Part shown: positions 1 to 64,000 of the stretch, one piece after another
How the letters are laid out: every line of letters starts with the position of its first letter
Position numbering within the stretch: the stretch's first letter is position 1
Assembly (NCBI RefSeq): GCF_004212215.1
Contig: NZ_QVFV01000001.1
Location: 380,811-444,810 of the forward strand
Direction of reading: 5' to 3'
Source of the DNA: Leptolyngbya iicbica LK
GTDB lineage: Bacteria > Cyanobacteriota > Cyanobacteriia > Phormidesmidales > Phormidesmidaceae
Length of the DNA stretch: 64,000 nucleotides
Position numbers and translations under genes: made by a program
The notes under the pieces: model-generated
The model's database searches: none
Told to the model about the DNA's origin: nothing
What the model saw: only the letters and a program-made list of their open reading frames with translations

Positions 1-623
1 ACCGGAGCGTCGTTAATGACCGCATCCACGTTGCCATTCGCCAACTCTTGCAAGGCAAGGGGGGCCGAGTCAAAGGTACTGAGTTCAGCCCCAGGAATTT
101 CTGCCGCTGTTTCCGCCCCGGTGGTCCCAATCTGCACGGCAATCCGCTTGTCTTGCAAATCATCCAGCGTCGCGACTTCGGTATTGTCGGCTTGCACCGC
201 GATCGCCAGACCCGCTTTCACATATGGTCGGGAAAAATCGACAGTTTGCAGACGTTCTTCGGTGATCGTCATGCCACTAATTGCTGCATCCACTGTACCT
301 GCCTGCAAGGCGGGAATGATGCCGTCAAAGGGCAATGATTCAAACTGCACTTCCAAACCAGCGGTTTCGCCAATGGCGTTCATTAAATCAATGTCAAAAC
401 CGGCCAGTTCGCCATTTTCGTCCTGAAATTCAAACGGCGGAAAGGCCGGCTCAGTGGCGACGGTCAGCGTACCTGTGGCTTCCTCGGTGTTGGCTGAGTC
501 CGTTGCTGAGTCGGTGCCATCGGCCGTGTCAGTCGGCGCAGAACCGCCACAGGCAGCCAATACCAGCGATGCGCTGAGGCCAAACGCGACATTCCGTAAA
601 AAGGCTGAACGCTTAATCGTCAT
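1..623 (-). CDS. Amino-acid ABC transporter substrate-binding lipoprotein (partial, 3' end outside window)
   Basis: The minus strand is open from an ATG at 623 to the window edge, giving about 207 residues. The N-terminus starts [11 protein letters not shown] and runs into a lipobox ending LVLAAC, so this is a signal-peptidase II lipoprotein. After an acidic, Thr/Ser-rich linker comes a family 3 extracellular solute-binding domain ([20 protein letters not shown], then a [14 protein letters not shown] motif), typical of glutamine, polar amino-acid or arginine receptors. A purine-rich AAAGGAAAG stretch lies just before the start. The gene is divergent from the ATPase gene at 744, so both probably share the 120-bp spacer as promoter. 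No permease gene is visible; it may lie beyond base 1. The ligand cannot be read from sequence. Confidence 0.93.
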
Positions 624-743
624 ATAAAATCTTTCCTTTCACCACAAACTGGCTTTCCACGATACGATACTGCCAGTTTGTCGATGATAATCTTCACAGT
701 ATTTCTCGAATGCCATCCCCATTACAGAATTCGCCCATTTGCT

Positions 744-1508
744 ATGCCTGACTCTCAGATTGCGATCGCCTTTAACCAACTCCGCAAAAGCTATGGTCCC
801 TTAGAAGTGCTGAAAGGGCTCAGTGGCGAAATTTATTCTGGGCAAGTGGTGGCCATTATTGGGCCGTCAGGCTGTGGCAAAAGCACGTTGCTGCGATGCT
901 TCAACCGCTTAGAAACCATTAACGGTGGCACTCTGACGGTAAATGGCATGGACCTATCCAACCCTAATTTGTCCCGCAAACAGCTGCAACGGCTGCGGGC
1001 ACAGGTGGGCATGGTGTTCCAGCAGTTCAACTTGTTTCCGCACCTGACCGTACTGGAAAACTTGACCCTGGCACCGCAAAAGGTCCTGGGCAAACCCAAA
1101 AACGACAGTCGAGAACTGGCCAGCCACTTTCTGAGCAAAGTCGGCTTGGTGGCTAAGGGCAACTCCTATCCTGACCAACTCTCAGGCGGACAAAAACAAC
1201 GGGTCGCGATCGCCCGTGCCCTCTGCATGTCGCCTGACATCATTTTGTTTGATGAGCCGACGAGCGCCCTTGACCCTGAGCTCGTGGGCGAGGTGCTAGA
1301 TGTCATGAAGCAACTCGCCGAAGAAGGCATGACCATGGCCATCGTTACCCATGAGATGCAGTTTGCTCGGGACGTCGCCGATCGGGTTATCTTCCTCAAT
1401 CAGGGCTTAATTGAAGAAGATGGCAAAGCCTACGACGTGATCACCAATCCCCAGAGCGATCGCCTCAAATCGTTCCTGAGCCGCATGCAGCTCGCTGGTG
1501 TCGTTTAG
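744..1508 (+). CDS. Polar amino-acid ABC transporter ATP-binding protein (GlnQ type)
   Basis: This 254-residue protein is the ATPase of an amino-acid importer. From the start at 744 it carries Walker A (GPSGCGKST, residues 40-48), the Q-loop ([16 protein letters not shown]), the signature LSGGQKQR, Walker B ([14 protein letters not shown]) and the switch His in [14 protein letters not shown]. An in-frame TTG at 678 and an ATG at 684 would add about 20 residues unlike the family N-terminus, so the ATG at 744 is preferred although no strong ribosome site precedes it. It is divergent from the binding-protein gene and ends at a strong bidirectional terminator. Without the permease, the substrate (glutamine, glutamate, arginine or another polar amino acid) stays open. 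Confidence 0.95.
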
Positions 1509-1529
1509 CCTCTCCACTCCCTTGCCCCA

Positions 1530-1575
1530 AATCAAAAACGGCGTCACTTAGAATCCAGTGACGCCGTTTTTGATT
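1530..1575. terminator. Perfect 19-bp hairpin, bidirectional terminator
   Basis: A perfect 19-bp inverted repeat (arms 1530-1548 and 1557-1575, loop of 8) has A-rich and T-rich outer ends, giving a U-tract on either strand. It lies between the convergent ATPase and ycf66 genes and should stop transcription from both sides. Confidence 0.9.
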
Positions 1576-1642
1576 CAATACACCGAGGGGCTGAGTTACA
1601 TCAGAGTTTCAAAGTAGCTGCCTGCCTCAAAAACTCGGTGAG

Positions 1643-2566
1643 TTAATATTGTCGGCTGCCGTAATCGGCAGGGGGCTGACCAGCTTCATCGTTGGGATAA
1701 TTATTCACCGGGCGATAGTCAACATAACTGTCGTCCCCGCCATTCCCAGCAGCGGCATCGCTAGACTCTGGTGATGAATGACTGCTGTACCCCCCAGACC
1801 CCACATAATTATCTTCGCTGGCGGCTGAATAACCAGACCCAGCAGCATTCCTGCCATAGCTATCAGCGCCGTAATTACCGCCGTTAGCCGAGTAGCCCCC
1901 CGAATTTGCAGCATAACCGCTAGCTGACTCATCCCATCCGCGCGCAGGTGGCATGTCATACCGACCCGCGCCCGGTTTAGACCGACGGCGAAGGCGATCG
2001 CTACTCGGGTTCAAACGCTCCACCGGGCGATCGTTCGGCGGCATGGAGCGATCGCCATACCCACCAGGACTAGCCCCGTAGCGATCGTCATATCCCTCGT
2101 CATAATATCCTGACCTGCGCGGCGGCTCATCCCGACCGCCAATCATCCGGCGGTCTTCCGGAAAGCGTGGGCGATATGGCCCTTCATTATCCAACTCAGC
2201 CCGCACGTTCATGCGGGGGCTGCTGCCCCGATAATCTTGCGGGGGGCGACTGGGCCGGTAGTAGTCATCGCGACCACCACCCGCTGGCTGCGGAGCATAG
2301 CGATCTTCCCTGGGGGTCCGGGCGTTCACACTTTGAATCGTGACGGTAATCAACATACCCGCCATAATCAACTGCTGAAACGAAGCCAGCAGCTCCATGT
2401 TGAGGTGCCCTAACAAAAACACCCCGGAAATCAACCAGAGAACTGCATAGACCTTGTCCGAGTCTCGCCCGTAGCCAGGTTTGAGCCTGTCTACAAAAAA
2501 CAGGGCAACCCCGCCAAGAATCAGAACAATGCCGATGAGAAGGGGAACTGGTGTACCGAAATTCAC
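1643..2566 (-). CDS. ycf66: Ycf66-family membrane protein with long low-complexity tail
   Basis: The first 90 or so residues match the Ycf66 family of cyanobacteria and plastids: two hydrophobic segments (about 7-25 and 41-75) separated by a short RLKPGYGRDSDK loop. Its molecular role is unknown. The start is GTG at 2566, preceded by GAGAGGAA. The remaining 210 residues are a disordered tail, first Arg/Pro/Asp-rich and then Gly/Tyr/Ser/Asn-rich (GGYSANGGNYGADSYG and similar). Such a tail is much longer than the conserved core. psbX lies directly upstream on the same strand, an arrangement I recall from other cyanobacteria but cannot check here; the psbX terminator separates the two transcripts. 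Confidence 0.85.
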   Translation of the reverse strand: MNFGTPVPLLIGIVLILGGVALFFVDRLKPGYGRDSDKVYAVLWLISGVFLLGHLNMELLASFQQLIMAGMLITVTIQSVNARTPREDRYAPQPAGGGRDDYYRPSRPPQDYRGSSPRMNVRAELDNEGPYRPRFPEDRRMIGGRDEPPRRSGYYDEGYDDRYGASPGGYGDRSMPPNDRPVERLNPSSDRLRRRSKPGAGRYDMPPARGWDESASGYAANSGGYSANGGNYGADSYGRNAAGSGYSAASEDNYVGSGGYSSHSSPESSDAAAGNGGDDSYVDYRPVNNYPNDEAGQPPADYGSRQY

Positions 2567-3054
2567 AGGGGATTCCTCTCAGGATGAAGACGCAACATTG
2601 ATAGACTTGGCCAATTCTTTCAAAGGTACCCATCTCAAGGCAGCCTGTCGCTGTCCCCAAGCGGTTAACCTACTGTGGCAAAGCTATTCTAGCGGTTGCC
2701 ACTATGACCTGTTGCTTGTCACATGCTAACGGACTTTAAAGAGCTTTCAAAAAATCTTTTGACTCGTTTTATCCGTTTCAGTTGCGGCAATTGGCTGAGC
2801 GTGTCGGCACGGCTAACGACAGGTTGATGAGTCAAAACAGAGCCACTGTCTTTCATAGGTCTGGTGCCCCATGGCAGTAATGTGCGAGGCGTAATCGGCA
2901 AGTATCGAAAAACCTCAACAGCCCATTCAGTCAGGCGACCACGCCGCAAGAACACAACTTAGCCAAACAAAAAGAGCATGCCGGTATCAGGATGCCCTTT
3001 TTGTTTAATCAATTGCTTAACCAGTGTCTAACCAGGCTGATGCTGGAAACTTAG
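2567..3054. other. Spacer between ycf66 and psbX
   Basis: Apart from the psbX terminator (2965-3006) and the presumed ycf66 promoter, nothing is recognised. A 78-codon minus-strand frame at 2719-2955 lacks any family resemblance and is not called. Confidence 0.6.
2965..3006 (-). terminator. Terminator downstream of psbX
   Basis: Fifteen-base arms (2965-2979 and 2992-3006) pair with one mismatch around a 12-base loop. Read on the minus strand the 3' arm ends CTTTTTGTTT, a clear U-tract. It lies about 50 bases after the psbX stop. Confidence 0.85.
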
Positions 3055-3174
3055 CTACTGGCGCTGAATTTTATCCTTCTGGCTAACAAAGACCAAAAAG
3101 GCGGTAGCTGGGATGACCACGATGAGGGTACCAGCCAAGAGGCTCAACAAAAAATTAGCAAGAGAGGGTGTCAT
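3055..3174 (-). CDS. psbX: Photosystem II protein PsbX
   Basis: A 39-residue frame starts [20 protein letters not shown] and ends [10 protein letters not shown]. This matches PsbX, a one-helix subunit at the edge of photosystem II near the QB and secondary quinone region, in its conserved N-terminus (MTPSL.NFL.SL), its single membrane helix (about 8-31) and its SQKDKI tail. Length also fits (about 39-41). The ATG at 3174 is the only sensible start. The gene is too short for ordinary ORF thresholds. It is followed by a strong terminator and then by ycf66 on the same strand. The 600-bp region upstream holds its promoter, and light or stress control cannot be read from it. Confidence 0.95.
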
Positions 3175-3771
3175 GATTTGCAGAGTATTTTAATAAACCA
3201 ACTTCCAGAATTGTAACCTACCCCCTGACAGCACAGGCCCAAATCATCGGTGGCAATCCTCAAATCTTAAGACCTGTAGCGGCTTGGCCTTGGCCCCCAT
3301 GCACAGCCAAAGTGGGCTCAAGGCATTTCTAGGCGTTCATCAATTTAGATTAGCGATCGCCCTATCCTGAGCAGCCCATTAACTCTCTGTAAAGAAAACA
3401 TAGGTTGACCTTGGGCTAGTTCACAAATCCCTTATATGCTGATGCTTTCAGCTATGTTAAAGATTGGTGCGCTTGCGTTCAATGCATTTGCGCTGGTTCA
3501 GGGCATCATATGACTACTGTCCACGGTTAGCCATTGTTCACCGTCACAGAACCAGTCCTTGATGTTCAACCTTATTCAGAAAGTTAGGGCAAAGATAATC
3601 AGTCGATTTTAGGTATGGTGCAGCTGGCATCGGTTGAGTGGCATGTCATAAATCCAACCATGGAGATTGGTAGTGGGGTTTTGCCAAGGTCTCACCCAGT
3701 CGATCAATTTAACAGGCGACACTGCACTAGGCCACAGAATAAATCAATAGATTGGCAGGGATAGAGCAGTT
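3175..3771. other. 597-bp spacer between divergent psbX and cyclase genes
   Basis: This is the promoter region for psbX (minus) and for the adenylate cyclase gene (plus). I saw no tRNA, no repeat family and no convincing operator in it. Confidence 0.55.
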
Positions 3772-5298
3772 TTGAATCAGCAGGCGGAGTTTTCTGACAC
3801 CAGAGACGACTTTCTTCCGGTAGGCCAAGATTGCCTGCTACTAATGTATCGTGACCAGCTTACCAAAACCGCTCTACAACAAGTATTGGATGCTCACTAT
3901 CGCTTGGAGTTTAGCCAAGACACGGCGATCTCCCTGGATTTATTGAAGTCCTATGAAGTGGCCCTAATTCTGATTGAGAGTAGTCTCTTTGTCGAGATGG
4001 GCCAGGACTTTTGTCAACAAATCAGAGCTCAGCGCTGGAGCCGTGATCTCCCCATTATTGTGGTAGGCGATCGCGACCCGCAGCTAGTGGCGACCGCCTT
4101 TGCGGCCGGAGCGCAAGATTATCTCAGTCTGCCACTACTGGCGGCAGAAGCGATCGCCCGCTTGCAGGCGCGACTAAGTGACTACCATCGCAGACAGCAG
4201 TTGAGCCAGCAAAACCGCCTGCTGCTAGCCGAAGTACGCGAACGCAAACAAGCCGAAGAAGCGCTGCAACAAGCCGAAATCAAATACCGCCGCATTTTTG
4301 AAAATGCAACCGAGGGAATTTTTCAAACCAGTCGCGAGGGCCGCTACATCAGCGTCAATCCGGCCCTGGCCGAAATTTATGGCTATGCCTCACCTGAAGA
4401 ATTGATGCAAACCATCACCGATGTCGGCAAGGAGTTATACGTCGAACCACAACGGCGGGCTGAACTCGTGGTCTATCTTGAACAGTTCGACCAAATTGAA
4501 GGCTCAGAATCAGAGGTTTATCGCCAAGACGGCAGCAAGATTTGGATTAGCGAAACAATTCGCAAGGTTTATGACGAGGCGGGCAACTTTCAGTACTACG
4601 AGGGCATCGTTCACGACATTACTGAACAGCGGCAGATGGAAATGGAACTGCGGCAGCAGCGACAACAAGCTGATCGCCTCCTGGGCAACATCTTGCCTTA
4701 TCAAATTGCCAATCGGCTAAAGATGGGGCCAAAGTCGATTGCCGAAAATTACGATTCAGTCACCGTTTTGTTTGCCGATTTGGTGCAGTTCACCGCGGCT
4801 TCCGGTGAGATGGAAGCCCACAAATTAGTCAAACTGCTGAACGAAATCTTCTCGGCGTTTGATCGCTTAGCAGAGAAATACGGATTGGAGAAGATTAAAA
4901 CGATTGGGGATGCCTACATGGCTGCAGCGGGCTTACCCACTCCCCGCGCCGATCATGTAGATGCCGTGGCCTCCATGGCCCTAGAGATGCAAGCAGCAAT
5001 TCAGCACTTTCATCGTCCCGATGGTCAGCCGTTTCAACTCCGCATTGGCATCAGCACGGGTCCTGTCATTGCGGGCGTGATTGGGGTGCGCAAGTTTGCC
5101 TATGACCTCTGGGGCGATACGGTCAACCTGGCGAGCCGCATGGAAAGCACTGGCATTCCGGGCAAAATTCAAGTCACGGCGGAAGTCTACGAACGGCTTC
5201 ATCACCTTTACAACTTAGAACCTCGGGGAGCCGTCTTTGTCAAAGGGCGCGGCAATATGGAAAGTTACTGGTTGCTCAGTCGCAAACGGGCGCTGTAG
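3772..5298 (+). CDS. Adenylate cyclase with degenerate receiver and PAS domain (CyaC-like)
   Basis: The 508-residue protein reads receiver-like domain (about 20-135), coiled coil (140-165), PAS domain (165-288) and class III nucleotide cyclase (about 310-500). Catalytic residues are intact: metal Asp336 in VLFADLVQFT, Asp380 in IKTIGDAYM, and Asn452/Arg456 in NLASRME. Lys376 and Asp445 are the residues that favour ATP over GTP, so cAMP is the expected product. The receiver has lost the acidic pair near its start; Glu69 sits where the phospho-acceptor Asp is expected, and the conserved Lys is Leu120. It is probably not phosphorylated and may be locked or act as a docking domain. The start is TTG at 3772 after GGCAGGGA. 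It is soluble, with no membrane segment seen. Confidence 0.92.
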   Translation: MNQQAEFSDTRDDFLPVGQDCLLLMYRDQLTKTALQQVLDAHYRLEFSQDTAISLDLLKSYEVALILIESSLFVEMGQDFCQQIRAQRWSRDLPIIVVGDRDPQLVATAFAAGAQDYLSLPLLAAEAIARLQARLSDYHRRQQLSQQNRLLLAEVRERKQAEEALQQAEIKYRRIFENATEGIFQTSREGRYISVNPALAEIYGYASPEELMQTITDVGKELYVEPQRRAELVVYLEQFDQIEGSESEVYRQDGSKIWISETIRKVYDEAGNFQYYEGIVHDITEQRQMEMELRQQRQQADRLLGNILPYQIANRLKMGPKSIAENYDSVTVLFADLVQFTAASGEMEAHKLVKLLNEIFSAFDRLAEKYGLEKIKTIGDAYMAAAGLPTPRADHVDAVASMALEMQAAIQHFHRPDGQPFQLRIGISTGPVIAGVIGVRKFAYDLWGDTVNLASRMESTGIPGKIQVTAEVYERLHHLYNLEPRGAVFVKGRGNMESYWLLSRKRAL

Positions 5299-5345
5299 CG
5301 ATCGCCCCTGGCATACTGAGAAAGCACTGTATTGCTGCCTGGCCC

Positions 5346-6440
5346 ATGACCGCGCTCTCTCCTACGCTTCAGCAAAAGCTGGCCACCCCGTTGCACATTG
5401 GGGCGATCGCCGTCCACAGCCGCGTTTTGCAGTCGCCCCTCTCAGGCGTTACCGACAAAGTATTTCGGCAACTCGTCCGGCGGTATGCGCCGAGCTCGAT
5501 GATGTATACCGAAATGGTGCACGCGCCCAGCGTTTGCCACGTAGACACGCTGCCCAAAATCATGGAAGTCGATCCCGACGAGCATCCCATCAGCATTCAA
5601 CTGTTTGACTGTCGTCCCGATTTTCTCGCGGATGCGGCCCGCAAAGCCGTCGCCGAAGGGGCCGACACCATCGACATCAACATGGGCTGCCCGGTGAACA
5701 AAATCACCCGCAAAGGCGGGGGGTCATCCCTCCTGAAAGATCCCGACATGGCGGTCAAAATTACTCGCACGGTGGTGGAGGCAGTGAATGTGCCCGTAAC
5801 CGTCAAGACGCGCATTGGCTGGGACGACGACCACATCAACGCGATCGAGTTTGCTCGTCGCTTAGAGGATGTCGGCATCGATATGCTGACCCTGCATGGC
5901 CGCACCCGCGCCCAGGGCTACACAGGCACCGCCCGCTGGGAATGGATTGGTCGCGTCAAAGAGGCGCTCGCGATTCCCGTGATTGCCAATGGCGACATCG
6001 ACTCGGTGGAAGCAGCCGTGCGGTGTTTAGAAATGACCCACGCGGATGGCGTCATGTGCTCGCGCGGCACTTTGGGCTATCCGTTTTTGGTCGGCGATAT
6101 TGACTACTTTTTGAAAACCGGCGATCGCCTCCCGTCGCCCACGGTGATTGATCGCTTGCTTTGCGCGCAAGAACATTTGCGACTGATTGCTGCCTACAAA
6201 GGCTATCGCGGCATTTGTCAGGCCCGTAAACACATGACCTGGTATGTCAAGGGCTTTGCGGGAGCGGCCGACCTGCGGGAAGCTCTGTGTCGCATTGAGT
6301 CAGTCGCCGATGGTGAAACCTTGCTACAGGGGGCGATCGCGGGGTTGCAGGCCCAGGGCGAAACCGCCTGTCGTTGGATGTCGCCGCTGCCGTCCACAAC
6401 CCCAGCCGTGAGACATACCCCATTACCGATCACTAGATAG
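5346..6440 (+). CDS. dus: tRNA-dihydrouridine synthase (DusB-like)
   Basis: This is a 364-residue flavin enzyme that reduces uridine to dihydrouridine in tRNA D-loops. Visible are the N-terminal SPLSGVTDKVFRQLVRRY (FMN and substrate entry), the catalytic Cys115 in INMGCPVNKITRKGGGSSLL, KTRIGWDDD, LHGRTRAQGYTG and the phosphate-binding IANGDIDS and MCSRGTLGYPFL motifs, followed by the helical tRNA-binding C-terminus (ARKHMTWYVKGF). It starts 47 bases after the cyclase gene on the same strand and may be cotranscribed. The last 25 or so residues (Pro/Thr/Ser-rich) are a non-conserved tail. Confidence 0.95.
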   Translation: MTALSPTLQQKLATPLHIGAIAVHSRVLQSPLSGVTDKVFRQLVRRYAPSSMMYTEMVHAPSVCHVDTLPKIMEVDPDEHPISIQLFDCRPDFLADAARKAVAEGADTIDINMGCPVNKITRKGGGSSLLKDPDMAVKITRTVVEAVNVPVTVKTRIGWDDDHINAIEFARRLEDVGIDMLTLHGRTRAQGYTGTARWEWIGRVKEALAIPVIANGDIDSVEAAVRCLEMTHADGVMCSRGTLGYPFLVGDIDYFLKTGDRLPSPTVIDRLLCAQEHLRLIAAYKGYRGICQARKHMTWYVKGFAGAADLREALCRIESVADGETLLQGAIAGLQAQGETACRWMSPLPSTTPAVRHTPLPITR

Positions 6441-6442
6441 TA

Positions 6443-6473
6443 CGGAAATATACCCATGAAATTTCCGATTTTT
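6443..6473 (+). terminator. Weak terminator after dus
   Basis: CGGAAAT (6443-6449) pairs with ATTTCCG (6461-6467) around an 11-base loop and is followed by ATTTTTGG. The stem is short and AT-rich, so termination may be partial. Confidence 0.45.
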
Positions 6474-6561
6474 GGCTAGGATAGTAAGCACTACTGCCTC
6501 GCACAGATGATCTATCGGGTCAGGCGAACGCTGAGGTGATCATTTTATTCATCAAGTTTTC

Positions 6562-7218
6562 ATGACTTCCTACGCAACATCCACCGCTAGAGCCGATATG
6601 GGAGAGTTACGCCGCCTACGCAGTCTATTACCACCAGAGCTTCAAAGTTGGGTGACAGTCGAAGCGGCGACCGATGTGACGCCTCCGCTGATCACCAGTG
6701 AGGAGTTGGGCAAAGACCAGGTTGAAATTCAAATTGATCTGGCCAAGTGGGAAAACTTTGCCCTCGACCAGCGCAATCTCCTGTTCTGGCATCAAGTCGG
6801 TCATGTCCAAAATGACACCATTCCTCGGGATGGCTGGGAAATGGCAGCCCTGGCAATTGGTCTCGGTGGTGCCATCGGTGAGCTGTGGGTACAAGATGGT
6901 TTGTTATTGATGCTGGCCTTGGCGCTCTGTAGTTTTTCCGGTTGGCGGTTGTATAAGCGCAACAATCCGATCAAGGCGGTCGAAGAGGCCATTGATGCCG
7001 ACGAACGAGCGATCGCGATCGCCACGCGGTTTGGCTATACCCTACCCAACGCTTACAAAAGTCTTGGCAGTGCGCTCAAAACCTTGATCGAGCAAACGCC
7101 GAAAAAGCGCAAGCGAGATCAATACATCAAGCGATTAGATGCGCTGAAGAAAAGTGCCGCCAAAGCGAAAGAGCGTGCTCGTGGAGGTGCAACACCGGAC
7201 ACTCGCCCTGCTTATTAA
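6562..7218 (+). CDS. DUF3318 membrane-associated protein
   Basis: The 218-residue protein resembles the cyanobacterial DUF3318 family, of unknown function. Visible parts are a soluble N-terminus (MGELRRLRSLLPPELQ), a strand-rich section with DLAKWENFALDQRNLLFWHQVGH, two adjacent hydrophobic segments (about 93-125) forming a hairpin, and a long basic helical tail (NPIKAVEEAIDADERAI, then a Lys/Arg-rich end). The FWHQVGH stretch is followed by an acidic turn, but no complete HExxH site is present, so I do not call it a protease. The ATG at 6562 is the first in frame. A strong terminator follows. Confidence 0.8.
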   Translation: MTSYATSTARADMGELRRLRSLLPPELQSWVTVEAATDVTPPLITSEELGKDQVEIQIDLAKWENFALDQRNLLFWHQVGHVQNDTIPRDGWEMAALAIGLGGAIGELWVQDGLLLMLALALCSFSGWRLYKRNNPIKAVEEAIDADERAIAIATRFGYTLPNAYKSLGSALKTLIEQTPKKRKRDQYIKRLDALKKSAAKAKERARGGATPDTRPAY

Positions 7219-7248
7219 GATCAATCTTGAAAGAACACCATTCATGGG

Positions 7249-7280
7249 AAAGGAAGCTGCAGTTGGGGCTTCCTTTTTTA
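7249..7280 (+). terminator. Intrinsic terminator after the DUF3318 gene
   Basis: AAAGGAAGC (7249-7257) pairs with GCTTCCTTT (7268-7276) around a 10-base loop, followed by further T residues. It lies about 30 bases after the stop codon. Confidence 0.85.
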
Positions 7281-7491
7281 TTAAGCCGGTTTTTATTGAG
7301 TGGTTTTAGCCTGTACAGTGCCTTACTTTAGTCAGTAGCCACTTCAAAATCTGTCTGTTTCTAAGGTTTCGAGCCCCTCTATTCCGGCAACATTGCTATC
7401 TGAGCACCACCGATAAAGCGATCGATTAGCTTGCTAAGCGCTAGTCTTACAGGGACAAGAGCTCCGATCAGCCCCTTTCTGAGGATTTAAC

Positions 7492-7674
7492 ATGCCCCCC
7501 CATGAGGTTCGCCCCTGGCGCCTTGCTGCTTTATTCATCGGCGTTTTTATGCTGACTGCTTACATGCCTCATCCCAACCTGGGTGCATCGCTGCCAGATG
7601 CCATCGGGGCATGGCTTAAAGGGGGTGCGGCGACGGCAGACACTCCCACCGAGGTGGCTTATCCAGACTCTTGA
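7492..7674 (+). CDS. Small hypothetical protein with one hydrophobic segment
   Basis: This is a 60-codon frame beginning MPPHEVRPWRLAALF. It has one hydrophobic segment (about 10-23, RLAALFIGVFMLTA) followed by a polar, Gly/Ala/Thr-rich tail. The ATG is preceded by a good ribosome site (GAGGAT, 5 bases before the start), which is the main support. A GC-rich hairpin (7678-7696) lies just after the stop. No family is recognised. The tail may be exported, with the segment acting as signal or anchor. It could also be a chance frame. Confidence 0.45.
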   Translation: MPPHEVRPWRLAALFIGVFMLTAYMPHPNLGASLPDAIGAWLKGGAATADTPTEVAYPDS

Positions 7675-7677
7675 TCA

Positions 7678-7696
7678 GGGGCGCTTGTCGCGCCCC
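7678..7696 (+). terminator. GC hairpin after the small gene
   Basis: GGGGCGC (7678-7684) pairs perfectly with GCGCCCC (7690-7696) around TTGTC. No U-tract follows, so it may only stabilise a 3' end. Confidence 0.35.
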
Positions 7697-7785
7697 GTAG
7701 CTGCTAGACACAGATATCCACGGCTAGCAGTTTTTTGAGGACTGGGAGTAAGTTTTCATCTGCTCACAATCCTATTCTCAGACCC

Positions 7786-8601
7786 CTAGCCTGGGCGATT
7801 GGGATACCGTCGTAGCAAGGTAAAAAAGCGATTGTAATCAAACGAGCGGGGATCTTGGCGACTACCCGACTGATCCACAGCCTTGTGGGTAGTGATGCGA
7901 TTATCTGGAATACTGCTCTGCGCCAATAGCCAGGCCAAAGATTCATACTGGGCTGAGGTGTAGCCGCTGTGAGTGGGGCCATTGCCGCGACCATCGCCTG
8001 GCGTTTCGAGAGAGACGTGGTAAGCGAAATTATTGACCGAAGACGGAAAGGCCGGGTTAGTGGTCACCGATTCTGGGCCGTTGGGGCCGTTAAAAACGGA
8101 ATTCCCAGCACCATAAGCGCGTTTTTCGGGCGGCACGATGTAGTAAATAGTGCCGTCGCGTCCAATCAGGGTGTGATAGCTGACCTGATCGTTGTCATTG
8201 GGGTGATAAGTCTGAAACAGGTTGATGGCGCTTTGGGCTGATCCTACCGTTTCATGCATCACGGCAATGAATTGATTACGAATCGGACGGCCATAGGCAT
8301 CAGTGCTGTAGCGATCGCCATAGTTGGAAGGATCGGCAAGCTGAATCACCTGACGCGGCTGATAGTTGGGGGCGGTTTGGGCCACCACGTTTTCGGCGGG
8401 GACAAAATCAAGAGGACTGTCGACGTTGCCCAGAGTCGTGGGCACCATGGCAACGACCGCTGACTCAGCTAGTTCTGGCAAGCCGGAGACAGACTCGATC
8501 GCTTGAGGATGGGGCGATCGCGGCCACAACAGTAACAGCATCAAGCTCATCAAAATTGCACTCAAGCCCTGCCACCAAAATTTGCGGCTGCGTCTCAGCA
8601 T
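7786..8601 (-). CDS. N-acetylmuramoyl-L-alanine amidase (Amidase_2 family), exported
   Basis: The 271-residue protein has an N-terminal signal or anchor (about 10-27: WQGLSAILMSLMLLLLW), a linker, and an amidase_2/PGRP-like domain from about 80. Candidate zinc ligands are His116 in IAVMHETVGS, the His of ITTHKAVD and the Asp of RQDPRSFD. YHTLIGRDGTIYYIV is the typical core of the fold. It should cleave the bond between muramic acid and the stem peptide in the periplasmic cell wall. The C-terminal half reads straight through to RRYPNRPG with no extra binding domain. It is transcribed alone; the YbjN-like gene lies 122 bases upstream on the same strand. Confidence 0.9.
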   Translation of the reverse strand: MLRRSRKFWWQGLSAILMSLMLLLLWPRSPHPQAIESVSGLPELAESAVVAMVPTTLGNVDSPLDFVPAENVVAQTAPNYQPRQVIQLADPSNYGDRYSTDAYGRPIRNQFIAVMHETVGSAQSAINLFQTYHPNDNDQVSYHTLIGRDGTIYYIVPPEKRAYGAGNSVFNGPNGPESVTTNPAFPSSVNNFAYHVSLETPGDGRGNGPTHSGYTSAQYESLAWLLAQSSIPDNRITTHKAVDQSGSRQDPRSFDYNRFFTLLRRYPNRPG

Positions 8602-8723
8602 GACAATTCACTCCCCAGTTGTGTTGCGCTTGTGGATGGTTATGGTTATAAACCAGCTTGCTGTCAATTTTGCCGAAGACTTTGATAGCGATCGCAGGTT
8701 TTACAATTATTTTTCTGCAAAGT

Positions 8724-9173
8724 TTACCAAGAAGACCAGCGATCGAGCGCCCGTTTGCCGCCCCAACGCGCCACAATTTCATCGTCATAGCTGTCGGCCT
8801 TGCTGACGACCGTCGTCACTGAGTACTGCAGCTCAATTTGATCACAGGTCGAACCCACCAAACTGTGTTCAAAGACGATGTCATTTTCCGAATCGAGAGC
8901 AAAACGACCAAAGCGAATATCGTTGTTTTCTCGGAGCAAATAATAGGAAAGTTCTGGAGTGACCTGGATATCCGTCACCACATAGGAACGGGTTGTAATC
9001 AGCGCATCATTATGTTCCCAGGGAATGACACGAGTCGATGCCACGGCTGAGCCAAAATTCACCACAAAAAGGGGTTCGTCATCAAAGAGGACAACGCTGC
9101 CGCCAAACAAATGGTGCATCCAGGGGCCAATACGCTTGTAGCAGGCTTCTTGAGCGGTTGTCTGAAATTCCAT
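8724..9173 (-). CDS. YbjN-like domain protein
   Basis: This is a 149-residue soluble protein. The start chosen is the ATG at 9173 (MEFQTTAQEACYKRIGPWM). A longer frame to 9332 adds a basic, unlike-family extension and overlaps the divergent GTPase gene. The fold pattern (helix, FGGSVVLFDDEPLFVVNFGSA, then ELSYYLLRENNDIRFGRFALD) resembles YbjN/type III chaperone-like proteins common in cyanobacteria; the family call is by resemblance and the function is unknown. The final residues (ARWGGKRALDRW) are a basic tail. The 122-bp spacer to the GTPase gene carries a CRP-like palindrome. Confidence 0.7.
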   Translation of the reverse strand: MEFQTTAQEACYKRIGPWMHHLFGGSVVLFDDEPLFVVNFGSAVASTRVIPWEHNDALITTRSYVVTDIQVTPELSYYLLRENNDIRFGRFALDSENDIVFEHSLVGSTCDQIELQYSVTTVVSKADSYDDEIVARWGGKRALDRWSSW

Positions 9174-9248
9174 TACTACAGATAAATCGATCCTGACCTT
9201 TATTTTCGCATCGATAGGTCGCCCTGATCGGCGGTAAACCGCCGTTAA

Positions 9249-9266
9249 TGTGATTTTTGTATCACA
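9249..9266. promoter_or_regulatory. CRP-like palindrome with long spacer
   Basis: TGTGAT and ATCACA face each other across six bases. The TGTGA and TCACA half sites are therefore 8 apart, against the standard 6. It lies between the divergent YbjN-like and GTPase genes, 30 bases before the GTPase start. Binding by a CRP/FNR protein is uncertain because of the spacing. Confidence 0.3.
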
Positions 9267-9295
9267 GTATCTTAGAGAAAAATGTCGCGATTTGT

Positions 9296-10753
9296 ATGCG
9301 CTCTCCTGATATGCCTGATGTGCCCGACACAAACTCTTTGGCTGATGAGCTCGATGCGGTCATTGTTGAGTTTGAAGATTTGCAATCTGAACTCACCTAC
9401 GACCAAGCTAAAGGCGCGTTGCAGTCCATCTTAGAGCGGCTGCAACTTACCCCCCGCGAGGCAGCCGGCCTAGAGCAAGAAGTGCAAGCGCTCACGGGAC
9501 TCATGCAAAAGCTGGACCAAGCTGTGGTGCAAATTGCCGTCTTCGGCCTGGTGGGTCGGGGCAAATCTTCGTTATTGAATGCGCTCGCGGGGGAGACGGT
9601 ATTTGCCACTGGCCCGACCCATGGCGTGACTCAAACCATTCAGGCAACCGAATGGCAGGTGAGTCAGGAGCATCTGGGCGATCGCACCACCATCAACAAA
9701 GCGACTCTGCAGGGGGTGGGCCAGTCGCGTATTGAGCTCATCGACACCCCCGGGCTGGATGAAGTCGCCGGGGACGAACGCGAGCGTCTGGCCCGCCAAC
9801 TGGCGAACACCGCCGACCTGATTTTGTTTGTCATTGCGGGAGACATTACCCGCGTCGAGTTTGAGGCCCTGGCCCAACTGCGCGAAGCCAGCAAACCCAT
9901 CCTGCTGGTCTTTAACAAAATTGATCAATATCCGGCTGTTGACCGTCAGGCGATCTATACGGCCCTGGTAGATGAGCGATTGCGGGAACTCATTTCTCCC
10001 AATGAAATTGTCATGACTTCGGCGGCACCGTTAGTGGCGGTGGCAAAGCCTCAGGCAGACGGCCGCTTGCGTCCGACCTTACAGCGGGGCACCCCTGATG
10101 TGGCAGCCCTCAAGTTCAAGATTTTAGAGATTTTGCAACAAGAAGGGCTAGCGTTAATTGCCCTAAACACGCTGCTGTATGCCGATGAGCTGAATGAAGC
10201 CATTGTGCAAAAGAAGCTAGCCATTCGCGAACAAATGGCGAATGAAATCATTTGGCGCAGTGTCATGACGAAGGCGATCGCGGTCGCCCTGAATCCCGTT
10301 ACCTTACTAGATATTCTGACGGGGGCGATCGTCGATGTCGCCATGATTGTCAGCCTCTCGCGCCTCTATGGGCTACCGATGACCCAAGCCGGCGCCATTA
10401 AACTATTGCGCAACATTGCCTTAGAACTGGGGGGACTCTCTGCGAGCGAGCTCATGGTGACCCTTGGCTTGAGCTCTTTAAAGGGGCTGCTCGGGGCGAG
10501 CGCCCCTGCCACTGGGGGACTGTCCCTAGCGCCTTATACCTCTGTTGCCATGACCCAAGCGGCGGTTGTCGGGGTGGCGACCTACGGCATCGGCCTCGTG
10601 ACGAAACAATACCTCGTCAACGGCGCGACCTGGGGTCCCGAAGGCCCTAAGCCTGTCGTTACTCGCATTCTCGACAACCTAGACGAAACATCCATTTTGA
10701 ATCGCATCAAAGCTGAGTTGGCACAAAAGCTGGCAACCCCGCCGAAAACATGA
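9296..10753 (+). CDS. GTPase with C-terminal DUF697 membrane domain
   Basis: This 485-residue protein has an N-terminal helical region (about 10-70) and an Era/dynamin-like G domain: P-loop GLVGRGKSS, switch GPTHGVTQT, DTPGL, NKID and TSA. The C-terminal region from about 310 (NPVTLLDILTGAIVDVAMIVSLSRLYGL) has the hydrophobic DUF697 pattern shared by several bacterial GTPases and probably attaches it to a membrane. A role in membrane or cell-envelope remodelling is inferred. Two upstream in-frame starts exist (TTG at 9257), but that one lies inside the palindrome, so the ATG at 9296 is preferred; an ATG at 9311 is also possible. Confidence 0.88.
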   Translation: MRSPDMPDVPDTNSLADELDAVIVEFEDLQSELTYDQAKGALQSILERLQLTPREAAGLEQEVQALTGLMQKLDQAVVQIAVFGLVGRGKSSLLNALAGETVFATGPTHGVTQTIQATEWQVSQEHLGDRTTINKATLQGVGQSRIELIDTPGLDEVAGDERERLARQLANTADLILFVIAGDITRVEFEALAQLREASKPILLVFNKIDQYPAVDRQAIYTALVDERLRELISPNEIVMTSAAPLVAVAKPQADGRLRPTLQRGTPDVAALKFKILEILQQEGLALIALNTLLYADELNEAIVQKKLAIREQMANEIIWRSVMTKAIAVALNPVTLLDILTGAIVDVAMIVSLSRLYGLPMTQAGAIKLLRNIALELGGLSASELMVTLGLSSLKGLLGASAPATGGLSLAPYTSVAMTQAAVVGVATYGIGLVTKQYLVNGATWGPEGPKPVVTRILDNLDETSILNRIKAELAQKLATPPKT

Positions 10754-10754
10754 A

Positions 10755-10783
10755 GCGACTGCCCAGGCTTGCTAAGCAGTCGC
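10755..10783. terminator. Hairpin between convergent GTPase and sigma genes
   Basis: GCGACTGC (10755-10762) and GCAGTCGC (10776-10783) pair perfectly across 13 bases. There is no adjacent U-tract. It sits directly after the GTPase stop and before the sigma gene stop, so it could serve either 3' end. Confidence 0.45.
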
Positions 10784-10817
10784 GACTGATCAGGTTTTAC
10801 ATCCAGCTTTAAGTGGC

Positions 10818-11771
10818 TTAGCTGGCCAGATATTCGCGGACATCTCCCCGCCGCTTGCGCAAAGAAGACAGCGCCTCACGCTCAATCTGCCGCACCCGCT
10901 CACGAGACACGCTCAAAATTTCGCCAATCTTAGCCAGCGTCATCGTTTTGCCATCGGTGAGACCAAAGCGCAGGGTTAGGACTTGGCGCTGTTGCGGTGT
11001 CAAATCCACCATCAGACGATCCAGATCGCTCTTCAAAGAAGACTGAGTCGCGAATTCTTCAGGCGAAATACCGTCATCCTCTAGCAATTCGCTCAGTTCA
11101 GTATCCTGGTTATCACCGACCCGCAAATCCAACGACAGCGGCTGCCGGGATTTTTCTAAATAATCGCGCACTTGCTGCGGGGACAGTTCCAAAGCGTCGG
11201 CAATCTCGGAGACGGTGGCAGCGCGTCCATGTTGCTGCGAGAGCTGACGTTGCACCTTTTTAATCTTATTGAGCTTCTCAGTAATGTGAATGGGGAGGCG
11301 AATGGTGCGACTTTTTTCCGCGATCGCCCGCGTGATAGCCTGCCGGATCCACCAGTAGGCATAAGTAGAGAAGCGGTAGCCCTTCGTGGGGTCAAACTTT
11401 TCCACCCCTCGCTGCATCCCGATGGTGCCCTCTTGGATCAAATCCAGCAGATCAACGTTGCGCTTGATGTACTTTTTAGCCACAGAGACAACCAACCGCA
11501 GATTGGCCTCAACCATTTTCCGCTTAGCTTGACTGCCAATCCGCACTAATGTTTGCAGCTCATCAACTGCCACTTCCGCCGCTGCAGCCCATTCCTGTTC
11601 CGTCGGTTCGCGCTCTAATTCATCGATCAAAGTCTCTTTAATCTTCTCTAGCGCCGTCAACTGCTGCACCTGCTTTCCCAGCACAATCTCCTCTTCGTGA
11701 GTGAGGAGGGGCACTCGACCAATCTCTTTCAAGTAAGTCCGCACCAGATCAGTACTTTGGGTTGTTTTCAT
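10818..11771 (-). CDS. Group 2 RNA polymerase sigma factor (SigB/SigD-like)
   Basis: The 317-residue protein is an RpoD-family sigma factor. Region 1.2 is seen in [21 protein letters not shown], region 2 in [21 protein letters not shown] and [18 protein letters not shown], region 3 in [15 protein letters not shown], and the region 4.2 helix-turn-helix in [20 protein letters not shown]. Region 1.1 is absent and the protein is shorter than the primary SigA, which marks it as group 2: non-essential factors that cyanobacteria use for light, dark, heat, carbon and nitrogen responses. Assignment to SigB, SigC, SigD or SigE needs a tree. The start is ATG at 11771. It is monocistronic, with a 425-bp upstream region. 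Confidence 0.95.
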
Positions 11772-12196
11772 GAGAACAGCGCGAATAAGTGACTACAGAC
11801 GTAAAAACTACGGTTACTTGGTCGCAACAGCTCAGCAGGCTATAGCCAAAATGAGAAACGCTACGTCGCAACCGCCTTCATGTAAATCAATGTAACATTT
11901 ATGAGAGGCTTTGAGGAGTTTCTCAGGAAGGATTCTTAAGGAAGTTTTTATCTAAGCGAATCCTTGTAAAGTTACTGAAATCATAGCCTTTTCAAACTTC
12001 GGCAAACTGCATCCGAAGTAACAAAACCACGATCGCTCGCCCCCGAAGCTGAGAGCTGCTCCTATTCTTTGTTGAGAGATTGTAAAGGAATGTTGAGCAG
12101 GGATGCTGCGATCGCGGGTGACGACTGACGCGGTTCTCAACCTCGCGATCACAGTATCCCCCCGCCATTCAAGCTTTCGCAAAGCTCGACTAATCG
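11772..12196. other. Promoter region of the sigma factor gene
   Basis: This 425-bp spacer separates the sigma gene start from the end of the PRiA4_ORF3-like gene. It is AT-rich near the sigma start. A 76-codon minus-strand frame (11952-12182) looks non-coding. No repeat or RNA gene is seen. Confidence 0.5.
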
Positions 12197-12745
12197 TTAC
12201 GCTGCCTGCAACCGAGCATTGACTGCGGCAACATCAAAACGCTCGGAGTCAAAGTCAACCCCAATCCAGTCCAGCAGCTCTTCATATTCAGGATCTTCAG
12301 GATCGGCTAAGCGCTCTAGTAAGCCCTCGTAGCCCCAAACGCCCCCACAATTCTCTGGTGGGCAGGCGCGATCGCCCTCTAGGCAACGGGGCAACTGCAC
12401 ATTATCGTGCCACGGCAAAATGTCAGCCACCGTAATCTGGTGTCGCCAGCCATCGCCGAAGTCATAGGTGTAAGTAAACTGTGCGTCTTTTGAGAATTCA
12501 AAACTCGCCAATACAGGAACGGTGGCATCCAGTGTCCCTTCAAGGGGTGCGGGAAGTGGGGCCGCATAGCGATCGCTGGCAATCTTGAAGTCGTACAGGT
12601 GACTCAATTCCCAACCCATCACCTGCTGCAAAACGCCATGTAGCGCGTCCAGCGTGATTTGGTCACTAACTTCAAAGGTGCGCCAGATCGGCGGCTCGCT
12701 ATCCACCAGCCACACATGACACTGCAAAATCTGAGACGTCGCCAT
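12197..12745 (-). CDS. PRiA4_ORF3-like protein
   Basis: The 182-residue protein matches the plasmid pRiA4b ORF-3 family: it has LQCHVWLVDSEPPIWRTFEV at the N-terminus, HLYDFKI, YTYDFGDGWRHQITV in the middle, and the Cys-containing CLEGDRACPPENCGGVWGY motif toward the end. The function is unknown. The family is often found near mobile or accessory genes and is also common as a chromosomal gene. It begins 8 bases after the LCP gene stop, so the two are very likely one transcript. It is soluble, with no signal peptide. Confidence 0.88.
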   Translation of the reverse strand: MATSQILQCHVWLVDSEPPIWRTFEVSDQITLDALHGVLQQVMGWELSHLYDFKIASDRYAAPLPAPLEGTLDATVPVLASFEFSKDAQFTYTYDFGDGWRHQITVADILPWHDNVQLPRCLEGDRACPPENCGGVWGYEGLLERLADPEDPEYEELLDWIGVDFDSERFDVAAVNARLQAA

Positions 12746-12753
12746 ATCAATGC

Positions 12754-14157
12754 CTACAAGCGAGAACTCGTGCCGTACTCATCAAGCCAATCACGCCCCA
12801 CTTGAATGGTGATATCCGAGTCGAGAACGCCGGTGCTCTCAACCCGCACATCCCCGACGCCCAAAAAGCGTTGGAGGGTCTCAGCACTCGCCAAATCGCC
12901 ATTCTGGGCCACGACTCGCGTAAAGGGCAGTTCCGAGTTCCAGGGTTGCTCGATGTAAACGTTGTAATAGCCGCTGTCGTAAAGCGTCTGAACCAGATTA
13001 TCGACAGCGATCGCATCTCCCGTACTGTCTTGAATCGCAATCCGCAGCGATTGTGGATCGGCAGAGGCCGCTACCTGACGGGTGCCGTACCCAAAATATT
13101 CCGACACCATCGTGTCAATTTCGCCGAGATTCGGCAGCCAATAGCTCAACTCAAACTCACTACTGCTGCTGAAATCCCCAGGCAGCATCAACATCTGCGT
13201 GTTGTAAGCATCAGTATTCGACGCATATCCAGCTAAGGCCAACAGTTCTTCAATGCTGAGGTTGGTGTCAACATGGGACTGCACCACCGAGAGAATTTTC
13301 GGCAAACGCGCCACGGTTTTGGGACTCAATGCCTGCTCGACCAAAGCCCGCATTAACATTTGCTGCCGCTGAATGCGGCCAATGTCACCGTAGTCGTCAT
13401 AGCGGAAGCGCAGGAATTGCAGCGCTTTGTCGCCATCTAACTGCTGCTCGCCCGCTTTTAGATTGATGTAGAGATGTTGGCTATCGTCCTGATAGGACAA
13501 ATCTTTAGGCACATTAACAGTGACCCCCCCGAGGGCATCGATGAGCTTTTCGACCCCTTGGACATTAATGCGGACGTAGCGATCGATCTCAACGCCACCC
13601 AGCAAATCACTGACTGACCGCGCCGCCAAAGCCGGGCCACCATAGTGGTTGGCTTCGTTCAGCTTGGTCATTTGGCCTTGCACCATCGTGCGCGTATCTC
13701 GTGGCAGCGATAACACGATGAGCTGATCTGTATGCGGGTTAAAGCGCACCAACAGCATCGTGTCAGATAGCCCATCAAACGAGTTAACCAGCGCGTGATA
13801 GCCCAAATTACGGGCCTCCGGGGGCAGGTCATTGACGTCAGTCGTCAGCACCTTCATGCCGAGCACCAAAATATTGACCGGACGGGTCAACTTCGGCACC
13901 TGCAAGCTGTTGCCCTCGGTTATCGGCTCATTATGGTTAAATGCCGCCGACTCTTCTTCAGTAAGGCTATCGTGCAGTAGCGGGGTGCTATTCAGCGAGA
14001 CTGCCATCAATGCGCCCCCCACGGCAGAGATCGTACCAACGCTCAACAATGCCACGCTGACCCCTAACCATTTTGGAATGCGAAACCGCCGAGTTTTTTG
14101 GGCGGAAGGGTGGGGCTGATAGTGGCGAATCGGGCGATAGGATTTTCGACTAGACAC
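12754..14157 (-). CDS. LytR-CpsA-Psr (LCP) family cell-wall glycopolymer transferase
   Basis: This 467-residue membrane protein belongs to the LCP enzymes, which transfer polyprenyl-linked glycans to peptidoglycan or other envelope acceptors. It has a basic cytoplasmic start, one membrane helix (about 32-52), an LCP domain with the signature LSLPRDTRT and RYDDYGDIGRIQRQQ (Arg/Asp residues that bind the lipid phosphate), and a C-terminal LytR_C domain (SLRIAIQDSTGDAIAV). The GTG at 14157 is chosen because TTGAGG lies 6 bases upstream; a TTG at 14169 overlaps that ribosome site. It is first in a two-gene unit with the PRiA4_ORF3-like gene. Confidence 0.92.
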   Translation of the reverse strand: MSSRKSYRPIRHYQPHPSAQKTRRFRIPKWLGVSVALLSVGTISAVGGALMAVSLNSTPLLHDSLTEEESAAFNHNEPITEGNSLQVPKLTRPVNILVLGMKVLTTDVNDLPPEARNLGYHALVNSFDGLSDTMLLVRFNPHTDQLIVLSLPRDTRTMVQGQMTKLNEANHYGGPALAARSVSDLLGGVEIDRYVRINVQGVEKLIDALGGVTVNVPKDLSYQDDSQHLYINLKAGEQQLDGDKALQFLRFRYDDYGDIGRIQRQQMLMRALVEQALSPKTVARLPKILSVVQSHVDTNLSIEELLALAGYASNTDAYNTQMLMLPGDFSSSSEFELSYWLPNLGEIDTMVSEYFGYGTRQVAASADPQSLRIAIQDSTGDAIAVDNLVQTLYDSGYYNVYIEQPWNSELPFTRVVAQNGDLASAETLQRFLGVGDVRVESTGVLDSDITIQVGRDWLDEYGTSSRL

Positions 14158-14692
14158 AAGAAACCTCAAACCACGGGGGTTGGTCAGAATAGAGAACGTT
14201 GGCAGAGCGTCACTGGTGGCCGGGCCAAGGCCAACTTTAGGAATGGCGATCGCCCATTTTGTGGTACACCTGTTTTAATCTTGTCTGAGATTCTAACAGG
14301 CTGCCTCAAGGCGAGACAATGGGCCGACCAGTCCCTCAAAGAATTTCAAATGGCTGAAATAGTAGCAGCTTTTTGTGGCGATGACACCGATTTTTCTAAG
14401 GCTTTGTTAAAAGTCACCCGTATTTTAGTGATGAATCACAAAATTGCCAGTTTTTGCCTTTCCCAGAGGGCCGTTCCCGATCGGCTCAACCGGATCCGAT
14501 AAGGCACGGTTTAAGGGAACGGTTGCCTGGACAGCAGCGTTTAAGGAGATCTCTGAAAAAGAAATTCCCCAAAAGACGGTGCGCCGTAGATTGCGGTTGA
14601 CGTCAGGAAACCCAACACATCGAGGATTCAAGCATGTTGGTTCTCGTGCCTCGACCCCAACCTACGATGGGAAATTTATTTTTAGAGAACAC
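14158..14692. other. 535-bp spacer upstream of the LCP gene
   Basis: It holds the LCP promoter and the 3' flank of the next membrane-protein gene. Overlapping short frames run on both strands without family resemblance or ribosome sites. No RNA gene is recognised. Confidence 0.5.
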
Positions 14693-15061
14693 CTAAGGCA
14701 GGCGATCGCCCAACTTACTGACGCCGGGCAGTCGCGCCGAACCGCCTTGCAGGAGCCGCACCATGAGCCACAAATTCGTCACAAAATAGCCCGTCGTGGT
14801 TAAGAGACTGGTCACTAGCAAGCGCGTCGAGACCAAGTCAGAGGCTTGACTACCAGCGGCAGTCAGGACGTACACCATCACCCAGGCCAACGCCAGAGTT
14901 ACCGCTGTTTTGCTCACCGTCTGCTCACGTTGCGACCCCTGGCGCAGATACAGGCTCCACAATGACGGAAAGAAGCCAAAAATCGGCACCAAATAGATGA
15001 TCAACTTCAGGGTTTCTAATCGAGTCTCAGGGTCAGAATTGCGAGAGCGCATAGTAGCCAT
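14693..15061 (-). CDS. Small membrane protein of unknown function
   Basis: A 122-residue protein starts MATMRSRNSDPETRLETLKL. It has three hydrophobic segments: about 20-37 (LIIYLVPIFGFFPSLWSL), 52-67 (TLALAWVMVYVLTAAG) and 80-100 (LVTSLLTTTGYFVTNLW). The N-terminus is charged and the tail short and basic. The ATG at 15061 is preferred to a TTG three bases before it; a second ATG lies at 15052. No named family is recognised, but the even hydrophobic pattern and codon use look real. It is transcribed alone in the direction of the LCP gene. Confidence 0.65.
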   Translation of the reverse strand: MATMRSRNSDPETRLETLKLIIYLVPIFGFFPSLWSLYLRQGSQREQTVSKTAVTLALAWVMVYVLTAAGSQASDLVSTRLLVTSLLTTTGYFVTNLWLMVRLLQGGSARLPGVSKLGDRLP

Positions 15062-15270
15062 CAAAACAAAACTGGCGGAGTGGCAAACGGTTCACATTGC
15101 CAGTCATTTGCAGTAGTTGCAAGGTAGCTTATTCTGCACAACATTGCGGTCCAGTCAGCGACAACTCTTAATCTGGCGCTCAATTAACTGAAAAATCCAA
15201 TGATTGACCGGCAACCAGAGGTTCGCCCGCTACCCCCATCAACTAACCGAGGCATGGCCAGCGACAACGC

Positions 15271-16629
15271 CTAGTTCTGCGGCACTGCAATCTGTTGCTG
15301 AATCAGCTCAAAAATTGTGCGCATCCCCATCACTTCGCCCCCTTCGGGCCGTCCAGGAAGATTGCGCAGGTTCCAAGCCATCACGTCAATGTGAATCCAG
15401 GGAATTTGGGCTTGAATGAACTCTTGCAAGAAGAGGGCAGCCGTAATCGCCCCCCCGTAGGAACCACTGGAGACATTCGACAGGTCGGCCACTTTGCTAT
15501 TGAGCAACTCTCGATAGGGCTCATGGAGCGGCAAATTCCAGAGGGGGTCAGTGGTCGCTTGCATTGCCTTCTCAAGCGGTTCTAAAAAGGCCGGATCATT
15601 GCAGAAAAAGGCGGGCAGTTCAGTCCCCAGAGCGACTCGGGCAGCCCCGGTCAGTGTCGCAAAATCCACAATCAGCTCAGGTTGCTCGCTGCTGGCTTCC
15701 CACAGGGCATCAGCCAACACCAGTCGGCCCTCAGCATCCGTATTGCCGACTTCGACGGTGATACCTTTGCGGGTCGGAATCACATCCAGCGGACGCATGG
15801 CATTGCCCGCGACGCTATTTTCCACCGCAGGGATGAGAACCCGCAAACAAACGGGCAGATTGAGCTTCATGATCATGGTGGCCAGCCCCAGCACGTGAGC
15901 GGCACCCCCCATGTCTTTCTTCATCATCAACATGCCTTTGGCAGGCTTAAGGTCGAGGCCGCCAGAGTCAAAACAGACGCCTTTGCCCACTAGAGTCACT
16001 TTAGGCGCATCGACATCGCCCCAGCGCAGGTCAATTAAGCGGGGGGCTGACACGCTCGCTTGACCGACGGCATAAATCATCGGGTAGTTTTCGGCTTCGA
16101 GCTGTTTACCTTTGGTGACGTTGAGGTCAGCGTCGTAGGTCACAGCCAGAATGCGAGCCGCTTCTTCCAGATCATCTGGCCCCATGTTGTTGGCGGGAGT
16201 GTTGATCAGGTCGCGGGCGAGAAAGGTCGCCTCAACGACCGCGTCGATATAAGCCAGGTCAGCATTGTCGGGGGGCAAGAGCTCAGCGATCGCCCCCGGT
16301 TTGGTTTGCTTGTAGCGGTTAAAGGCGTATTGCCCCAGTCGCCATCCCAGGGTCAGCGCGGTCGCCTCATCTGGCGTCAAGTCACTGGTCAACTCATAAC
16401 GATTGGCGGGCAAGGATTGCGACAACAACCCGAGCAGCCACATATCTAGGGTCTCTGGGCGACCCACTAAGACTTTTGAGAGACTTTGCTGCGCGCCGGG
16501 AAGCAAGCAAAAGGTGCCGGGCTCGGCCTTAAATCCCATCGCGTCGATCCAGTTTTTTTCGGCTTTGAAGTGGGTCTGCAACTGGTCGGCAGTGACTAAC
16601 AGAATGGGAATCGGCGTAGTGGATGACAT
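15271..16629 (-). CDS. Leucyl aminopeptidase family protein (M17)
   Basis: The 452-residue protein is an M17 metallo-aminopeptidase, which removes N-terminal residues from peptides in the cytoplasm using two metal ions. The C-terminal catalytic domain carries the metal and substrate residues in VGKGVCFDSGGLDLKP, KKDMGGAAHVLG and NTDAEGRLVLADAL, plus DFATLTGAARVALG. The N-terminal domain is short and divergent compared with E. coli PepA, so it is a PepB-like or dipeptidase-like member rather than a standard PepA; cyanobacteria normally have a separate PepA. Hexamer formation is expected for the family. The gene stands alone, 205 bases from its neighbour. Confidence 0.92.
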   Translation of the reverse strand: MSSTTPIPILLVTADQLQTHFKAEKNWIDAMGFKAEPGTFCLLPGAQQSLSKVLVGRPETLDMWLLGLLSQSLPANRYELTSDLTPDEATALTLGWRLGQYAFNRYKQTKPGAIAELLPPDNADLAYIDAVVEATFLARDLINTPANNMGPDDLEEAARILAVTYDADLNVTKGKQLEAENYPMIYAVGQASVSAPRLIDLRWGDVDAPKVTLVGKGVCFDSGGLDLKPAKGMLMMKKDMGGAAHVLGLATMIMKLNLPVCLRVLIPAVENSVAGNAMRPLDVIPTRKGITVEVGNTDAEGRLVLADALWEASSEQPELIVDFATLTGAARVALGTELPAFFCNDPAFLEPLEKAMQATTDPLWNLPLHEPYRELLNSKVADLSNVSSGSYGGAITAALFLQEFIQAQIPWIHIDVMAWNLRNLPGRPEGGEVMGMRTIFELIQQQIAVPQN

Positions 16630-17025
16630 GCGCTTGGAGACTGGAACAATTTAACCTGACAGGTTCAGCATCGGCGGCGGGGCGCCATCGCTCAGGATTG
16701 TGAGCCGCGATCGCAGGCTCGACGGCAACCGCCTTACTTGACGGTGACGAGCGGTCAGTCAGCAGACCTGTCGAGGTCAGTGTATCGCTTTTGCTTAACC
16801 TCTAGGCGATTTTATCGTCACCCACCGCGATCGCCGACCCAGGTCACGGTCGTCCACGACGGCCCCAAGGCCACAAAAAACCCCCGACCGTCAGGCCGAG
16901 GGTTAGAAATCAGGGTGCATCTACCATTCCTTTCTACTGAGGGGAGGCGTCGCATCCGGACAGAATTCTGAAAATTTTCGAGCGGCGATCGCGCCTCCCC
17001 TCCTTGAGCCTTCATTCAGCCCAGG
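16630..17025. other. 396-bp spacer with one terminator
   Basis: It contains the promoter of the M17 gene and the terminator (16873-16903) for the PPC/TPR gene upstream on the minus strand. Nothing else is seen. Confidence 0.5.
16873..16903 (-). terminator. Intrinsic terminator after the PPC/TPR protein gene
   Basis: On the minus strand ACCCTCGGCC pairs with GGTCGGGGGT (10 pairs including two G-U) around GACG-type loop bases, then runs into TTTTTTGTGG. It lies about 120 bases after the gene's stop. Confidence 0.85.
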
Positions 17026-17805
17026 CTATTCAGTGCGCGGCCCGCCCCCCGTTGGTCCGGGAGCTTCGCCCGTTTCGATGTAGAGAATTTGCTCCCTCAA
17101 CCGTTGCGCTGTGAACGGATCGCCATCGGCTTCGTAGAGCTCAGCCGCCGTTTCAAAATCCGTCACAATCAGATCACGCACCAGAGGGGGTAAATCTTCC
17201 AAAAACTGCTCTTCAAAAGAAGCATCGGCGTTTTCGTCAAAGTTGCCCTGACTTTCCCATTCATCTAAGGCTTGACCAAAGGTGGCATCGGCTCGGCCTA
17301 AAAACGCTTCAGGGTTGCTGTCATCGAGTTCGATCGCGGTAGTAAACGCGTCAATCGCACCGGCCAAGTCTTGCGCTTCCAAACTCATCTGCGCCTCGTT
17401 AAAGGCCACTTCATAAGGCGAAGCGGGACGCACCTCTAACATAAAGTCGCCGCCCTGCTGGCCGTCATAGGTCATGGCGCGGATGATGTAGTCGCCGCTC
17501 GACGTGGCCGAGTAGACGATGCGAGAGTTCAACGTGCCGCCGTAATCGTCGTTAAAGGCCACCTCTTCGCCATCGGGACCAATTAACGACACCATCGTGT
17601 CAAAGTCTTCGCTGGTCACCACAATCGCGATGATGTCTCCGGCCTCAATCGCCAACGGATAATCTTTGAGGGCTGGGGTAATCGTCCCTTCTTCTTCAAG
17701 AATGGTTTGAGCGTTGGCGATCGTGGCGGGGCCGAAGCAAATCCCTCCCGAAAGAACAGTCATCGTCGCCAACAGCCCAACAGTCCTTGAAAATACATGC
17801 TTCAT
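17026..17805 (-). CDS. Exported protein with PPC-type beta domain and TPR region
   Basis: The 259-residue protein has a signal peptide (about 1-32, likely cleaved after ANA in GPATIANAQ). Next is a beta-rich domain resembling bacterial pre-peptidase C-terminal (PPC) domains: DYPLAIEAGDIIAIVV, LIGPDGEEVAFNDDYGG, SGDYIIRAMTYDG. A TPR-like stretch follows (AFNEAQMSLEAQDLAGAIDAFTTAIELDDSNPEAFLGRA), then an acidic helical region. No protease domain is present, although PPC domains often accompany them. It is probably periplasmic and may act in protein-protein contacts; the function is unknown. It ends 120 bases before a strong terminator. Confidence 0.85.
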   Translation of the reverse strand: MKHVFSRTVGLLATMTVLSGGICFGPATIANAQTILEEEGTITPALKDYPLAIEAGDIIAIVVTSEDFDTMVSLIGPDGEEVAFNDDYGGTLNSRIVYSATSSGDYIIRAMTYDGQQGGDFMLEVRPASPYEVAFNEAQMSLEAQDLAGAIDAFTTAIELDDSNPEAFLGRADATFGQALDEWESQGNFDENADASFEEQFLEDLPPLVRDLIVTDFETAAELYEADGDPFTAQRLREQILYIETGEAPGPTGGGPRTE

Positions 17806-18066
17806 ATCGCAAATCCTTGTCTAATCGTCCTTAGGGTATCGAGTCTTGGCCTGACTGCCCCCATCATTATGCCGCTTGTTGCTGGCGACCCCTTCAGAAA
17901 GCGATCGCCGCGCTTCGGCTGCTTGTTCATCAACATACTGCGTAAATTCCCTGACGTGTGCCCCCCCCTGGTCAGTTCCGCCATGCCATCGAGTCGGGCG
18001 GCTCAGGGTTACAGATGCGGCGCAAAAGAGTATGGTGTGAGCAGTTTCCGCCGTATCGTTACCCGC

Positions 18067-18366
18067 ATGAAGTTGACGTCTCTGCTGTTGCCGCTATTGA
18101 CGAGTGTCGGTGTGCTGTCTGGTCAAGCGGCGGGTCGCGCCTTGCCGCCGCCAGAAGACGTGCCCGAAGAACGGCTGCGCACAGAAATCATTTTAGAAGC
18201 GCGATCGCCCATCGATGGTACCCCCCTCACCCCAGCCGAGTACGAAGACTTACAAGCCGCGATCGTGGACTATCCCGCGCCAACGCTCGATTCCCAAATT
18301 CGCGAAGTCGTCTTTCTACTCCAAATTCGGCGAGTCCTACGCCCCGTGATCCCCTTCTTGCCATAG
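18067..18366 (+). CDS. Small exported hypothetical protein
   Basis: The 99-residue frame starts MKLTSLLLPLLTSVGVLSG, a good signal peptide probably cut after AAGRA or nearby. The mature part is acidic, with EDVPEERLRTEIILEARSP, PLTPAEYEDLQAAI and an end IRRVLRPVIPFLP. The frame extends upstream to 17797 but that part is not protein-like, so the ATG at 18067 is chosen. No convincing ribosome site is seen. I do not recognise a named domain. It is divergent from the PPC/TPR gene and upstream of glgB. Confidence 0.65.
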   Translation: MKLTSLLLPLLTSVGVLSGQAAGRALPPPEDVPEERLRTEIILEARSPIDGTPLTPAEYEDLQAAIVDYPAPTLDSQIREVVFLLQIRRVLRPVIPFLP

Positions 18367-18629
18367 CCGGGCAAAAAAACTCTCCTCTTTCCACCAGCGA
18401 GTTCTAATTTTGTTACGAAGTTTTGTTAATCTAAACCGCATAGATCAAAAACTTCTCAAATCAACGCCTAGGGGCTTAGCACTTAAACAATCTCCCCAAG
18501 ACCGCAAGGTTGCTATAAGGGTTTGGCAGTGCCAGCCCCCAACTAGCAGGGAGGCTTGTTCAAGCAACTCCCCAGCGGAGAAACTCACCCCCATATCGCT
18601 TCTGAAACCCGTTTTATATAAGGTTACCT

Positions 18630-20933
18630 ATGGCTGTTACGGTTGCTCCAGAGCAGATTGATAGCATCGTTTGGAACCAGCATCACGACCCCTTCGAGGT
18701 GCTAGGCCCCCACATGATTCAACAAGATGGCCAAACGGTGTGGGCCATCAGAGCCTACCTGCCAACCGCCGACGCCGCCTGGGTAGTGTTGCCTGAGAGC
18801 CGCAGCGAGTACCCCATGGAACAGGGGCACAATCCCCATTTCTTTGAATGCGTACTGACTACCCAAGAGCTGAGCAACTACCAGCTCAAGTACCAAGAAG
18901 GGGAACACGAGCGGTACGTTTACGACCCCTATGCTTTCAAGACTCGGCGGATCACTGACTTTGATGTGCATCTCTTTGCCGAGGGTAACCACCACCGCAT
19001 CTACGAAAAACTCGGCGCCCACGTCACTGAAATCGATGGCGTCAGCGGTGTTTACTTCGCCGTTTGGGCTCCCAGCGCCCGCAACGTCTCTGTCCTCGGC
19101 GATTTCAACTATTGGGATGGCCGCAAGCACCAAATGCGGCGCACCGGCAATGGCATCTGGGAACTATTTATTCCCGAGATTGGCTACGGCGAGCACTACA
19201 AGTACGAAATCAAAAACCATCACGGCCACATTTACGAAAAGTCTGACCCGTACGGCTTTCAGCAAGAGGTGCGGCCCAAAACCGCGTCTATCGTCACCGA
19301 TTTAGACGCCTACGAATGGCAAGATGCCGACTGGATGGAGCAGCGGCGACAGACCGAACCGCTGGATCACCCAGTATCTGTATATGAAGTCCATCTCGGC
19401 TCTTGGTTACACGCCTCTTCAGCAGAACCGTCCGTCTTGCCTGACGGCAGCATTGAACCCGCTGTGCAGGTAGCCGAACTGAAGCCAGGGGCGCGGTTCC
19501 TGACTTACCGCGAACTTGCCGCCAAGCTGATTCCCTACGTCAAAGAACTGGGCTTTACCCATATTGAACTGCTACCGATCGCCGAGCATCCGTTCGACGG
19601 TTCCTGGGGCTATCAGGTGACGGGGTACTATGCCGCGACCTCGCGCTACGGCACCCCCGAAGATTTCATGTACTTCGTGGATCAGTGCCACCAAGCGGGC
19701 ATCGGCGTCCTCATCGACTGGGTGCCCGGTCACTTTCCCAAAGATGGTCACGGACTGGCGTTCTTCGACGGTACCCATTTGTACGAACATGCCGATCCGC
19801 GTCAGGGTGAGCACAAGCAGTGGGGCACGCTGGTCTTTAACTACGGGCGCAACGAAGTCCGCAATTTCCTCGTCGCCAATGCTCTGTTTTGGTTCGACAA
19901 GTACCACATCGACGGGATGCGGGTGGATGCTGTAGCCTCGATGCTGTATCTCGACTACTTACGGGAAGATGGCGCTTGGGTCGCCAACGAGTATGGTGGG
20001 CGCGAAAACATCGAGGCCGCTGACTTTTTGCGGCAAGTCAATCATGTTGTCTTCAGCTACTTTCCCGGTGTTCTCTCCATTGCCGAAGAATCCACATCTT
20101 GGCCCATGGTGTCTTGGCCTACCTACGTCGGCGGTCTTGGCTTCAACCTGAAGTGGAACATGGGCTGGATGCACGACATGCTGGACTACTTCCACATGGA
20201 TCCGTGGTTCCGGCAGTTCCACCAAAACAACGTGACCTTTAGCATTTGGTACGCCTTTAGCGAAAACTTTATGCTGGCCCTCTCCCATGACGAGGTCGTC
20301 CACGGCAAGAGCAACATGCTCGGCAAAATGCCGGGAGATGAGTGGCAAAAGTTCGCCAACATGCGGTGTCTCTTTACGTACATGTTCACCCATCCGGGCA
20401 AAAAGACCCTCTTCATGAGCATGGAGTATGGTCAGTGGAGCGAGTGGAATGTGTGGGGCGATTTGGAATGGCACCTGCTGCAATATGAGCCCCACCAAAA
20501 GCATCACACTTTCATGACCAAGTTAAATGAGTTGTATAAGAGCGAGCCCGCGCTCTATACCAACGACTTTTCGCAAGATGGCTTTGAGTGGATTGACTGT
20601 AATGACAATCGACACAGCGTCGTGTCGTTCATTCGCCGCGATCGCGATAGCCATGATTTTGTGGTGACGATCTGCAATTTCACCCCTCAGCCCCACAGCC
20701 ACTATCGTCTCGGCGTGCCCGAGAGCGGCTACTATCGCGAAATCTTTAACAGCGATGCCCGCGAATTTGGCGGCAGCAACATGGGCAATCTGGGCGGCAA
20801 GTGGACCGATGAATGGTCTTACCACGGCAAGCCCTATTCCATCGACGTGACGTTGCCGCCCCTAGCGGTAGTGGTCTTCAAGCTCGATCGCGACTATACC
20901 GAAGGGGTGCGATCGGGCACGATTCAGCCCTAA
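18630..20933 (+). CDS. glgB: 1,4-alpha-glucan branching enzyme
   Basis: The 767-residue GH13 enzyme makes alpha-1,6 branches in glycogen. It has the long N-terminal arm, a CBM48 domain (about 110-220, [21 protein letters not shown]), the catalytic barrel and an all-beta C-terminal domain. Catalytic residues are the nucleophile Asp433 in [15 protein letters not shown], the acid/base Glu486 in SIAEES, and the transition-state Asp of [12 protein letters not shown]. Length fits the family (about 760-775 with the arm). The ATG at 18630 follows AAGGTTA, and the upstream 260 bp carries its promoter. A hairpin lies after the gene. No other glycogen gene is adjacent. Confidence 0.98.
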
Positions 20934-20974
20934 TTTTGCGAGTAATCGGCGTCAACGTATTCACTCAACAGTCT

Positions 20975-21009
20975 TCACCCTGCATCTTCCTCCAGAAGGT
21001 GCAGGGTGA
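20975..21009. terminator. Long hairpin after glgB
   Basis: TCACCCTGCA (20975-20984) pairs with TGCAGGGTGA (21000-21009), with CTTC and GAAG continuing the stem inside. There is no strong U-tract. It lies between the convergent glgB and pheT ends. Confidence 0.65.
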
Positions 21010-21036
21010 TTAGGTTTAGGCAAAGTCGTCGAGTCT

Positions 21037-23478
21037 CTAGCTTCGCAGAGCCACCTTAAATTGCTTCTCTAACGCCGCGCGGACTTTTTGATGCACGGGT
21101 TCCACATCGTCATCGGTGAGGGTGCGATCGAGGGCGCGATACACCAGCCGGAAGGCGAGGCTCCGCTGACCATCGGGCACCGATTCCCCTTGGTACTCAT
21201 CGAACAGCGTGACCGAATTGAGGAGTTTGCCTCCAGCCTTGGCCATCGCTTTTTCGAGATCGGCTACGGTGACGGTCACCGGAGCGTAGAAGGCGATATC
21301 GCGATCGCTCGCCGGGAACGTGGAATAGGGCTGGAATTTCACCGCTTTGCGCCGTCCGCTTGCCAGACACGTCACCAGGGCTGACCAATTGAGCTGAAAG
21401 ACGTAGACCTCATCGGGCAAGTCTTGCGCTTGACACAATTGCGGGTGCAGTTGCCCAAAGGTGCCCAGACGCAACCGTCCTCGCACCCAGAGGGAGGCTG
21501 TCCGACCGGGATGCAATCGCTGATCGTCGCTATCGGATCGATAGTCCACCGCTAAGCCCAATCGCTGAAAGATGGCTTCCAACACTCCTTTGGCCTCAAA
21601 CCAGGTGAGGGGCTGGGGGCGATCGCTGGTCACCCACTTGCCTTGCCGAGCATCGCCGCCCATGATACCGCCCACCACTTCCGACTCTTGCGGCTCACCG
21701 TCTACGAGTTGGAAAATGCGCCCAATTTCAAACCCGTTCAACGGGCCATTCCCCTGCTCCAGGTTGAACTTATAGGCTTTAACCAAGCCATCGATTAAGT
21801 CTGTGCGCAGGGCCGAATATTCGGGGAAGAGGGGATTGGCCAACACGACCTGATCGGGGGAAGTCGGTTTGGTCAACGAGTAGTGAATCAGTTCCGTCAA
21901 CCCGGCTCCGCGACAGGTTTGCCGCAGCTTTTGAGAGAGGGCCGCTTCAGGCGACAATTCTCCCCCGGCAGCAGCTTGGGGCAGAGTATTGGCAAAGTGG
22001 TTATAGCCGTAGATGCGGGCCACTTCTTCAATGAGGTCAATTTCTCGCTCTAGGTCGCGATAGCGGAACGGGGGCACGGTGACCTGCCACACCTCGTCAC
22101 TGCTCGCGGCAACTTCGCAGCCCAGCGTTTCGAGCACGGTTTTGACTTGGGCCGCCGGTAGCGGCACAGGCGACTCGCCCAGGTTAGTGACGGGTCCCAA
22201 AATCGCATGGACGCGCGACAACCCGAGATCCAGGGTGCGGGTAGGAGTAATTTCCCCGACCGGGGTACGAGCCGTCACTTGAGAAACGACTTGGGCCGAG
22301 GCCAGGGTCGTCATCAGATGGACGGCGCGATCGCAGGCCAAGCCCAATTCGGCCGGATTCACCCCCCGCTCGTAGCGGGCCGACGCTTCGGTGCGCAATC
22401 CCTGGCTGCGGGCCGACTTACGAATCACCGCCGCGTCAAAGTAGGCCGCTTCCAGGGTGACGGTCGTGGTGCTGTCAATGACCTCCGTGGCTTCGCCCCC
22501 CATCACCCCCGCCAGGGCAACAGGCTGGTCGTTGGCGGTAATGACGAGGGATTCAGGCTTGAGCGATCGCTCCTGGCTATCTAACGTCAGCAGCGCTTCG
22601 CCGTCTTTTCCATACCGGACACCCAATTCATAACTGGCGCTATTGGCCGCAGCGGCGAGGCGATCGCCATCAAACGCATGGAGCGGTTGGCCCCATTCCA
22701 GCAAGACATAGTTAGTGATATCCACCACGTTATTAATCGGACGGGTGCCTGCCGCTTGTAAGCGCTGCTGCAACCAGGTCGGCGACGGGCCAATTTTCAC
22801 CCCAGCCAACACCGTAGCAATGTAGATTGGGCCGGCTTTTTCGTCACTCAGCTTGACCGCCACCGTCGAGGTCGAGGATTGGGGCGTCACAGCGGGGGCG
22901 ATCGGCATTTTGAGTTCGGCTCCAGTGATGGCCGCCACTTCACGGGCGATACCCACCAGGCTCAGCGCATCGGCCCGGTTCGCCGTAGAGGTGACATCTA
23001 GCACCACATCATCTAGCCCCAACAGGGGACGGGCATCGCTGCCTACCGACAAGTCAGATTCAGAAAAAATGTGAATGCCCGCAGACTCTTTGGCCAGTCC
23101 TAACTCCGCGAGAGAGCAGATCATTCCCGCAGACAATACGCCGCGGACTTCACGCGGCTTAATCTTGAGATCAGGAATCGGCAAGTGGGTGCCCACGGTA
23201 GCCACAGCAACATAACTGTCCGCTTTGACATTGGCCGCCCCACAAACGATTGAGGAAGGCTCACCCGCCCCAATATCAACGGTGCACAAACTCAATTTGT
23301 CAGAGTTGGGGTGCGGCTGCCGCTCAGTGACGTAGCCTACCACCACACCATCGGCCCATTGGCTGCGATCTTCAATATCTTCAACTTCGAACCCCGCCAT
23401 GGTGAGCGCGTCGGCCAAGGCCGCTGGCGATAGGGTGATGTCAACGAGTTCTTTGAGCCAGTTTAGAGAGATCCGCAT
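21037..23478 (-). CDS. pheT: Phenylalanine-tRNA ligase beta subunit
   Basis: The 813-residue protein is the large subunit of the bacterial alpha2-beta2 PheRS that charges tRNA-Phe. The order is normal: N-terminal helix ([14 protein letters not shown]), tRNA-binding OB fold ([21 protein letters not shown]), the B3/B4 editing domain, the B5 domain, the catalytic-like core and a C-terminal anticodon-binding FDX-ACB domain ([20 protein letters not shown]). Length fits the family. The ATG at 23478 starts the protein. pheS is not adjacent, which is usual in cyanobacteria, so the two subunits come from separate transcripts. Confidence 0.97.
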
Positions 23479-24172
23479 CGATTCTTTCGATAATGTGTGA
23501 TAGCTAACAGTCCGGAATTAGGGCGATCGCCCGCGTTAAGACGGCTGCAACCAGTTTGCGATATCTGGCCCCGATGACTCAGCCTGAGTGTCTCCAGACG
23601 ATTCACCTGGCAGGGGTCGCCATCAAATCAACGGCCCAGTGCCCCAGCGGTAGTTCGCAACCTTTTGCAACATCCCCTAGTCAGTCTACTCCAGTGATTG
23701 TCTCAAAACCCGTGACCATCGCGAACAATCGTGGTCAGACGCCACTCATGGTCGGTAGCTGGGCTACTGATCGATAGCTACACCCTTTACCATCAGGGCG
23801 TTTCCGGCAATAGGGTGCGACCGCTGAGGAGCCGCTGGGCGATCGCACCCCGCTGGCTTTCCAGACCCATGCAATGCCTCTGCTCATTGGGCTGTGCCGC
23901 AATTTCAGGCATTGCTTTAAGGCAATCCCGCAAGAACTTTATCAGAATCTTAAAAAGGGCATCAAACCCCTCTAGGAAGGTGGGAATAATTAGAGTAATG
24001 TGACATCACTCACATTGGCTTTCATGATTCAGCGTCTTTATGGACGTATAAGTAGCTAGCTGTCATCGATAGTATGGAGTCAGGAGTCACGCAGTCTCTG
24101 TAACGACAGGGTCTTCTATCGTCAGTAGCTCCTACACACACTACACGGGCACACATCATTATCTCGGGTCGC
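23479..24172. other. 694-bp regulatory spacer between pheT and the kinase gene
   Basis: It holds the divergent promoters. The notable element is a perfect CRP-type operator (23997-24016). A TATAAG at 24047-24052 could be a -10 box for the kinase gene. The short open frames here look non-coding. Confidence 0.6.
23997..24016. promoter_or_regulatory. Perfect CRP (SyCRP1-type) operator upstream of the kinase gene
   Basis: The site reads AATGTGA-N6-TCACATT, a perfect 7+7 palindrome containing the CRP consensus TGTGA-N6-TCACA used by E. coli CRP and Synechocystis SyCRP1. Its centre lies 166 bases before the kinase start codon and about 43 bases before a candidate -10 box. An exact core match is expected by chance much less than once in 64 kb. 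cAMP control of the kinase gene is inferred. Confidence 0.75.
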
Positions 24173-25777
24173 ATGAGTTACTGCACCAATTTAGACTGCC
24201 CAAAACCGAAAAACCCCCCACGGATTACGCACTGCCAAGCTTGCGGAGCCGAGCTGATATTGCGCGATCGCTACCGCGCCTTGAGAGCTCTGGGGCGGGG
24301 AGGATTTGGTGCGACCTTCCTAGCGCGGGATGAATCTTTGCCGGGTCATCCCCCTTGCGTCATCAAGCAACTACGCCCCTCCGCCGATGCTCAGCACATT
24401 CTCGATATGGCCCGCGACCTGTTTCAGCGAGAAGCCAAAATTCTCGGCAAAATCGGCAACCATCCCCAACTGCCGCGCCTGCTTGATTATTTTGAAACCA
24501 ACAACGAGTTCTTCCTGGTTCAGGAGTTTATTAACGGCAAAACCCTACAGCAAGAAGTTCGGGGCGGTGGCCCATTTACCGAAGCAGGTGTGCGGCAATT
24601 TCTCAGCGAGGCCTTGCCCCTCATCCAATACGTTCACGACAACAAAATTATTCACCGCGATATCAAACCCGCGAATTTGATTCGCCGTAGTGAAGACAAA
24701 AAACTGGTGCTCATTGACTTTGGGGCGGTGAAAGACAAAGTGGCTCCGGCCCAAGAAACCGCTGACCAAACCGCCCTCACGGCCTATGCGATCGGCACCC
24801 CCGGTTATGCGCCGCCCGAGCAGATGGCCATGCGCCCGGTATACGCCAGCGATATTTACGCGATGGGGGTGACCTGCATCTATCTGCTCACGGCCAAATC
24901 GCCCAAAGACTTGGACTATGACCCCACCACTGGGGAAATGATGTGGCGCAACTTAGTTCACGTCAGCGACCATTTTGCCGACGTGCTGCAAAAAATGTTG
25001 GAAATTTCTGTGCGTCACCGCTATCAGTCGGTGGAAGCAGTCTTGCGTGATCTTGATCTGGAACCCTACATGGATAGCCTGGCGCAAAACCTGGCGTTTC
25101 CAAATTCCACTAGCGGTCGCGACGACAGCAAAGGTGATCTCAATAGCAGCTCAAATTATCACCAACTGCGAGAAGGCCGCAATCGCGAGTCGGCCTCTTC
25201 CCCCTCTTCGCGCATGGCGGCAGCCATTCGGGCGCGCCGTGAGCGGGCGAACTCACGCACGGGCAATAGCGGTCCTAACTCTCGCCAAGGAATGACCACC
25301 CGTAACTCCCGCATGACCTCTGGCTCACGCTCCGGCGGCAAAACCAAACTTACCGCTGACGAGCTTAAACAAGCCTATGCTAAGGGGCGACGCGATTTTT
25401 CACTGTTGACCCTGTTTGCCCTTGATCTCTCCAAAGTCACCTTGTCGGGCACCAGCTTTGTGGAGTCAAAACTCAAAAAGGCTAATTTCCAAAATGCCGA
25501 TCTAACGGGGGCTAATTTTGGGCGAGCTGATTTGACGCAAGTTGCTCTGCGGGGCGCAAACCTGGGCCGCGCTTACTTTACCAATGCCAATCTACAAGGG
25601 GCGGACTTGCGAGGGGCCAATCTGAACTATGCCACGCTCTCGAATGCCAACTTAAAGGGCGCCAATCTGTGCGGGGCTGACCTGACCGGCGCACGGGTAA
25701 GTGATGAGCAATTGGCGACGGCCAGAACGAACTGGGCAACGGTGTATCCGAACGGTAAGCGCGGCCTGATGCGATAG
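24173..25777 (+). CDS. Serine/threonine protein kinase with zinc ribbon and pentapeptide repeats (SpkB-like)
   Basis: The 534-residue protein begins with a zinc-ribbon motif (Cys4, Cys9, Cys21, Cys24). A Hanks-type kinase domain follows (about 30-300): glycine loop GRGGFG (41-46), the Lys of CVIKQL, His161-Arg162-Asp163 in IIHRDIKPANL, Asp182 in LIDFGAVKD and the APE-like APPEQ. All catalytic residues are present. A basic Ser/Arg/Asn-rich linker (about 320-400) leads to pentapeptide repeats (about 420-515, consensus A(N/D)LxG). This order matches SpkB of Synechocystis, linked there to motility and oxidative stress. The ATG at 24173 is the first in frame. A perfect CRP operator lies upstream and a second pentapeptide gene follows. 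Confidence 0.95.
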   Translation: MSYCTNLDCPKPKNPPRITHCQACGAELILRDRYRALRALGRGGFGATFLARDESLPGHPPCVIKQLRPSADAQHILDMARDLFQREAKILGKIGNHPQLPRLLDYFETNNEFFLVQEFINGKTLQQEVRGGGPFTEAGVRQFLSEALPLIQYVHDNKIIHRDIKPANLIRRSEDKKLVLIDFGAVKDKVAPAQETADQTALTAYAIGTPGYAPPEQMAMRPVYASDIYAMGVTCIYLLTAKSPKDLDYDPTTGEMMWRNLVHVSDHFADVLQKMLEISVRHRYQSVEAVLRDLDLEPYMDSLAQNLAFPNSTSGRDDSKGDLNSSSNYHQLREGRNRESASSPSSRMAAAIRARRERANSRTGNSGPNSRQGMTTRNSRMTSGSRSGGKTKLTADELKQAYAKGRRDFSLLTLFALDLSKVTLSGTSFVESKLKKANFQNADLTGANFGRADLTQVALRGANLGRAYFTNANLQGADLRGANLNYATLSNANLKGANLCGADLTGARVSDEQLATARTNWATVYPNGKRGLMR

Positions 25778-25779
25778 AG

Positions 25780-25803
25780 TTTCAACCCTGCCGGGGTTCA
25801 AAG
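25780..25803 (+). terminator. Weak hairpin after the kinase gene
   Basis: TTTCAACCC and GGGTTCAAA pair with one mismatch around four to five bases, directly after the stop. No U-tract follows. Confidence 0.35.
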
Positions 25804-25958
25804 CCACTAGCCCCATGACCTGATGCGCCCGTCAACCGCAAGCGAGCAGCGATCGCCTTGCGACCTAAACCGCTTGCGACCCTTCGGCTTCACAATTTAT
25901 TTTGTATTGGCTGATACCAAATATGGCCATAATATATCTATGTTGAGTGGAATCAATC

Positions 25959-26885
25959 ATGACGCAACTGGAAGCCTCTCATGTGATGGCTCGTTTGCAA
26001 GCAGGACAATCGCTCGCCCAAGCAGAGTTGAGTCATCTCAATCTCGATCACAGTTGCTTAGATGGCGGCGATTTTTCGCGGGCTTATTTGCGTCGAGCCC
26101 AGTTGCGGCAGGCTTCTTGTCGAGCGATCGATTTGTCCCACGCAACGTTGGTGTTAGCAGATTTATCTGACAGCGATTTGTCTGATGCAGAACTGTCGGC
26201 AGCGGTATTGACTCAGGCCCGTCTCTGCCGAGCCACGCTACAAGGGGCTGTCGCCAAAGCGGCCAAGGTTTATGAGGCCGATTTGACCCAGGTGAACGCT
26301 CGCCAGTCCTGTTTCGATAAGGCGGATTTAAGAGGTATCCAAGCGACGCGATCGCATTTCGAAGGCGCATCCTTGATTTCGGCTCAACTGGATGAATCAA
26401 ATTGCAGTCGCTCGACCTTTGCCAATGCCCGCTTGCGCGATTCGTCTTGGTCGTCAGCCATGCTGGTGGGCGTGTCGTTTGCAGGGGCGCAACTTTCGCA
26501 AGCGAGACTCGGCCAAGCCTTGCTGATGGGGAGCAACTTTTCTGAGGCGGATTTGCTGAGTTGTGACCTGTCAGAAGCTGATTTGACGGGCGCGGTGTTG
26601 ATCGCCGCACAACTCGACTGGGCCGATTTGTGGAATGCGGTATTGATGGGGGCAAATCTGCGCCAGGCGTCGCTTTACGGCACTAATTGCGAATCGGCAA
26701 ACTTAAGTTTGGCCAATTTCAGCGGGGCCGATTTGCGAGAGGCCAATTTTGAAAAGGCTCAACTCAATGGGGCTTGTTTTGATCAGGCGATCGTGCGCGG
26801 CGCTTTGTTTACCGATGCGTCAGGGCTGACGGATGAGCAGAAGCAATGGTTGCGGCAGCAGGGCGCGCTGAATTTGGATCGGTAG
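25959..26885 (+). CDS. Pentapeptide repeat protein
   Basis: The 308-residue protein is almost entirely tandem pentapeptide repeats (pattern A(D/N)LxxA, for example DLSDSDLSDAELSAAVL and ANFSGADLREANFEKAQLNG), from about residue 25 to 290. It should fold as a right-handed quadrilateral beta helix. A short N-terminal helix (MTQLEASHVMARLQAG) and a C-terminal cap containing TDEQKQWLRQQGAL, resembling the SDEQL cap of the kinase's repeat domain, close the rod. The ATG at 25959 follows GAGTGGA and is preferred to an upstream in-frame GTG. No catalytic domain is seen. It lies 181 bases after the kinase gene on the same strand and may be its partner or target. Confidence 0.9.
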   Translation: MTQLEASHVMARLQAGQSLAQAELSHLNLDHSCLDGGDFSRAYLRRAQLRQASCRAIDLSHATLVLADLSDSDLSDAELSAAVLTQARLCRATLQGAVAKAAKVYEADLTQVNARQSCFDKADLRGIQATRSHFEGASLISAQLDESNCSRSTFANARLRDSSWSSAMLVGVSFAGAQLSQARLGQALLMGSNFSEADLLSCDLSEADLTGAVLIAAQLDWADLWNAVLMGANLRQASLYGTNCESANLSLANFSGADLREANFEKAQLNGACFDQAIVRGALFTDASGLTDEQKQWLRQQGALNLDR

Positions 26886-27045
26886 AGTGATGGAGTCGCA
26901 GGGTAGTTGGGTCGCAGGGTGAGAGGGCCTAGCAGCCTGGGATATGTCAGTTGCTATCCTGCTGTTTAGAGAGTCGTCTTGGCGGTCTGTTCCTGCGTTA
27001 GAGAGCACGGTTCAATTGAAAAATTCGAGGATGTCGCCTAGCCTG

Positions 27046-27924
27046 TTACTCGCTGTACCAGAAGGCATCGGCGATCGCCCCACCTTCTTCCTCAAAAAAT
27101 TCGATGGGGTTGAGCACGACAATTTGCTGAGTCAGGTCATCGCCTAAGCGGCGCTGCACGCGATCGGGAATGCCGTGACCATAAATGACGTGACCATTGC
27201 CCGCTAGCACGACCACCTGAGTGTCGGGATTAGCGGTTTTGAAGTCGGCGATCGTCATTGCCATGGTTTCATCCCAGGTGACTTGGGCGGCAAAGAAGTT
27301 GTCAAGATTGAAGTCGCCGTGGGCTCCGTGCGCTCCAAACGCAGCGGCGACGAATTCTCGATAGTCTGCGTTGCTGGTGTCAATTTCCTCAAGGGGGGGA
27401 ATGTAGCGAAAGTCATCACCTTCAAGACTTTCCAATCCCTCGCGAGCTACTTGGCGAGTAATTTCTGCTGGCGCATTCAACGCGAGTACAGGCAGGTCAT
27501 GGGCTTGGGCAAAGCGCAGCACAGGCGCATAAAATTCCCAGGGAAAGCCCCACCGCTCCAAATATTCCGTTTGGGCAATCAGCTCTTCTTCGGTAATGTC
27601 GCCTGCCAGGTAGCGATCGATCGCGGGTTGAAACGGGCGCTGAAACATCTCTAGGGCGATCGCCAAATTAGGGTTCTCGGCATAGAGCCCTTCAATAATT
27701 TCTAACTGAGCCGCATGATCAGCCAAACTATCGTGACGCTCGCCCAAATACACCACATCAGCGGTTTGCAGGGCTTTAAAGGTTTCGTCTTGAATACTGG
27801 AAATGGCGGCTGGCGACTCGGGTGGAGTCAGGCCATCTTCCGCCGAACAGGCGAGGGGAGACGTCACCAACATGGCCCCCAAGAGCGCCCAACCCAAACC
27901 CCATTGCCGCAAACGTGATGTCAT
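27046..27924 (-). CDS. ChaN-like haem-binding lipoprotein
   Basis: The 292-residue protein matches the ChaN family (haem-binding uptake-type, also DUF399): VVYLGERHDSLADHAAQLEI, LAIALEMFQRPFQPAIDRYLAG, YLERWGFPWEFYAPVLRFA and VVVLAGNGHVIYGHGIP. The signal peptide ends in a lipobox with Cys26 (TSPLACSA), so it is a lipoprotein. In Campylobacter, ChaN binds paired haems, and the conserved His and Tyr residues here could do the same. It is last in a minus-strand run, 11 bases after the small gene 27936-28154, downstream of the thioredoxin and haem-protein genes. A haem link fits this context. Confidence 0.9.
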   Translation of the reverse strand: MTSRLRQWGLGWALLGAMLVTSPLACSAEDGLTPPESPAAISSIQDETFKALQTADVVYLGERHDSLADHAAQLEIIEGLYAENPNLAIALEMFQRPFQPAIDRYLAGDITEEELIAQTEYLERWGFPWEFYAPVLRFAQAHDLPVLALNAPAEITRQVAREGLESLEGDDFRYIPPLEEIDTSNADYREFVAAAFGAHGAHGDFNLDNFFAAQVTWDETMAMTIADFKTANPDTQVVVLAGNGHVIYGHGIPDRVQRRLGDDLTQQIVVLNPIEFFEEEGGAIADAFWYSE

Positions 27925-27935
27925 GATGCCAGAAA

Positions 27936-28154
27936 TTAATAAGTTGGCCGATTCATTGTGCAGTATAGGGTCAGTGCTGCCGTGCTCGCCAAAATCGTGG
28001 CGGTCGTCACATCACAGCCCATGAGCGCAAACGCCTGATAGCTCAGTAAACAAAAGACGCCAGTGCTACCGAGGGGAGTGGTCAAAAATTCCCCGAACTC
28101 CACCAGTTCTTCCAGCAGTTTCAAAAAATGCAGCAAGCGGTTGAGAATGGCCAT
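27936..28154 (-). CDS. Small hydrophobic protein in the thioredoxin-ChaN run
   Basis: The 72-residue frame starts MAILNRLLHFLKLLEELVEF. The N-terminal third is an amphipathic Leu/Glu helix. The rest has two short hydrophobic stretches (about 31-47 and 50-66, GVFCLLSYQAFALMG and TATILASTAALTLYC), probably a membrane hairpin. The ATG at 28154 follows AAAGGGG at 8 bases. A longer open frame to 28403 overlaps the preceding small gene and is not protein-like. It sits 5 bases after one gene and 11 before the next, a strong sign of translation in an operon. No family is recognised. Confidence 0.6.
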   Translation of the reverse strand: MAILNRLLHFLKLLEELVEFGEFLTTPLGSTGVFCLLSYQAFALMGCDVTTATILASTAALTLYCTMNRPTY

Positions 28155-28159
28155 GATCG

Positions 28160-28381
28160 TCACCCCTTTTGTGTGAGCGAAAAACTGGAAAGGTTGCGAG
28201 AATGCTGCTTCTCGGCTCGGGTCAGCTGGGGATTGCCTGGCGACTGCTGCCAGGGATGAGCCATTTGCAGCATATGTCGTTGCAACCCGGAAACGTAGCC
28301 ACTGATGCGCCCAGTTCTTAGGACTGGGTCGATCGCTGGGCGATCGCGGCGGGTTCGGTTGATCAATCCTTGAGACATCAT
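28160..28381 (-). CDS. Small basic hypothetical protein
   Basis: This 73-residue frame starts MMSQGLINRTRRDRPAI. It is rich in Arg, Gln, His and Ser and has no membrane segment or Cys. The ribosome site GAGGG lies 5 bases before the ATG at 28381, which decides the start. The stop is 5 bases before the next start codon. Both points argue for a real gene, though no family is known to me. It follows the thioredoxin gene by 51 bases and is probably cotranscribed with it. Confidence 0.55.
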   Translation of the reverse strand: MMSQGLINRTRRDRPAIDPVLRTGRISGYVSGLQRHMLQMAHPWQQSPGNPQLTRAEKQHSRNLSSFSLTQKG

Positions 28382-28432
28382 CAATTCCCTCAATCAACGG
28401 CAATCATGGATTCATAAAACTGAGGCGATCGC

Positions 28433-28912
28433 TTAAAGCAGCGGCTGCAGGCGTTCGACGAGCACTGACTTAGGCACTTTGCCGACAAAGGTTTCGGTGA
28501 TCGCACCATCGCTTTGGCGCAGCACCAGATGCGGCACGCCCGTCACATTGAACTGCTGTACCTGCTCGCGCCATTGAGGATCATCGATATCCAACATGAC
28601 GAAGTTGAGCGCCGCCCCATAGTCTTGATGGATGGCTTGCAACGTGGGGGCCATGCCCTGACAGGTGGTACACCAGTCGGCATAAAACTCGATTAAGGTC
28701 GGTTTGCCGTTGGCGATCGCCGTTTCGTAAGGCGTCGCAGTTTGGGCACTGGCTTTGAGCGTCATCAAGCCCGATACCGGCGAAAGACTCTGCGCCCCGG
28801 TAACCGGACGGGTGAGCCAAAACGCCGCGATCGCAAAGGTGGCGATGAGGGCGATCGCCCACAGGCTGCGGCGATTGACGTCTGAAGTGGCAGAAATACG
28901 ATTCACGGTCAT
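28433..28912 (-). CDS. Membrane-anchored thioredoxin (TxlA/HCF164-like)
   Basis: The 159-residue protein has an N-terminal membrane anchor (about 17-34, LWAIALIATFAIAAFWL), then a thioredoxin domain with the active site WCTTC and cis-Pro in VTGVPHLVLR. TLIEFYADWCTTCQGMAP is the family core. This matches TxlA of cyanobacteria and HCF164 of chloroplasts, a lumen-facing thiol reductase that keeps apocytochrome c haem-binding Cys reduced. That role fits the multihaem cytochrome and CcsA/ResB-type genes nearby. It starts the run of two small proteins and ChaN, 107 bases after the globin gene. Confidence 0.92.
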   Translation of the reverse strand: MTVNRISATSDVNRRSLWAIALIATFAIAAFWLTRPVTGAQSLSPVSGLMTLKASAQTATPYETAIANGKPTLIEFYADWCTTCQGMAPTLQAIHQDYGAALNFVMLDIDDPQWREQVQQFNVTGVPHLVLRQSDGAITETFVGKVPKSVLVERLQPLL

Positions 28913-29019
28913 AGGTTTGGGTAGAACGATGAATGCAGAATTTAAGTCAAGCGATCGCGGGATTCCGCCCCGTCACCAGACGTCCCTGGCAACTGTCTAC
29001 AGCAACATCCTGGTTGCAA

Positions 29020-29550
29020 TTACTCTTGGGTGCCGTACTTAAAGTGGGTGGTCGATTCGACTAACTTGCGCAGGGTCGGACTCGACTCACCGTACAAATC
29101 TAGCCACTCGTAAAAGGTCAATTCCCCATCCAGCAAATCTTCCGAGTGCGCAGCCCCCTGCTGCATGATGTCGCTAATGGTGCGATACGCCCCCATCCAC
29201 GCCTGAGCTACCTCTGGCGTCCAGTCTGAGCCTAAAAAGTCTTCAAACGCTTCCAGCAACGCTTGCCCCACATAGGGATAGTGCTCGGCCATCGTCCCTT
29301 TGGTCACGTGATAAGCGCCCAAACCTTGCAGGGCATGGCCTAACGCATCTGGATTGTGCAAATTTTCGACAATCAGTGCCAGCGAAGCGACGAGCTTCTT
29401 TTCCATCAGCTCCAAACTGAGGTCGCCAAACAGGGGCTCAATATCCGGGTGCTTAGCAAACAAATGCTGATGAAAGCAGTTCGAAAACGCCATCGCATTC
29501 GGTTTGACTTTGGCAAAGCTGTCTTCCAGCAAACGAATCTGGTCGGTCAT
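29020..29550 (-). CDS. Single-domain globin
   Basis: This is a 176-residue protein with a globin fold like the haem domain of flavohaemoglobins. It has LLEDSFAKVKPNAMAFSNCFH (A helix), SLALIVENLHNPDALGHALQGLG, then the proximal-His region with His81 in AYHVTKGTMAEHYPYVG and LLEAFEDFLGSDWTPEVAQAW. No FAD/NAD reductase domain, signal peptide or membrane segment is present. A C-terminal extension (about 140-176, DGELTFYEWLDLYGESS) lies beyond the globin core. It is related to, but clearly diverged from, the two globin domains of the 33144-34142 gene in the same cluster. Binding of O2, NO or CO is expected; the partner reductase is not visible. Confidence 0.93.
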   Translation of the reverse strand: MTDQIRLLEDSFAKVKPNAMAFSNCFHQHLFAKHPDIEPLFGDLSLELMEKKLVASLALIVENLHNPDALGHALQGLGAYHVTKGTMAEHYPYVGQALLEAFEDFLGSDWTPEVAQAWMGAYRTISDIMQQGAAHSEDLLDGELTFYEWLDLYGESSPTLRKLVESTTHFKYGTQE

Positions 29551-29642
29551 GAGATTTTAGTCGTAGTACGCCAGGATGATTTGCGATACCCACCGCTCAA
29601 CGCGGTTGCCTAACCACTGCAAAAAAGTCGTCATGGAAGTCA

Positions 29643-30374
29643 CTAGTAGTAATAAGCCAGAGCAATATGAAACACGAGCATGACGACGAAAACCGCGACA
29701 AAAAAGATATGACTGGTGAGCCAGACCGCTCGTAAGCCACGAATCAGAGGGCCTTTGGTGAGCACGGTGCCGGAACCCGGCAATTTGCCAAAGTAACTGC
29801 GGGTGGATTCTAAAACGCCTGTTTCAGCCACAACTCCCACTAACGCGGTCAGGGTGGTGGCAAAAAAGACCCAAAGAAACACGGCGTTAAAGTTGAGGCC
29901 ATTGGCTCCCAGGGTGTGGATGAGCACGACCGCCAGCAAGCCAACCCCCGCAAAGATGTGCAGGCTGCGCCATAGCATCATCGACCCTGGTAGTTTGATA
30001 CTGGCGATCCAACCCCGGCCGCGTTTACGCACGGTGAGCAACATCTCTAGAACGACAAACAGGAGGGTGGCATAGCCGGTGCTCTGTTTGTACAGTTCCC
30101 CGCGAATGAACTGATGCAGGTCGAAAGACTGCGATCGCAACCAATCAAAATAGGCATCACTCAACGCAAAGGGCACCAACAAGGCCGCCGTCAATAGCGT
30201 CAACCCAATTAAGACTTTGAATCCAGGCTGAATACCTCGAGGCCGCATCGGTTTGCGCCGTTGGGGAGCGATCGCTGCAGCCGGACTGGCGAGGTCATCC
30301 CCAGTATTAGAACTGGTCGCCGCCGACAGTTGCGCCGTGTCAGCGATGTCGCGGGAGTGAGAAGGCTTGCTCAT
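29643..30374 (-). CDS. Four-histidine membrane cytochrome b-like protein
   Basis: The 243-residue protein has a basic 50-residue N-terminus and five probable membrane segments (about 53-71, 100-115, 136-155, 163-183, 217-240). His139 and His153 lie in one helix and His222 and His236 in another, each pair 14 residues apart: the pattern of a b-type cytochrome with two stacked haems across the membrane. It has LHIFAGVGLLAVVLIH and SHIFFVAVFVVMLVFH. It is shorter than cytochrome b6 and lacks its quinone motifs. It could move electrons between the quinone pool and the exported cytochromes of the cluster. Gene order places it between the Tll0287-like and single-globin genes. Confidence 0.8.
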   Translation of the reverse strand: MSKPSHSRDIADTAQLSAATSSNTGDDLASPAAAIAPQRRKPMRPRGIQPGFKVLIGLTLLTAALLVPFALSDAYFDWLRSQSFDLHQFIRGELYKQSTGYATLLFVVLEMLLTVRKRGRGWIASIKLPGSMMLWRSLHIFAGVGLLAVVLIHTLGANGLNFNAVFLWVFFATTLTALVGVVAETGVLESTRSYFGKLPGSGTVLTKGPLIRGLRAVWLTSHIFFVAVFVVMLVFHIALAYYY

Positions 30375-30898
30375 GACTTAAGAGATAAAAAAGCAATAGA
30401 AAAGCGGGATAGCGAGGTCATCGGTCGTTGGTCAATAGCCCCAAAGCATAGACCCCAGAAAACTGAAGAAAACCTTAAGTCCCTTGGCGACTATATCGAC
30501 AGGTGGAACCCGGAATTGCTAACTGTGAACCTCATCACTATCCGTTGTGGTCATATAACAGTCCGCAGTAAGTACCAACAGGCAAGGGGCTTAAGCCCCT
30601 TGTTCAGCAGCATGGGGATGTACGGAGCTATTTACGCGGCGCTATACGAAGTCATGTCTCAAGAACAGCAATAACTGCTAACTGGCCCAGGGAGGTAGAG
30701 AAGGGAGGTGGTGACTCCCCCCTCTAGTTGGCTTCACTAGGAGATGTGAAGTGCTAGTTCCCAGGTAACTAGCGTCAGCGGTGATTTACCCATTGAGTAA
30801 ATGCACCATTCGCTTTTGGGGAACAACTGACCGCTCATTGCGAATCGGCCCGTTTTTGACCACCAGACTCCCCAAAAATCCCGATTAGCAATTAGCGC
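30375..30898. other. Structured spacer: four inverted repeats in 220 bp
   Basis: Four stem-loops occur in a row: 30583-30602 (perfect 20-bp palindrome CAAGGGGCTT/AAGCCCCTTG), 30696-30726 (TAGAG plus GGGAG stems with a 2x2 internal loop), 30753-30773 (GCTAGTT-N7-AACTAGC) and 30784-30802 (ATTTAC-N7-GTAAAT). The first belongs to a repeat shared with 39.4-39.6 kb. The rest may be terminators, an mRNA-stabilising structure or a small RNA. No reading frame of note is present. Confidence 0.55.
30562..30651. repeat. Dispersed repeat, family B, intact copy
   Basis: From TCCGCAGTAAG through the 20-bp palindrome to ACGGAGCTATTTACGCGGCGC it resembles the two halves of a copy at 39404-39612: TCCGCAGT at the left, AGCCCCT in the middle, and ACGGAGC-ATCTGCGCAACGCTATACGA at the right. 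Confidence 0.55.
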
Positions 30899-31549
30899 TT
30901 AAGCGCCTGCCAGGGGAATGTTGATTACCACGCCACCCATGACGTCATCAACGACAAACTGCTTGTCGGGATAGCGCTCCAGGTGGACGGGGTGAGTATT
31001 GTGGCAAGACGCACAAGCTTCTGCCACGGCGATGTCGGGATACATGGCCGAGAAATACTGCTGACCCCCAATTTCTTGGTAATCTTTCACCGGCTCACCA
31101 GTCTCGATCATGGTATTGACAGCCGTTTCCTCAAATTCTCCTTTAGGTGCATGGCTATCGTTGATATACCAAGGAGAAATCAGGTTATAGGTGAAATACC
31201 CTTTTTCGTTGGCAATCTCAGAACCCAGGCGGAACATTTGAGCAGGCAACGGAATCCCTGAGCCTTGCTGCCAAGCTTCTGTTGCCTCAACGGGCACGAC
31301 ACCATCAGGATTTTCCTTACCTTCAAGGACGTTAACGCGGCTCACCACATGGCGAGTGTAAGCAGTCCGGTCAGCTTCCATGACCGTATGAATGTAATCA
31401 GCCACCAACTCAGGGGCAATGCCTGCAGAAGCGGTAGCAGTAGTACCGCCGCCACAAGCAACAGCAGTGACAGCCACCGCCATAATGATTGCGATGAAAG
31501 CCACTACGCGCAGGCGCAGGGTATTCATCCATTTTCCTACGAGTGTCAT
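30899..31549 (-). CDS. Tll0287-like (DUF3365) monohaem lipoprotein
   Basis: The 216-residue protein has a membrane signal ending in the lipobox VTAVAC (Cys32), so it is lipid-anchored on the lumen or periplasmic side. The rest is a Tll0287-like/DUF3365 domain: PELVADYIHTVMEADRTAYTRHVV, YFTYNLISPWYINDSHAP and, near the end, one haem site CASCH (Cys179-His183) in AEACASCHNTHPVH. The fold is known from a Thermosynechococcus haem protein and from sensor ectodomains. Its partner is unknown; the cluster suggests an electron carrier or redox sensor. The ATG at 31549 follows GGAGA. The hexahaem gene is 113 bases upstream. Confidence 0.92.
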   Translation of the reverse strand: MTLVGKWMNTLRLRVVAFIAIIMAVAVTAVACGGGTTATASAGIAPELVADYIHTVMEADRTAYTRHVVSRVNVLEGKENPDGVVPVEATEAWQQGSGIPLPAQMFRLGSEIANEKGYFTYNLISPWYINDSHAPKGEFEETAVNTMIETGEPVKDYQEIGGQQYFSAMYPDIAVAEACASCHNTHPVHLERYPDKQFVVDDVMGGVVINIPLAGA

Positions 31550-31662
31550 TTGACTTGTCTCCTCTGTTTAGAAATCAGCAAACGGATTTGCGAACGTTAC
31601 GTGATCGTGATGTGGGGTGTGAAATTGTTCGTGGGATACGAACGCTGGATTTGACGATCGCC

Positions 31663-32475
31663 CTAACCATCCCCTTGATCGGTGCGTCGCGATTCAAAGT
31701 CGCGCACCAGCTCAAAGGTTTCCATGGCCAAGGTCGGGGGGGCATCAAAGTTGGCCTCCACCAAGTCATCGTCAAAAATGCTGTTGTAGCTGTACTCCAT
31801 GCCGTGGCAGTTCATACACACGTCTTTGACCATGCGATCGCGGGGCAATAACGTGTACGTGTTGTTGTGATTGACCAGCGTCACCGCATTGTCGCCAGAG
31901 CCGGTCTGATGACGCGGCAGGTGACAGGTCGCACAACTGACCGAACTAGCCGAAGGGCGAGGTAAATCGCGATCGGCGGCAAAGAGCTCAGCATGGCGCG
32001 AGTTGCCATAGTTCAAGGAATGATTGTCGCTGTGGCAGCTCAGACAAGAATCGACCGCCGCTTGCACCGTGTTCACCGAGTGCACGTCATGACAGCTATT
32101 ACAGGTCATTTGTCGATTCATCGCGTCCGGCTGCATCGGGAGTCGAGCCATTGCGGGCGTGAGGGGTGTCTGCCCTTCCAACATCCGAATGCCGTGCTGA
32201 CCGAGTAAGAAGGTATCAACATCCTGCTCGTGGCAGGTCTGGCAGCTTTCGATCCCGGGCTGCGCCACAAATTCCTTCGTCTCCTTGGATTCATGACAAC
32301 TCGAACAATTGATTTCGTTAAAAGCGTGGGCACTGGTTTGCCACAGCTGAGTGGCTTCATCAATCTGGGCCTGATCGACTGGATTGGCCCAAGCTGGTGC
32401 GCCCCAACCCCAGGTGAGCCCCGCCACCATGCCAACGATGATCGCCAGGCGGCCCAATGAGAGCATCAGAGTCAT
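31663..32475 (-). CDS. Exported hexahaem cytochrome c
   Basis: The 270-residue protein has a signal peptide cleaved after AWA (residue 30) and six CxxCH sites (Cys57, 78, 125, 144, 181 and 220). Extra His residues (QHG, NHSLNYGNSRHAELF, PRHQ, NHNN) can supply distal haem ligands. The CQTCHEQDVDTFLLGQHG stretch resembles the MtrA/DmsE type of multihaem electron conduits. No CxxCK site or NrfA-type catalytic motif is seen, so it looks like a wire, not a nitrite reductase. Its ATG overlaps the stop of the pentahaem gene by four bases (ATGA), and GGGAGGTGGG precedes it: coupled translation and a working pair. It should be soluble in the periplasm or lumen. Confidence 0.95.
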   Translation of the reverse strand: MTLMLSLGRLAIIVGMVAGLTWGWGAPAWANPVDQAQIDEATQLWQTSAHAFNEINCSSCHESKETKEFVAQPGIESCQTCHEQDVDTFLLGQHGIRMLEGQTPLTPAMARLPMQPDAMNRQMTCNSCHDVHSVNTVQAAVDSCLSCHSDNHSLNYGNSRHAELFAADRDLPRPSASSVSCATCHLPRHQTGSGDNAVTLVNHNNTYTLLPRDRMVKDVCMNCHGMEYSYNSIFDDDLVEANFDAPPTLAMETFELVRDFESRRTDQGDG

Positions 32476-33116
32476 GTCCCACCTCCCAAAAACTCTTGGG
32501 TGAGGTCAGGAGTCGGAGCCGTCTCTAACTTGGTAAACACAGTGCGATCGGGGAGCTGCTGCACGGGCAACATCGGCGGCTGATCGATGTTTTCAATCAA
32601 AAAGCCAGTCGATATTGAACGGTGATCGTGATAGTTATGACAACCCGCCGTCCAGCAGCCATCAGCGGCAAACCCGTCATGACTCTTGAGACCGCCCTCA
32701 ATAATCCCTTGGTGACAGTTCATACAGAGATCAGGCTGCAAATGCACTCCCCGCCCAAACATATGGACATGCTCGTTGTGGCAGGTCGTGCAAGTCAGCG
32801 CCTCGATTTTCTCCAGTTCTCCGGCCCACCGGGGGTCCCGAAATTTGCTGGCCCCATGCTTGTCTTCAGCCATCTCCGCTTCGTGACAGCGCATACAAGT
32901 TTCGTTGCTCACCGGCTTGAATCCCTCATGGCAAGAAGCACAAGAAGTTTCAAAGATGTAATGGCCGACCGAAGTCTCTCCAGGTAAAAAGACCTGCTTG
33001 TTATCCAGCGCAAAGGCTGCTCCAAACCAGGCCACCAGGCCAATACACACCAGGACGATCGCGGTTTTCAAATTCAGCCAAGACCGCCATCTAAATATTT
33101 GGCTTCTCAACGCCAT
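32472..33116 (-). CDS. Membrane-anchored pentahaem cytochrome c with a CX4CH site
   Basis: The 214-residue protein starts with a basic stretch and one membrane helix (about 18-37), like NapC/NrfH-type anchors. It has four standard CxxCH sites (Cys59, 74, 109, 131) and one CX4CH site (Cys154-His160, CWTAGCH), a spacing known from cytochromes c3 and related multihaem proteins. His residues HVH, HDHR and KSHDG can be distal ligands. The haem domain faces the lumen or periplasm. It is 27 bases after the double-globin gene and overlaps the hexahaem gene by four bases. It probably takes electrons at the membrane and hands them to the hexahaem protein. Confidence 0.93.
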   Translation of the reverse strand: MALRSQIFRWRSWLNLKTAIVLVCIGLVAWFGAAFALDNKQVFLPGETSVGHYIFETSCASCHEGFKPVSNETCMRCHEAEMAEDKHGASKFRDPRWAGELEKIEALTCTTCHNEHVHMFGRGVHLQPDLCMNCHQGIIEGGLKSHDGFAADGCWTAGCHNYHDHRSISTGFLIENIDQPPMLPVQQLPDRTVFTKLETAPTPDLTQEFLGGGT

Positions 33117-33143
33117 CGATCTTGCTCCGTGCAGTCTCCAGCG

Positions 33144-34142
33144 TTAAACCAACAAAAATAGGACGATTAGCGCAATGGCCCCACCGCCAATGACCCCCGC
33201 GGCAGCGCCGGTGCTGATATTGCTCTCCGGGGCTTCCACGGTGGCCACTGAGTCCAGCTGCACATCCGCCTGGTTGTAGTCGGCTCCCTTCAGCATCACT
33301 TCGGTAATCAGCCCGTAGGCATCAATCCAAGCCTGCTTGACTTCAGCCGTCCAGTCATTGCCGAGAAACTGTTCAAAGGTTTTGAGCAAGGAATTACCCA
33401 CGAGCGGATAGTGCTCCGGTAAAGCGCCATACTTGACATGACGAGCGCCCAAGCCTTCCAACGCTCCGGTCAGCTTGCCAGGGTCGCGCAGGTTTTCCAC
33501 TACAAAAACGAGAGAATCCAGCAGCATTCTTTGCTGCTTGGCCATGTTGGTGTGCGTGAATAAAGGCTTAGCAGCAGGATAGTCGGTGAATAAGTTGCCG
33601 TAGAATCCCTCAACAAACTCATTTGCCCGGGGAGCGACCTTGCCGAAGCTTTCTTCCAAAAGCTGAATCTTGAGCCCCGTAGCTTCATCTACCTCAGCGG
33701 CTGAGGACTCGAGCTGAACGGCCGCTTGGTCATAATCAGCCCCTTCGAGCATGACTTCAGTAATGACGCCGTAGGCATCAACCCAAGCCTGCTTGGTTTC
33801 AGGAGTCCAGTCTTCTCCCAGATACTGCTCAAAGGTCTTTAGCAGTGAGCTGCCCACCAGAGGATAATGCTCTGGCAGCGCCCCGTACTTGACGTGACGG
33901 GCTCCCAAGCCCTTGAGCGCACCGGTCAGTTCACCGGGTCGGCGCAGGTTTTCGACCACAAACACGAGTGATTTGAGCAACTTGCCGCCCTGCTCTTCCA
34001 TGTTGGAATTGGCAAATAGGGGCTTGGCCGCAGGGTAATCGGTAAAGAGGTTGCCATAAAAACTTGCGACAAACTCATTAGCTTGCGGTTTGACTTTCTC
34101 GAAACTGTTTTCTAAAAGTTCAACTTGCAACTCATTCGCCAT
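33144..34142 (-). CDS. Tandem double globin with C-terminal membrane anchor
   Basis: The 332-residue protein contains two globin domains (about 5-140 and 157-292), very similar to each other. Both carry GLGARHVKYGALPEHYPLVG, with proximal His83 and His235. After a short linker comes one hydrophobic segment at the C-terminus (about 311-332, GAAAGVIGGGAIALIVLFLLV). There is no N-terminal signal, so the globins should lie in the cytoplasm, tail-anchored to a membrane. No reductase domain is present. It is first in the minus-strand run that continues with two multihaem cytochromes 27 bases downstream. Electron exchange with them would have to cross the membrane, perhaps through the cytochrome b-like protein. 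Such an arrangement is unfamiliar to me. Confidence 0.93.
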   Translation of the reverse strand: MANELQVELLENSFEKVKPQANEFVASFYGNLFTDYPAAKPLFANSNMEEQGGKLLKSLVFVVENLRRPGELTGALKGLGARHVKYGALPEHYPLVGSSLLKTFEQYLGEDWTPETKQAWVDAYGVITEVMLEGADYDQAAVQLESSAAEVDEATGLKIQLLEESFGKVAPRANEFVEGFYGNLFTDYPAAKPLFTHTNMAKQQRMLLDSLVFVVENLRDPGKLTGALEGLGARHVKYGALPEHYPLVGNSLLKTFEQFLGNDWTAEVKQAWIDAYGLITEVMLKGADYNQADVQLDSVATVEAPESNISTGAAAGVIGGGAIALIVLFLLV

Positions 34143-34518
34143 TAATTTTCTCCAACTCTCCTAGCTTGGACAATTAAACAAGAACAGACAGGAATCAAAA
34201 CTCGAAACTCTTTGAAGACAGGCAACCTTATCGGCCAGAAATGACCGGAAGCTCAAAAACCTTAAAGGACTTTTACCTGACTAAAAGCCATCGATCTAAA
34301 TTCCTAATTTTCAGACATCTTGCGAAAAAGACAGCTGCCGCAATCATTACCACCTGCCTCACAAACTCGAGCGAAGCCAACCAACTACTCAGTTCCAGAG
34401 ACGTCAATAAATTGACAAGTGGTTAGCGGTCTCCACTTGAATGCACTGACCCTAGTGGAAGTCAAAGGTGATTTTTTGTAACAAGAACAACTAAACATAA
34501 ATTCGTTATTCACCTTTC

Positions 34519-34533
34519 GCATTGAATCAATGC
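34519..34533. promoter_or_regulatory. Palindrome GCATTGA-A-TCAATGC
   Basis: Perfect 7+1+7 inverted repeat midway in the divergent spacer. The half sites resemble FNR halves (TTGA/TCAA), but the spacing is one base, not the six of an FNR box, so the binding protein is unknown. Confidence 0.4.
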
Positions 34534-34786
34534 ACTTTCGCCATATTCACTCAACCAGGCTCTATGACTCAGGAAATCGGCATGCGAATGAGCCTGTGCA
34601 TGGGCTTTTGAGGCGAAAGTCTGAGCGAGCAAGAATGATTAAGGGAATCGAGAATTTCTAGGGACGGCAATTTTATCAATGTGACAGCAAATTTAATGGC
34701 TGAGATTGAACAGAGATTAAGTCAACAAGAGTCCATGCATTTATTGCGCTTATTCAATGTAAAAATTGCATTGACTGATGTTTTCG

Positions 34787-34800
34787 GTAGTTGCGAATAC
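34787..34800. promoter_or_regulatory. NtcA-like site GTA-N8-TAC upstream of the ResB-like gene
   Basis: The match to the NtcA core is exact (GTA GTTGCGAA TAC), 74 bases before the start codon. A clear -10 box at the usual 22-base distance is lacking (TATGTA lies 27 bases away), and such cores occur by chance every few kb. Confidence 0.3.
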
Positions 34801-34873
34801 AGAAGCGATCGCTGCCCTCGTTGAGGCTATGTAGCAACTTCTTTGTGATGGTTTTGCTCTGCTAGATTTTGCT

Positions 34874-36691
34874 ATGGAATCTAAAATTTTCCGGTTTTTA
34901 GGCTCAATTCGACTGGCAGTGCCATTGTTAGTCGCGATCGCAATCATTTTGATTGGGGCGACTTTTTATGAGTCCGAAGTGGGCTCAGCGACAGTCCAGC
35001 GGGAGATCTATAAAAGCGCTTGGTTTGGCGCTTTAATGTTTCTACTGGCGGTGAATTTAGGCATTTCAACCCTCAGTCGCTTTCCCTGGAAAGGGCCGCG
35101 AAAAATCGGTTTTGCTTTAACCCACTGGGGATTGATTGTGATCATTGCCGGATCGGCAGCAGTCATTCACCTCAGCACGGAAGGCATGTTGCTGGTGCGG
35201 ACTGACAGTGGCCCTGGCAGCCAAATTCGCGTTGAGGGCGACTTATTAGAGGTGGTGGCGCCTGACCAAACCCGGCAACAGACGGATATTTTCATCAAGT
35301 CCGACGGTTCGGTCTATCCTCGCCAGTTTGGGGGCCTGTCACTGCTGGGCTATAGCGATAACGCCATCAAGACGGTGCAGTTTACCAATGATGGCGCGGT
35401 CGAAAATCTGGCGGTGCAGGTGCAGTTGCAGAGCGATCGCATGGGGCAAACTCTGGAGCGATGGTTGGCCGTAGCGCCTGCGGCTTATAGCCAGATGGAC
35501 ATTGGCCCAGCTCACCTAGAGCTCTTTGAAGCGCGGGATGAAGCCGAGTTGCAGCAGCTATTGCAGGCCCCCGATGCAGAGCAGAGCCCCATGGGGACAT
35601 TGGCGATCAGCCAAATTGCGGGCCAAAGCCGAGATCGCGCCATTGATGTATCAAAAGCGTTAGGACAAACGCTGGCGTTAAGTCCTGACCTGTCTTTAAC
35701 CGTGGCTAACGTTTGGCCGGACTTTCGCCTGGGCAGCGACGGCCAGCCGACCTCCGCGTCGGATCAGTATCGGAATCCAGCCGTGCAGCTAGTGGTGACG
35801 CAAGGCGAACTGCAAGAACGGTGGTTTGTGTTTGGCAAAGCGGGGCTGCCGCCAGTGCGATCGGACGACCAGATTGCGTTAGCCCTCACTTATGAGCCGC
35901 CCGCCGCCACTCCGACGGATTACTTCCGACTGGTGGCCGCGCCTAATCATCAACTCTTTTACGCCGCCGCCTCTTCTAAAGGCTTTAAATCGGGTGAATT
36001 CTTGCCGGAGCAGTCGGTAACACCGGGCTGGGCCGACTTTGAGATTTCGCTGGCTCAACAGTTAGACCACGCCCAGGTGCAGCGTCAAATCGTGCCGGTG
36101 ATGCCAGTGGCTCAGGGGGCAGTGCCCGCAGAGGGGTCACCCGCCTTGCATGTGGCGACTGCCGACGGTCAAGATTTTTGGCTGCCCTGGGGCGAACCCA
36201 CCGAGTTAGATACGCCTAACGGTGAGTATTTTGCTGCGTTCACCCCGAAGCTGCTGGAACTGCCCTTTTACGTGAAGCTCAACGATTTCATTGTGGAACG
36301 GAACGAGGGCAGCGAGTCGGTGGCGATGTGGACGAGCGACATTACCCTATTTGACGCTCAGACGGATACGGCAGTGCAGCGATCAGTGTGGATGAATCAT
36401 CCCACCTGGTTCCGGGGGTGGAAGCTGGCCCAAGCGTCTTGGAATCCCGGCGATTTACAACAGTCCACTTTGCAACTCAAGCGCGAACCCTGGTGGGTGA
36501 CGGCACTGACCTGGACGGGGTCACTGCTCGTGGTGATCGGCATTGTGGTGATGTTCTACGGGCCGAGTCTGGTGAAGCGGTGGCGACGGTGGACGCGATC
36601 GCCCCAACCGGAGTCAGAACCAACTGTGGAGGAAAACTCTGGCGAAAAGGCCGTCGGCACGATTCCCATATTGGCGGTGTTTGGCAAGTAG
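34874..36691 (+). CDS. ResB/CcsB-like cytochrome c biogenesis protein
   Basis: The 605-residue protein has three N-terminal membrane helices (about 14-32, 52-70, 86-105), a large exported domain (about 110-545) and a fourth helix (about 550-572). The His of GFALTHWGLIVIIAGSAAVIH is the conserved membrane His of ResB. The exported domain is long, and its layout resembles the ResB half of the fused CcsBA synthases of Bacteroidetes and epsilon-proteobacteria more than the usual cyanobacterial Ccs1. With the CcsA-like protein 187 bases downstream it should export haem and attach it to CxxCH sites. The ATG at 34874 is the first. The nearby multihaem cytochromes are obvious clients. Confidence 0.85.
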   Translation: MESKIFRFLGSIRLAVPLLVAIAIILIGATFYESEVGSATVQREIYKSAWFGALMFLLAVNLGISTLSRFPWKGPRKIGFALTHWGLIVIIAGSAAVIHLSTEGMLLVRTDSGPGSQIRVEGDLLEVVAPDQTRQQTDIFIKSDGSVYPRQFGGLSLLGYSDNAIKTVQFTNDGAVENLAVQVQLQSDRMGQTLERWLAVAPAAYSQMDIGPAHLELFEARDEAELQQLLQAPDAEQSPMGTLAISQIAGQSRDRAIDVSKALGQTLALSPDLSLTVANVWPDFRLGSDGQPTSASDQYRNPAVQLVVTQGELQERWFVFGKAGLPPVRSDDQIALALTYEPPAATPTDYFRLVAAPNHQLFYAAASSKGFKSGEFLPEQSVTPGWADFEISLAQQLDHAQVQRQIVPVMPVAQGAVPAEGSPALHVATADGQDFWLPWGEPTELDTPNGEYFAAFTPKLLELPFYVKLNDFIVERNEGSESVAMWTSDITLFDAQTDTAVQRSVWMNHPTWFRGWKLAQASWNPGDLQQSTLQLKREPWWVTALTWTGSLLVVIGIVVMFYGPSLVKRWRRWTRSPQPESEPTVEENSGEKAVGTIPILAVFGK

Positions 36692-36878
36692 GGAGTACGT
36701 GAGTGGATGAGTAGGTGAGGTAAGTGAAGCGGGTGAAGTCGGTAGGTTGATTCAACCGCTTGATGGATGATGTTCGCTTCCCCTGTTCCCGCTCTTTGCA
36801 TTCTGCTATGCCGCTCTCTGAACAACACATCCTAATGTCCGTATTCTGTCTTTTGCATTCTGAACTTCTTATCGCGCT

Positions 36879-38594
36879 ATGAAACTGACAACATTTCTGA
36901 TTGGTTTAGTGTTGGGAGCCGTGCTGTTGGTGATGCCTATCAGCCAGTGGCAGCCCGACGGGTTGGACTCGCTGCGATCGCTCACGGTGCAACTCGACGG
37001 TCGCAAAAAGCCTCTGGATACCGTAGCTCAGGAAACCGTGGCGAAAATTCACGGCTCAACCTCGTACAAATTGGCGGATGGGACGAAAGAAGATGCCCTC
37101 AGCACCTACCTCGCCATGTGGTTTAACACCCGCAACTGGAATGAAGAGCCGTTTGTGCTGGTGAGCTATCGCCCGCTAAAGGAAGCCGCCGGACTGGATA
37201 TCGAGCGCAAGCAGTTCACCTTTCAAGAACTGATGGCCAATCGGGAACTGGCGGGGATTGTCAGTGAGGCCCATCGCAAAGAACTGAACGACGTCGATCT
37301 CAGCCGCAATGAGCGCGAGGCGCTAACCATTGAAGGGCGTTTGAATCTGCTGTATCAGTCGGTGGGCGATCGCCAGTTGCCAATTGTGCCGCATCCCGAC
37401 GACATCAAAGGCAAGTGGGGCAGCCTCGACGAAACCGCCAAACTCTACACCCCAGAGCAAGCCGCACCGCTATTGGCGGCATTTGCCATGATGCAGCAAA
37501 CCTTATTGCAGGGCGGCGCGACCCACATTCCCATGGTGGCCGATTTGGCCAGTCAGCTCAAAGCGGGACTCCAGCAGTTGAGTCCTGAGATCTATCCTGC
37601 CGATGCGGTGATGGGTCGCGAAGTGCATTTCAATCATTTCCATCCTTTTGCCAAGGCGTGGCAGCTGTATGCGATCGCCTTCACCGTCTTGCTCGTCAGC
37701 CAGTGGATCAAACGCTGGAATGTGTATTGGACCGCGATCGGCCTTTTCACCGCTGGCATTGCGGTTCAGAGCTATGGCTTCTTCCTGCGGATGCAGATTG
37801 CGGATCGGCCCCCCGTGACCAATATGTATGAGTCCGTCGTTTGGTGCGGGTTTGGCATTATGGCGATCGCCCTGCTGCTGGAAGTGTTTTCGCAAAAGCG
37901 CTTTTACCTGCTAGCCGCCGCCCCCCTTTCAGTAGTATGTCTGGTGTTGGCCGATAGCCTGCCCGCCGTGCTCGATCCCAGCATTGCGCCGCTGGTGCCC
38001 GTCCTCCGCGACAACTTCTGGCTCAGCATTCACGTTCCCACCATTACCCTCAGTTATGCCAGTTTTGCCCTGGCCCTCGGCGTCGGTCACGTGGCCCTGT
38101 TCAACTATTTGTTTACGCCCCAGGCCAAGCAACGCATCAAAACGCTGTCTCAGCTGAACTATCGGGTCTTACAAGTCGGGGTGCTATTGCTGACTGCGGG
38201 CATCATCCTCGGCGGCATTTGGGCGCACTTCTCTTGGGGCCGCTTTTGGGGCTGGGATCCGAAGGAAACCTGGGCGCTGATTGCGTTGCTCTGCTATTTG
38301 GCACCGCTGCACGGTCGCCTCGTGGGGTGGCTGGGTGACTTCGGCATTCATGTCGCCAGCATCGTGTCGTTTAATGCAGTGTTAATGGCCTGGTACGGCG
38401 TAAACTTCGTGCTGGGGACGGGGCTGCACAGCTACGGCTTTGGCACCGGGGGTTCTGAATTGCTGATTGCCAGCGTGGTTGGCCTGGATTTGCTCGTTGT
38501 GCTGGCCACTGCCGCCCGTCATTACGGCTGGTTTAAGCGCTCAGAGCCGTTGACCACGGCAGAAAATCTGGAGCAGTCAATGAGCCAGCTATAG
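36879..38594 (+). CDS. Long CcsA/ResC-like cytochrome c synthase subunit
   Basis: The 571-residue protein has a membrane segment (5-22), a 220-residue exported domain beginning RSLTVQLDGRKKPLDTVA, and then about eight membrane helices with the tryptophan-rich haem-binding WWD motif (WGRFWGWDPKETWALI). The two haem-ligand His are in FWLSIHVPTITLSYASF and GTGLHSYGFG. Normal cyanobacterial CcsA is about 320-350 residues; the extra N-terminal domain with LDGRKKPLDT is the part usually found at the ResB-CcsA junction of fused CcsBA proteins. The two genes therefore look like a split CcsBA. It is 127 bases before the Rieske gene. Confidence 0.9.
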   Translation: MKLTTFLIGLVLGAVLLVMPISQWQPDGLDSLRSLTVQLDGRKKPLDTVAQETVAKIHGSTSYKLADGTKEDALSTYLAMWFNTRNWNEEPFVLVSYRPLKEAAGLDIERKQFTFQELMANRELAGIVSEAHRKELNDVDLSRNEREALTIEGRLNLLYQSVGDRQLPIVPHPDDIKGKWGSLDETAKLYTPEQAAPLLAAFAMMQQTLLQGGATHIPMVADLASQLKAGLQQLSPEIYPADAVMGREVHFNHFHPFAKAWQLYAIAFTVLLVSQWIKRWNVYWTAIGLFTAGIAVQSYGFFLRMQIADRPPVTNMYESVVWCGFGIMAIALLLEVFSQKRFYLLAAAPLSVVCLVLADSLPAVLDPSIAPLVPVLRDNFWLSIHVPTITLSYASFALALGVGHVALFNYLFTPQAKQRIKTLSQLNYRVLQVGVLLLTAGIILGGIWAHFSWGRFWGWDPKETWALIALLCYLAPLHGRLVGWLGDFGIHVASIVSFNAVLMAWYGVNFVLGTGLHSYGFGTGGSELLIASVVGLDLLVVLATAARHYGWFKRSEPLTTAENLEQSMSQL

Positions 38595-38720
38595 GTCAGT
38601 TTCGATCGACGCGGAGTTGCGAGAGTTGCAAGCCGCTAGGCGCTGTCCTGGTCAACTTCTGCAACCGCATCGCCAAAGGCATACACTGTCATATCAAGCA
38701 TTGATGAGGAGAACATTTCG

Positions 38721-39185
38721 ATGAATCGACGTGATTTTGTGAATTGGATGGGCGTGGGCGCATTGGCGACTTCTCTGCCAGTCGCTCTAGCAGCTTGTGG
38801 TTCCGATACGGCGGAAGCGCCCGCCGATGCCCCGGCTGACAATACGGCGGCAGCCCCCGCTGATGATGCCGCTGCGGCCGATGGCTTTGAGTCGATTGGG
38901 ACAGTCGCAGAACTCGACGAAGCGGGTGCCCTGGCTAGCAGCAACTTCCAGGGCACACAGGTCGTGGTCACGCGATCGCCCGATAATCCTGACACCCTCA
39001 TTGCGGTCGATTCTCTCTGCACGCACCAGGGCTGCACAGTCGATTGGGATGGCAGCGCCTTCGCTTGTCCTTGCCATGCCTCCATGTTCAATCCTGATGG
39101 CACCGTGGCATCTGGCCCCGCCAGTGCCCCGCTCCCCGTTTACGAAGCCAAAATTGAAGGCGACCAAGTGTTGGTCAAAGTCTAG
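38721..39185 (+). CDS. Tat-exported Rieske iron-sulfur lipoprotein
   Basis: The 154-residue protein begins MNRRDFVNWMG, a twin-arginine signal, and has a lipobox VALAAC (Cys26). A long Ala/Asp/Pro linker (27-55) leads to a Rieske domain. The 2Fe-2S ligands are Cys100 and His102 in CTHQGC and Cys116 and His119 in CPCH, with Cys105/Cys118 as the disulfide. It has SMFNPDGTVASGPASAPLPVY, typical of the small arsenite-oxidase or stand-alone type. It is not the b6f PetC, which has a membrane helix and is coded with petA. As a lipid-anchored lumen or periplasmic protein it could pass single electrons to or from the multihaem cytochromes. The ATG follows GAGGAGA. Confidence 0.92.
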   Translation: MNRRDFVNWMGVGALATSLPVALAACGSDTAEAPADAPADNTAAAPADDAAAADGFESIGTVAELDEAGALASSNFQGTQVVVTRSPDNPDTLIAVDSLCTHQGCTVDWDGSAFACPCHASMFNPDGTVASGPASAPLPVYEAKIEGDQVLVKV

Positions 39186-39403
39186 GCCTCGTCGATGCGG
39201 GGACGTTGCCCTCAACAGCTCCTAGAACTCATCGTGGTTACCCACAGGGCACCGTCCCCTGATTGCCGGGTGCGATCGCAACTAATCTTGCTTATCCTGA
39301 CTCCCCCTGTTCTGCCGCTTGCTTGGTGGAACAGGGATTTTTTTGCGGCGTTGCCATCGCTGCCTTTAGGGACCGGGTCCCTGAAGATTACTCAAGCTTT
39401 ATA

Positions 39404-39612
39404 GCAATCCGCAGTCAGGTGCCGAGAACCCAAAAGTTTAAAGTATGGGCATTGAATCGAAGTGTGGACAGCCGTCTCGGCTGTCCTGGGGCAAGCAAGA
39501 TGCTTGCTCAACAAAACTTGGGTTGGATTGAAAAATCCGGCTTCCTAACCTAAGCCCCTCGTTTTTCCGTCAAATTAATGAACGGAGCCATCTGCGCAAC
39601 GCTATACGACTG
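39404..39612. repeat. Dispersed repeat, family B, interrupted copy
   Basis: Its ends (TCCGCAGT at the left; AACGGAGCCATCTGCGCAAC near the right) match the copy at 30562-30651, but about 120 extra bases containing a family A repeat lie between them. Confidence 0.45.
39440..39549. repeat. Dispersed repeat, family A, copy 1
   Basis: Core hairpin GGACAGCCG-TCT-CGGCTGTCC (9-bp stem), then a CAAGC/GCTTG hairpin and an ending ACTTGGGTTGGATTG...CTTCCTAA. Shared with copies at 50678-50750 and 60741-60846. Confidence 0.65.
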
Positions 39613-39883
39613 CTGAGGCTAAAAGAACCCGATCCCTCAATACTTGCCGCTTCCCCCGTTCATCTTTCAAGGGATCGCGATCGCTCTACGAACCATTGCG
39701 CTGCCCCTAAACATGGCTCGGAAAAGGTTCCTTGCAACATTCCGGCGATCGCCAGACCATTGACCCCGTCGTGGCTGTGCTGCCGCGATCGCAGTCCCAA
39801 CCACGACCAGTAGCGTGAGGCATTTTCACCATTTAAATTTCACGTTAAGGTATCGAAGTAACTTTTACGCACTCACTGGCGCT

Positions 39884-40375
39884 GTGATTAAGTCTCGTTG
39901 CCCGGTTCCACCAGAACAGTTGCCCATCAACCAATACGAAGACATGCGCGACTCCTGGTTTTATGCCTGGGGCAGCCGAGACTTGGGTAGCTATCTGAAA
40001 CCCATCGTGATTTTGTGGTTGGTGAGTTGGGCCGTGACGGGACCGATGGTGGGCGCGAGTTATGCGCCGGGGCGCTATCCCCTGTCATTTAGCTTATTGG
40101 CCGCTGCCGGGGCCTGCATTTTGCCCATGCTCTCCCTAGCGCAGCTCTACGTGGGATGGTTTCACATCGGTCAGCGCCTCCAGCAAGCCGCCGTGCCCTA
40201 CGAAGAGTCAGGCTGGTATGACGGTCAAACCTGGTTCAAGCCAGAAGAGGTGCTCAATCGCGATCGCCTCATTATGGATTACCAAGTCAAACCCATCTTG
40301 CAGCGAGTTCGCAATACTTTAGCGTTGCTGCTAGGGATTGCAGTAGCATTGGTCATAGCTTGGAAAGTTCTGTAA
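39884..40375 (+). CDS. CGLD27/DUF1230 family membrane protein
   Basis: The 163-residue protein starts at a GTG (VIKSRCPVPPEQLPIN), the usual N-terminus of the DUF1230 family (CGLD27 in green algae and plants, linked to photosynthesis and iron response). The SWFYAWGSRDLGSYLKP motif follows, then two membrane helices (about 41-60 and 71-95), the YVGWFHIGQRLQQAAVPYEESGWYDGQTWFKP signature and a last helix near the end. An upstream GTG at 39815 would add 23 residues not seen in relatives. It stands alone. Thylakoid location is likely. Confidence 0.88.
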   Translation: MIKSRCPVPPEQLPINQYEDMRDSWFYAWGSRDLGSYLKPIVILWLVSWAVTGPMVGASYAPGRYPLSFSLLAAAGACILPMLSLAQLYVGWFHIGQRLQQAAVPYEESGWYDGQTWFKPEEVLNRDRLIMDYQVKPILQRVRNTLALLLGIAVALVIAWKVL

Positions 40376-40415
40376 GCCGTTGCCTTTATGACCCCTGTAT
40401 GTGAGAGTCTTAGTC

Positions 40416-41369
40416 ATGACTAGGGCTAAACGTTATCAATCTCCTGAACTCGAAGTTCAGCTCCTGCGAGAAGGCATTATTGAGTCGGTGCATATCGGTC
40501 ATGCCGTCGTCTGTGACAGCCGGGGCCGCATGTTGTCTGTAGCGGGCGACGGGGACGCTGCAACCTTTATCCGCTCATCGCTTAAACCCTTTCAGGCTCT
40601 GGCCGTCGCGGCTGCCGGCACGCTAGAGCGCTATGAGCTGGACGATCGCGACCTCGCCATCATGTGTGCCTCTCACCAAGGCCGCATCGAGCAAGTGCGC
40701 CAGGCCTTTCACATTCTTTGGAAAGCGGAGCTAGAACCGACCCAACTGCAATGTCCGGTTCCCGCAGGCAAACAAAGCTCGCTAGAGCACAACTGCTCGG
40801 GCAAACACGCCGGGATGTTGGCGCTCTGTCAGCAGCGTAACTGGCCGTTGGAAAGCTATTTGCATCGCAACCATCCTCTGCAACTGTTCATCTTGAATAC
40901 GGTGGCAGAGCTGTTGAGTATGCCCGCTGATGAATTTATCGGGGCGCACGATGACTGTGGTGCGCCGACCTATCTCATGCCCCTGCGACAGATGGCCGTG
41001 CTATTTGCCAAGCTGGCCTCGGGCGACAATCTCGAGATGGAACGCATCGTGCGAGCCATGACTCACCATCCAGAAATGGTGGCTGGCCCGGGCGCTTTTG
41101 ACACTGAGCTAATGCGCCTGACCGCAGGCGAGCTAGTCAGCAAATCGGGGGCCGAAGGTGTTCAGTGTATTGGTCGAGTCGGCGAAGGTCTGGGCCTTGC
41201 CATTAAAGTGCGGGACGGCAGCAAGCGGGCCAAACATGCAGTGGCTGTGCATTTGCTCAAGCAATTAGGCTGGGTCACGCCGGATATTGCGGAGCAGTTG
41301 GCTGACAGCTACATGACGCTGAGCCCCTATAAACGGCTGGATGTGCAAGGCGACCTCGACTTGATGTAA
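40416..41369 (+). CDS. L-asparaginase (AnsA/asparaginase II type)
   Basis: The 317-residue protein belongs to the asparaginase II family (PF06089), different from the E. coli and plant-type enzymes. It hydrolyses asparagine to aspartate and ammonia. Key residues known from the Rhizobium etli enzyme appear in place: Ser54 and Lys57 in RSSLKPFQ, Ser86 in CASHQGR, and the zinc-site Cys127, Lys130 (HNCSGKHAG) and Cys181 (HDDCGAP). The ATG at 40416 is chosen over a GTG at 40401. It is cytoplasmic with no signal. It lies 40 bases after the DUF1230 gene on the same strand. Confidence 0.93.
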   Translation: MTRAKRYQSPELEVQLLREGIIESVHIGHAVVCDSRGRMLSVAGDGDAATFIRSSLKPFQALAVAAAGTLERYELDDRDLAIMCASHQGRIEQVRQAFHILWKAELEPTQLQCPVPAGKQSSLEHNCSGKHAGMLALCQQRNWPLESYLHRNHPLQLFILNTVAELLSMPADEFIGAHDDCGAPTYLMPLRQMAVLFAKLASGDNLEMERIVRAMTHHPEMVAGPGAFDTELMRLTAGELVSKSGAEGVQCIGRVGEGLGLAIKVRDGSKRAKHAVAVHLLKQLGWVTPDIAEQLADSYMTLSPYKRLDVQGDLDLM

Positions 41370-41559
41370 AACGGGCGTTGCCCACACCCTTGAGTCACGG
41401 CTCAGAGTCTAATGACTCCTCGGTGGCTGCTTGGCCGCTGGAGTCATGCCCACAGTCCCTGGCAACAGGCTGCGAGCATTGGGCCGACGACGCGACCAAT
41501 AGGATCGGCAGCGCTATCGTTAGCCCCTGAGCCAGTCAGACTCTCTATAATTAGGGGCG

Positions 41560-43044
41560 GTGCCGTCGGAGATCTGTTTGCTGAATTCGTTGCCGTTTGA
41601 CCTCGCTCTATTCTTGGATGCCGTCACCAATGGGTTAGACCGAGCCCTCAATACCAGTGTCAATGCCCTAGAAAAGACCCTGTTCTTCAGTATTGGGGGC
41701 TTACCCCTCGTCATTTTGTGGCTGTTAGTCGGGGCTACCTATTTCACCCTGCGGATGGGGTTGATTAATATTCGCGCCTTTCGCCATGCGATCGCCGTCA
41801 CCCTGGGCCGCTACGACGATCCGAATGAACCGGGGGAGGTGAACCACTTTCAAGCGATTGCCACCGCCCTCTCCGCCACCGTCGGCTTAGGCAACATTGC
41901 CGGGGTCGCGATCGGCATTCAACTCGGGGGGCCAGGAGCTGTGGTCTGGATGACCCTGGCTGGCTTTTTGGGCATGTCGAGCAAGTTTGTGGAATGCACC
42001 CTGGCCCAGCAATATCGCACTGTACGCCCAGACGGCACCATTGCCGGTGGCCCCATGTATTACTTATCGCACGGGTTAGACAAACTAGGGCTGCCCTCCC
42101 TCGGGCGGTGGTTAGCGTTTGCCTTTGCCCTGCTCTGTGCGATCGGGGCCTTGGGGGGCGGCAATATGTTTCAGGCTAATCAGACCCAGGCCGCGATCGC
42201 GCAAATTTTTCCCCTGATTGATCAGTACCCCTGGATTTATGGACTGCTGTTGACGGCTATGGTCGGGGTGGTGATTGTCGGGGGCATTCAACGCATTGGC
42301 ACGGTGGCGGGCACCATTGTGCCGACCATGGCAGGACTCTACGTGCTGTCGGGCGTCTGGGTGATTGTGGCGAACTTGCCAGCGGTGCCAGGGGCGATCG
42401 CGCTGATCACGCGGGAGGCATTCAGTCCCCAAGCGATCGAAGGGGGCATGATTGCCGTGATGGTGCAGGGATTACGCCGGGGACTCTTTTCCAACTCGGC
42501 GGGGGTGGGATCGGCGGCGATCGCCCACGCCGCCACTCGCACCAAAGAACCCGTACGCGAGGGCATCGTCGCCTCGCTGGAACCCTTTATCGACACCATC
42601 GTGATCTGCAACCTGACGGCGCTCGTGTGCGTTGTGACGAATGCGTATCAAACCGCTCCTGATGCGGCGCTCGGCTTTGAACTGGTGGCGATCGCCTTTG
42701 GGCAGGCGGTTTCCGGCTTCTCGATTATGCTCACCGTTGCGGTGTGCCTCTTTGCCTTTTCCACCATTATTTCCTGGGGCTACTACGGCGAGCAGTGCTG
42801 GCGCTATCTGACGGGCGATCGCTGGTTGGCCGCCTACCGAGTGGTTTATGTGGCCGCCACCTTTGTCGGTACCGTCACCCAACCCAGTGCCGTACTGGCC
42901 TTTAGCGACATGATGCTGTTTGCGATCGCCATTCCTAATCTGCTCGGCTGCATGTTGCTGTCTAACCAGGTGGCAGCCGCCCTAAAAGACTATTGGCAAC
43001 GGCTGCAGACAGGGCAAATGCCCATTCACGGCATCAAAATTTAG
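41560..43044 (+). CDS. Alanine or glycine:cation symporter (AGCS family)
   Basis: The 494-residue protein has about 11 membrane helices and the AGCS signatures GLPLVILWLLVGATYFTLRM, ATALSATVGLGNIAGVAIGI and LRRGLFSNSAGVGSAAIAHA. It should carry alanine, glycine or D-alanine with sodium. The start is a GTG at 41560 in GGTGCCGTCGGAG; a TTG at 41578 is also possible, and the first helix begins at about residue 44 either way. It stands alone with a 190-bp leader in which I saw no glycine-type riboswitch. Confidence 0.93.
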   Translation: MPSEICLLNSLPFDLALFLDAVTNGLDRALNTSVNALEKTLFFSIGGLPLVILWLLVGATYFTLRMGLINIRAFRHAIAVTLGRYDDPNEPGEVNHFQAIATALSATVGLGNIAGVAIGIQLGGPGAVVWMTLAGFLGMSSKFVECTLAQQYRTVRPDGTIAGGPMYYLSHGLDKLGLPSLGRWLAFAFALLCAIGALGGGNMFQANQTQAAIAQIFPLIDQYPWIYGLLLTAMVGVVIVGGIQRIGTVAGTIVPTMAGLYVLSGVWVIVANLPAVPGAIALITREAFSPQAIEGGMIAVMVQGLRRGLFSNSAGVGSAAIAHAATRTKEPVREGIVASLEPFIDTIVICNLTALVCVVTNAYQTAPDAALGFELVAIAFGQAVSGFSIMLTVAVCLFAFSTIISWGYYGEQCWRYLTGDRWLAAYRVVYVAATFVGTVTQPSAVLAFSDMMLFAIAIPNLLGCMLLSNQVAAALKDYWQRLQTGQMPIHGIKI

Positions 43045-43338
43045 CGCTGAATCTGCGACGCTGGCTGCTGACTAAGTTCACCATTAGCGGCGATCGCTGA
43101 CCTTCATATCAGGTCAATTACTAGGGGCAAAAACATTGATTTTCATGTCGTCAACTTATTTTTTTGTAACCCTGGTAAGTATGCTGTAACCAAAGAAAGT
43201 TGGTAAGCGCAGGCAACTATTTGCAATGCGTGAGCTCAATATTTGCCCAAGCCGATGTTCCCAGGCGAACAACCCGTTTTCCTATCTTCGCCACTGCATT
43301 GACGTCACGCTAGCAGCATTGAATCGCTGCATGAGGAT

Positions 43339-46300
43339 ATGCCAGGCCAACCTTCATCTCTCGATCCAGTCGGCGATAACTGGAGCCAGATTTGTTTCGA
43401 TCCGTCATCGGCCTTACTGCTGAATGCCATCAACCAGGCGGTCATTGCCACCGATGCGGAGGGTAATATTCGGTTTTGGAACCAGGCGGCGGAATCACTC
43501 TATGGATGGCCCCAAAGTGAAGTCTTAGGGCGGCCCATCTCGACGGTGACGCCAGCCTTGAATAAGCAGCAGCAATCTGCTGAGATTTTGGCCGATTTAC
43601 GGCAGGGGAAAACATGGTCTGGGGAGTTTCAAGTTCGCGATCGCCACAATCGCGAGTTCACAGCCCTCGTCCACACTGCGCCAATACATGATGCGACCGG
43701 AAATTTGCTGGGCTTGATCGGCGTTTCCTCTGATATCAGTGAATTGAAAACCACCCAAGCCCAACTTGAACAGCAAACTCAACAAACAGCAGCTTTACAC
43801 CGGGTCGTTGATGCCATTCATCAGTCCTTAGATCTCGACACGATTTTTTCGGTTTCGGCCTCTCATATTGCTGAACTGTTGAACGCCCAAGTGAGCATTG
43901 TGCAGTATTTGCCAGAGCGCCAATGTTGGATTCATCGCATTGTTTTCAATGCCGATCATGAGCCCGTCACCAAAACCCATGATGTGATTCCCGATCAAGA
44001 TAATCCGTTCGCCGAACGGCTGAAGCGATTGGAGGTCGTGCAGGTCAACGATACGCGCACGATTCAAGATCCGGTAAACAGTCAGCTGGCTAAAACCGAT
44101 CCCGGAGCCTGGCTATTAACCCCCATCAGCATTGGCGGAAAGATCTGGGGCAGTCTGACCCTCGGACGCTTGCATCAATATGTGGACTGGTCCGAAGAAG
44201 ACATTCAACTCGCTCAAGGCGTGGCGGCTCAACTGGCGATCGCGATTGAGAAAGCCGAAACCTATCAGCAACTGCAGCAAGAACTGAGTCTGCGAGAGGC
44301 GAATGAAGAACGCCTCATACAATACGAACATATTGTCTCCGCAACGCAAGACGGTCTTGCCTTGTTGAACTGCAACTACGTCTACCGAGTGGTAAATCAA
44401 GTCTATTTAGACTGGAATCAAAAATCACGTCAGGACATTATTGGTCATTCAGTCGCCGATTTACTCGGACAAGAAACGTTTCAAGCCGTTATCAAGCCCC
44501 GGCTAGATGAATGCTTGCAGGGCAACGTCGTGCAATATAGCGATTGGTTTACTTTTCCGGAGGGTCGGCGGCGCTTTGTTCACCTCACTTATGCGCCCTT
44601 TGTGGATGATGACGGCGAAGTCCATGGAGTCGTCGCCACATCGCGAGACGTGACCGACCTACAGTTGGCCCAAGAGACTTTGCGCCGTCAAGCCCAGCAA
44701 GAGCGAGCGGTCAACGACATCATCAAACTCATGCGGCAGTCATTTGAGATTGAGTCGCTGTTCCCCCTGGTATTAGAAGACGTCTGCAGATTGCTAGCAG
44801 CGGATCATGGCGCGATCGCCCGCTACGAAATGGCATCCCAAAGCTGGCAACACATTGCAGAATATCGAGCGAATGAGATGGCTCCATCCTGTTTGGATTT
44901 ATGGATACCGGATGCCGAAAATCCTCTATCGGCGGCCCTGACACAGGGGGAAGTGATTTGTGTAGACGATAGCAAGACCCTCGTTGACCCATTACATCGC
45001 CAATTGGCGAAACAATTTCCCGGGGCCTGGCTGATTGTTCCCCTGCGGGTTAGCCAACGCATCTGGGGCAACCTAACGCTGAGAAAAGTGCGCCCGACTT
45101 GGGCGCCCGAGGCTGTGGCACTGAGTTCACGCATTGCCGATCAACTCGCGATCGCCATTCACCAATCAGAGCTATTTCACTCAGCCCAAGCCGAATTGCA
45201 AAAACGTCAGGCCACCGAACAGGCGTTGCGCGATCAGCAATCCTTTTTCACCTCGCTGTATGAGCAAGCCACCCTGGGCATTGCGTTTTGTCAGTCTGAT
45301 GGGCAAATCGTGCAGGCCAATGCCAAGTATTGCGCGCTGACTGGCTATAGCGAACGCGAGCTGCAATTAATGTCGTTGAGCCAACTCGTGCACCCTGATG
45401 ACCAAAATTTGCATCAGGAATTGTTGTCGCAAATCAACCGCTCTGAAAAGTCCGCTTTCACCATTGATGAGCGCTACGTGGGCCGCGATCAGTCCGTGCT
45501 CTGGGTCAATTTGACCGCCTCAGTGATTCGAGATGAGCAGGGTAACTTTGAGGTGCTCGCCGCCATCATTCAAGACATTAGCGATCGCAAGCAACTCGAA
45601 GCCGAACGGCAGCAAGCCGAAACCCAACTGCGCCACAACGCTTTGCACGATGCCCTGACCCAACTGCCCAACCGCAATCTGCTAATGACTCAGCTTGAGC
45701 GGGCTTTAGAACGGGTCAAGCGCCCCCCCCATCAAGAATTTGCGGTGCTGTTTCTCGATTTAGATCGATTTAAGTTAGTCAATGATTCACTCGGGCATAT
45801 GGTCGGCGACCAACTGCTGACCCTGGTGGCCCAAGCGCTCGGTCACATGGTGCGCCCGGGGGACTTAGTAGCTCGCTTGGGGGGAGATGAGTTTGTCATT
45901 TTGCTAGACATGGTCAGTGACACCGCCGAAGTCTTGACGGTGGCCAACCGCCTGTTAGACAGGCTACGACAGCCGTTTGCCATCGCCCAGCGAGAAGTTT
46001 TGGTCACCGCCAGTATTGGCATTGTGATGGGCTCATTGGCGTATCGCAGCGCTATGGAGCTGTTGCGCGATGCGGATATTGCGATGTATCGCGCCAAAGC
46101 GAATGGCAAAAACAGTTACGCCATGTTTGATCCGATCTTGCATGCGCAGGTGACCGACCAGCTGCAACTCGAGCAAGACCTGCGACGAGCGATCGCCACT
46201 CAGCAGTTAGAGCTGCATTATCAACCCATTGTGAATCTCCACAATGGCGACATCTATGGCGTCGAAGCCTTATGCCGTTGGCGGCATCCCAAGCGCGGCC

Positions 46301-46998
46301 TGATTTCCCCCAGCGAGTTTATTCCTATCGCCGAAGAGACGGGACTCATTGTCGAGATTGACCAGTGGGCCATTACCACCGCGTGCCATCAGGTCAAGCA
46401 GTGGCAACAGCGCTATGCCCCCGCCCAAGCGCTGAAGGTCAGCGTGAATCTGTCGGCGCAAGATTTGCAAATGCCGAATTTGGTGGAACACATTCGGCAA
46501 GCGCTAGAGGTGTCTGGATTGGCTGGCGAGTATCTCGTCTTAGAAATCACCGAAAGCCTCTTAGTGGGCGACTCGCCTCAGCTCCTACAACTCGTAGCTC
46601 AGATTCAGCAACTGACGGTGCAACTGGCGATCGATGATTTTGGGACGGGCTATTCATCGCTGAGTTATTTACACCGCTTTCCCCTCAGTGCCCTGAAGAT
46701 CGATCAGGCTTTTACCTCGAACCTGCAGTTAGCCGAGGTGAATCAAGAAATTGTGGAAACGATTGTGACGCTAGGCGATCGCTTAGGCATGATTGCGATC
46801 GCTGAAGGGGGTGAAACCTTAGAGCAACTGCAACATTTGCGCCAGGTCGGCTGTGACTATAGTCAGGGGTTTTACTTCAGCCGTCCTTTGCCAATCGCCG
46901 AAATCGAACCCCTATTGAACACGCCCCACCCCTTTCGGCATCAGGTGCCCGCATCCTTATCCCCATCCCTGAGGGAATCAACGGACCCAACTGCCTAG
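43339..46998 (+). CDS. PAS/GAF sensor with GGDEF and EAL domains (cyclic di-GMP turnover)
   Basis: The 1219-residue cytoplasmic protein reads PAS (about 28-140), GAF (150-305), PAS (325-450), GAF (465-620), PAS (630-755), GGDEF (770-925) and EAL (940-1200). The synthase site is intact (GGDEF, 848-852) and an inhibitory I-site RPGD (839-842) lies five residues before it. The phosphodiesterase site also looks intact: EAL at 976-978, the NLSAQDLQ and EITES motifs, DDFGTGYSS and AEGGETLEQ. Both activities are therefore possible, with product control. The GAF domains lack a Cys-His bilin site, so no phytochrome function is expected. The ATG follows GAGGAT closely. No membrane segment is seen. Confidence 0.95.
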   Translation: MPGQPSSLDPVGDNWSQICFDPSSALLLNAINQAVIATDAEGNIRFWNQAAESLYGWPQSEVLGRPISTVTPALNKQQQSAEILADLRQGKTWSGEFQVRDRHNREFTALVHTAPIHDATGNLLGLIGVSSDISELKTTQAQLEQQTQQTAALHRVVDAIHQSLDLDTIFSVSASHIAELLNAQVSIVQYLPERQCWIHRIVFNADHEPVTKTHDVIPDQDNPFAERLKRLEVVQVNDTRTIQDPVNSQLAKTDPGAWLLTPISIGGKIWGSLTLGRLHQYVDWSEEDIQLAQGVAAQLAIAIEKAETYQQLQQELSLREANEERLIQYEHIVSATQDGLALLNCNYVYRVVNQVYLDWNQKSRQDIIGHSVADLLGQETFQAVIKPRLDECLQGNVVQYSDWFTFPEGRRRFVHLTYAPFVDDDGEVHGVVATSRDVTDLQLAQETLRRQAQQERAVNDIIKLMRQSFEIESLFPLVLEDVCRLLAADHGAIARYEMASQSWQHIAEYRANEMAPSCLDLWIPDAENPLSAALTQGEVICVDDSKTLVDPLHRQLAKQFPGAWLIVPLRVSQRIWGNLTLRKVRPTWAPEAVALSSRIADQLAIAIHQSELFHSAQAELQKRQATEQALRDQQSFFTSLYEQATLGIAFCQSDGQIVQANAKYCALTGYSERELQLMSLSQLVHPDDQNLHQELLSQINRSEKSAFTIDERYVGRDQSVLWVNLTASVIRDEQGNFEVLAAIIQDISDRKQLEAERQQAETQLRHNALHDALTQLPNRNLLMTQLERALERVKRPPHQEFAVLFLDLDRFKLVNDSLGHMVGDQLLTLVAQALGHMVRPGDLVARLGGDEFVILLDMVSDTAEVLTVANRLLDRLRQPFAIAQREVLVTASIGIVMGSLAYRSAMELLRDADIAMYRAKANGKNSYAMFDPILHAQVTDQLQLEQDLRRAIATQQLELHYQPIVNLHNGDIYGVEALCRWRHPKRGLISPSEFIPIAEETGLIVEIDQWAITTACHQVKQWQQRYAPAQALKVSVNLSAQDLQMPNLVEHIRQALEVSGLAGEYLVLEITESLLVGDSPQLLQLVAQIQQLTVQLAIDDFGTGYSSLSYLHRFPLSALKIDQAFTSNLQLAEVNQEIVETIVTLGDRLGMIAIAEGGETLEQLQHLRQVGCDYSQGFYFSRPLPIAEIEPLLNTPHPFRHQVPASLSPSLRESTDPTA

Positions 46999-47555
46999 CT
47001 AGATGATTCAGCCAGTAAGCCTTTCGCCAGCATGTAACTGGCAATGGATTTCGCATCCACGCCTTCACCATTGGCCACGGCCTGCGCAAACTCAGCCGGC
47101 GTGAGATGAACCACCTCAATGTCTTCGTCCACATCACCCGCAGGGGGCTGGTCAATTTTTTCTAGATCGGTGGCCAAAAAGGCATAGATAAACTCATCGG
47201 AATAGCCCGGTGCCAGCGGAAAGTTACCCAAAGATTGCCAGGTATTGGCGCTATAGCCAACTTCTTCCTGAATTTCTCGTTGAATGGTTTGCAGGGGCGT
47301 TTCATCCATTTCGACGGTCCCAGCAGGAAATTCGAGCAGGCGACCCTGCACCGCAAAGCGATACTGCCGCACCAGTACCAACTTGCCCTCTGCCGTCACG
47401 GGAATCGCCAATGCTCCGCCCGGATGTCGAATGCATTCCCATTCGCCTTCGGCCTTGTTGGGCAAACGCAAGCTGTTAACTTCAAAATTAAACTTGCGGC
47501 CCTTGATCAAAATACGCTGTTTGAGCAGTTGGGGCGGTTCGTTACCGAGTGGCAT
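46995..47555 (-). CDS. Nudix hydrolase, ADP-ribose pyrophosphatase type
   Basis: The 186-residue protein has a full Nudix box, G-x5-E-x7-REUxEExGU (GTVEMDETPLQTIQREIQEE), after the LVRQYRFAVQGRLLEFPAG stretch typical of ADP-ribose diphosphatases. It hydrolyses ADP-ribose and similar nucleoside diphosphate compounds to AMP and a phosphate ester, using Mg2+. The start ATG at 47555 is preferred to one at 47639, which would overlap the folK gene. Its stop overlaps the stop of the convergent GGDEF/EAL gene within a CTAG sequence. Confidence 0.92.
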   Translation of the reverse strand: MPLGNEPPQLLKQRILIKGRKFNFEVNSLRLPNKAEGEWECIRHPGGALAIPVTAEGKLVLVRQYRFAVQGRLLEFPAGTVEMDETPLQTIQREIQEEVGYSANTWQSLGNFPLAPGYSDEFIYAFLATDLEKIDQPPAGDVDEDIEVVHLTPAEFAQAVANGEGVDAKSIASYMLAKGLLAESSS

Positions 47556-47635
47556 AAACGTTGGCAGCAATAAACAAAATGAACGCGCCGCCGACAAAAC
47601 TGACCAGGCCAGCGGGCGTTGTGAGGAATAGACTA

Positions 47636-48157
47636 TCACAGTCCTCTAGAGGAGGGCGGGACACACACGCAGACATCAGGGAGGCGGTGAATGTCGTCGG
47701 TCGACAGGGTGGCGCAAATCTCGGCCACTGTTTGCCCCGTTGCGGGATGCGGCCAGTCGGGCGCAATTTCAGCTAGGGGCACCATCACAAAGGCCCGTTC
47801 CCACATGCGGGGATGGGGCAATTCTAGCCGCGAGGTTTGGCATTGCTGACTTTCGACCAGCAGCAAGTCCAGATCTAACAAGCGCGCGCCCCAACGCTCT
47901 CGCCGCACCCGCCCAAATTGCGCTTCGATCGCTAATAACAATTGCAGCAGCGCCTCAGGTGGCAGGGTCGTCGCCAGCAGCGCACAGGCATTGAAATAAT
48001 CTGGCTGAGGGGGGCCAACCGGGGCGGTTTGATAAATGCTGGAACAGCGGGTCACCGAGACATTGGGATGACGATCTAGCGCTGCGATCGCCCCTTGCAA
48101 AATCGCTAAGGAATCCCCGAGGTTGCTGCCGAGGGCGATCGCAGAGTTGACGGTCAT
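47636..48157 (-). CDS. folK: 2-amino-4-hydroxy-6-hydroxymethyldihydropteridine pyrophosphokinase
   Basis: The 173-residue HPPK transfers pyrophosphate from ATP to the pterin alcohol in folate synthesis. Visible signatures are IALGSNLGDSLAILQGAI at the start, YQTAPVGPPQPDYFNACALL, RVRRERWGARLLDLDLLL (the HPPK signature with the two Mg-binding Asp) and LPHPRMWERAFVMVPLAEI. The ATG at 48157 (MTVNSAIALGSN) fits the family; a TTG at 48175 is possible. It lies 80 bases upstream of the Nudix gene on the same strand and may be cotranscribed. The last residues are a Cys/Ser-rich tail. Confidence 0.95.
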   Translation of the reverse strand: MTVNSAIALGSNLGDSLAILQGAIAALDRHPNVSVTRCSSIYQTAPVGPPQPDYFNACALLATTLPPEALLQLLLAIEAQFGRVRRERWGARLLDLDLLLVESQQCQTSRLELPHPRMWERAFVMVPLAEIAPDWPHPATGQTVAEICATLSTDDIHRLPDVCVCVPPSSRGL

Positions 48158-48321
48158 GGGCAACGATTCTGGCAAAACAAATCCTTTTCCAAAGGCTTAG
48201 CGACGCCAACTAGGATGATCGGTCAATGACCATTTGGCAATCTCACCTCATTGATGGGCCAGGTGTGCAAGCCAGATTTGGGCACAGCAGCTGAAGTCAG
48301 GGCTGCCCCCAATATCGTTAT

Positions 48322-48726
48322 TTATTCAAAAACAAACTCACTGCCAGAAATTGCCCCTTCTGTCATCGTGGGCAAAAACTGCACCGACGTATTGTAAGGA
48401 TTCATCAGGTCGGGGACGCGCAGCGTGGGGTCAGACTGCGTTTGTAGCTCCAGCAAATAATTGTAAGCGTTAAACACGTCATAGCCGTCCTGCATGATGT
48501 TCTGTTCGGGAAAGCCACCGACGCCAAACATCGTGCTCAACTGCCCACCCAAGGAACGACGCTGATTAAAGGATGGCGAATTATTGAAGAAAATTTCATT
48601 CGCCGCTTCCGGAACATAGGCTGAGTTCGTCGTGGGAGGCTCGTCAGCTTTGGCCACAGAGGTGATTGCCACTGCCGATACCGCAGCTACAGTCACAGTT
48701 AACATTCGGACGATAAAGTTGGCCAT
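48322..48726 (-). CDS. Exported hypothetical protein
   Basis: The 134-residue protein starts MANFIVRMLTVTVAAVSAVA, a clear signal peptide probably cut after VAKADE or the preceding Ala. The mature part contains EAANEIFFNNSPSFNQRRSLGGQ, FGVGGFPEQNIMQDGYDVFN and ELQTQSDPTLRVPDLMNPYNTS. The ATG at 48726 follows GAGGAAAG; the longer frame to 48855 overlaps the divergent pyrE region. The pattern is one I associate with small exported cyanobacterial proteins, but no domain name can be given. It is divergent from pyrE, sharing a 180-bp promoter region. Confidence 0.75.
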   Translation of the reverse strand: MANFIVRMLTVTVAAVSAVAITSVAKADEPPTTNSAYVPEAANEIFFNNSPSFNQRRSLGGQLSTMFGVGGFPEQNIMQDGYDVFNAYNYLLELQTQSDPTLRVPDLMNPYNTSVQFLPTMTEGAISGSEFVFE

Positions 48727-48905
48727 GTCGCTTTCCTCACTCCAGTAAATCGGCAGCGGCAGCATTCGACAAAGTTGGGCTGCGCTTGATGAGCATTTGG
48801 CGGCGTAAACTATGTTGAGCTTTGATCTCACTAGATACGCCTGTACGCACGTCATTTATAGCGCAGCCTGCTAGAAACGGCGCATTTTTTATTGATTTTG
48901 AATCC

Positions 48906-49523
48906 ATGACTTTGAGCAATCACCCTTCGACTCTGGCCCTGACGACGTTGCCGCTGCCTGAGGTGCGCGATCGCCTACTCGATCTCTTTTGCGAGGTAGC
49001 TTATCAAGAAGGCGACTTCACCCTATCTTCGGGGCAAAAAAGCACGTACTACATCAATGGCAAGCAGGTCACGCTGCATCCCGCTGGCGGGGTCATGATG
49101 GGGCGGTTGTTGCTCGATCGCATTCCCCCTGAGGTGACGGCAGTGGCGGGGCTCACCCTGGGGGCCGACCCAATGGTCAGCGGCGTCAGCATCGTTGGCG
49201 CTTATAGCGATCGCCCCATTACCCCGCTCATTGTGCGTAAAGAAGCTAAAGGTCACGGGACTCAAGCCTATATCGAAGGACCAACCCTACCCGCTGGCGC
49301 GTCCGTCATTGTGCTGGAAGATGTGGTGACGACGGGACAATCGGCGTGGAAGGCGGTGGAACGGCTGCGGGGCGCTGGCTACACCGTCGATACTGTGCTG
49401 GCTCTGGTGGATCGCCAACAGGGTGGGCGGGAGTTTTATGAATCCAAGGGGCTGAAGTTTGAGGCGCTATTTGCGATCGCTGACCTGAAAGCCCACTATG
49501 CTAAACGGCAACCGTCGGCCTAA
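48906..49523 (+). CDS. pyrE: Orotate phosphoribosyltransferase
   Basis: The 205-residue enzyme makes orotidine monophosphate from orotate and PRPP in pyrimidine synthesis. It shows FTLSSGQKSTYYINGKQ (N-terminal substrate loop), GLTLGADPMVSGV, the mobile loop RKEAKGHGT and the PRPP-binding motif VIVLEDVVTTGQSA. The frame is open from 48822, but the ATG at 48906 (MTLSNHPSTLALTTL) gives the usual length. It is cytoplasmic, normally a dimer. A 200-bp spacer separates it from the transporter gene. Confidence 0.95.
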   Translation: MTLSNHPSTLALTTLPLPEVRDRLLDLFCEVAYQEGDFTLSSGQKSTYYINGKQVTLHPAGGVMMGRLLLDRIPPEVTAVAGLTLGADPMVSGVSIVGAYSDRPITPLIVRKEAKGHGTQAYIEGPTLPAGASVIVLEDVVTTGQSAWKAVERLRGAGYTVDTVLALVDRQQGGREFYESKGLKFEALFAIADLKAHYAKRQPSA

Positions 49524-49725
49524 TCAGACTGCGGCTCAACGGGCGATCGCGGCGCAAAGGTTCAGTCAGTGTGAAGTAACGCCGACTTCGGGAGTGGGTG
49601 TGGCAGCATGGGGAGCGATCGAAATGATCGCAACGAAATGAAGATCGATTCAGGACAGAGGTGTAAGTTCTGAGGGCGATCGCCATTTCCTTGCAACCGA
49701 TTGTTGAGGGTTCTGAGGGCTGCGC

Positions 49726-50631
49726 ATGAGTGTTGTCCACACGCTACTAGCGATTTTGGCGGCGTCGCTTTGGGGCTTTACCTTTGTCGCGATCAAGGTC
49801 GGACTGGGAGAATTTCCGCCCCTGCTGTTTGCTGCATTGCGCTTTGTCGTGGTGGCGTTTCCCGCCATTTTCTTTGTGCCGCGCACGGGCATCCCCTGGC
49901 GGTGGATTGTGGCCGTCGGACTCGCAATGGGCGCGTTTCAATACGGCTTTTTGTATGTCGGCATGGAAAATGGCATGCCCGCCAGCCTGTCGTCATTGGT
50001 CATTCAGTCCCAGGCGCTGTTTACCCTGGTGTTTTCGACCTGGGTGTTGCAGGATGTGCCGCGTCGCCAGCAATGGTTGGGGGTGGGGCTAGCGCTGGCA
50101 GGCATGGGGGCGATCGCCGTTGCTCGCAGCGGCCACGGGTCTTCCCTCGGCTTGCTCCTGGTGATTGGGGCAGCGGCGTCATGGGCCGTCGGCAATATCT
50201 GCATCAAACTCGCAAAAGTGAGCAATGGCTTTCGGCTCTTTGTGTGGATGGCGGTGGTGCCGCCCTTGCCGCTGCTGGGGCTGTCGCTGCGGTTTGAGAC
50301 AGGGCAGTGGACAGCGTTGCGATCGCTCACGCCCCTCGGCATCGGGGCCATTTTGTATACGGGCTTAATTGCCTCGCTGCTGTGCTTTGGCTTTTGGGCT
50401 TACCTCGTCCAGCATTATTCACCCAATCGGGTCGCGCCCTTTTCCCTGCTGGTGCCGATTTTTGGCATGGCGTTTTCGGTATCCCTGCTGGGCGACAGCC
50501 TCAGCCGCTGGGAAATCATGGGTTCCCTACTCGTCTTCCTGGGCCTCTGCTGCACGATCATGACCCCGCCCCACGTCCCCAAGCTGACGGAGGCGATCGC
50601 CGAAGAATCCCCTCAGCTACCTGATCCGTAA
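49726..50631 (+). CDS. EamA-family drug/metabolite transporter
   Basis: The 301-residue protein has ten membrane helices in two EamA repeats (MSVVHTLLAILAASLWGFTF at the start of the first; SLGLLLVIGAAASWAVGNI at the start of the second), the typical DMT superfamily layout. The short tail is acidic. Members export amino acids, amines or other metabolites; the substrate is unknown here, and the sequence resembles the RhaT/YdcZ-like amino-acid exporters only generally. The ATG at 49726 is the first sensible start. It is transcribed alone. Confidence 0.88.
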   Translation: MSVVHTLLAILAASLWGFTFVAIKVGLGEFPPLLFAALRFVVVAFPAIFFVPRTGIPWRWIVAVGLAMGAFQYGFLYVGMENGMPASLSSLVIQSQALFTLVFSTWVLQDVPRRQQWLGVGLALAGMGAIAVARSGHGSSLGLLLVIGAAASWAVGNICIKLAKVSNGFRLFVWMAVVPPLPLLGLSLRFETGQWTALRSLTPLGIGAILYTGLIASLLCFGFWAYLVQHYSPNRVAPFSLLVPIFGMAFSVSLLGDSLSRWEIMGSLLVFLGLCCTIMTPPHVPKLTEAIAEESPQLPDP

Positions 50632-50677
50632 GTTGGCAGGCGGCTGGCATCCATGGCTGGATTGCCCCTCGGCCCCG

Positions 50678-50750
50678 GTTAGGAATGGAAATTGATTCAG
50701 TGTGGACAGCCGTCTTGGCGGTTCAAGCGCCGGCAAGATGCGCTTTGCCG
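50678..50750. repeat. Dispersed repeat, family A, copy 2
   Basis: It begins GTTAGGAATGGAAATTG and carries GTGTGGACAGCCGTCT like the other copies. The 3' half of the first hairpin has drifted (TGGCGGTTC), so the stem is imperfect. A CGGCAA/TTGCCG hairpin follows. The right end of the family is missing. Confidence 0.55.
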
Positions 50751-50881
50751 AGGGGGACAACCGAGCTGCTTTAACCGCGCCCTCGGTCTCAAGAATGCTT
50801 AAGGATCGGCGAGTAATTGCCCAGTCACCGAAGGAATCAAGATAAGATCCCTGGGCAAATCTTATTTGGAGATTCGGGTCG

Positions 50882-52168
50882 ATGAACGCACAATATGGCC
50901 TTGGCACCCAATGTCTGCACGCAGGCCAGGAACCTGACCCCACGACCTTGGCCCGGGCGGTTCCCGTATATCGCACCAGCTCTTATGTCTTCAAGGATAC
51001 AGAGCACGCCGCCAATCTGTTTGGCCTCAAGGAACTGGGCAACATCTATACGCGGTTGATGAACCCGACCCACGACGTGTTAGAAAAGCGGGTGGCGGCG
51101 TTGGAAGGGGGAGTCGCTGCCCTGGCTTTGGCATCCGGCACCAGTGCCATTTTCTACAGCATTATCAACATTTGCCAGGCGGGGGATGAGATTGTCTCTG
51201 CGAATACCCTGTACGGCGGCACCTACACCATGTTTAAGGACATTTTGCCGACCTTGGGCATTAAGGTGAATTTCGTCGATCCTCGGAATCCAGAGAACTT
51301 TCGCTCGGCAATTAATGACAAATGCAAGCTGGTGTTTTGCGAGACGGTGAGCAATCCGGGGCTAGAAGTGTCTGACCTGGAGGCGATCGCGGCGATCGCC
51401 CATGAGCAAGGCCTGCCCCTGGTGGTGGATAGCACCTTCACCACCCCTTATCTGATCCGCCCCCTAGAACATGGTGCCGATATTGTGGTGCACTCGTTGA
51501 CGAAATGGCTCGGCGGCCACGGGGCCGGCATTGGGGGCATCGTTGTGGACTCCGGCAAATTTGACTGGACTTCGGGCAAGTTTCCCCTCATGAGCGAACC
51601 CGATGCCAGCTATCATGGGCTGCGTTTTGCCCACGATTTGGGGCCGCTGGCACCGCTGGCCTACATTCTCCGGATGCGGCTGGTGCCCTTGCGCAATCTG
51701 GGGGCCTGCATTGCTCCAGACAATGCCTGGATGTTTTTACAGGGCATTGAAACGCTGCATTTGCGGATGCAACGCCATTGTGAAAATGCCATGGCGGTGG
51801 CTGAATTTTTAACCCAGCATCCCAAGGTGGAGTGGGTGCGGTACCCCGGTTTAGAAACGGATAAAGCCCATGAAGTCGCCAAACGCTATCTGAAAAAAGG
51901 CTTTGGGGCAATGGTGGTCTTTGGCATTACCGGCGGGGCCGACGCGGGTAAAACCTTCATTGAAAAGTTAAACCTCTTTTCGCACCTGGCCAATGTGGGT
52001 GATGCCAAGAGTTTGGCCATTCATCCCGCCAGCACCACCCACTCCCAACTCTCAGAAGCCGATCTCACCAGCTCCGGCATTTCGCCTGAGCTGGTGCGCT
52101 TAGCCATTGGCATTGAGGATGTTGACGATATCATTGATGACTTAAAGCAGGCCCTGGCGCAGGTTTAA
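50882..52168 (+). CDS. metY: O-acetylhomoserine sulfhydrylase
   Basis: The 428-residue PLP enzyme makes homocysteine directly from O-acetylhomoserine and sulfide. It has the Cys/Met-metabolism fold, with RLMNPTHDVLEKRVAALEGG, the YGGTY loop, STFTTPYLIRPLEHGADIV and the PLP lysine Lys208 in HSLTKWLGGHG. The length and the gap-free long C-terminal part fit MetY rather than MetB. metX, which makes its substrate, follows 292 bases later on the same strand, so the pair forms the methionine branch. A MITE-like element sits between them. Confidence 0.95.
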   Translation: MNAQYGLGTQCLHAGQEPDPTTLARAVPVYRTSSYVFKDTEHAANLFGLKELGNIYTRLMNPTHDVLEKRVAALEGGVAALALASGTSAIFYSIINICQAGDEIVSANTLYGGTYTMFKDILPTLGIKVNFVDPRNPENFRSAINDKCKLVFCETVSNPGLEVSDLEAIAAIAHEQGLPLVVDSTFTTPYLIRPLEHGADIVVHSLTKWLGGHGAGIGGIVVDSGKFDWTSGKFPLMSEPDASYHGLRFAHDLGPLAPLAYILRMRLVPLRNLGACIAPDNAWMFLQGIETLHLRMQRHCENAMAVAEFLTQHPKVEWVRYPGLETDKAHEVAKRYLKKGFGAMVVFGITGGADAGKTFIEKLNLFSHLANVGDAKSLAIHPASTTHSQLSEADLTSSGISPELVRLAIGIEDVDDIIDDLKQALAQV

Positions 52169-52238
52169 AGGGGCGATCGCGGCCGCGATCGGAGTCCCCA
52201 GTAACTCCGGATGTCGCTGTCAAGGAAGCTCCTGGGAG

Positions 52239-52416
52239 ATGGAGGGCGATCGCCCTGTATCTGTTTAGTGTCAGGTTGCGACTGCTCCCCCTTACATCCC
52301 CCTCAATCACCCTTTGGCAAGGGGACTCCGAGCCGGGATATTCTGAGCCCCCTTGCTAAGGGGGCAGCGACAGCGGGGGATCGCAAGCCTCGCTAAACAG
52401 ATACATCGCCCTCCAT
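52239..52416. mobile_element. MITE-like element with 24-bp terminal inverted repeats
   Basis: The left end (52239-52268) and right end (52393-52416) are inverted copies of the same 24 bases; the left one is interrupted by six bases (CGCCCT) that create a HIP1 site. The interior of about 124 bases is non-coding and holds two hairpins, CCCTT/AAGGG (52310-52323) and CCCCCTT/AAGGGGG (52348-52364). No transposase and no clear target-site duplication are seen. It lies between metY and metX and ends 44 bases before the metX start. Confidence 0.65.
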
Positions 52417-52460
52417 CGTTTTCATCATTGCCAGCTGCCGACCACGAGCGATATCGCCCC

Positions 52461-53603
52461 ATGACCATTGGTTCCGTTACCACTCAGTTCTTTCATCTCA
52501 ACGAACCTTTTACCTTAGAGTCGGGGGAATCCCTCGCAACCCTGACGTTAGCCTACGAGACCTATGGCCTGCTCAATGCGGACGCTAGCAATGCCATTTT
52601 GGTGTTTCATGCCTTAACCGGCAGTCAACACGCGGCGGGCGTCAACTTAGCCGTGCCCGGCGTGGCTCCCCTGTGGACGGATGAATGTGTCACCGGCTGG
52701 TGGGATGAGTTTATTGGACCGGGTAAAGCGCTCGATACCGACCTGTATTGCGTCATCTGCGTCAACTATCTGGGCAGTTGTTACGGCTCGACGGGGCCAC
52801 GCTCCATCAATCCGCAAACGGGGAAATCCTACGGCAGCCAGTTCCCCAAAATTAGTGCCGCCGATATTGTCCGCAGTCAGATCTTGCTGCTAGAGCATTT
52901 GGGCATTCACTGCTTGCACGCCGCTGTGGGCGGGTCTCTGGGCGGCATGTTGGCGATTCTCCTAGCCACCCGATTTCCCGATCGCGTCAAACGGATCATT
53001 CCCCTAGCCTCAGGATTTCAAACCACGGTAATTCAACGGGTGCAGAACTTTGAGCAAATCGTCGCCATTTGCAACGATCCAGATTTTAACAACGGCGATT
53101 ACTACGATGGCCCCCACCCCAAAGCGGGCATCATCCTCGCTCGGATGATCTCCCATAAAACGTTCGTTTCTCTAGACGTGTTGGAAAAGCGGGCGAAACA
53201 AGAGGTGCTGCATCCAGACGAGACGGGCCAACAGTACGAACTCTCGACCCCCATTGAGTCTTACATGTTCTACCAGGGCAAAAAGTTTGCCGAGCGCTTT
53301 GATGCCAATAGCTACCTGCGGATTATGGACGTTTGGCGGAGCTACAGCCTGGAAGCAGTAACGCCGAAAATTTTTCAGGGCTGCGAACACCAACAATATT
53401 TGGTTTTCAGCATTGACTCGGATGTGTGCTTTTATCCGGAAGAACAGTTTGCGATCGTCAAAGCGCTAGAGGCGGCAGAGGTGCCCGTGAAGTACATTAC
53501 AGTGCACTCGAACAAGGGGCATGACTCGTTTTTATTAGAACCAGAACTGTACTCACCCTACATTCGCTTTGCGCTGACCGACGGCTGTTTTCAACCGGCT
53601 TAG
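52461..53603 (+). CDS. metX: Homoserine O-acetyltransferase
   Basis: The 380-residue alpha/beta hydrolase transfers acetyl from acetyl-CoA to homoserine. Nucleophile Ser159 is in AVGGSLGGM, the acid is Asp321 in SIDSDVCFYP and the base His354 in NKGHDSFLLE. It also has NAILVFHALTGSQHAAG and the GPGKALDTDLYCVICVNYLGSCYGSTGP region that is typical of MetX. The frame is open from 52353, but that part lies in the MITE-like element, so the ATG at 52461 is used. It follows metY and the two enzymes catalyse successive steps. Confidence 0.96.
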   Translation: MTIGSVTTQFFHLNEPFTLESGESLATLTLAYETYGLLNADASNAILVFHALTGSQHAAGVNLAVPGVAPLWTDECVTGWWDEFIGPGKALDTDLYCVICVNYLGSCYGSTGPRSINPQTGKSYGSQFPKISAADIVRSQILLLEHLGIHCLHAAVGGSLGGMLAILLATRFPDRVKRIIPLASGFQTTVIQRVQNFEQIVAICNDPDFNNGDYYDGPHPKAGIILARMISHKTFVSLDVLEKRAKQEVLHPDETGQQYELSTPIESYMFYQGKKFAERFDANSYLRIMDVWRSYSLEAVTPKIFQGCEHQQYLVFSIDSDVCFYPEEQFAIVKALEAAEVPVKYITVHSNKGHDSFLLEPELYSPYIRFALTDGCFQPA

Positions 53604-53782
53604 GCAACGTCGGGCATTTATCCAGGGCGTGACCAAGAACGGTAAGCCGAAACCCACCTGCTTTGCATTTTTTAGATGCCAGGGACAACTCGTTGGATAG
53701 GCGTCCTAGCCTGTCCAACCACGCCTGAAATTGAGTCAACTGTGCAAATTAAAGGGCTAACAGCTTATCCTGTCGGCTCCTC

Positions 53783-54430
53783 TCACTGCGTTTCCGCATT
53801 GTTAGCGGAGGCAGACGGGGCCGTACGATCATTCGCGGCAGGTTGCGAATTGCCGGTTGCGTCTGGGCTATCCTCGGCTGAGGGATTAGCGACGTTGGTG
53901 ACGGGGGCGATCGCCTCCCGCATCTCATACCAATTCAAATTACCGTCCGGGTCAACCTGCACCACCACCGTCGTAATCTGCTCAGCGTCCAGCACGACAC
54001 CGCCCACCACCTCACACTCAAATTCCGCCCCCGGCTGATTGAGTCGATACAGCGCCCCACAGTCGATATTGGCCCGCTTGGCAAACGCCTGGGCAAAGTC
54101 CTGCTGAATTTGGTCTTCCACCTTCGCCAGGTTCAAAATTACTGCCGAACTGGGCACATCCCACTCGATGCTGCCCTGGGCATCTTGCTGCACCACATTG
54201 ATGGTGAACTCGCCCTCGGGGCGTAGATAACCCACGCAACGAAAGTAGGCGCCCGCCTGTTTGGGGATGTTGGTCGGACAGCGCACTTCCGCCAGTGAGA
54301 GCCGTCGACTCTGGCTCTCAATTTCCGCCTCAATTTCTTGCTGAATGGCGATCGTGTCGAGACGGTTAAAACATCCGGTCAGCGCCAGACCACCGCCCAG
54401 TAACACGATGCCGCGCATCATCGATCGCAT
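53783..54430 (-). CDS. Lipoprotein with two DUF4333-like domains
   Basis: The 215-residue protein has a signal peptide with lipobox LALTGC (Cys20). Two similar segments follow: KQAGAYFRCVGYLRPEGEFTINVVQQDAQG and NQPGAEFECEVVGGVVLDAEQITTVVVQVDPDG, each preceded by a Cys (VRCP, DCG) that could pair with the inner Cys. This resembles the DUF4333 fold of small exported proteins. The tail is a disordered Ser/Asn/Ala-rich stretch. The function is unknown. Starts at 54430, 54421 or 54418 are possible. It is divergent from ubiD. Confidence 0.7.
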   Translation of the reverse strand: MRSMMRGIVLLGGGLALTGCFNRLDTIAIQQEIEAEIESQSRRLSLAEVRCPTNIPKQAGAYFRCVGYLRPEGEFTINVVQQDAQGSIEWDVPSSAVILNLAKVEDQIQQDFAQAFAKRANIDCGALYRLNQPGAEFECEVVGGVVLDAEQITTVVVQVDPDGNLNWYEMREAIAPVTNVANPSAEDSPDATGNSQPAANDRTAPSASANNAETQ

Positions 54431-54576
54431 CTATCTTTATCTGCCCGACAAGGTAATTTTCTCTCACTATACGGAGTCCTTGGCGGAATGAAGTAAAGAT
54501 CCCGTTAACGGTTTTCCGGGAGCCGCTGCCGATTTCCCCCATAATGAAACCAGGACGGCTTTACATTTCTTTAATC

Positions 54577-56088
54577 ATGGCAAAAGACCTGCAAGCGTTT
54601 TTGAAGCGGCTGGAAGAGCGCGGCCAACTGCGGCGCATCACGGCTCCCGTCGATCCGGATTTAGAAATCGCGGAAATCGCCAATCGCCTGCTGCTATCGG
54701 GCGGACCAGCCCTGCTGTTTGAAAACGTCAAAGGCGCGTCGATGCCGTTGGCGATTAACGTGCTGGGCACGCTGGAGCGCGTGTGCTGGAGCTTTGGGCT
54801 AGAGTCGCCGCAGGAATTGGAGGCGATCGGCGACAAGCTCGCCCTGCTATATCAGCCCCGTCCACCTAAGAAATTTTCCCAAGCGGTGGAAATGGGGAAA
54901 GCCCTGTTCGACGTGGTCAAAGCCAAGCCCGATCGCGATCTGTTTCCCCCGTGCCATCAAGTGGTGTTGAAAGGGGACGAGGTCGATCTCAACCAACTGC
55001 CGCTACTCCGCGTCTACAGCGGCGATGCGGGTAAGGTCATCACCCTCGGCCTCATGGTGACCAAAGACCCCGAGAGCAAAATCCCCAACGTGGGCGTCTA
55101 TCGTCTGCAAATGCAGTCCAAAAATACGGCCACGGTGCAGTGGCTCTCGGTGCGTGGCCCCAGCCGCCATTTACGCAAGGCGGCAGAGCGCGGCGAAAAA
55201 TTGGAAGTCGCCGTGGCCCTGGGCGTTGATCCGCTGTTGATTCTCGCCGCCGCCACGCCGCTGCCTATTGACCTGTCCGAGTGGCTCTTTGCGGGCCTCT
55301 ACAGCGGTCAGGGAGTGAATCTGGCGAAGTGCAAAACCGTCGATCTCGAAGTCCCCGCCCTGTCGGAAATCGTGCTGGAAGGCACCATCACCCCCGGCGA
55401 AACGGACGTGGATGGTCCGGCGGGCGACCATATCGGCTACTACGGCCCCCAACGCGACAATGCGCCCCTGCTGCGCTTCCACTGTATGACCCAACGCAAA
55501 CAGCCGATTTACATGACGGCGTTTAGCGGTCGCCCCCCCAAAGAAGACGCCATGATGGCCCTGGCGCTAAACCGCATTTACACGCCCATTTTGCGGATGC
55601 AGGTGCCGGAAATTATCGATTTTTTCTTGCCGATGGAAGGACTGAGCTATAAGGCTGCGGTCCTGTCGATTGACAAAAGCTATCCCGGGCAGGCGCGGCG
55701 AGCTGCTTTCGCCTTCTGGACGGCGCTGCCCCAGTTCACTTACACGAAGTTTGTCATCGTGGTGGATAAGTCGATCAATATTCGCGATCCGCGTCAGGTG
55801 ATGTGGGCAGTCACGTCGAAGGTTGACCCGGCACGGGATGTGTTCATCCTGCCGGACAATCCCTTCGATAGTCTGGACTTTGCCACCGAGAAACCGGGTT
55901 TGGGCAGCCGCATGGGCATTGATGCGACGACCAAGGTGTACCCCGAAACCGATCGCCCCTGGAGTGACGAACTGGTTCCCGATCCGGACACCGCCGCCCT
56001 GGTCGATCGCCGCTGGGCCGAGTATGGACTCGCTGACCTGAACTTGCAGGATGTCGATCCCAATTTGTTTGGCTATGACATTCGGTAG
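54577..56088 (+). CDS. ubiD: UbiD-family decarboxylase
   Basis: The 503-residue protein belongs to the UbiD family, reversible decarboxylases that use prenylated FMN. It has LRRITAPVDPDLEIAEIANR, LKGDEVDLNQLPLLRVYSGDAG, TVQWLSVRGPSRHLRKAAERG (a prFMN and phosphate-binding region), GTITPGETDVDGPAGDHIGY with the conserved acidic residues, and DKSINIRDPRQVMWAV. The likely role is 4-hydroxy-3-prenylbenzoate decarboxylation in plastoquinone-type quinone synthesis. The flavin prenyltransferase UbiX is not adjacent. The ATG at 54577 gives the usual N-terminus (MAKDLQAFLKRLEERG). Confidence 0.93.
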   Translation: MAKDLQAFLKRLEERGQLRRITAPVDPDLEIAEIANRLLLSGGPALLFENVKGASMPLAINVLGTLERVCWSFGLESPQELEAIGDKLALLYQPRPPKKFSQAVEMGKALFDVVKAKPDRDLFPPCHQVVLKGDEVDLNQLPLLRVYSGDAGKVITLGLMVTKDPESKIPNVGVYRLQMQSKNTATVQWLSVRGPSRHLRKAAERGEKLEVAVALGVDPLLILAAATPLPIDLSEWLFAGLYSGQGVNLAKCKTVDLEVPALSEIVLEGTITPGETDVDGPAGDHIGYYGPQRDNAPLLRFHCMTQRKQPIYMTAFSGRPPKEDAMMALALNRIYTPILRMQVPEIIDFFLPMEGLSYKAAVLSIDKSYPGQARRAAFAFWTALPQFTYTKFVIVVDKSINIRDPRQVMWAVTSKVDPARDVFILPDNPFDSLDFATEKPGLGSRMGIDATTKVYPETDRPWSDELVPDPDTAALVDRRWAEYGLADLNLQDVDPNLFGYDIR

Positions 56089-56128
56089 TCGGCCTGGACT
56101 CGGCGTTTCCAGCTCTCTCCCAGCCCTT

Positions 56129-56162
56129 AAAAAACAAAAATCCCTCCACGTCTGTGAAGGGA
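56129..56162 (-). terminator. Intrinsic terminator downstream of gltA
   Basis: On the minus strand TCCCTTCAC pairs with GTGGAGGGA (one G-U) around AGAC and is followed by TTTTTGTTTTTT. It lies 75 bases after the gltA stop and can also act on ubiD in part. Confidence 0.9.
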
Positions 56163-56236
56163 TCGGAGTTCCTGAAAATCGTCACTGGATTTAATATGCG
56201 TCCTTCACCCCAAAGTGACCAGGGGGGAGGCACCCC

Positions 56237-57415
56237 TTAGGGGCGTTTACCATTCGTCACATCGCGGTCCCAGATTTGCGGCCGCTCGTGCAGCGCCACA
56301 TATTTCTGGTCATGGCTCCCGGTGTAAATCTGCGTCGGCCGGAAAATGCGGTTTTCGCGGATTTGCTCTTTCCAATGAGCCAGCCAACCCGCCACTCGTG
56401 CGATCGCAAACACCGGCGTAAACAGATCGGTGGGAATGCCCAAACGGCGATAGACCAACCCAGAATAAAAGTCCACGTTGGGATAGACCCCTTTGGCCCC
56501 CAAGCGCTCAGTGACGACCTGCTCTAGCTCTAGGGCAATTTCGTAATATTCATCGGTGCCAAATTTTTCAAAGAGCTGCTCGGCCAGCTTTTGCAAAATG
56601 TTGGCGCGGGGGTCTTTGACCTTATAAACCCGATGGCCGAACCCCATGATCCGGCGTTTTTCTTTAATGCACTGGTCAATATAGGGGCGCACATTTTCCA
56701 CACTGCCGATCGCTTCCAGCATGTCGATCACTTCCTCATTGGCCCCACCGTGCAACGGCCCCGCCAGCGTCCCCACCGCCGACGCCACCACCGCATAGGG
56801 ATCCGTCAGGGTGGAAGCCGTCACCATCGCCGAAAAAGTCGACGCATTAATCGTGTGCTCGGCGTGTAGGGTCAGGCAGATATCAAAAATCCGGGCAGCC
56901 AATGGATCGGGCTCTTGCTCATTCAGCATGTAGAGAAAGTTGGCCGCATAATCCAGGTCATCGCGAGGCTGTACCGGGTCATTGCCCTTACGCATGAGCT
57001 GAAAGGCCGCCACCATCGTGGGGATTTTGGCCATCAGCCGCACCACCGCATTTTGGATGTACAGCGGATCATTTAACGCCCGCTTGGAATAGAACAAACC
57101 CAGCGCGGCGGCACACGCCTGCAGTGCATCCATCGGGTGCCCCCCTTCGGGAAAGCACTTCATCATGTCGCGGATGCGGTATTTGAGTCGCCGATGATGA
57201 CGAATGCCATGCTCAAACTCTTCGAGTTCAGTCTTGGTGGGCAACCCGCCCCAGATCAGCAGATAAGACGTTTCTAAAAACGTGCTGTGTTGGGCCAAAT
57301 CCTCAATGCGGATGCCGCGATACTCCAAAATGCCTTGCTGGCCATCGACATGGCTAATCGACGATTGAGTTGCTGGAATCCCCTCCAGACCGGGTTTGTA
57401 GTCACAAACTGTCAT
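56237..57415 (-). CDS. gltA: Citrate synthase
   Basis: The 392-residue enzyme condenses oxaloacetate and acetyl-CoA. It has catalytic His in LHAEHTINAST and GFGHRVYKVKDPRA and Asp in YPNVDFYSGLVYRRLGI, with GPLHGGANEEVIDMLEAI in between. Length and the missing N-terminal extension place it with the short, Gram-positive or cyanobacterial-type citrate synthases (GltA/PrpC family). The ATG at 57415 (MTVCDYKPGLEGI) is chosen over one at 57436. A 15-bp palindrome lies about 25 bases upstream of the start, and a strong terminator follows the gene. Confidence 0.96.
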   Translation of the reverse strand: MTVCDYKPGLEGIPATQSSISHVDGQQGILEYRGIRIEDLAQHSTFLETSYLLIWGGLPTKTELEEFEHGIRHHRRLKYRIRDMMKCFPEGGHPMDALQACAAALGLFYSKRALNDPLYIQNAVVRLMAKIPTMVAAFQLMRKGNDPVQPRDDLDYAANFLYMLNEQEPDPLAARIFDICLTLHAEHTINASTFSAMVTASTLTDPYAVVASAVGTLAGPLHGGANEEVIDMLEAIGSVENVRPYIDQCIKEKRRIMGFGHRVYKVKDPRANILQKLAEQLFEKFGTDEYYEIALELEQVVTERLGAKGVYPNVDFYSGLVYRRLGIPTDLFTPVFAIARVAGWLAHWKEQIRENRIFRPTQIYTGSHDQKYVALHERPQIWDRDVTNGKRP

Positions 57416-57925
57416 CGTTGCATCGCTCCCATACATTGACTGACGGCGTCAGTTGCCCAATCGCCGTCGCCTGTCAACTTTACAACCCTCACGACGTTTA
57501 GATTGGGGCAGCGATCGGAGTCGAATCTGGCGCTATGGCTTTGGACAAGTTGCGCTTCGAGCCTTACCCATACCAGCATTGGGGCCGATTAATCTGTCTC
57601 GTCGACAACCGCTGACCAGACAAAAATGGGCCACGAGTCTGGGTAGAACTTTAACGTCTCCCTATTATGCGGCGTGGCGCTACGGAAAAACAGCCATTCG
57701 CGATCGCCCTGCGTCTCTTCGATAGCAGAGGGGTGAAAGGTTCCAGGTGTACGGTACACGGAATGCTTTTGCCATCAGCAATTCGGCAACTGAACGGGAT
57801 CTAATCTGATTGCGGTTCGCTATAGATAAGGCAAATTCCCGCGATCGCCTTAAAGCAGTTGCCGGATGGGGTCCGCTTCCGACTATCCAGGCATCCGCCA
57901 CTTCGCGCAGACAGCACAGCTCGGC
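57416..57925. other. 510-bp spacer between gltA and the rfb operon end
   Basis: It holds the gltA promoter with the palindrome 57439-57453. The rest has no recognised gene; open frames on both strands have no family resemblance. Confidence 0.5.
57439..57453. promoter_or_regulatory. Palindrome ACTGACG-G-CGTCAGT upstream of gltA
   Basis: Perfect 7+1+7 inverted repeat centred 31 bases before the gltA start codon. Its position suits an operator or a 5'-UTR hairpin; no known regulator is recognised. Confidence 0.4.
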
Positions 57926-59008
57926 TTAAATGAGCTCAATCACGCAATCGTCACCCACCATAAAGCGCGACGCCTTGGGCCGTTTGGGACTATGAACGAG
58001 GCGAGCCCGTCGACCGATGAGACTATCGACGATGCGCTGATGCAGTTCTTTGATGACCGCGCCTTCGAGCACAACGCTGTGGTCCATTTCTACATCGAGC
58101 ATGGTGACACCGTTGGCAATGCTGCTATAGGAGCCGATAAAGCAATTCTCGATGCGGCAATTGTCGCCGATCACCACCGGCCCGCGAATGGTTGAGTTCA
58201 CCACAGTAGTCCCTTTGCCAATGCGCACCCGACCGCTAATCTGCGTCGCGTCATCGACGGTGCCCGCAATGTGGTGTCCGAGGGTTTCATCCAAAATAAT
58301 TTGATTCGCGGCTAGGAGATCATCTTTTTTGCCCGTATCAAGCCACCAGCCCTGCAAGGTCTCGGCGGTGACGTTGCCGCCCGTATCCACTAACGCTTGA
58401 ATCGCGTCGGTAATTTCCAGTTCCCCTCGGGGTGAGGGCTGGAGCTGAGCAATCACCTGGTGGATCTGGGGAGAAAACAGATAGACCCCCACCAAAGCCA
58501 AGTCAGAGGGTGGCTCTTTTGGTTTTTCGACCAGGCGAGTGACGCGGCCTTCAGGGTTCAATACCGCAACGCCAAAAGCGGTGGGATTGGGCACCTGCTT
58601 CAGCATGATCAGGGCGTCGAGCGATCGCTCCACAAACTCGCTGACAAACCCCGACAGCGCATCCCGAATCAGGTTGTCGCCGAGGTACATCAAAAACGGT
58701 GACTCGCCAAGGAAGGGTTGGGCAATTTTCACCGCATGGGCCAGACCATCGGGGCTGTCTTGCAAAATGTAGGTGATCTTGGCCCCAAACTGAGCGCCAT
58801 CGCCCGTGGTCGCCCGAATGTCGTCGCCCGTTTCAGGACTGATGACGATGCCAATGTCGGTGATGCCTGCCGCGACAATTTGCTCAATGCCGTACCAGAG
58901 AATCGGTTTATTCACCACGGGTACCAGCTGCTTGGCGCCCGTGTAAGTGAGGGGACGCAGTCGGGTACCACGACCGCCGGATAACATGAGTGCTTTCATC
59001 TGCGTCAT
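57926..59008 (-). CDS. rfbA: Glucose-1-phosphate thymidylyltransferase, long form
   Basis: The 360-residue enzyme couples glucose-1-phosphate to dTTP. The N-terminal nucleotidyltransferase domain has MLSGGRGTRLRPLTYTGAKQ, MYLGDNLI and EKPKEPPSDLALVGVYLF; the C-terminal third is a left-handed beta helix (ISGRVRIGKGTTVVNSTIRG). This long form differs from the short RmlA of about 290 residues and is common in cyanobacteria and archaea. The ATG at 59008 has AGAGG six bases upstream. It is last in the rfbC-rfbD-rfbA operon. The product, dTDP-glucose, feeds dTDP-rhamnose synthesis for surface glycans. Confidence 0.93.
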   Translation of the reverse strand: MTQMKALMLSGGRGTRLRPLTYTGAKQLVPVVNKPILWYGIEQIVAAGITDIGIVISPETGDDIRATTGDGAQFGAKITYILQDSPDGLAHAVKIAQPFLGESPFLMYLGDNLIRDALSGFVSEFVERSLDALIMLKQVPNPTAFGVAVLNPEGRVTRLVEKPKEPPSDLALVGVYLFSPQIHQVIAQLQPSPRGELEITDAIQALVDTGGNVTAETLQGWWLDTGKKDDLLAANQIILDETLGHHIAGTVDDATQISGRVRIGKGTTVVNSTIRGPVVIGDNCRIENCFIGSYSSIANGVTMLDVEMDHSVVLEGAVIKELHQRIVDSLIGRRARLVHSPKRPKASRFMVGDDCVIELI

Positions 59009-59021
59009 GGGTGACCTCTGG

Positions 59022-59909
59022 CTAGCTTTGAGATTGAGCCGAGAGCAATTCTGGCAGCATTTTGCGGAGGCTGACGCGCCAGTGCGGCGGCGTTTGGTTG
59101 AGCAGGGCATCGAGTTTTTCTGAGCCCATTACTGAGTAGGCAGGGCGCTGAGCGGGGAGCGGATACTGATCGGTCGTAATGGGCAAGACCGTTTTCAGCG
59201 CGAGGGGATAGCCCAGGGCGGCCGCTTCTTCAAAAATGGCGATCGCAAAGTCGTACCAACTGACGGCTCCACTATTGGTGAAATGGTACGTCCCAAAAGT
59301 CTCAGGGGTGAGATGCGGAATGAGCTGGGCGATCGCCTGGGCGATGTCATAGCTCCAGGTGGGGGTACCGACTTGGTCATACACGACTTTTAGCGTGTCG
59401 CGCTCGGCCCCGAGGCGCAGCATAGTTTTCACAAAGTTGCCCTGACCCTTCGCGCCATATACCCAAGCGGTCCGCAGAATGACGTGGCGATCGCAGGCCG
59501 CTTTGACGGCCAATTCCCCCGCGAGCTTGGATTGCCCATATACCCCTAGCGGCTGCGTCGGACTGTCGGGGCGATAGGGCTGGTTTTGCTGACCGTCAAA
59601 GACGTAATCCGTCGAAATGTGGATCAGCGTGGCGCCACACGCGGCGGCGGCTTGGGCCAATTTGCCCGGTGCTTCACCGTTAATTGTGTGCGCCAGTTCC
59701 GGTTCCTGCTCGGCTTTATCCACAGCAGTGTAGGCGGCAGCGTTCACAATCACATCCGGTTGCTGCGCGATTACCTTGGTTTCGATGGTGTCTAATTGAG
59801 CCAGATCTAACTCGTCACGACTCCAAGCGGTGACGGTGCCTAGCGTCGGCAGCGTCAGCAGCAGTTCTTGGCCGACTTGGCCGCGACTTCCCAACAGCAA
59901 AATTTTCAT
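59022..59909 (-). CDS. rfbD: dTDP-4-dehydrorhamnose reductase
   Basis: The 295-residue short-chain dehydrogenase does the last step of dTDP-L-rhamnose synthesis. It has the NAD(P)H motif GSRGQVGQEL, NAAAYTAVDKAEQEPELAHT, HISTDYVFDG and the catalytic Tyr/Lys in YGQSKLAGE. YHFTNSGAVSWYDFA is family-typical. Its ATG overlaps the rfbC stop (ATGA), so translation is coupled. The rfbA gene begins 13 bases after its stop. Confidence 0.95.
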   Translation of the reverse strand: MKILLLGSRGQVGQELLLTLPTLGTVTAWSRDELDLAQLDTIETKVIAQQPDVIVNAAAYTAVDKAEQEPELAHTINGEAPGKLAQAAAACGATLIHISTDYVFDGQQNQPYRPDSPTQPLGVYGQSKLAGELAVKAACDRHVILRTAWVYGAKGQGNFVKTMLRLGAERDTLKVVYDQVGTPTWSYDIAQAIAQLIPHLTPETFGTYHFTNSGAVSWYDFAIAIFEEAAALGYPLALKTVLPITTDQYPLPAQRPAYSVMGSEKLDALLNQTPPHWRVSLRKMLPELLSAQSQS

Positions 59910-60457
59910 GCGTCAAACACCTCCGCATCAGCCAAGCGATCGCCCCCTTGATCTTTGGCCGACAACACCGGATGCGGATCGCGCAAGGGCCAATCAATAG
60001 CGATATCAGGGTCATTCCACAAAATGGAGCGCTCGTGCTGGGGCGCATAGTAGTCCGTTGTTTTGTACAGCACGTCGGCACTGTCAGACATGACGTAAAA
60101 GCCGTGGGCAAAGCCTTCGGGCACCCATAGCTGTCGATGGTTGTCAGCCGAGAGGACCTCACCCACCCACTGACCAAAGGTGGGAGAATGGCGGCGAATA
60201 TCCACCGCGACATCAAAGATTTCGCCCGCGACCACCCGCATGAGCTTGCCCTGAGTCTGCTGAATCTGATAGTGCAGCCCCCGCAGAATGCCGCCCTTTG
60301 AACGGGAGTGATTGTCTTGCACAAACATCCGGTCTAGGCCCGTTTTCTCGGCAAAAGTTTGGTGATTGAAGCTCTCTAAAAAGAAGCCTCGGTGATCGCC
60401 ATAAACCTGGGGCTCTAGCAACAACACCTCAGGAATCGCGGTGGGAATAACTTTCAT
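59906..60457 (-). CDS. rfbC: dTDP-4-dehydrorhamnose 3,5-epimerase
   Basis: The 183-residue cupin enzyme epimerises dTDP-4-keto-6-deoxyglucose. It has the signature DHRGFFLESFN, the catalytic His in ILRGLHYQIQQTQGK, GEIFDVAVDIRRHSPTFGQWV and FAHGFYVMSDSADVLYKTTDYY. It is the first gene of the rfbC-rfbD-rfbA unit; rfbB (dTDP-glucose dehydratase) is not in this window. The start is ATG at 60457. The upstream 600-bp region includes a dispersed repeat. Confidence 0.96.
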   Translation of the reverse strand: MKVIPTAIPEVLLLEPQVYGDHRGFFLESFNHQTFAEKTGLDRMFVQDNHSRSKGGILRGLHYQIQQTQGKLMRVVAGEIFDVAVDIRRHSPTFGQWVGEVLSADNHRQLWVPEGFAHGFYVMSDSADVLYKTTDYYAPQHERSILWNDPDIAIDWPLRDPHPVLSAKDQGGDRLADAEVFDA

Positions 60458-61053
60458 GCGAACTCAAGAATTAGCAGTCTGGAATCGCTGCGAAATTACG
60501 ACTTGGGAGATGCGAAATTTCACGCTCTGGAGCGCGATCGCTACCGCAGAGAGTTTAGCCTGAAGCGGGCACAAACACCACGACAGTTCTAGCCGCAACA
60601 TCGACGTTGGCCCGGGTGAGGCCGCTCTAGAGGGGCAGAGTGAAGAGCGATCGCTTGGCCAAGCATCTCCCCTTGTAGGGTGTCATCTCGCCCTTTGGGC
60701 ACGGCCCCGCTCAAGCGCAGCATACCCGGCATTTTCGTTGCTTAGGAATGGGAACTTAATTAAGTGTGAACAGCCGTCTCGGCTGTTCGAGCGCAGGCAA
60801 AATGCTGTCAAAAAACCTTGGGTTTTATAAAATCCTGATTCCTTAGCAGGTCATTCATCGCGTGCAGCAACGAGTTCCCAACACCTGGGGAACTCATCGC
60901 TTACAGCTTCGTCTAATGGCGTTAGCTTGCCCCCGTCTTAGAACCCTTTTTGCCGCGTGTTTTCTCAAGCCGCAACAAGGGCTCGGCGTCAGGGATGGAA
61001 GACGTTGCAAGCTAGAGTGAGAGCGTGGTTGTAGTGCAGTCAGGCAAAAAGCC
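60458..61053. other. 596-bp spacer between rfbC and the M48 protease gene
   Basis: It contains a family A dispersed repeat (60741-60846) and a perfect hairpin GAGTTCCC-N8-GGGAACTC (60872-60895). No gene is seen. Confidence 0.5.
60741..60846. repeat. Dispersed repeat, family A, copy 3 (most complete)
   Basis: It is bounded by CTTAGGAAT and ATTCCTTAG, near-perfect inverted ends. Inside, the hairpin GAACAGCCG-TCT-CGGCTGTTC differs from copy 1 at one base pair in a compensatory way. The right part (CCTTGGGTT, AAAATCCTGATTCC) also matches copy 1. Confidence 0.65.
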
Positions 61054-62775
61054 ATGAACAAAGGACGGCGGTTGATCGCTTGGTGTCTGGTAGGTCTTTT
61101 GATCTCCACTGGCTGGCAGTGGTTTGCCTGGGGCGGACAACCGGGCTACGCTAGTTCACCCCCCGTGCTGGCCCAAACCCCAGCGGAGGAGGCCCCGTCG
61201 CCCACCGCCTTGGAAGAGTTGAGCATCCCCGAGGCCAACACCTCAACCGACGATGACCCTGCTCCGACAACCGAAACCCTCGACTTGCCAGACTTTGAGC
61301 CCCAACTCCCCGTCGAAAGTTCCCCCGAAGAGGCTCCAAGCAACGATGACGAGTGGACCGACACCGATATCGAATCCACGGGCACCGACACGTCGCCGCC
61401 CAAAATCACGAAGCGTCAGCAGATTTTGATGACGGCGGATGAGCATTATTTGGCGGGGGATTACGCAACGGCGGAAGTCCTTTACCGCCAGGTGAAAGAT
61501 GCCGTTTGGCGCATCGATCCAGCCTCGTTGCGGCCTGAGCCGATTACCGATCCGGCGGATTTGCCCCCAGCAGGCGCGGTGTATTGGCGCGAAGCCCAAG
61601 CGGGCTATGAAATGGGACTCACCCATCGCACCCTCGTGCCGCTGGAATTGCTGGTGGAGGAATATCCCGAATTTATTCCGGCTCAAGCCTTTTACTCTCA
61701 ATATTTAATTGAAAACGATCGCGCCGCCGAAGCAGATGCCATTTTGGATCAGTCGCTGATGCTCTACCCGAGCCAGCCAGAACTGTTGCAGGCTCGCACC
61801 CAGGCCCAAATGGCCCTAGAGCAGTGGATCGAAGCGGCCATTACCGCCAAGCAGTTCGCCCTGTTGAATCCAGAGCATCCTGACCGCGACGAGATGGATG
61901 CGCTGAGTGCCCAAAACCTCGATCGCTTTCGGGCGGAGATGAATGAAGAATTGACCGGCAACTTGATCGGCAATCTCATCACGGGCACCGCCGGACTGTT
62001 GCTCACGGGGGGATTGATCGGCCCGTTCACTGCACTCAACTCCGCCATGATCTTGCTCCAGGGAGAGTCGGCGGTTGGCGCGAGTGTGGCGGAACAGGCC
62101 AAAGACCAGTTACCCATGCTGCGCGATCGCCAAATTGAGGAATACCTGAACCGCATTGGTCAAGAGCTAGCCAGCTTGGCGGGGCGCGACGAATTTACCT
62201 ACGAGTTTTATGTGGTGGATGAGCCCGAACTGAATGCCTTTGCCCTGCCCGGTGGCAAGATTTTCATTAACGCCGGGGCCATTCTCAAGACCGAATCCGA
62301 AGCGGAATTGGCCGGACTCGTCGCCCACGAACTGGCCCACGCCGTGCTGTCCCACGGCTTTCAACTGGTGACGAATGGCAACCTGCTCAGCAGCATCGCT
62401 GGCGTGATTCCAATTCGGGAAGTCGGCGGGCTTGCGGCCAACCTGATTTTCAGCAGCTACTCGCGAGAAATGGAGCGCCAGGCCGATATTTTGGGCACCC
62501 AGTTGCTCTCGGCTGCTGGGTATGCTGCCGATGGCCTGCACAGCTTGATGATCACCCTGGAAGATGAAGTGGGCGATCGCGGCGGCGTGCAGTGGTTCTC
62601 GTCTCACCCCGCGCCGGAAGAGCGGGTCGATTATCTACAGCAGATTGTGGAAGTGGGTGGCTTTAACCGCTACGCCTACGAAGGCGTCGCCCCGCACCTG
62701 ACCATTCAACAGCGGGTCGCCCGACTCGCCACCAAAGAACCCGAACCGGAGCCCACGATGGAGACCGTTGAATAG
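61054..62775 (+). CDS. Exported M48 metalloprotease with TPR-like region
   Basis: The 573-residue protein has a signal peptide (about 1-41, ending near VLAQ), a disordered acidic Pro/Thr/Ser-rich region (42-120), TPR-like helices (about 122-290) and an M48 peptidase domain (about 345-560). Zinc ligands are His425 and His429 in HELAH and Glu474 in EMERQAD; Glu426 is catalytic. A hydrophobic stretch (about 306-330) may touch the membrane. The layout recalls BepA-type periplasmic quality-control proteases with the TPR part moved to the N-terminal side. A periplasmic role in outer-membrane protein turnover is inferred. Confidence 0.9.
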   Translation: MNKGRRLIAWCLVGLLISTGWQWFAWGGQPGYASSPPVLAQTPAEEAPSPTALEELSIPEANTSTDDDPAPTTETLDLPDFEPQLPVESSPEEAPSNDDEWTDTDIESTGTDTSPPKITKRQQILMTADEHYLAGDYATAEVLYRQVKDAVWRIDPASLRPEPITDPADLPPAGAVYWREAQAGYEMGLTHRTLVPLELLVEEYPEFIPAQAFYSQYLIENDRAAEADAILDQSLMLYPSQPELLQARTQAQMALEQWIEAAITAKQFALLNPEHPDRDEMDALSAQNLDRFRAEMNEELTGNLIGNLITGTAGLLLTGGLIGPFTALNSAMILLQGESAVGASVAEQAKDQLPMLRDRQIEEYLNRIGQELASLAGRDEFTYEFYVVDEPELNAFALPGGKIFINAGAILKTESEAELAGLVAHELAHAVLSHGFQLVTNGNLLSSIAGVIPIREVGGLAANLIFSSYSREMERQADILGTQLLSAAGYAADGLHSLMITLEDEVGDRGGVQWFSSHPAPEERVDYLQQIVEVGGFNRYAYEGVAPHLTIQQRVARLATKEPEPEPTMETVE

Positions 62776-62899
62776 CGATCGCTCTGCACTCAGAGGTCGT
62801 AAATCTTGTGGAACTGTGGCCGTATCAACATAGTTGCCCATTTTGCGCCGACCGTTGGGGACTCGCCTACAATACCGATGACGGCAAGGCACAGGTGAG

Positions 62900-64000
62900 A
62901 TGGCTCAATCGGGAAGTGGTGACACGCAAGGCGATCCGGTAGCCGCGATCGCTGAGCAGGTGTACAAAAACAGAGAAAAGCTACACCGTCCCGGCGACGC
63001 TGACAGCGACTGGCAAGCCGCCGAGCAAATCGTGCAAAGCCCCATTCAACGCCTACTTCTGCGGGGCAACAGTCAGCTGATTGCCAGATTGAATCCCAGC
63101 ACTTACCAAATTCTCAAAGGTGGCGTCTGGGATGCTCCGAAATGGGCTTTGACCGGATTGCTAGTAAAGCTGCCCAAAGCGGAATGGGTGAAACTCTTGG
63201 CCGTGCCGCTAGCTGTAGCTGTTGCCGGTACGATCATCACCCGTAACTTTCAGCGCGAAGCCGAGCAAAACCGCATCCTCAAAGAATACTTCACCCTGCT
63301 CGAAACCTTCACCTTTGAACGCGAGTTGCTGACTCAGCCGCTGGATTCGGGTGTGGTGATTTTAGCCCGAGGTCGCACCGTCACAGCCCTGCGTGAACTG
63401 GATCGAGATCGCCGCGAGCAGCTATTCGCATTTCTAAGAGCCTCTGACTTGGCGACCATTGCTGCTGAGGAGCCCGCCGACAAGTCGGCTCAGAGCCCTG
63501 ATACCGCGACGCCAAATGCTGAAGAGACCGAGGTGCTTACCGGAGAAACCATCCAGAATCCTGACGAATTGGCCGAGAATCCGGAAGCAGCAGATGAGAA
63601 TGCGGCCCCCATTCCAGAACCCGTCATCAGCTTCCGAGACCAAGACTTGTCAGAGATGGATCTACGCAATGTCAATTTGAGCAATCTCGATTTTCCATTC
63701 ACGAATTTTCGTGAGGCAAACCTGGAAGGTACTAATTTTAATGATGCCAACCTACAAAACGCTATCCTTTGGGGTGCTAGCTTACAGAAGGCTTACCTTT
63801 GGAATACTGATTTACGAGACTCTTCCCTTAGCAAGGCTAACTTACAAGACGCTAGCTTGTGGAATGCTAATTTACAAAAGGCTTATCTCGGGGAGGCCAA
63901 CTTACGAAACGCGATGCTTTGGAATGCCAACTTACAAAGCGCTATTCTTCGGAATGCTAATTTACAAGGTGCTGAACTTCAACAGGCAAACCTACAAGAC
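62900..64000 (+). CDS. Pentapeptide repeat protein with DUF2934-like N-terminus (partial, cut by window end)
   Basis: The frame runs 367 codons from the ATG at 62900 (ribosome site AGGTGAG) without a stop. The N-terminus (IAEQVYKNREK, SDWQAAEQIVQ) resembles the short DUF2934 helical domain. A hydrophobic segment (about 100-114, LAVPLAVAVAGTIIT) and a helical region (ILKEYFTLLETFTFERELL) follow. Then comes an acidic disordered stretch (about 185-245) and tandem pentapeptide repeats from about residue 250 to the window edge (AN/DLxxA units such as ANLQNAILWGASLQKAYLW). The DNA of the repeat part is itself repetitive. This layout, with membrane anchor and repeat rod, occurs in cyanobacterial proteins of unknown function. 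Confidence 0.88.
   Translation, partial: MAQSGSGDTQGDPVAAIAEQVYKNREKLHRPGDADSDWQAAEQIVQSPIQRLLLRGNSQLIARLNPSTYQILKGGVWDAPKWALTGLLVKLPKAEWVKLLAVPLAVAVAGTIITRNFQREAEQNRILKEYFTLLETFTFERELLTQPLDSGVVILARGRTVTALRELDRDRREQLFAFLRASDLATIAAEEPADKSAQSPDTATPNAEETEVLTGETIQNPDELAENPEAADENAAPIPEPVISFRDQDLSEMDLRNVNLSNLDFPFTNFREANLEGTNFNDANLQNAILWGASLQKAYLWNTDLRDSSLSKANLQDASLWNANLQKAYLGEANLRNAMLWNANLQSAILRNANLQGAELQQANLQD

Follow-up and report, generated by a model that had tools for sequence, protein, structure and literature searches.

The window analysed here, a stretch of 64,000 nucleotides from Leptolyngbya iicbica LK, contains two divergent runs of haem and redox genes (Table 1). Ten of these had been listed in an original prediction made from the sequence alone, and an ORF check of the window confirmed all ten at the positions given. 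Matches above the Pfam cut-offs were obtained for Globin, Tll0287-like, Cytochrom_c3_2 (in both multihaem proteins), ResB, Cytochrom_C_asm, thioredoxin and Rieske. The minus-strand run extends beyond the left edge first assigned to it: a short ORF and then a ChaN-family gene follow (27046-28403), after gaps of 29 and 11 bp. The hexahaem and pentahaem genes overlap by 4 bp. The pentapeptide-repeat protein has 308 aa in most relatives and adjoins the CcsA(-Rieske) set in several of them.

Table 1. Genes and operator-like elements of the haem locus (positions within the window)
Feature	Position	Strand	Remarks
Pentapeptide-repeat protein	25947..26885	+	PF00805; associated, not core
ChaN-family protein (haem-binding, Tiki superfamily)	27046..27924	-	PF04187, E 3e-71; last of the minus-strand run
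ORF	27936..28403	-	no Pfam match; homologous stretches in some relatives
Membrane-anchored thioredoxin, WCTTC	28433..28912	-	PF00085; hydrophobic segment
Single globin, altered pocket	29020..29550	-	PF00042
Membrane cytochrome b, four His	29643..30374	-	His139/153 and His222/236
Tll0287-like (haem-Cache) lipoprotein, one CASCH	30899..31549	-	PF11845
Exported hexahaem c cytochrome	31663..32475	-	six CXXCH and six further conserved His; Cytochrom_c3_2
Pentahaem c cytochrome, N-terminal anchor	32472..33116	-	four CXXCH and one CX4CH; Cytochrom_c3_2
Tandem globin, C-terminal hydrophobic segment	33144..34142	-	PF00042 twice
Tandem palindrome, globin side, operator-like	34508..34544		16/20 consensus positions
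Tandem palindrome, ResB side, operator-like	34735..34771		17/20 consensus positions
ResB-like half of system II cytochrome c synthase	34874..36691	+	PF05140
Long CcsA-like half of synthase	36879..38594	+	PF01578 (Cytochrom_C_asm)
Rieske lipoprotein, CTHQGC...CPCHAS, RR, lipobox LAAC	38721..39185	+	PF00355

The predicted count of twelve covalent haem sites (5+6+1) is correct, with the refinement that the fifth site of the pentahaem protein is a CX4CH, read as CWTAGCH, CWTGGCH or CWAAGCH in 38/38 rows, a set that includes the window's own copy and counts some genomes twice. In the hexahaem protein twelve His are conserved in 55/55 rows for six haems, and neither the motifs nor the His conservation over these rows reveal a CXXCK or an evident open c haem. 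Judged from these residues, all haems of both multihaem proteins can have two His ligands, which leaves the globins as the obvious open haems. Short profile matches connect the hexahaem protein to the NrfA/octahaem nitrite reductase and MtrA/DmsE kinds, from which it differs in lacking CXXCK and in having His pair candidates for all six haems; its structure model is poor (pLDDT 56.5). The haem-Cache lipoprotein resembles the Tll0287 family in its PF11845 domain and single CXXCH (12/12 rows). Unlike the Tll0287 subtype, it has no Cys available as second axial ligand, the lipobox Cys32 being the sole conserved Cys outside CXXCH, and unlike the family it belongs to a membrane electron-transfer gene set. 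Sequence search did not reach the solved structures of Tll0287 homologues.

In the membrane cytochrome b, His 139, 153, 222 and 236 are invariant in 13/13 aligned rows, the two of each pair lying 14 residues apart, and the protein is predicted to carry two b haems. Members of the NADPH oxidase/ferric reductase family have His pairs spaced 13-14 residues apart in membrane helices, and the module protein would share with them two stacked b haems. It differs from that family in that PF01794 matched none of the four cyanobacterial cytochrome b proteins scanned, in the absence of a flavin domain from the cyanobacterial module and in its linkage to multihaem cytochromes c and globins. Scores against prokaryotic cytochrome b561 and DUF4405 fell below the cut-offs (12.8 bits against 30.1 and 16.9 against 26.7), and a solved-structure search with the cytochrome b profile returned PPR-type proteins only. 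One relative, P0220, is labelled ferric oxidoreductase domain-containing protein in UniRef. In another, P0191, encoded on one 5.7-kb contig, a globin is fused to a module-type cytochrome b; its structure model (pLDDT 67, pTM 0.42) gave globin matches of E 0.0011 or weaker and nothing significant for the cytochrome b half, and is too poor to judge the b-haem fold. In Prochloron, the cytochrome b (P0208) has an additional N-terminal domain that resembles a penicillinase-repressor (winged-helix) model below threshold; across the window and 40 loci, this was the only locus with that domain.

The three globin domains of the original prediction were recovered above the PF00042 cut-off. Both domains of the tandem protein have Tyr B10, Gln E7 and His F8, and the full pocket of Tyr B10, Phe CD1, Gln E7, His F8 and Tyr G5 occurs in 52/56 distinct locus domains and in 254/256 domains of database relatives. 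Mapped by alignment, these are the pocket residues of NO dioxygenases, and Tyr B10, Gln E7, His F8 and Tyr G5 are shared with flavohaemoglobin (Hmp) and single-domain NO-dioxygenase globins. The single globin differs, with His at B10 and Met at E7. The best solved-structure match of the globin is Hell's Gate globin I. A Pfam scan of both globin proteins found PF00042 alone and no FAD/NAD reductase domain, so that the module protein departs from flavohaemoglobin in this respect, in the number of its globin domains (usually two to four), in their hydrophobic tail and in its predicted electron supply, a transmembrane cytochrome b. It is plausible, from the pocket residues and the predicted topology, that the globins handle O2 or NO on the cytoplasmic side.

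Residues 33-547 of the long CcsA align with 406-929 of PDB 7s9y, a cytochrome c biogenesis protein, and the long CcsA has WGRFWGWDPKE, a WWD-type motif. With this CcsA motif, a ResB partner (PF05140) and collinearity with solved CcsBA, the pair has the features of system II CcsBA. A second, shorter CcsA-like gene (365-aa frame), presumably the housekeeping copy, lies elsewhere in the genome, which assigns the long CcsA to the module; over 95 genomes no long CcsA turned up outside those that carry the module in whole or in part. The proposal that the locus has its own cytochrome c synthase is thus supported. A module-bound second synthase beside another CcsA recalls Wolinella NrfI and CcsA1 (dedicated CcsBA), from which the module differs in using two genes rather than one and in its unusual motif, CX4CH, whose pairing with the long CcsA is hypothetical. 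Dedicated lyases for unusual haem motifs are described in PMC6976685. The module thioredoxin is likely to be the reductant of the apocytochrome thiols.

The pentahaem protein, long CcsA and cytochrome b are all present in 19 of 95 relatives, partly present in six (every one a draft assembly) and wholly absent from 70. Weak pentahaem matches were left out of these counts: one in G069 (E 2.3e-4), and five that spanned no more than 56 positions, with E from 7.6e-5 to 7.5e-4. The order globin, pentahaem, hexahaem, Tll0287-like, cytochrome b recurs across 20 named cyanobacterial loci, and wherever a member is absent from this core order the contig or locus stops there. Of the other genes, the thioredoxin occurs in 14 and the ChaN-family gene in seven of the 20 loci, the single globin is missing at the corresponding place in a close relative (L004), and the CcsA-Rieske set is present and unlinked in at least two genomes (SBLK and Spirulina), contig ends hiding its linkage in Xenococcus and Prochloron. 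Globins with PF00042 occur in 21/22 pentahaem genomes and also in 10/73 others, and the globin is tied to the module less strictly than the cytochromes. NO synthase was considered as a general companion of the module and rejected, being present in 2/25 module genomes against 2/70 others.

Two copies of a 37-bp tandem palindrome lie within the window's divergent globin/ResB intergenic region. Of 15 regions of this kind 14 carry the element (null about 0.01 for each), six of them in two copies. Since in some divergent loci (L010, L093 and L094) the best match on the globin side coincides with that on the ResB side, palindromes were counted per region. The palindrome also lies 5' of the globin gene where ResB is not divergent (L087, L018, L019 and L021, scoring above all 100 shuffles in each) and 5' of ResB in both Acaryochloris loci (0/60 shuffles). 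The ResB-side count is 11/22; the ResB regions without the element include those of Roseofilum (L019-L021), L086 and L087. Control of ResB by NtcA, suggested by a GTA-N8-TAC match 87 bp before the gene, was rejected as the site is not conserved: NtcA-type matches lie at 86-88 bp in 4/25 upstream regions, at 108-109 bp in two and further away in two.

A diverged module with globin, haem-Cache protein, four-His membrane protein (PF01794 sub-threshold only, E 0.46) and pentahaem cytochrome c occurs in Flammeovirga (Bacteroidota). It is headed by hemA, and an additional gene, for an FAD/NAD(P)H/2Fe-2S reductase, lies between those for the four-His membrane protein and the pentahaem cytochrome; PMC3820574 describes enzymes of this reductase superfamily as partners of NO-dioxygenase globins. 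When plasmids were searched with the pentahaem protein of Flammeovirga, its only match was itself.

These haem and redox genes, about a dozen in number, form one inherited, conserved module in some cyanobacteria. The original prediction of a single module holds, as the genes co-occur over 95 genomes, stay joined through three gene arrangements and share an operator-like element, and the scattering among relatives that it named as a refutation was not found for the core genes. No description of the module was found in the literature searched.

For its function we tentatively propose, with a probability of about 0.4, that the two divergent runs form one haem module in which the cytochrome b links the exported cytochromes c to cytoplasmic NO-oxidising globins. 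The cytochrome b would carry electrons between the exported penta- and hexahaem cytochromes and the globins. On the predicted topology, the C-terminal segment of the tandem globin would keep it on the cytoplasmic face, where the nearby b haem (His139/His222) would pass electrons to or from it; the second b haem (His153/His236) would meet the pentahaem protein on the far side, and the hexahaem protein and the two lipoproteins (haem-Cache and Rieske) would lengthen the chain or store electrons. A link of the cytochrome b to the quinone pool, as in the original prediction, is hypothetical. The c haems of the module would be made by the thioredoxin and ResB-CcsA, for which the unusual CX4CH site may be the reason. 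Least certain is that electrons run toward the globins with NO as the substrate, which the globins would likely oxidise with O2 to nitrate, in analogy to a flavohaemoglobin whose reductase part has been swapped for a haem wire through the membrane. The conserved globin pocket, the globin-cytochrome b fusion, the Flammeovirga reductase and the lack of an evident open c haem are consistent with this proposal. Other points count against it: NO dioxygenation takes one electron per NO, for which eleven wire c haems and two b haems look lavish, the fusion comes from a single protein, and the Rieske and ChaN proteins are left unexplained. The looser tie of the globin to the module, the rarity of NO synthase in module genomes and the ResB regions without the palindrome also speak against it.

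Outward electron export is an unlikely alternative. The cytochrome b would take NAD(P)H or ferredoxin electrons through a cytoplasmic-side FNR-type reductase and pass them by way of the penta- and hexahaem proteins to a periplasmic or lumenal acceptor, the globins sensing or buffering O2 or NO; the likeness to NADPH oxidases and ferric reductases in paired His 14 apart in two helices, the name given to P0220 and the position of the Flammeovirga reductase, which would allow outward flow too and in that respect also counts against NO dioxygenation, all agree with this. The lack of PF01794 matches in the four cyanobacterial proteins scanned argues against it, as do the lack of a reductase gene in the window's module and of a third PF14537 protein or MtrB/PioB porin in the genome to receive electrons, and the globin domains would be left without a clear job. 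The same two absences disfavour an Mtr-type conduit for the extracellular electron transfer suggested originally, which we consider very doubtful. In its favour are hexahaem profile matches, below curated cut-offs, to DmsE- and MtrC-type families. Against it, no MtrB/PioB match was found in the genome (with a weak model that responded in one of 14 control genomes and above cut-off in none), and a search of the genome for PF14537 proteins gave two, both in the module.

A sensory complex, with the haem-Cache lipoprotein and globins detecting NO, O2 or redox state and the wire relaying the signal across the membrane, appears improbable. The preprint PMC12889525 reports NO-sensor behaviour for haem-Cache domains when they are joined to signalling modules and judges stand-alone ones redox-like. 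The module genes include no kinase, cyclase or regulator, and the winged-helix-like domain that might speak for signalling is limited, among the loci searched, to that of Prochloron. A haem or iron storage and trafficking island, with ChaN, globins and multihaem proteins as haem reservoirs, would suit the ChaN-family gene that closes the minus-strand run and the hemA of Flammeovirga; it is nonetheless highly improbable, given the patchy presence of ChaN, His ligands and CX4CH conserved as in electron-transfer proteins, and a membrane cytochrome b and Rieske protein with no evident storage role. That ChaN, the single globin and Rieske come and go among relatives might suggest a chance neighbourhood of unrelated haem genes, an explanation that co-occurrence, synteny, the repeated operator-like element and the cross-phylum counterpart contradict and that can practically be set aside.

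The globin connected to a membrane haem chain may, at a little under even odds, represent a new transmembrane haem circuit, comprising a ligand-binding globin at the inner face, a di-haem cytochrome b, an outer multihaem chain and its own haem-attachment machinery and regulator, and common to Cyanobacteriota and Bacteroidota. Multihaem wires have been described chiefly in bacteria that respire metals or sulphate, and a conserved multihaem pair with a module-bound synthase is now placed within oxygenic phototrophs. With an invariant CX4CH beside a module-bound CcsA, the module lends itself well to testing why certain cells retain a second synthase. Many of the module-bearing phototrophs live in mats where O2 and anoxia alternate daily, and the proposed circuit, if true, would let cells run O2 or NO chemistry inside with outside electrons stored on a dozen haems.

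All ten haem and redox genes that the original prediction had grouped into an electron-transfer island were recovered where it had placed them. The minus strand carries, with the gap to the preceding gene in brackets, a tandem globin, a pentahaem cytochrome c (27 bp), a hexahaem cytochrome c (-4 bp), a Tll0287-like (haem-Cache) lipoprotein (113 bp), cytochrome b (524 bp), a single globin (92 bp), a thioredoxin (107 bp), a small ORF (29 bp) and a ChaN-family gene (11 bp); the plus strand carries ResB, CcsA (187 bp) and Rieske (126 bp). Protein families were called with Pfam and NCBIfam, and the Pfam scan of the window's cytochrome b returned nothing over the cut-off. No counterpart of the genes to the right of Rieske, including two ORFs that we assume to be asparaginase-like and an AGCS-type transporter, was found in the 40 loci compared, and therefore synteny stops at this point. 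In a Spirulina stretch (L085), however far from synteny otherwise, the transporter ORF has a 46% match near CcsA.

Coordinates of features in the window and in related loci
Feature	Coordinates	Remark
Palindrome copy	window 34735-34771	score 17/20, best in window
Palindrome copy	window 34508-34544	score 16/20, second in window
Pentapeptide-repeat protein	window 25947-26885	308-aa type
Single globin	window 29020-29550	
CGLD27-like gene and two ORFs right of Rieske	window 39815-43044	
Shorter CcsA-like gene, window's genome	G000:C2:964874	365-aa frame
Cytochrome b P0208, Prochloron didemni	L017 2720-3631	extra 98-residue N-terminal domain
Diverged module, Flammeovirga kamogawensis	L060 7500-12666	hemA at its head
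NO synthase-globin frame, module genome	G003:C7:49351-50775	1468 aa
NO synthase-globin frame, module genome	G033:C2:487158-488582	1480 aa

The run from globin to cytochrome b (the core) recurs in 20 named loci, among them those of Halomicronema, Leptolyngbya, Nodosilinea, Xenococcus, Acaryochloris, Spirulina, Prochloron, Symploca and Roseofilum. With the window excluded and many loci ending at contig ends, the hexahaem and Tll0287-like genes are present in all 20, cytochrome b in 19, the pentahaem gene in 18 and globin in 17; the other genes are less frequent (thioredoxin 14, pentapeptide protein 10, ResB and CcsA 9 each, ChaN 7, Rieske 6). The placement of ResB-CcsA varies: the Leptolyngbya group has it upstream and divergent, Acaryochloris upstream in the same orientation, and Roseofilum downstream. 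A long CcsA is encoded in 16 of the 17 module genomes searched, a set in which G290 and G472 share coordinates and are probably one genome and in which G460-G464 duplicate members of the 95 genomes considered below; the sole exception, in which it was not found, is Symploca SIO3C6. In SBLK and Spirulina, CcsA lies on a different contig from the core despite 10 kb being covered on either side, and is therefore unlinked, and in Xenococcus and Prochloron a contig end lies close to the core, so that linkage can be read either way. Rieske and the pentapeptide protein accompany CcsA in SBLK, Spirulina and Prochloron (the last also with ResB); in Xenococcus, ResB, Rieske and the pentapeptide protein were not found next to CcsA. 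In many relatives a counterpart of the window's pentapeptide-repeat protein lies beside the CcsA(-Rieske) set, including cases where the set and the core are not linked.

The proposal that these genes form one module held up across 95 related genomes, of which 19 encode the pentahaem protein, long CcsA and cytochrome b together, 6 one or two of them and 70 none. The genomes with partial sets (G001, G008, G010, G020, G026 and G031) are drafts of 380 to 1840 contigs. Individually, the pentahaem protein was found in 22 relatives (one weak match left out), long CcsA (E below 1e-200) in 22 and cytochrome b in 24, and Fisher tests of co-occurrence gave p near 1e-16, related genomes not being independent. 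Most genomes also encode a shorter CcsA-like gene (E about 1e-19 to 1e-26), including the window's own, which we take to be the housekeeping copy. Of the 22 genomes with the pentahaem protein, 21 also encode PF00042 globins, as do 10 of the 73 without it; globins are tied less strictly to the module than the cytochromes and CcsA. The pentahaem gene lies 1.6-2.4 kb from cytochrome b on one contig in 20 of 21 pairs and 2.8-6.5 kb from CcsA in 16 of 20, all remaining pairs being on separate contigs. In a sample of 386 genomes drawn evenly across the phylum, 3 encode the pentahaem protein (five weak matches left out); the module is therefore patchy. G010, in which long CcsA is encoded twice (73 and 66% identity), perhaps holds two module copies.

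All 38 pentahaem rows, which include the window's own copy and certain genomes twice, show four CXXCH motifs and a single CX4CH; the protein has 13 conserved histidines, five within motifs. Six CXXCH are present in 38 of 39 hexahaem rows, the remaining one (L023) being a fragment with three. When 55 hexahaem sequences were aligned, 12 histidines passed the 85% level, every one in 55 of 55 rows; because six of these lie outside the motifs, we infer that each haem can have two histidine ligands, and an open catalytic haem is not evident. Four histidines of cytochrome b are invariant (13 of 13 rows); they form two pairs whose members are 14 residues apart. A hydropathy scan gave four strong segments, to which we would add one at about residues 94-115. 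If the positive N-terminus lies inside, each pair would have one histidine near either face. The extra N-terminal domain of the Prochloron cytochrome b, absent from every other locus searched, has a sub-threshold match to the penicillinase-repressor (winged-helix) model.

In the tandem globin, the residues at the positions that we take to be B10, CD1, E7, F8 and G5 are Tyr, Phe, Gln, His and Tyr in both domains. This pocket is shared by 52 of the 56 distinct domains found in the loci and by 254 of 256 domains in 119 database relatives plus P0191, a database protein in which globin and cytochrome b are joined. The 119 carry two domains (103), three (15) or four (one) and a hydrophobic C-terminal segment in 117; since they are the best matches of the P0191 search, long tandem globins are over-represented among them. 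Tail-less single-domain globins were found in L010 and L019. The four exceptions among the locus domains are single globins, which differ from the tandem domains in having His at B10; at E7 they have Met (as in the window) or Gln (L006 and L007). The single globin is missing at the corresponding place in the close relative L004, and may be a six-coordinate electron carrier instead of a gas binder. The window's genome has three PF00042 domains, all in the module's two globin genes.

A protein search of plasmid records identified one distant pentahaem relative, in a single genome of Flammeovirga kamogawensis (Bacteroidota), at 24.6% identity (E 2e-4). The surrounding genes are, in order, hemA, globin, DUF3365 (Tll0287-like), a 158-aa hypothetical protein, ferredoxin-NADP reductase and the pentahaem protein. 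Against this six-protein set the window globin gave E 2e-27 and the Tll0287-like protein E 1e-8, and profile comparison gave probabilities of 97.8% (pentahaem) and 98.0% (Tll0287). The 158-aa protein spans most of cytochrome b and its four histidines coincide with the four invariant ones, although its profile score (E 0.006, probability 6%) is by itself unconvincing. The position of hemA gives the impression that additional haem synthesis comes with the module. No hexahaem, ResB or CcsA gene is annotated within the 24.5 kb, and all five sites of the Flammeovirga pentahaem protein are CXXCH, with CX4CH absent. In Wolinella, CXXCK and CX15CH sites are reported to be served by separate lyases, NrfI and CcsA1 (PMC6976685). 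The cyanobacterial module combines an invariant CX4CH with a module-bound long CcsA and the Flammeovirga stretch is without either, a single contrast that suggests a link between long CcsA and the CX4CH site.

Alignment of upstream regions yielded a tandem palindrome, ATGCA-N5-TGCAT-N7-ATGCA-N5-TGCAT. Scores are partly circular for the ResB regions and for five loci on the globin side, since visual inspection of these supplied the consensus. Eleven of 22 ResB regions beat all 60 shuffles, eight of them at -137 to -140 and including both Acaryochloris loci with their different gene arrangement; none in Roseofilum (L019-L021), L086 or L087 did. Before globin, 16 of 26 regions beat all 100 shuffles (mean 15.1/20 vs 11.6), among them L087, L018, L019 and L021, which have no divergent ResB. 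At least one site scoring at least 15 was present in 14 of 15 divergent intergenic regions and two in 6, about 0.01 per region being expected, and a lone palindrome may serve both sides. Control regions before CcsA, cytochrome b, Rieske, TxlA, Tll0287 and the pentapeptide gene had means close to those of shuffles, with two exceptions (L004 Tll0287, 13/20; L010 pentapeptide gene, 17/20). Both window copies sit in the divergent promoter region, all other matches in the window scoring at most 14, and the element recurs in relatives with other gene arrangements.

No description of this gene set was present in open PubMed Central titles and abstract openings among the matches listed, subscription papers lying mostly outside them. 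The parts of the module are known families; what appears to be new is their assembly, the counterpart in another phylum and the repeated element.

The globin haems seem available for binding O2 or NO, and the haem of the haem-Cache protein possibly is too. A preprint on the latter family presents stand-alone members as redox-like and one signalling member as binding NO (PMC12889525). A cyanobacterial NO synthase carrying a globin domain (SyNOS) is described from Synechococcus PCC 7335 (PMC6104048), and the long frames with NO synthase and globin domains in two module genomes resemble it.

Globins of the module's kind act as NO dioxygenases when given an electron donor, FNR-type reductases being recurrent donors (PMC3820574). 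Such a reductase lies within the Flammeovirga module, whereas none is present in the window's module. In P0191, from a 5.7-kb contig, globin and cytochrome b form one protein; a second fusion was not recognised among the best 120 of its 407 matches. The main rival reading has electrons flowing outward, as in NADPH oxidase. The NO-dioxygenase activity of such globins, the reductase in Flammeovirga, its absence from the window's module and the P0191 fusion are the reasons for our choosing a wired globin, to which electrons would run and for which NO would be the likely substrate, a tentative reading to which we give a probability of about 0.4.
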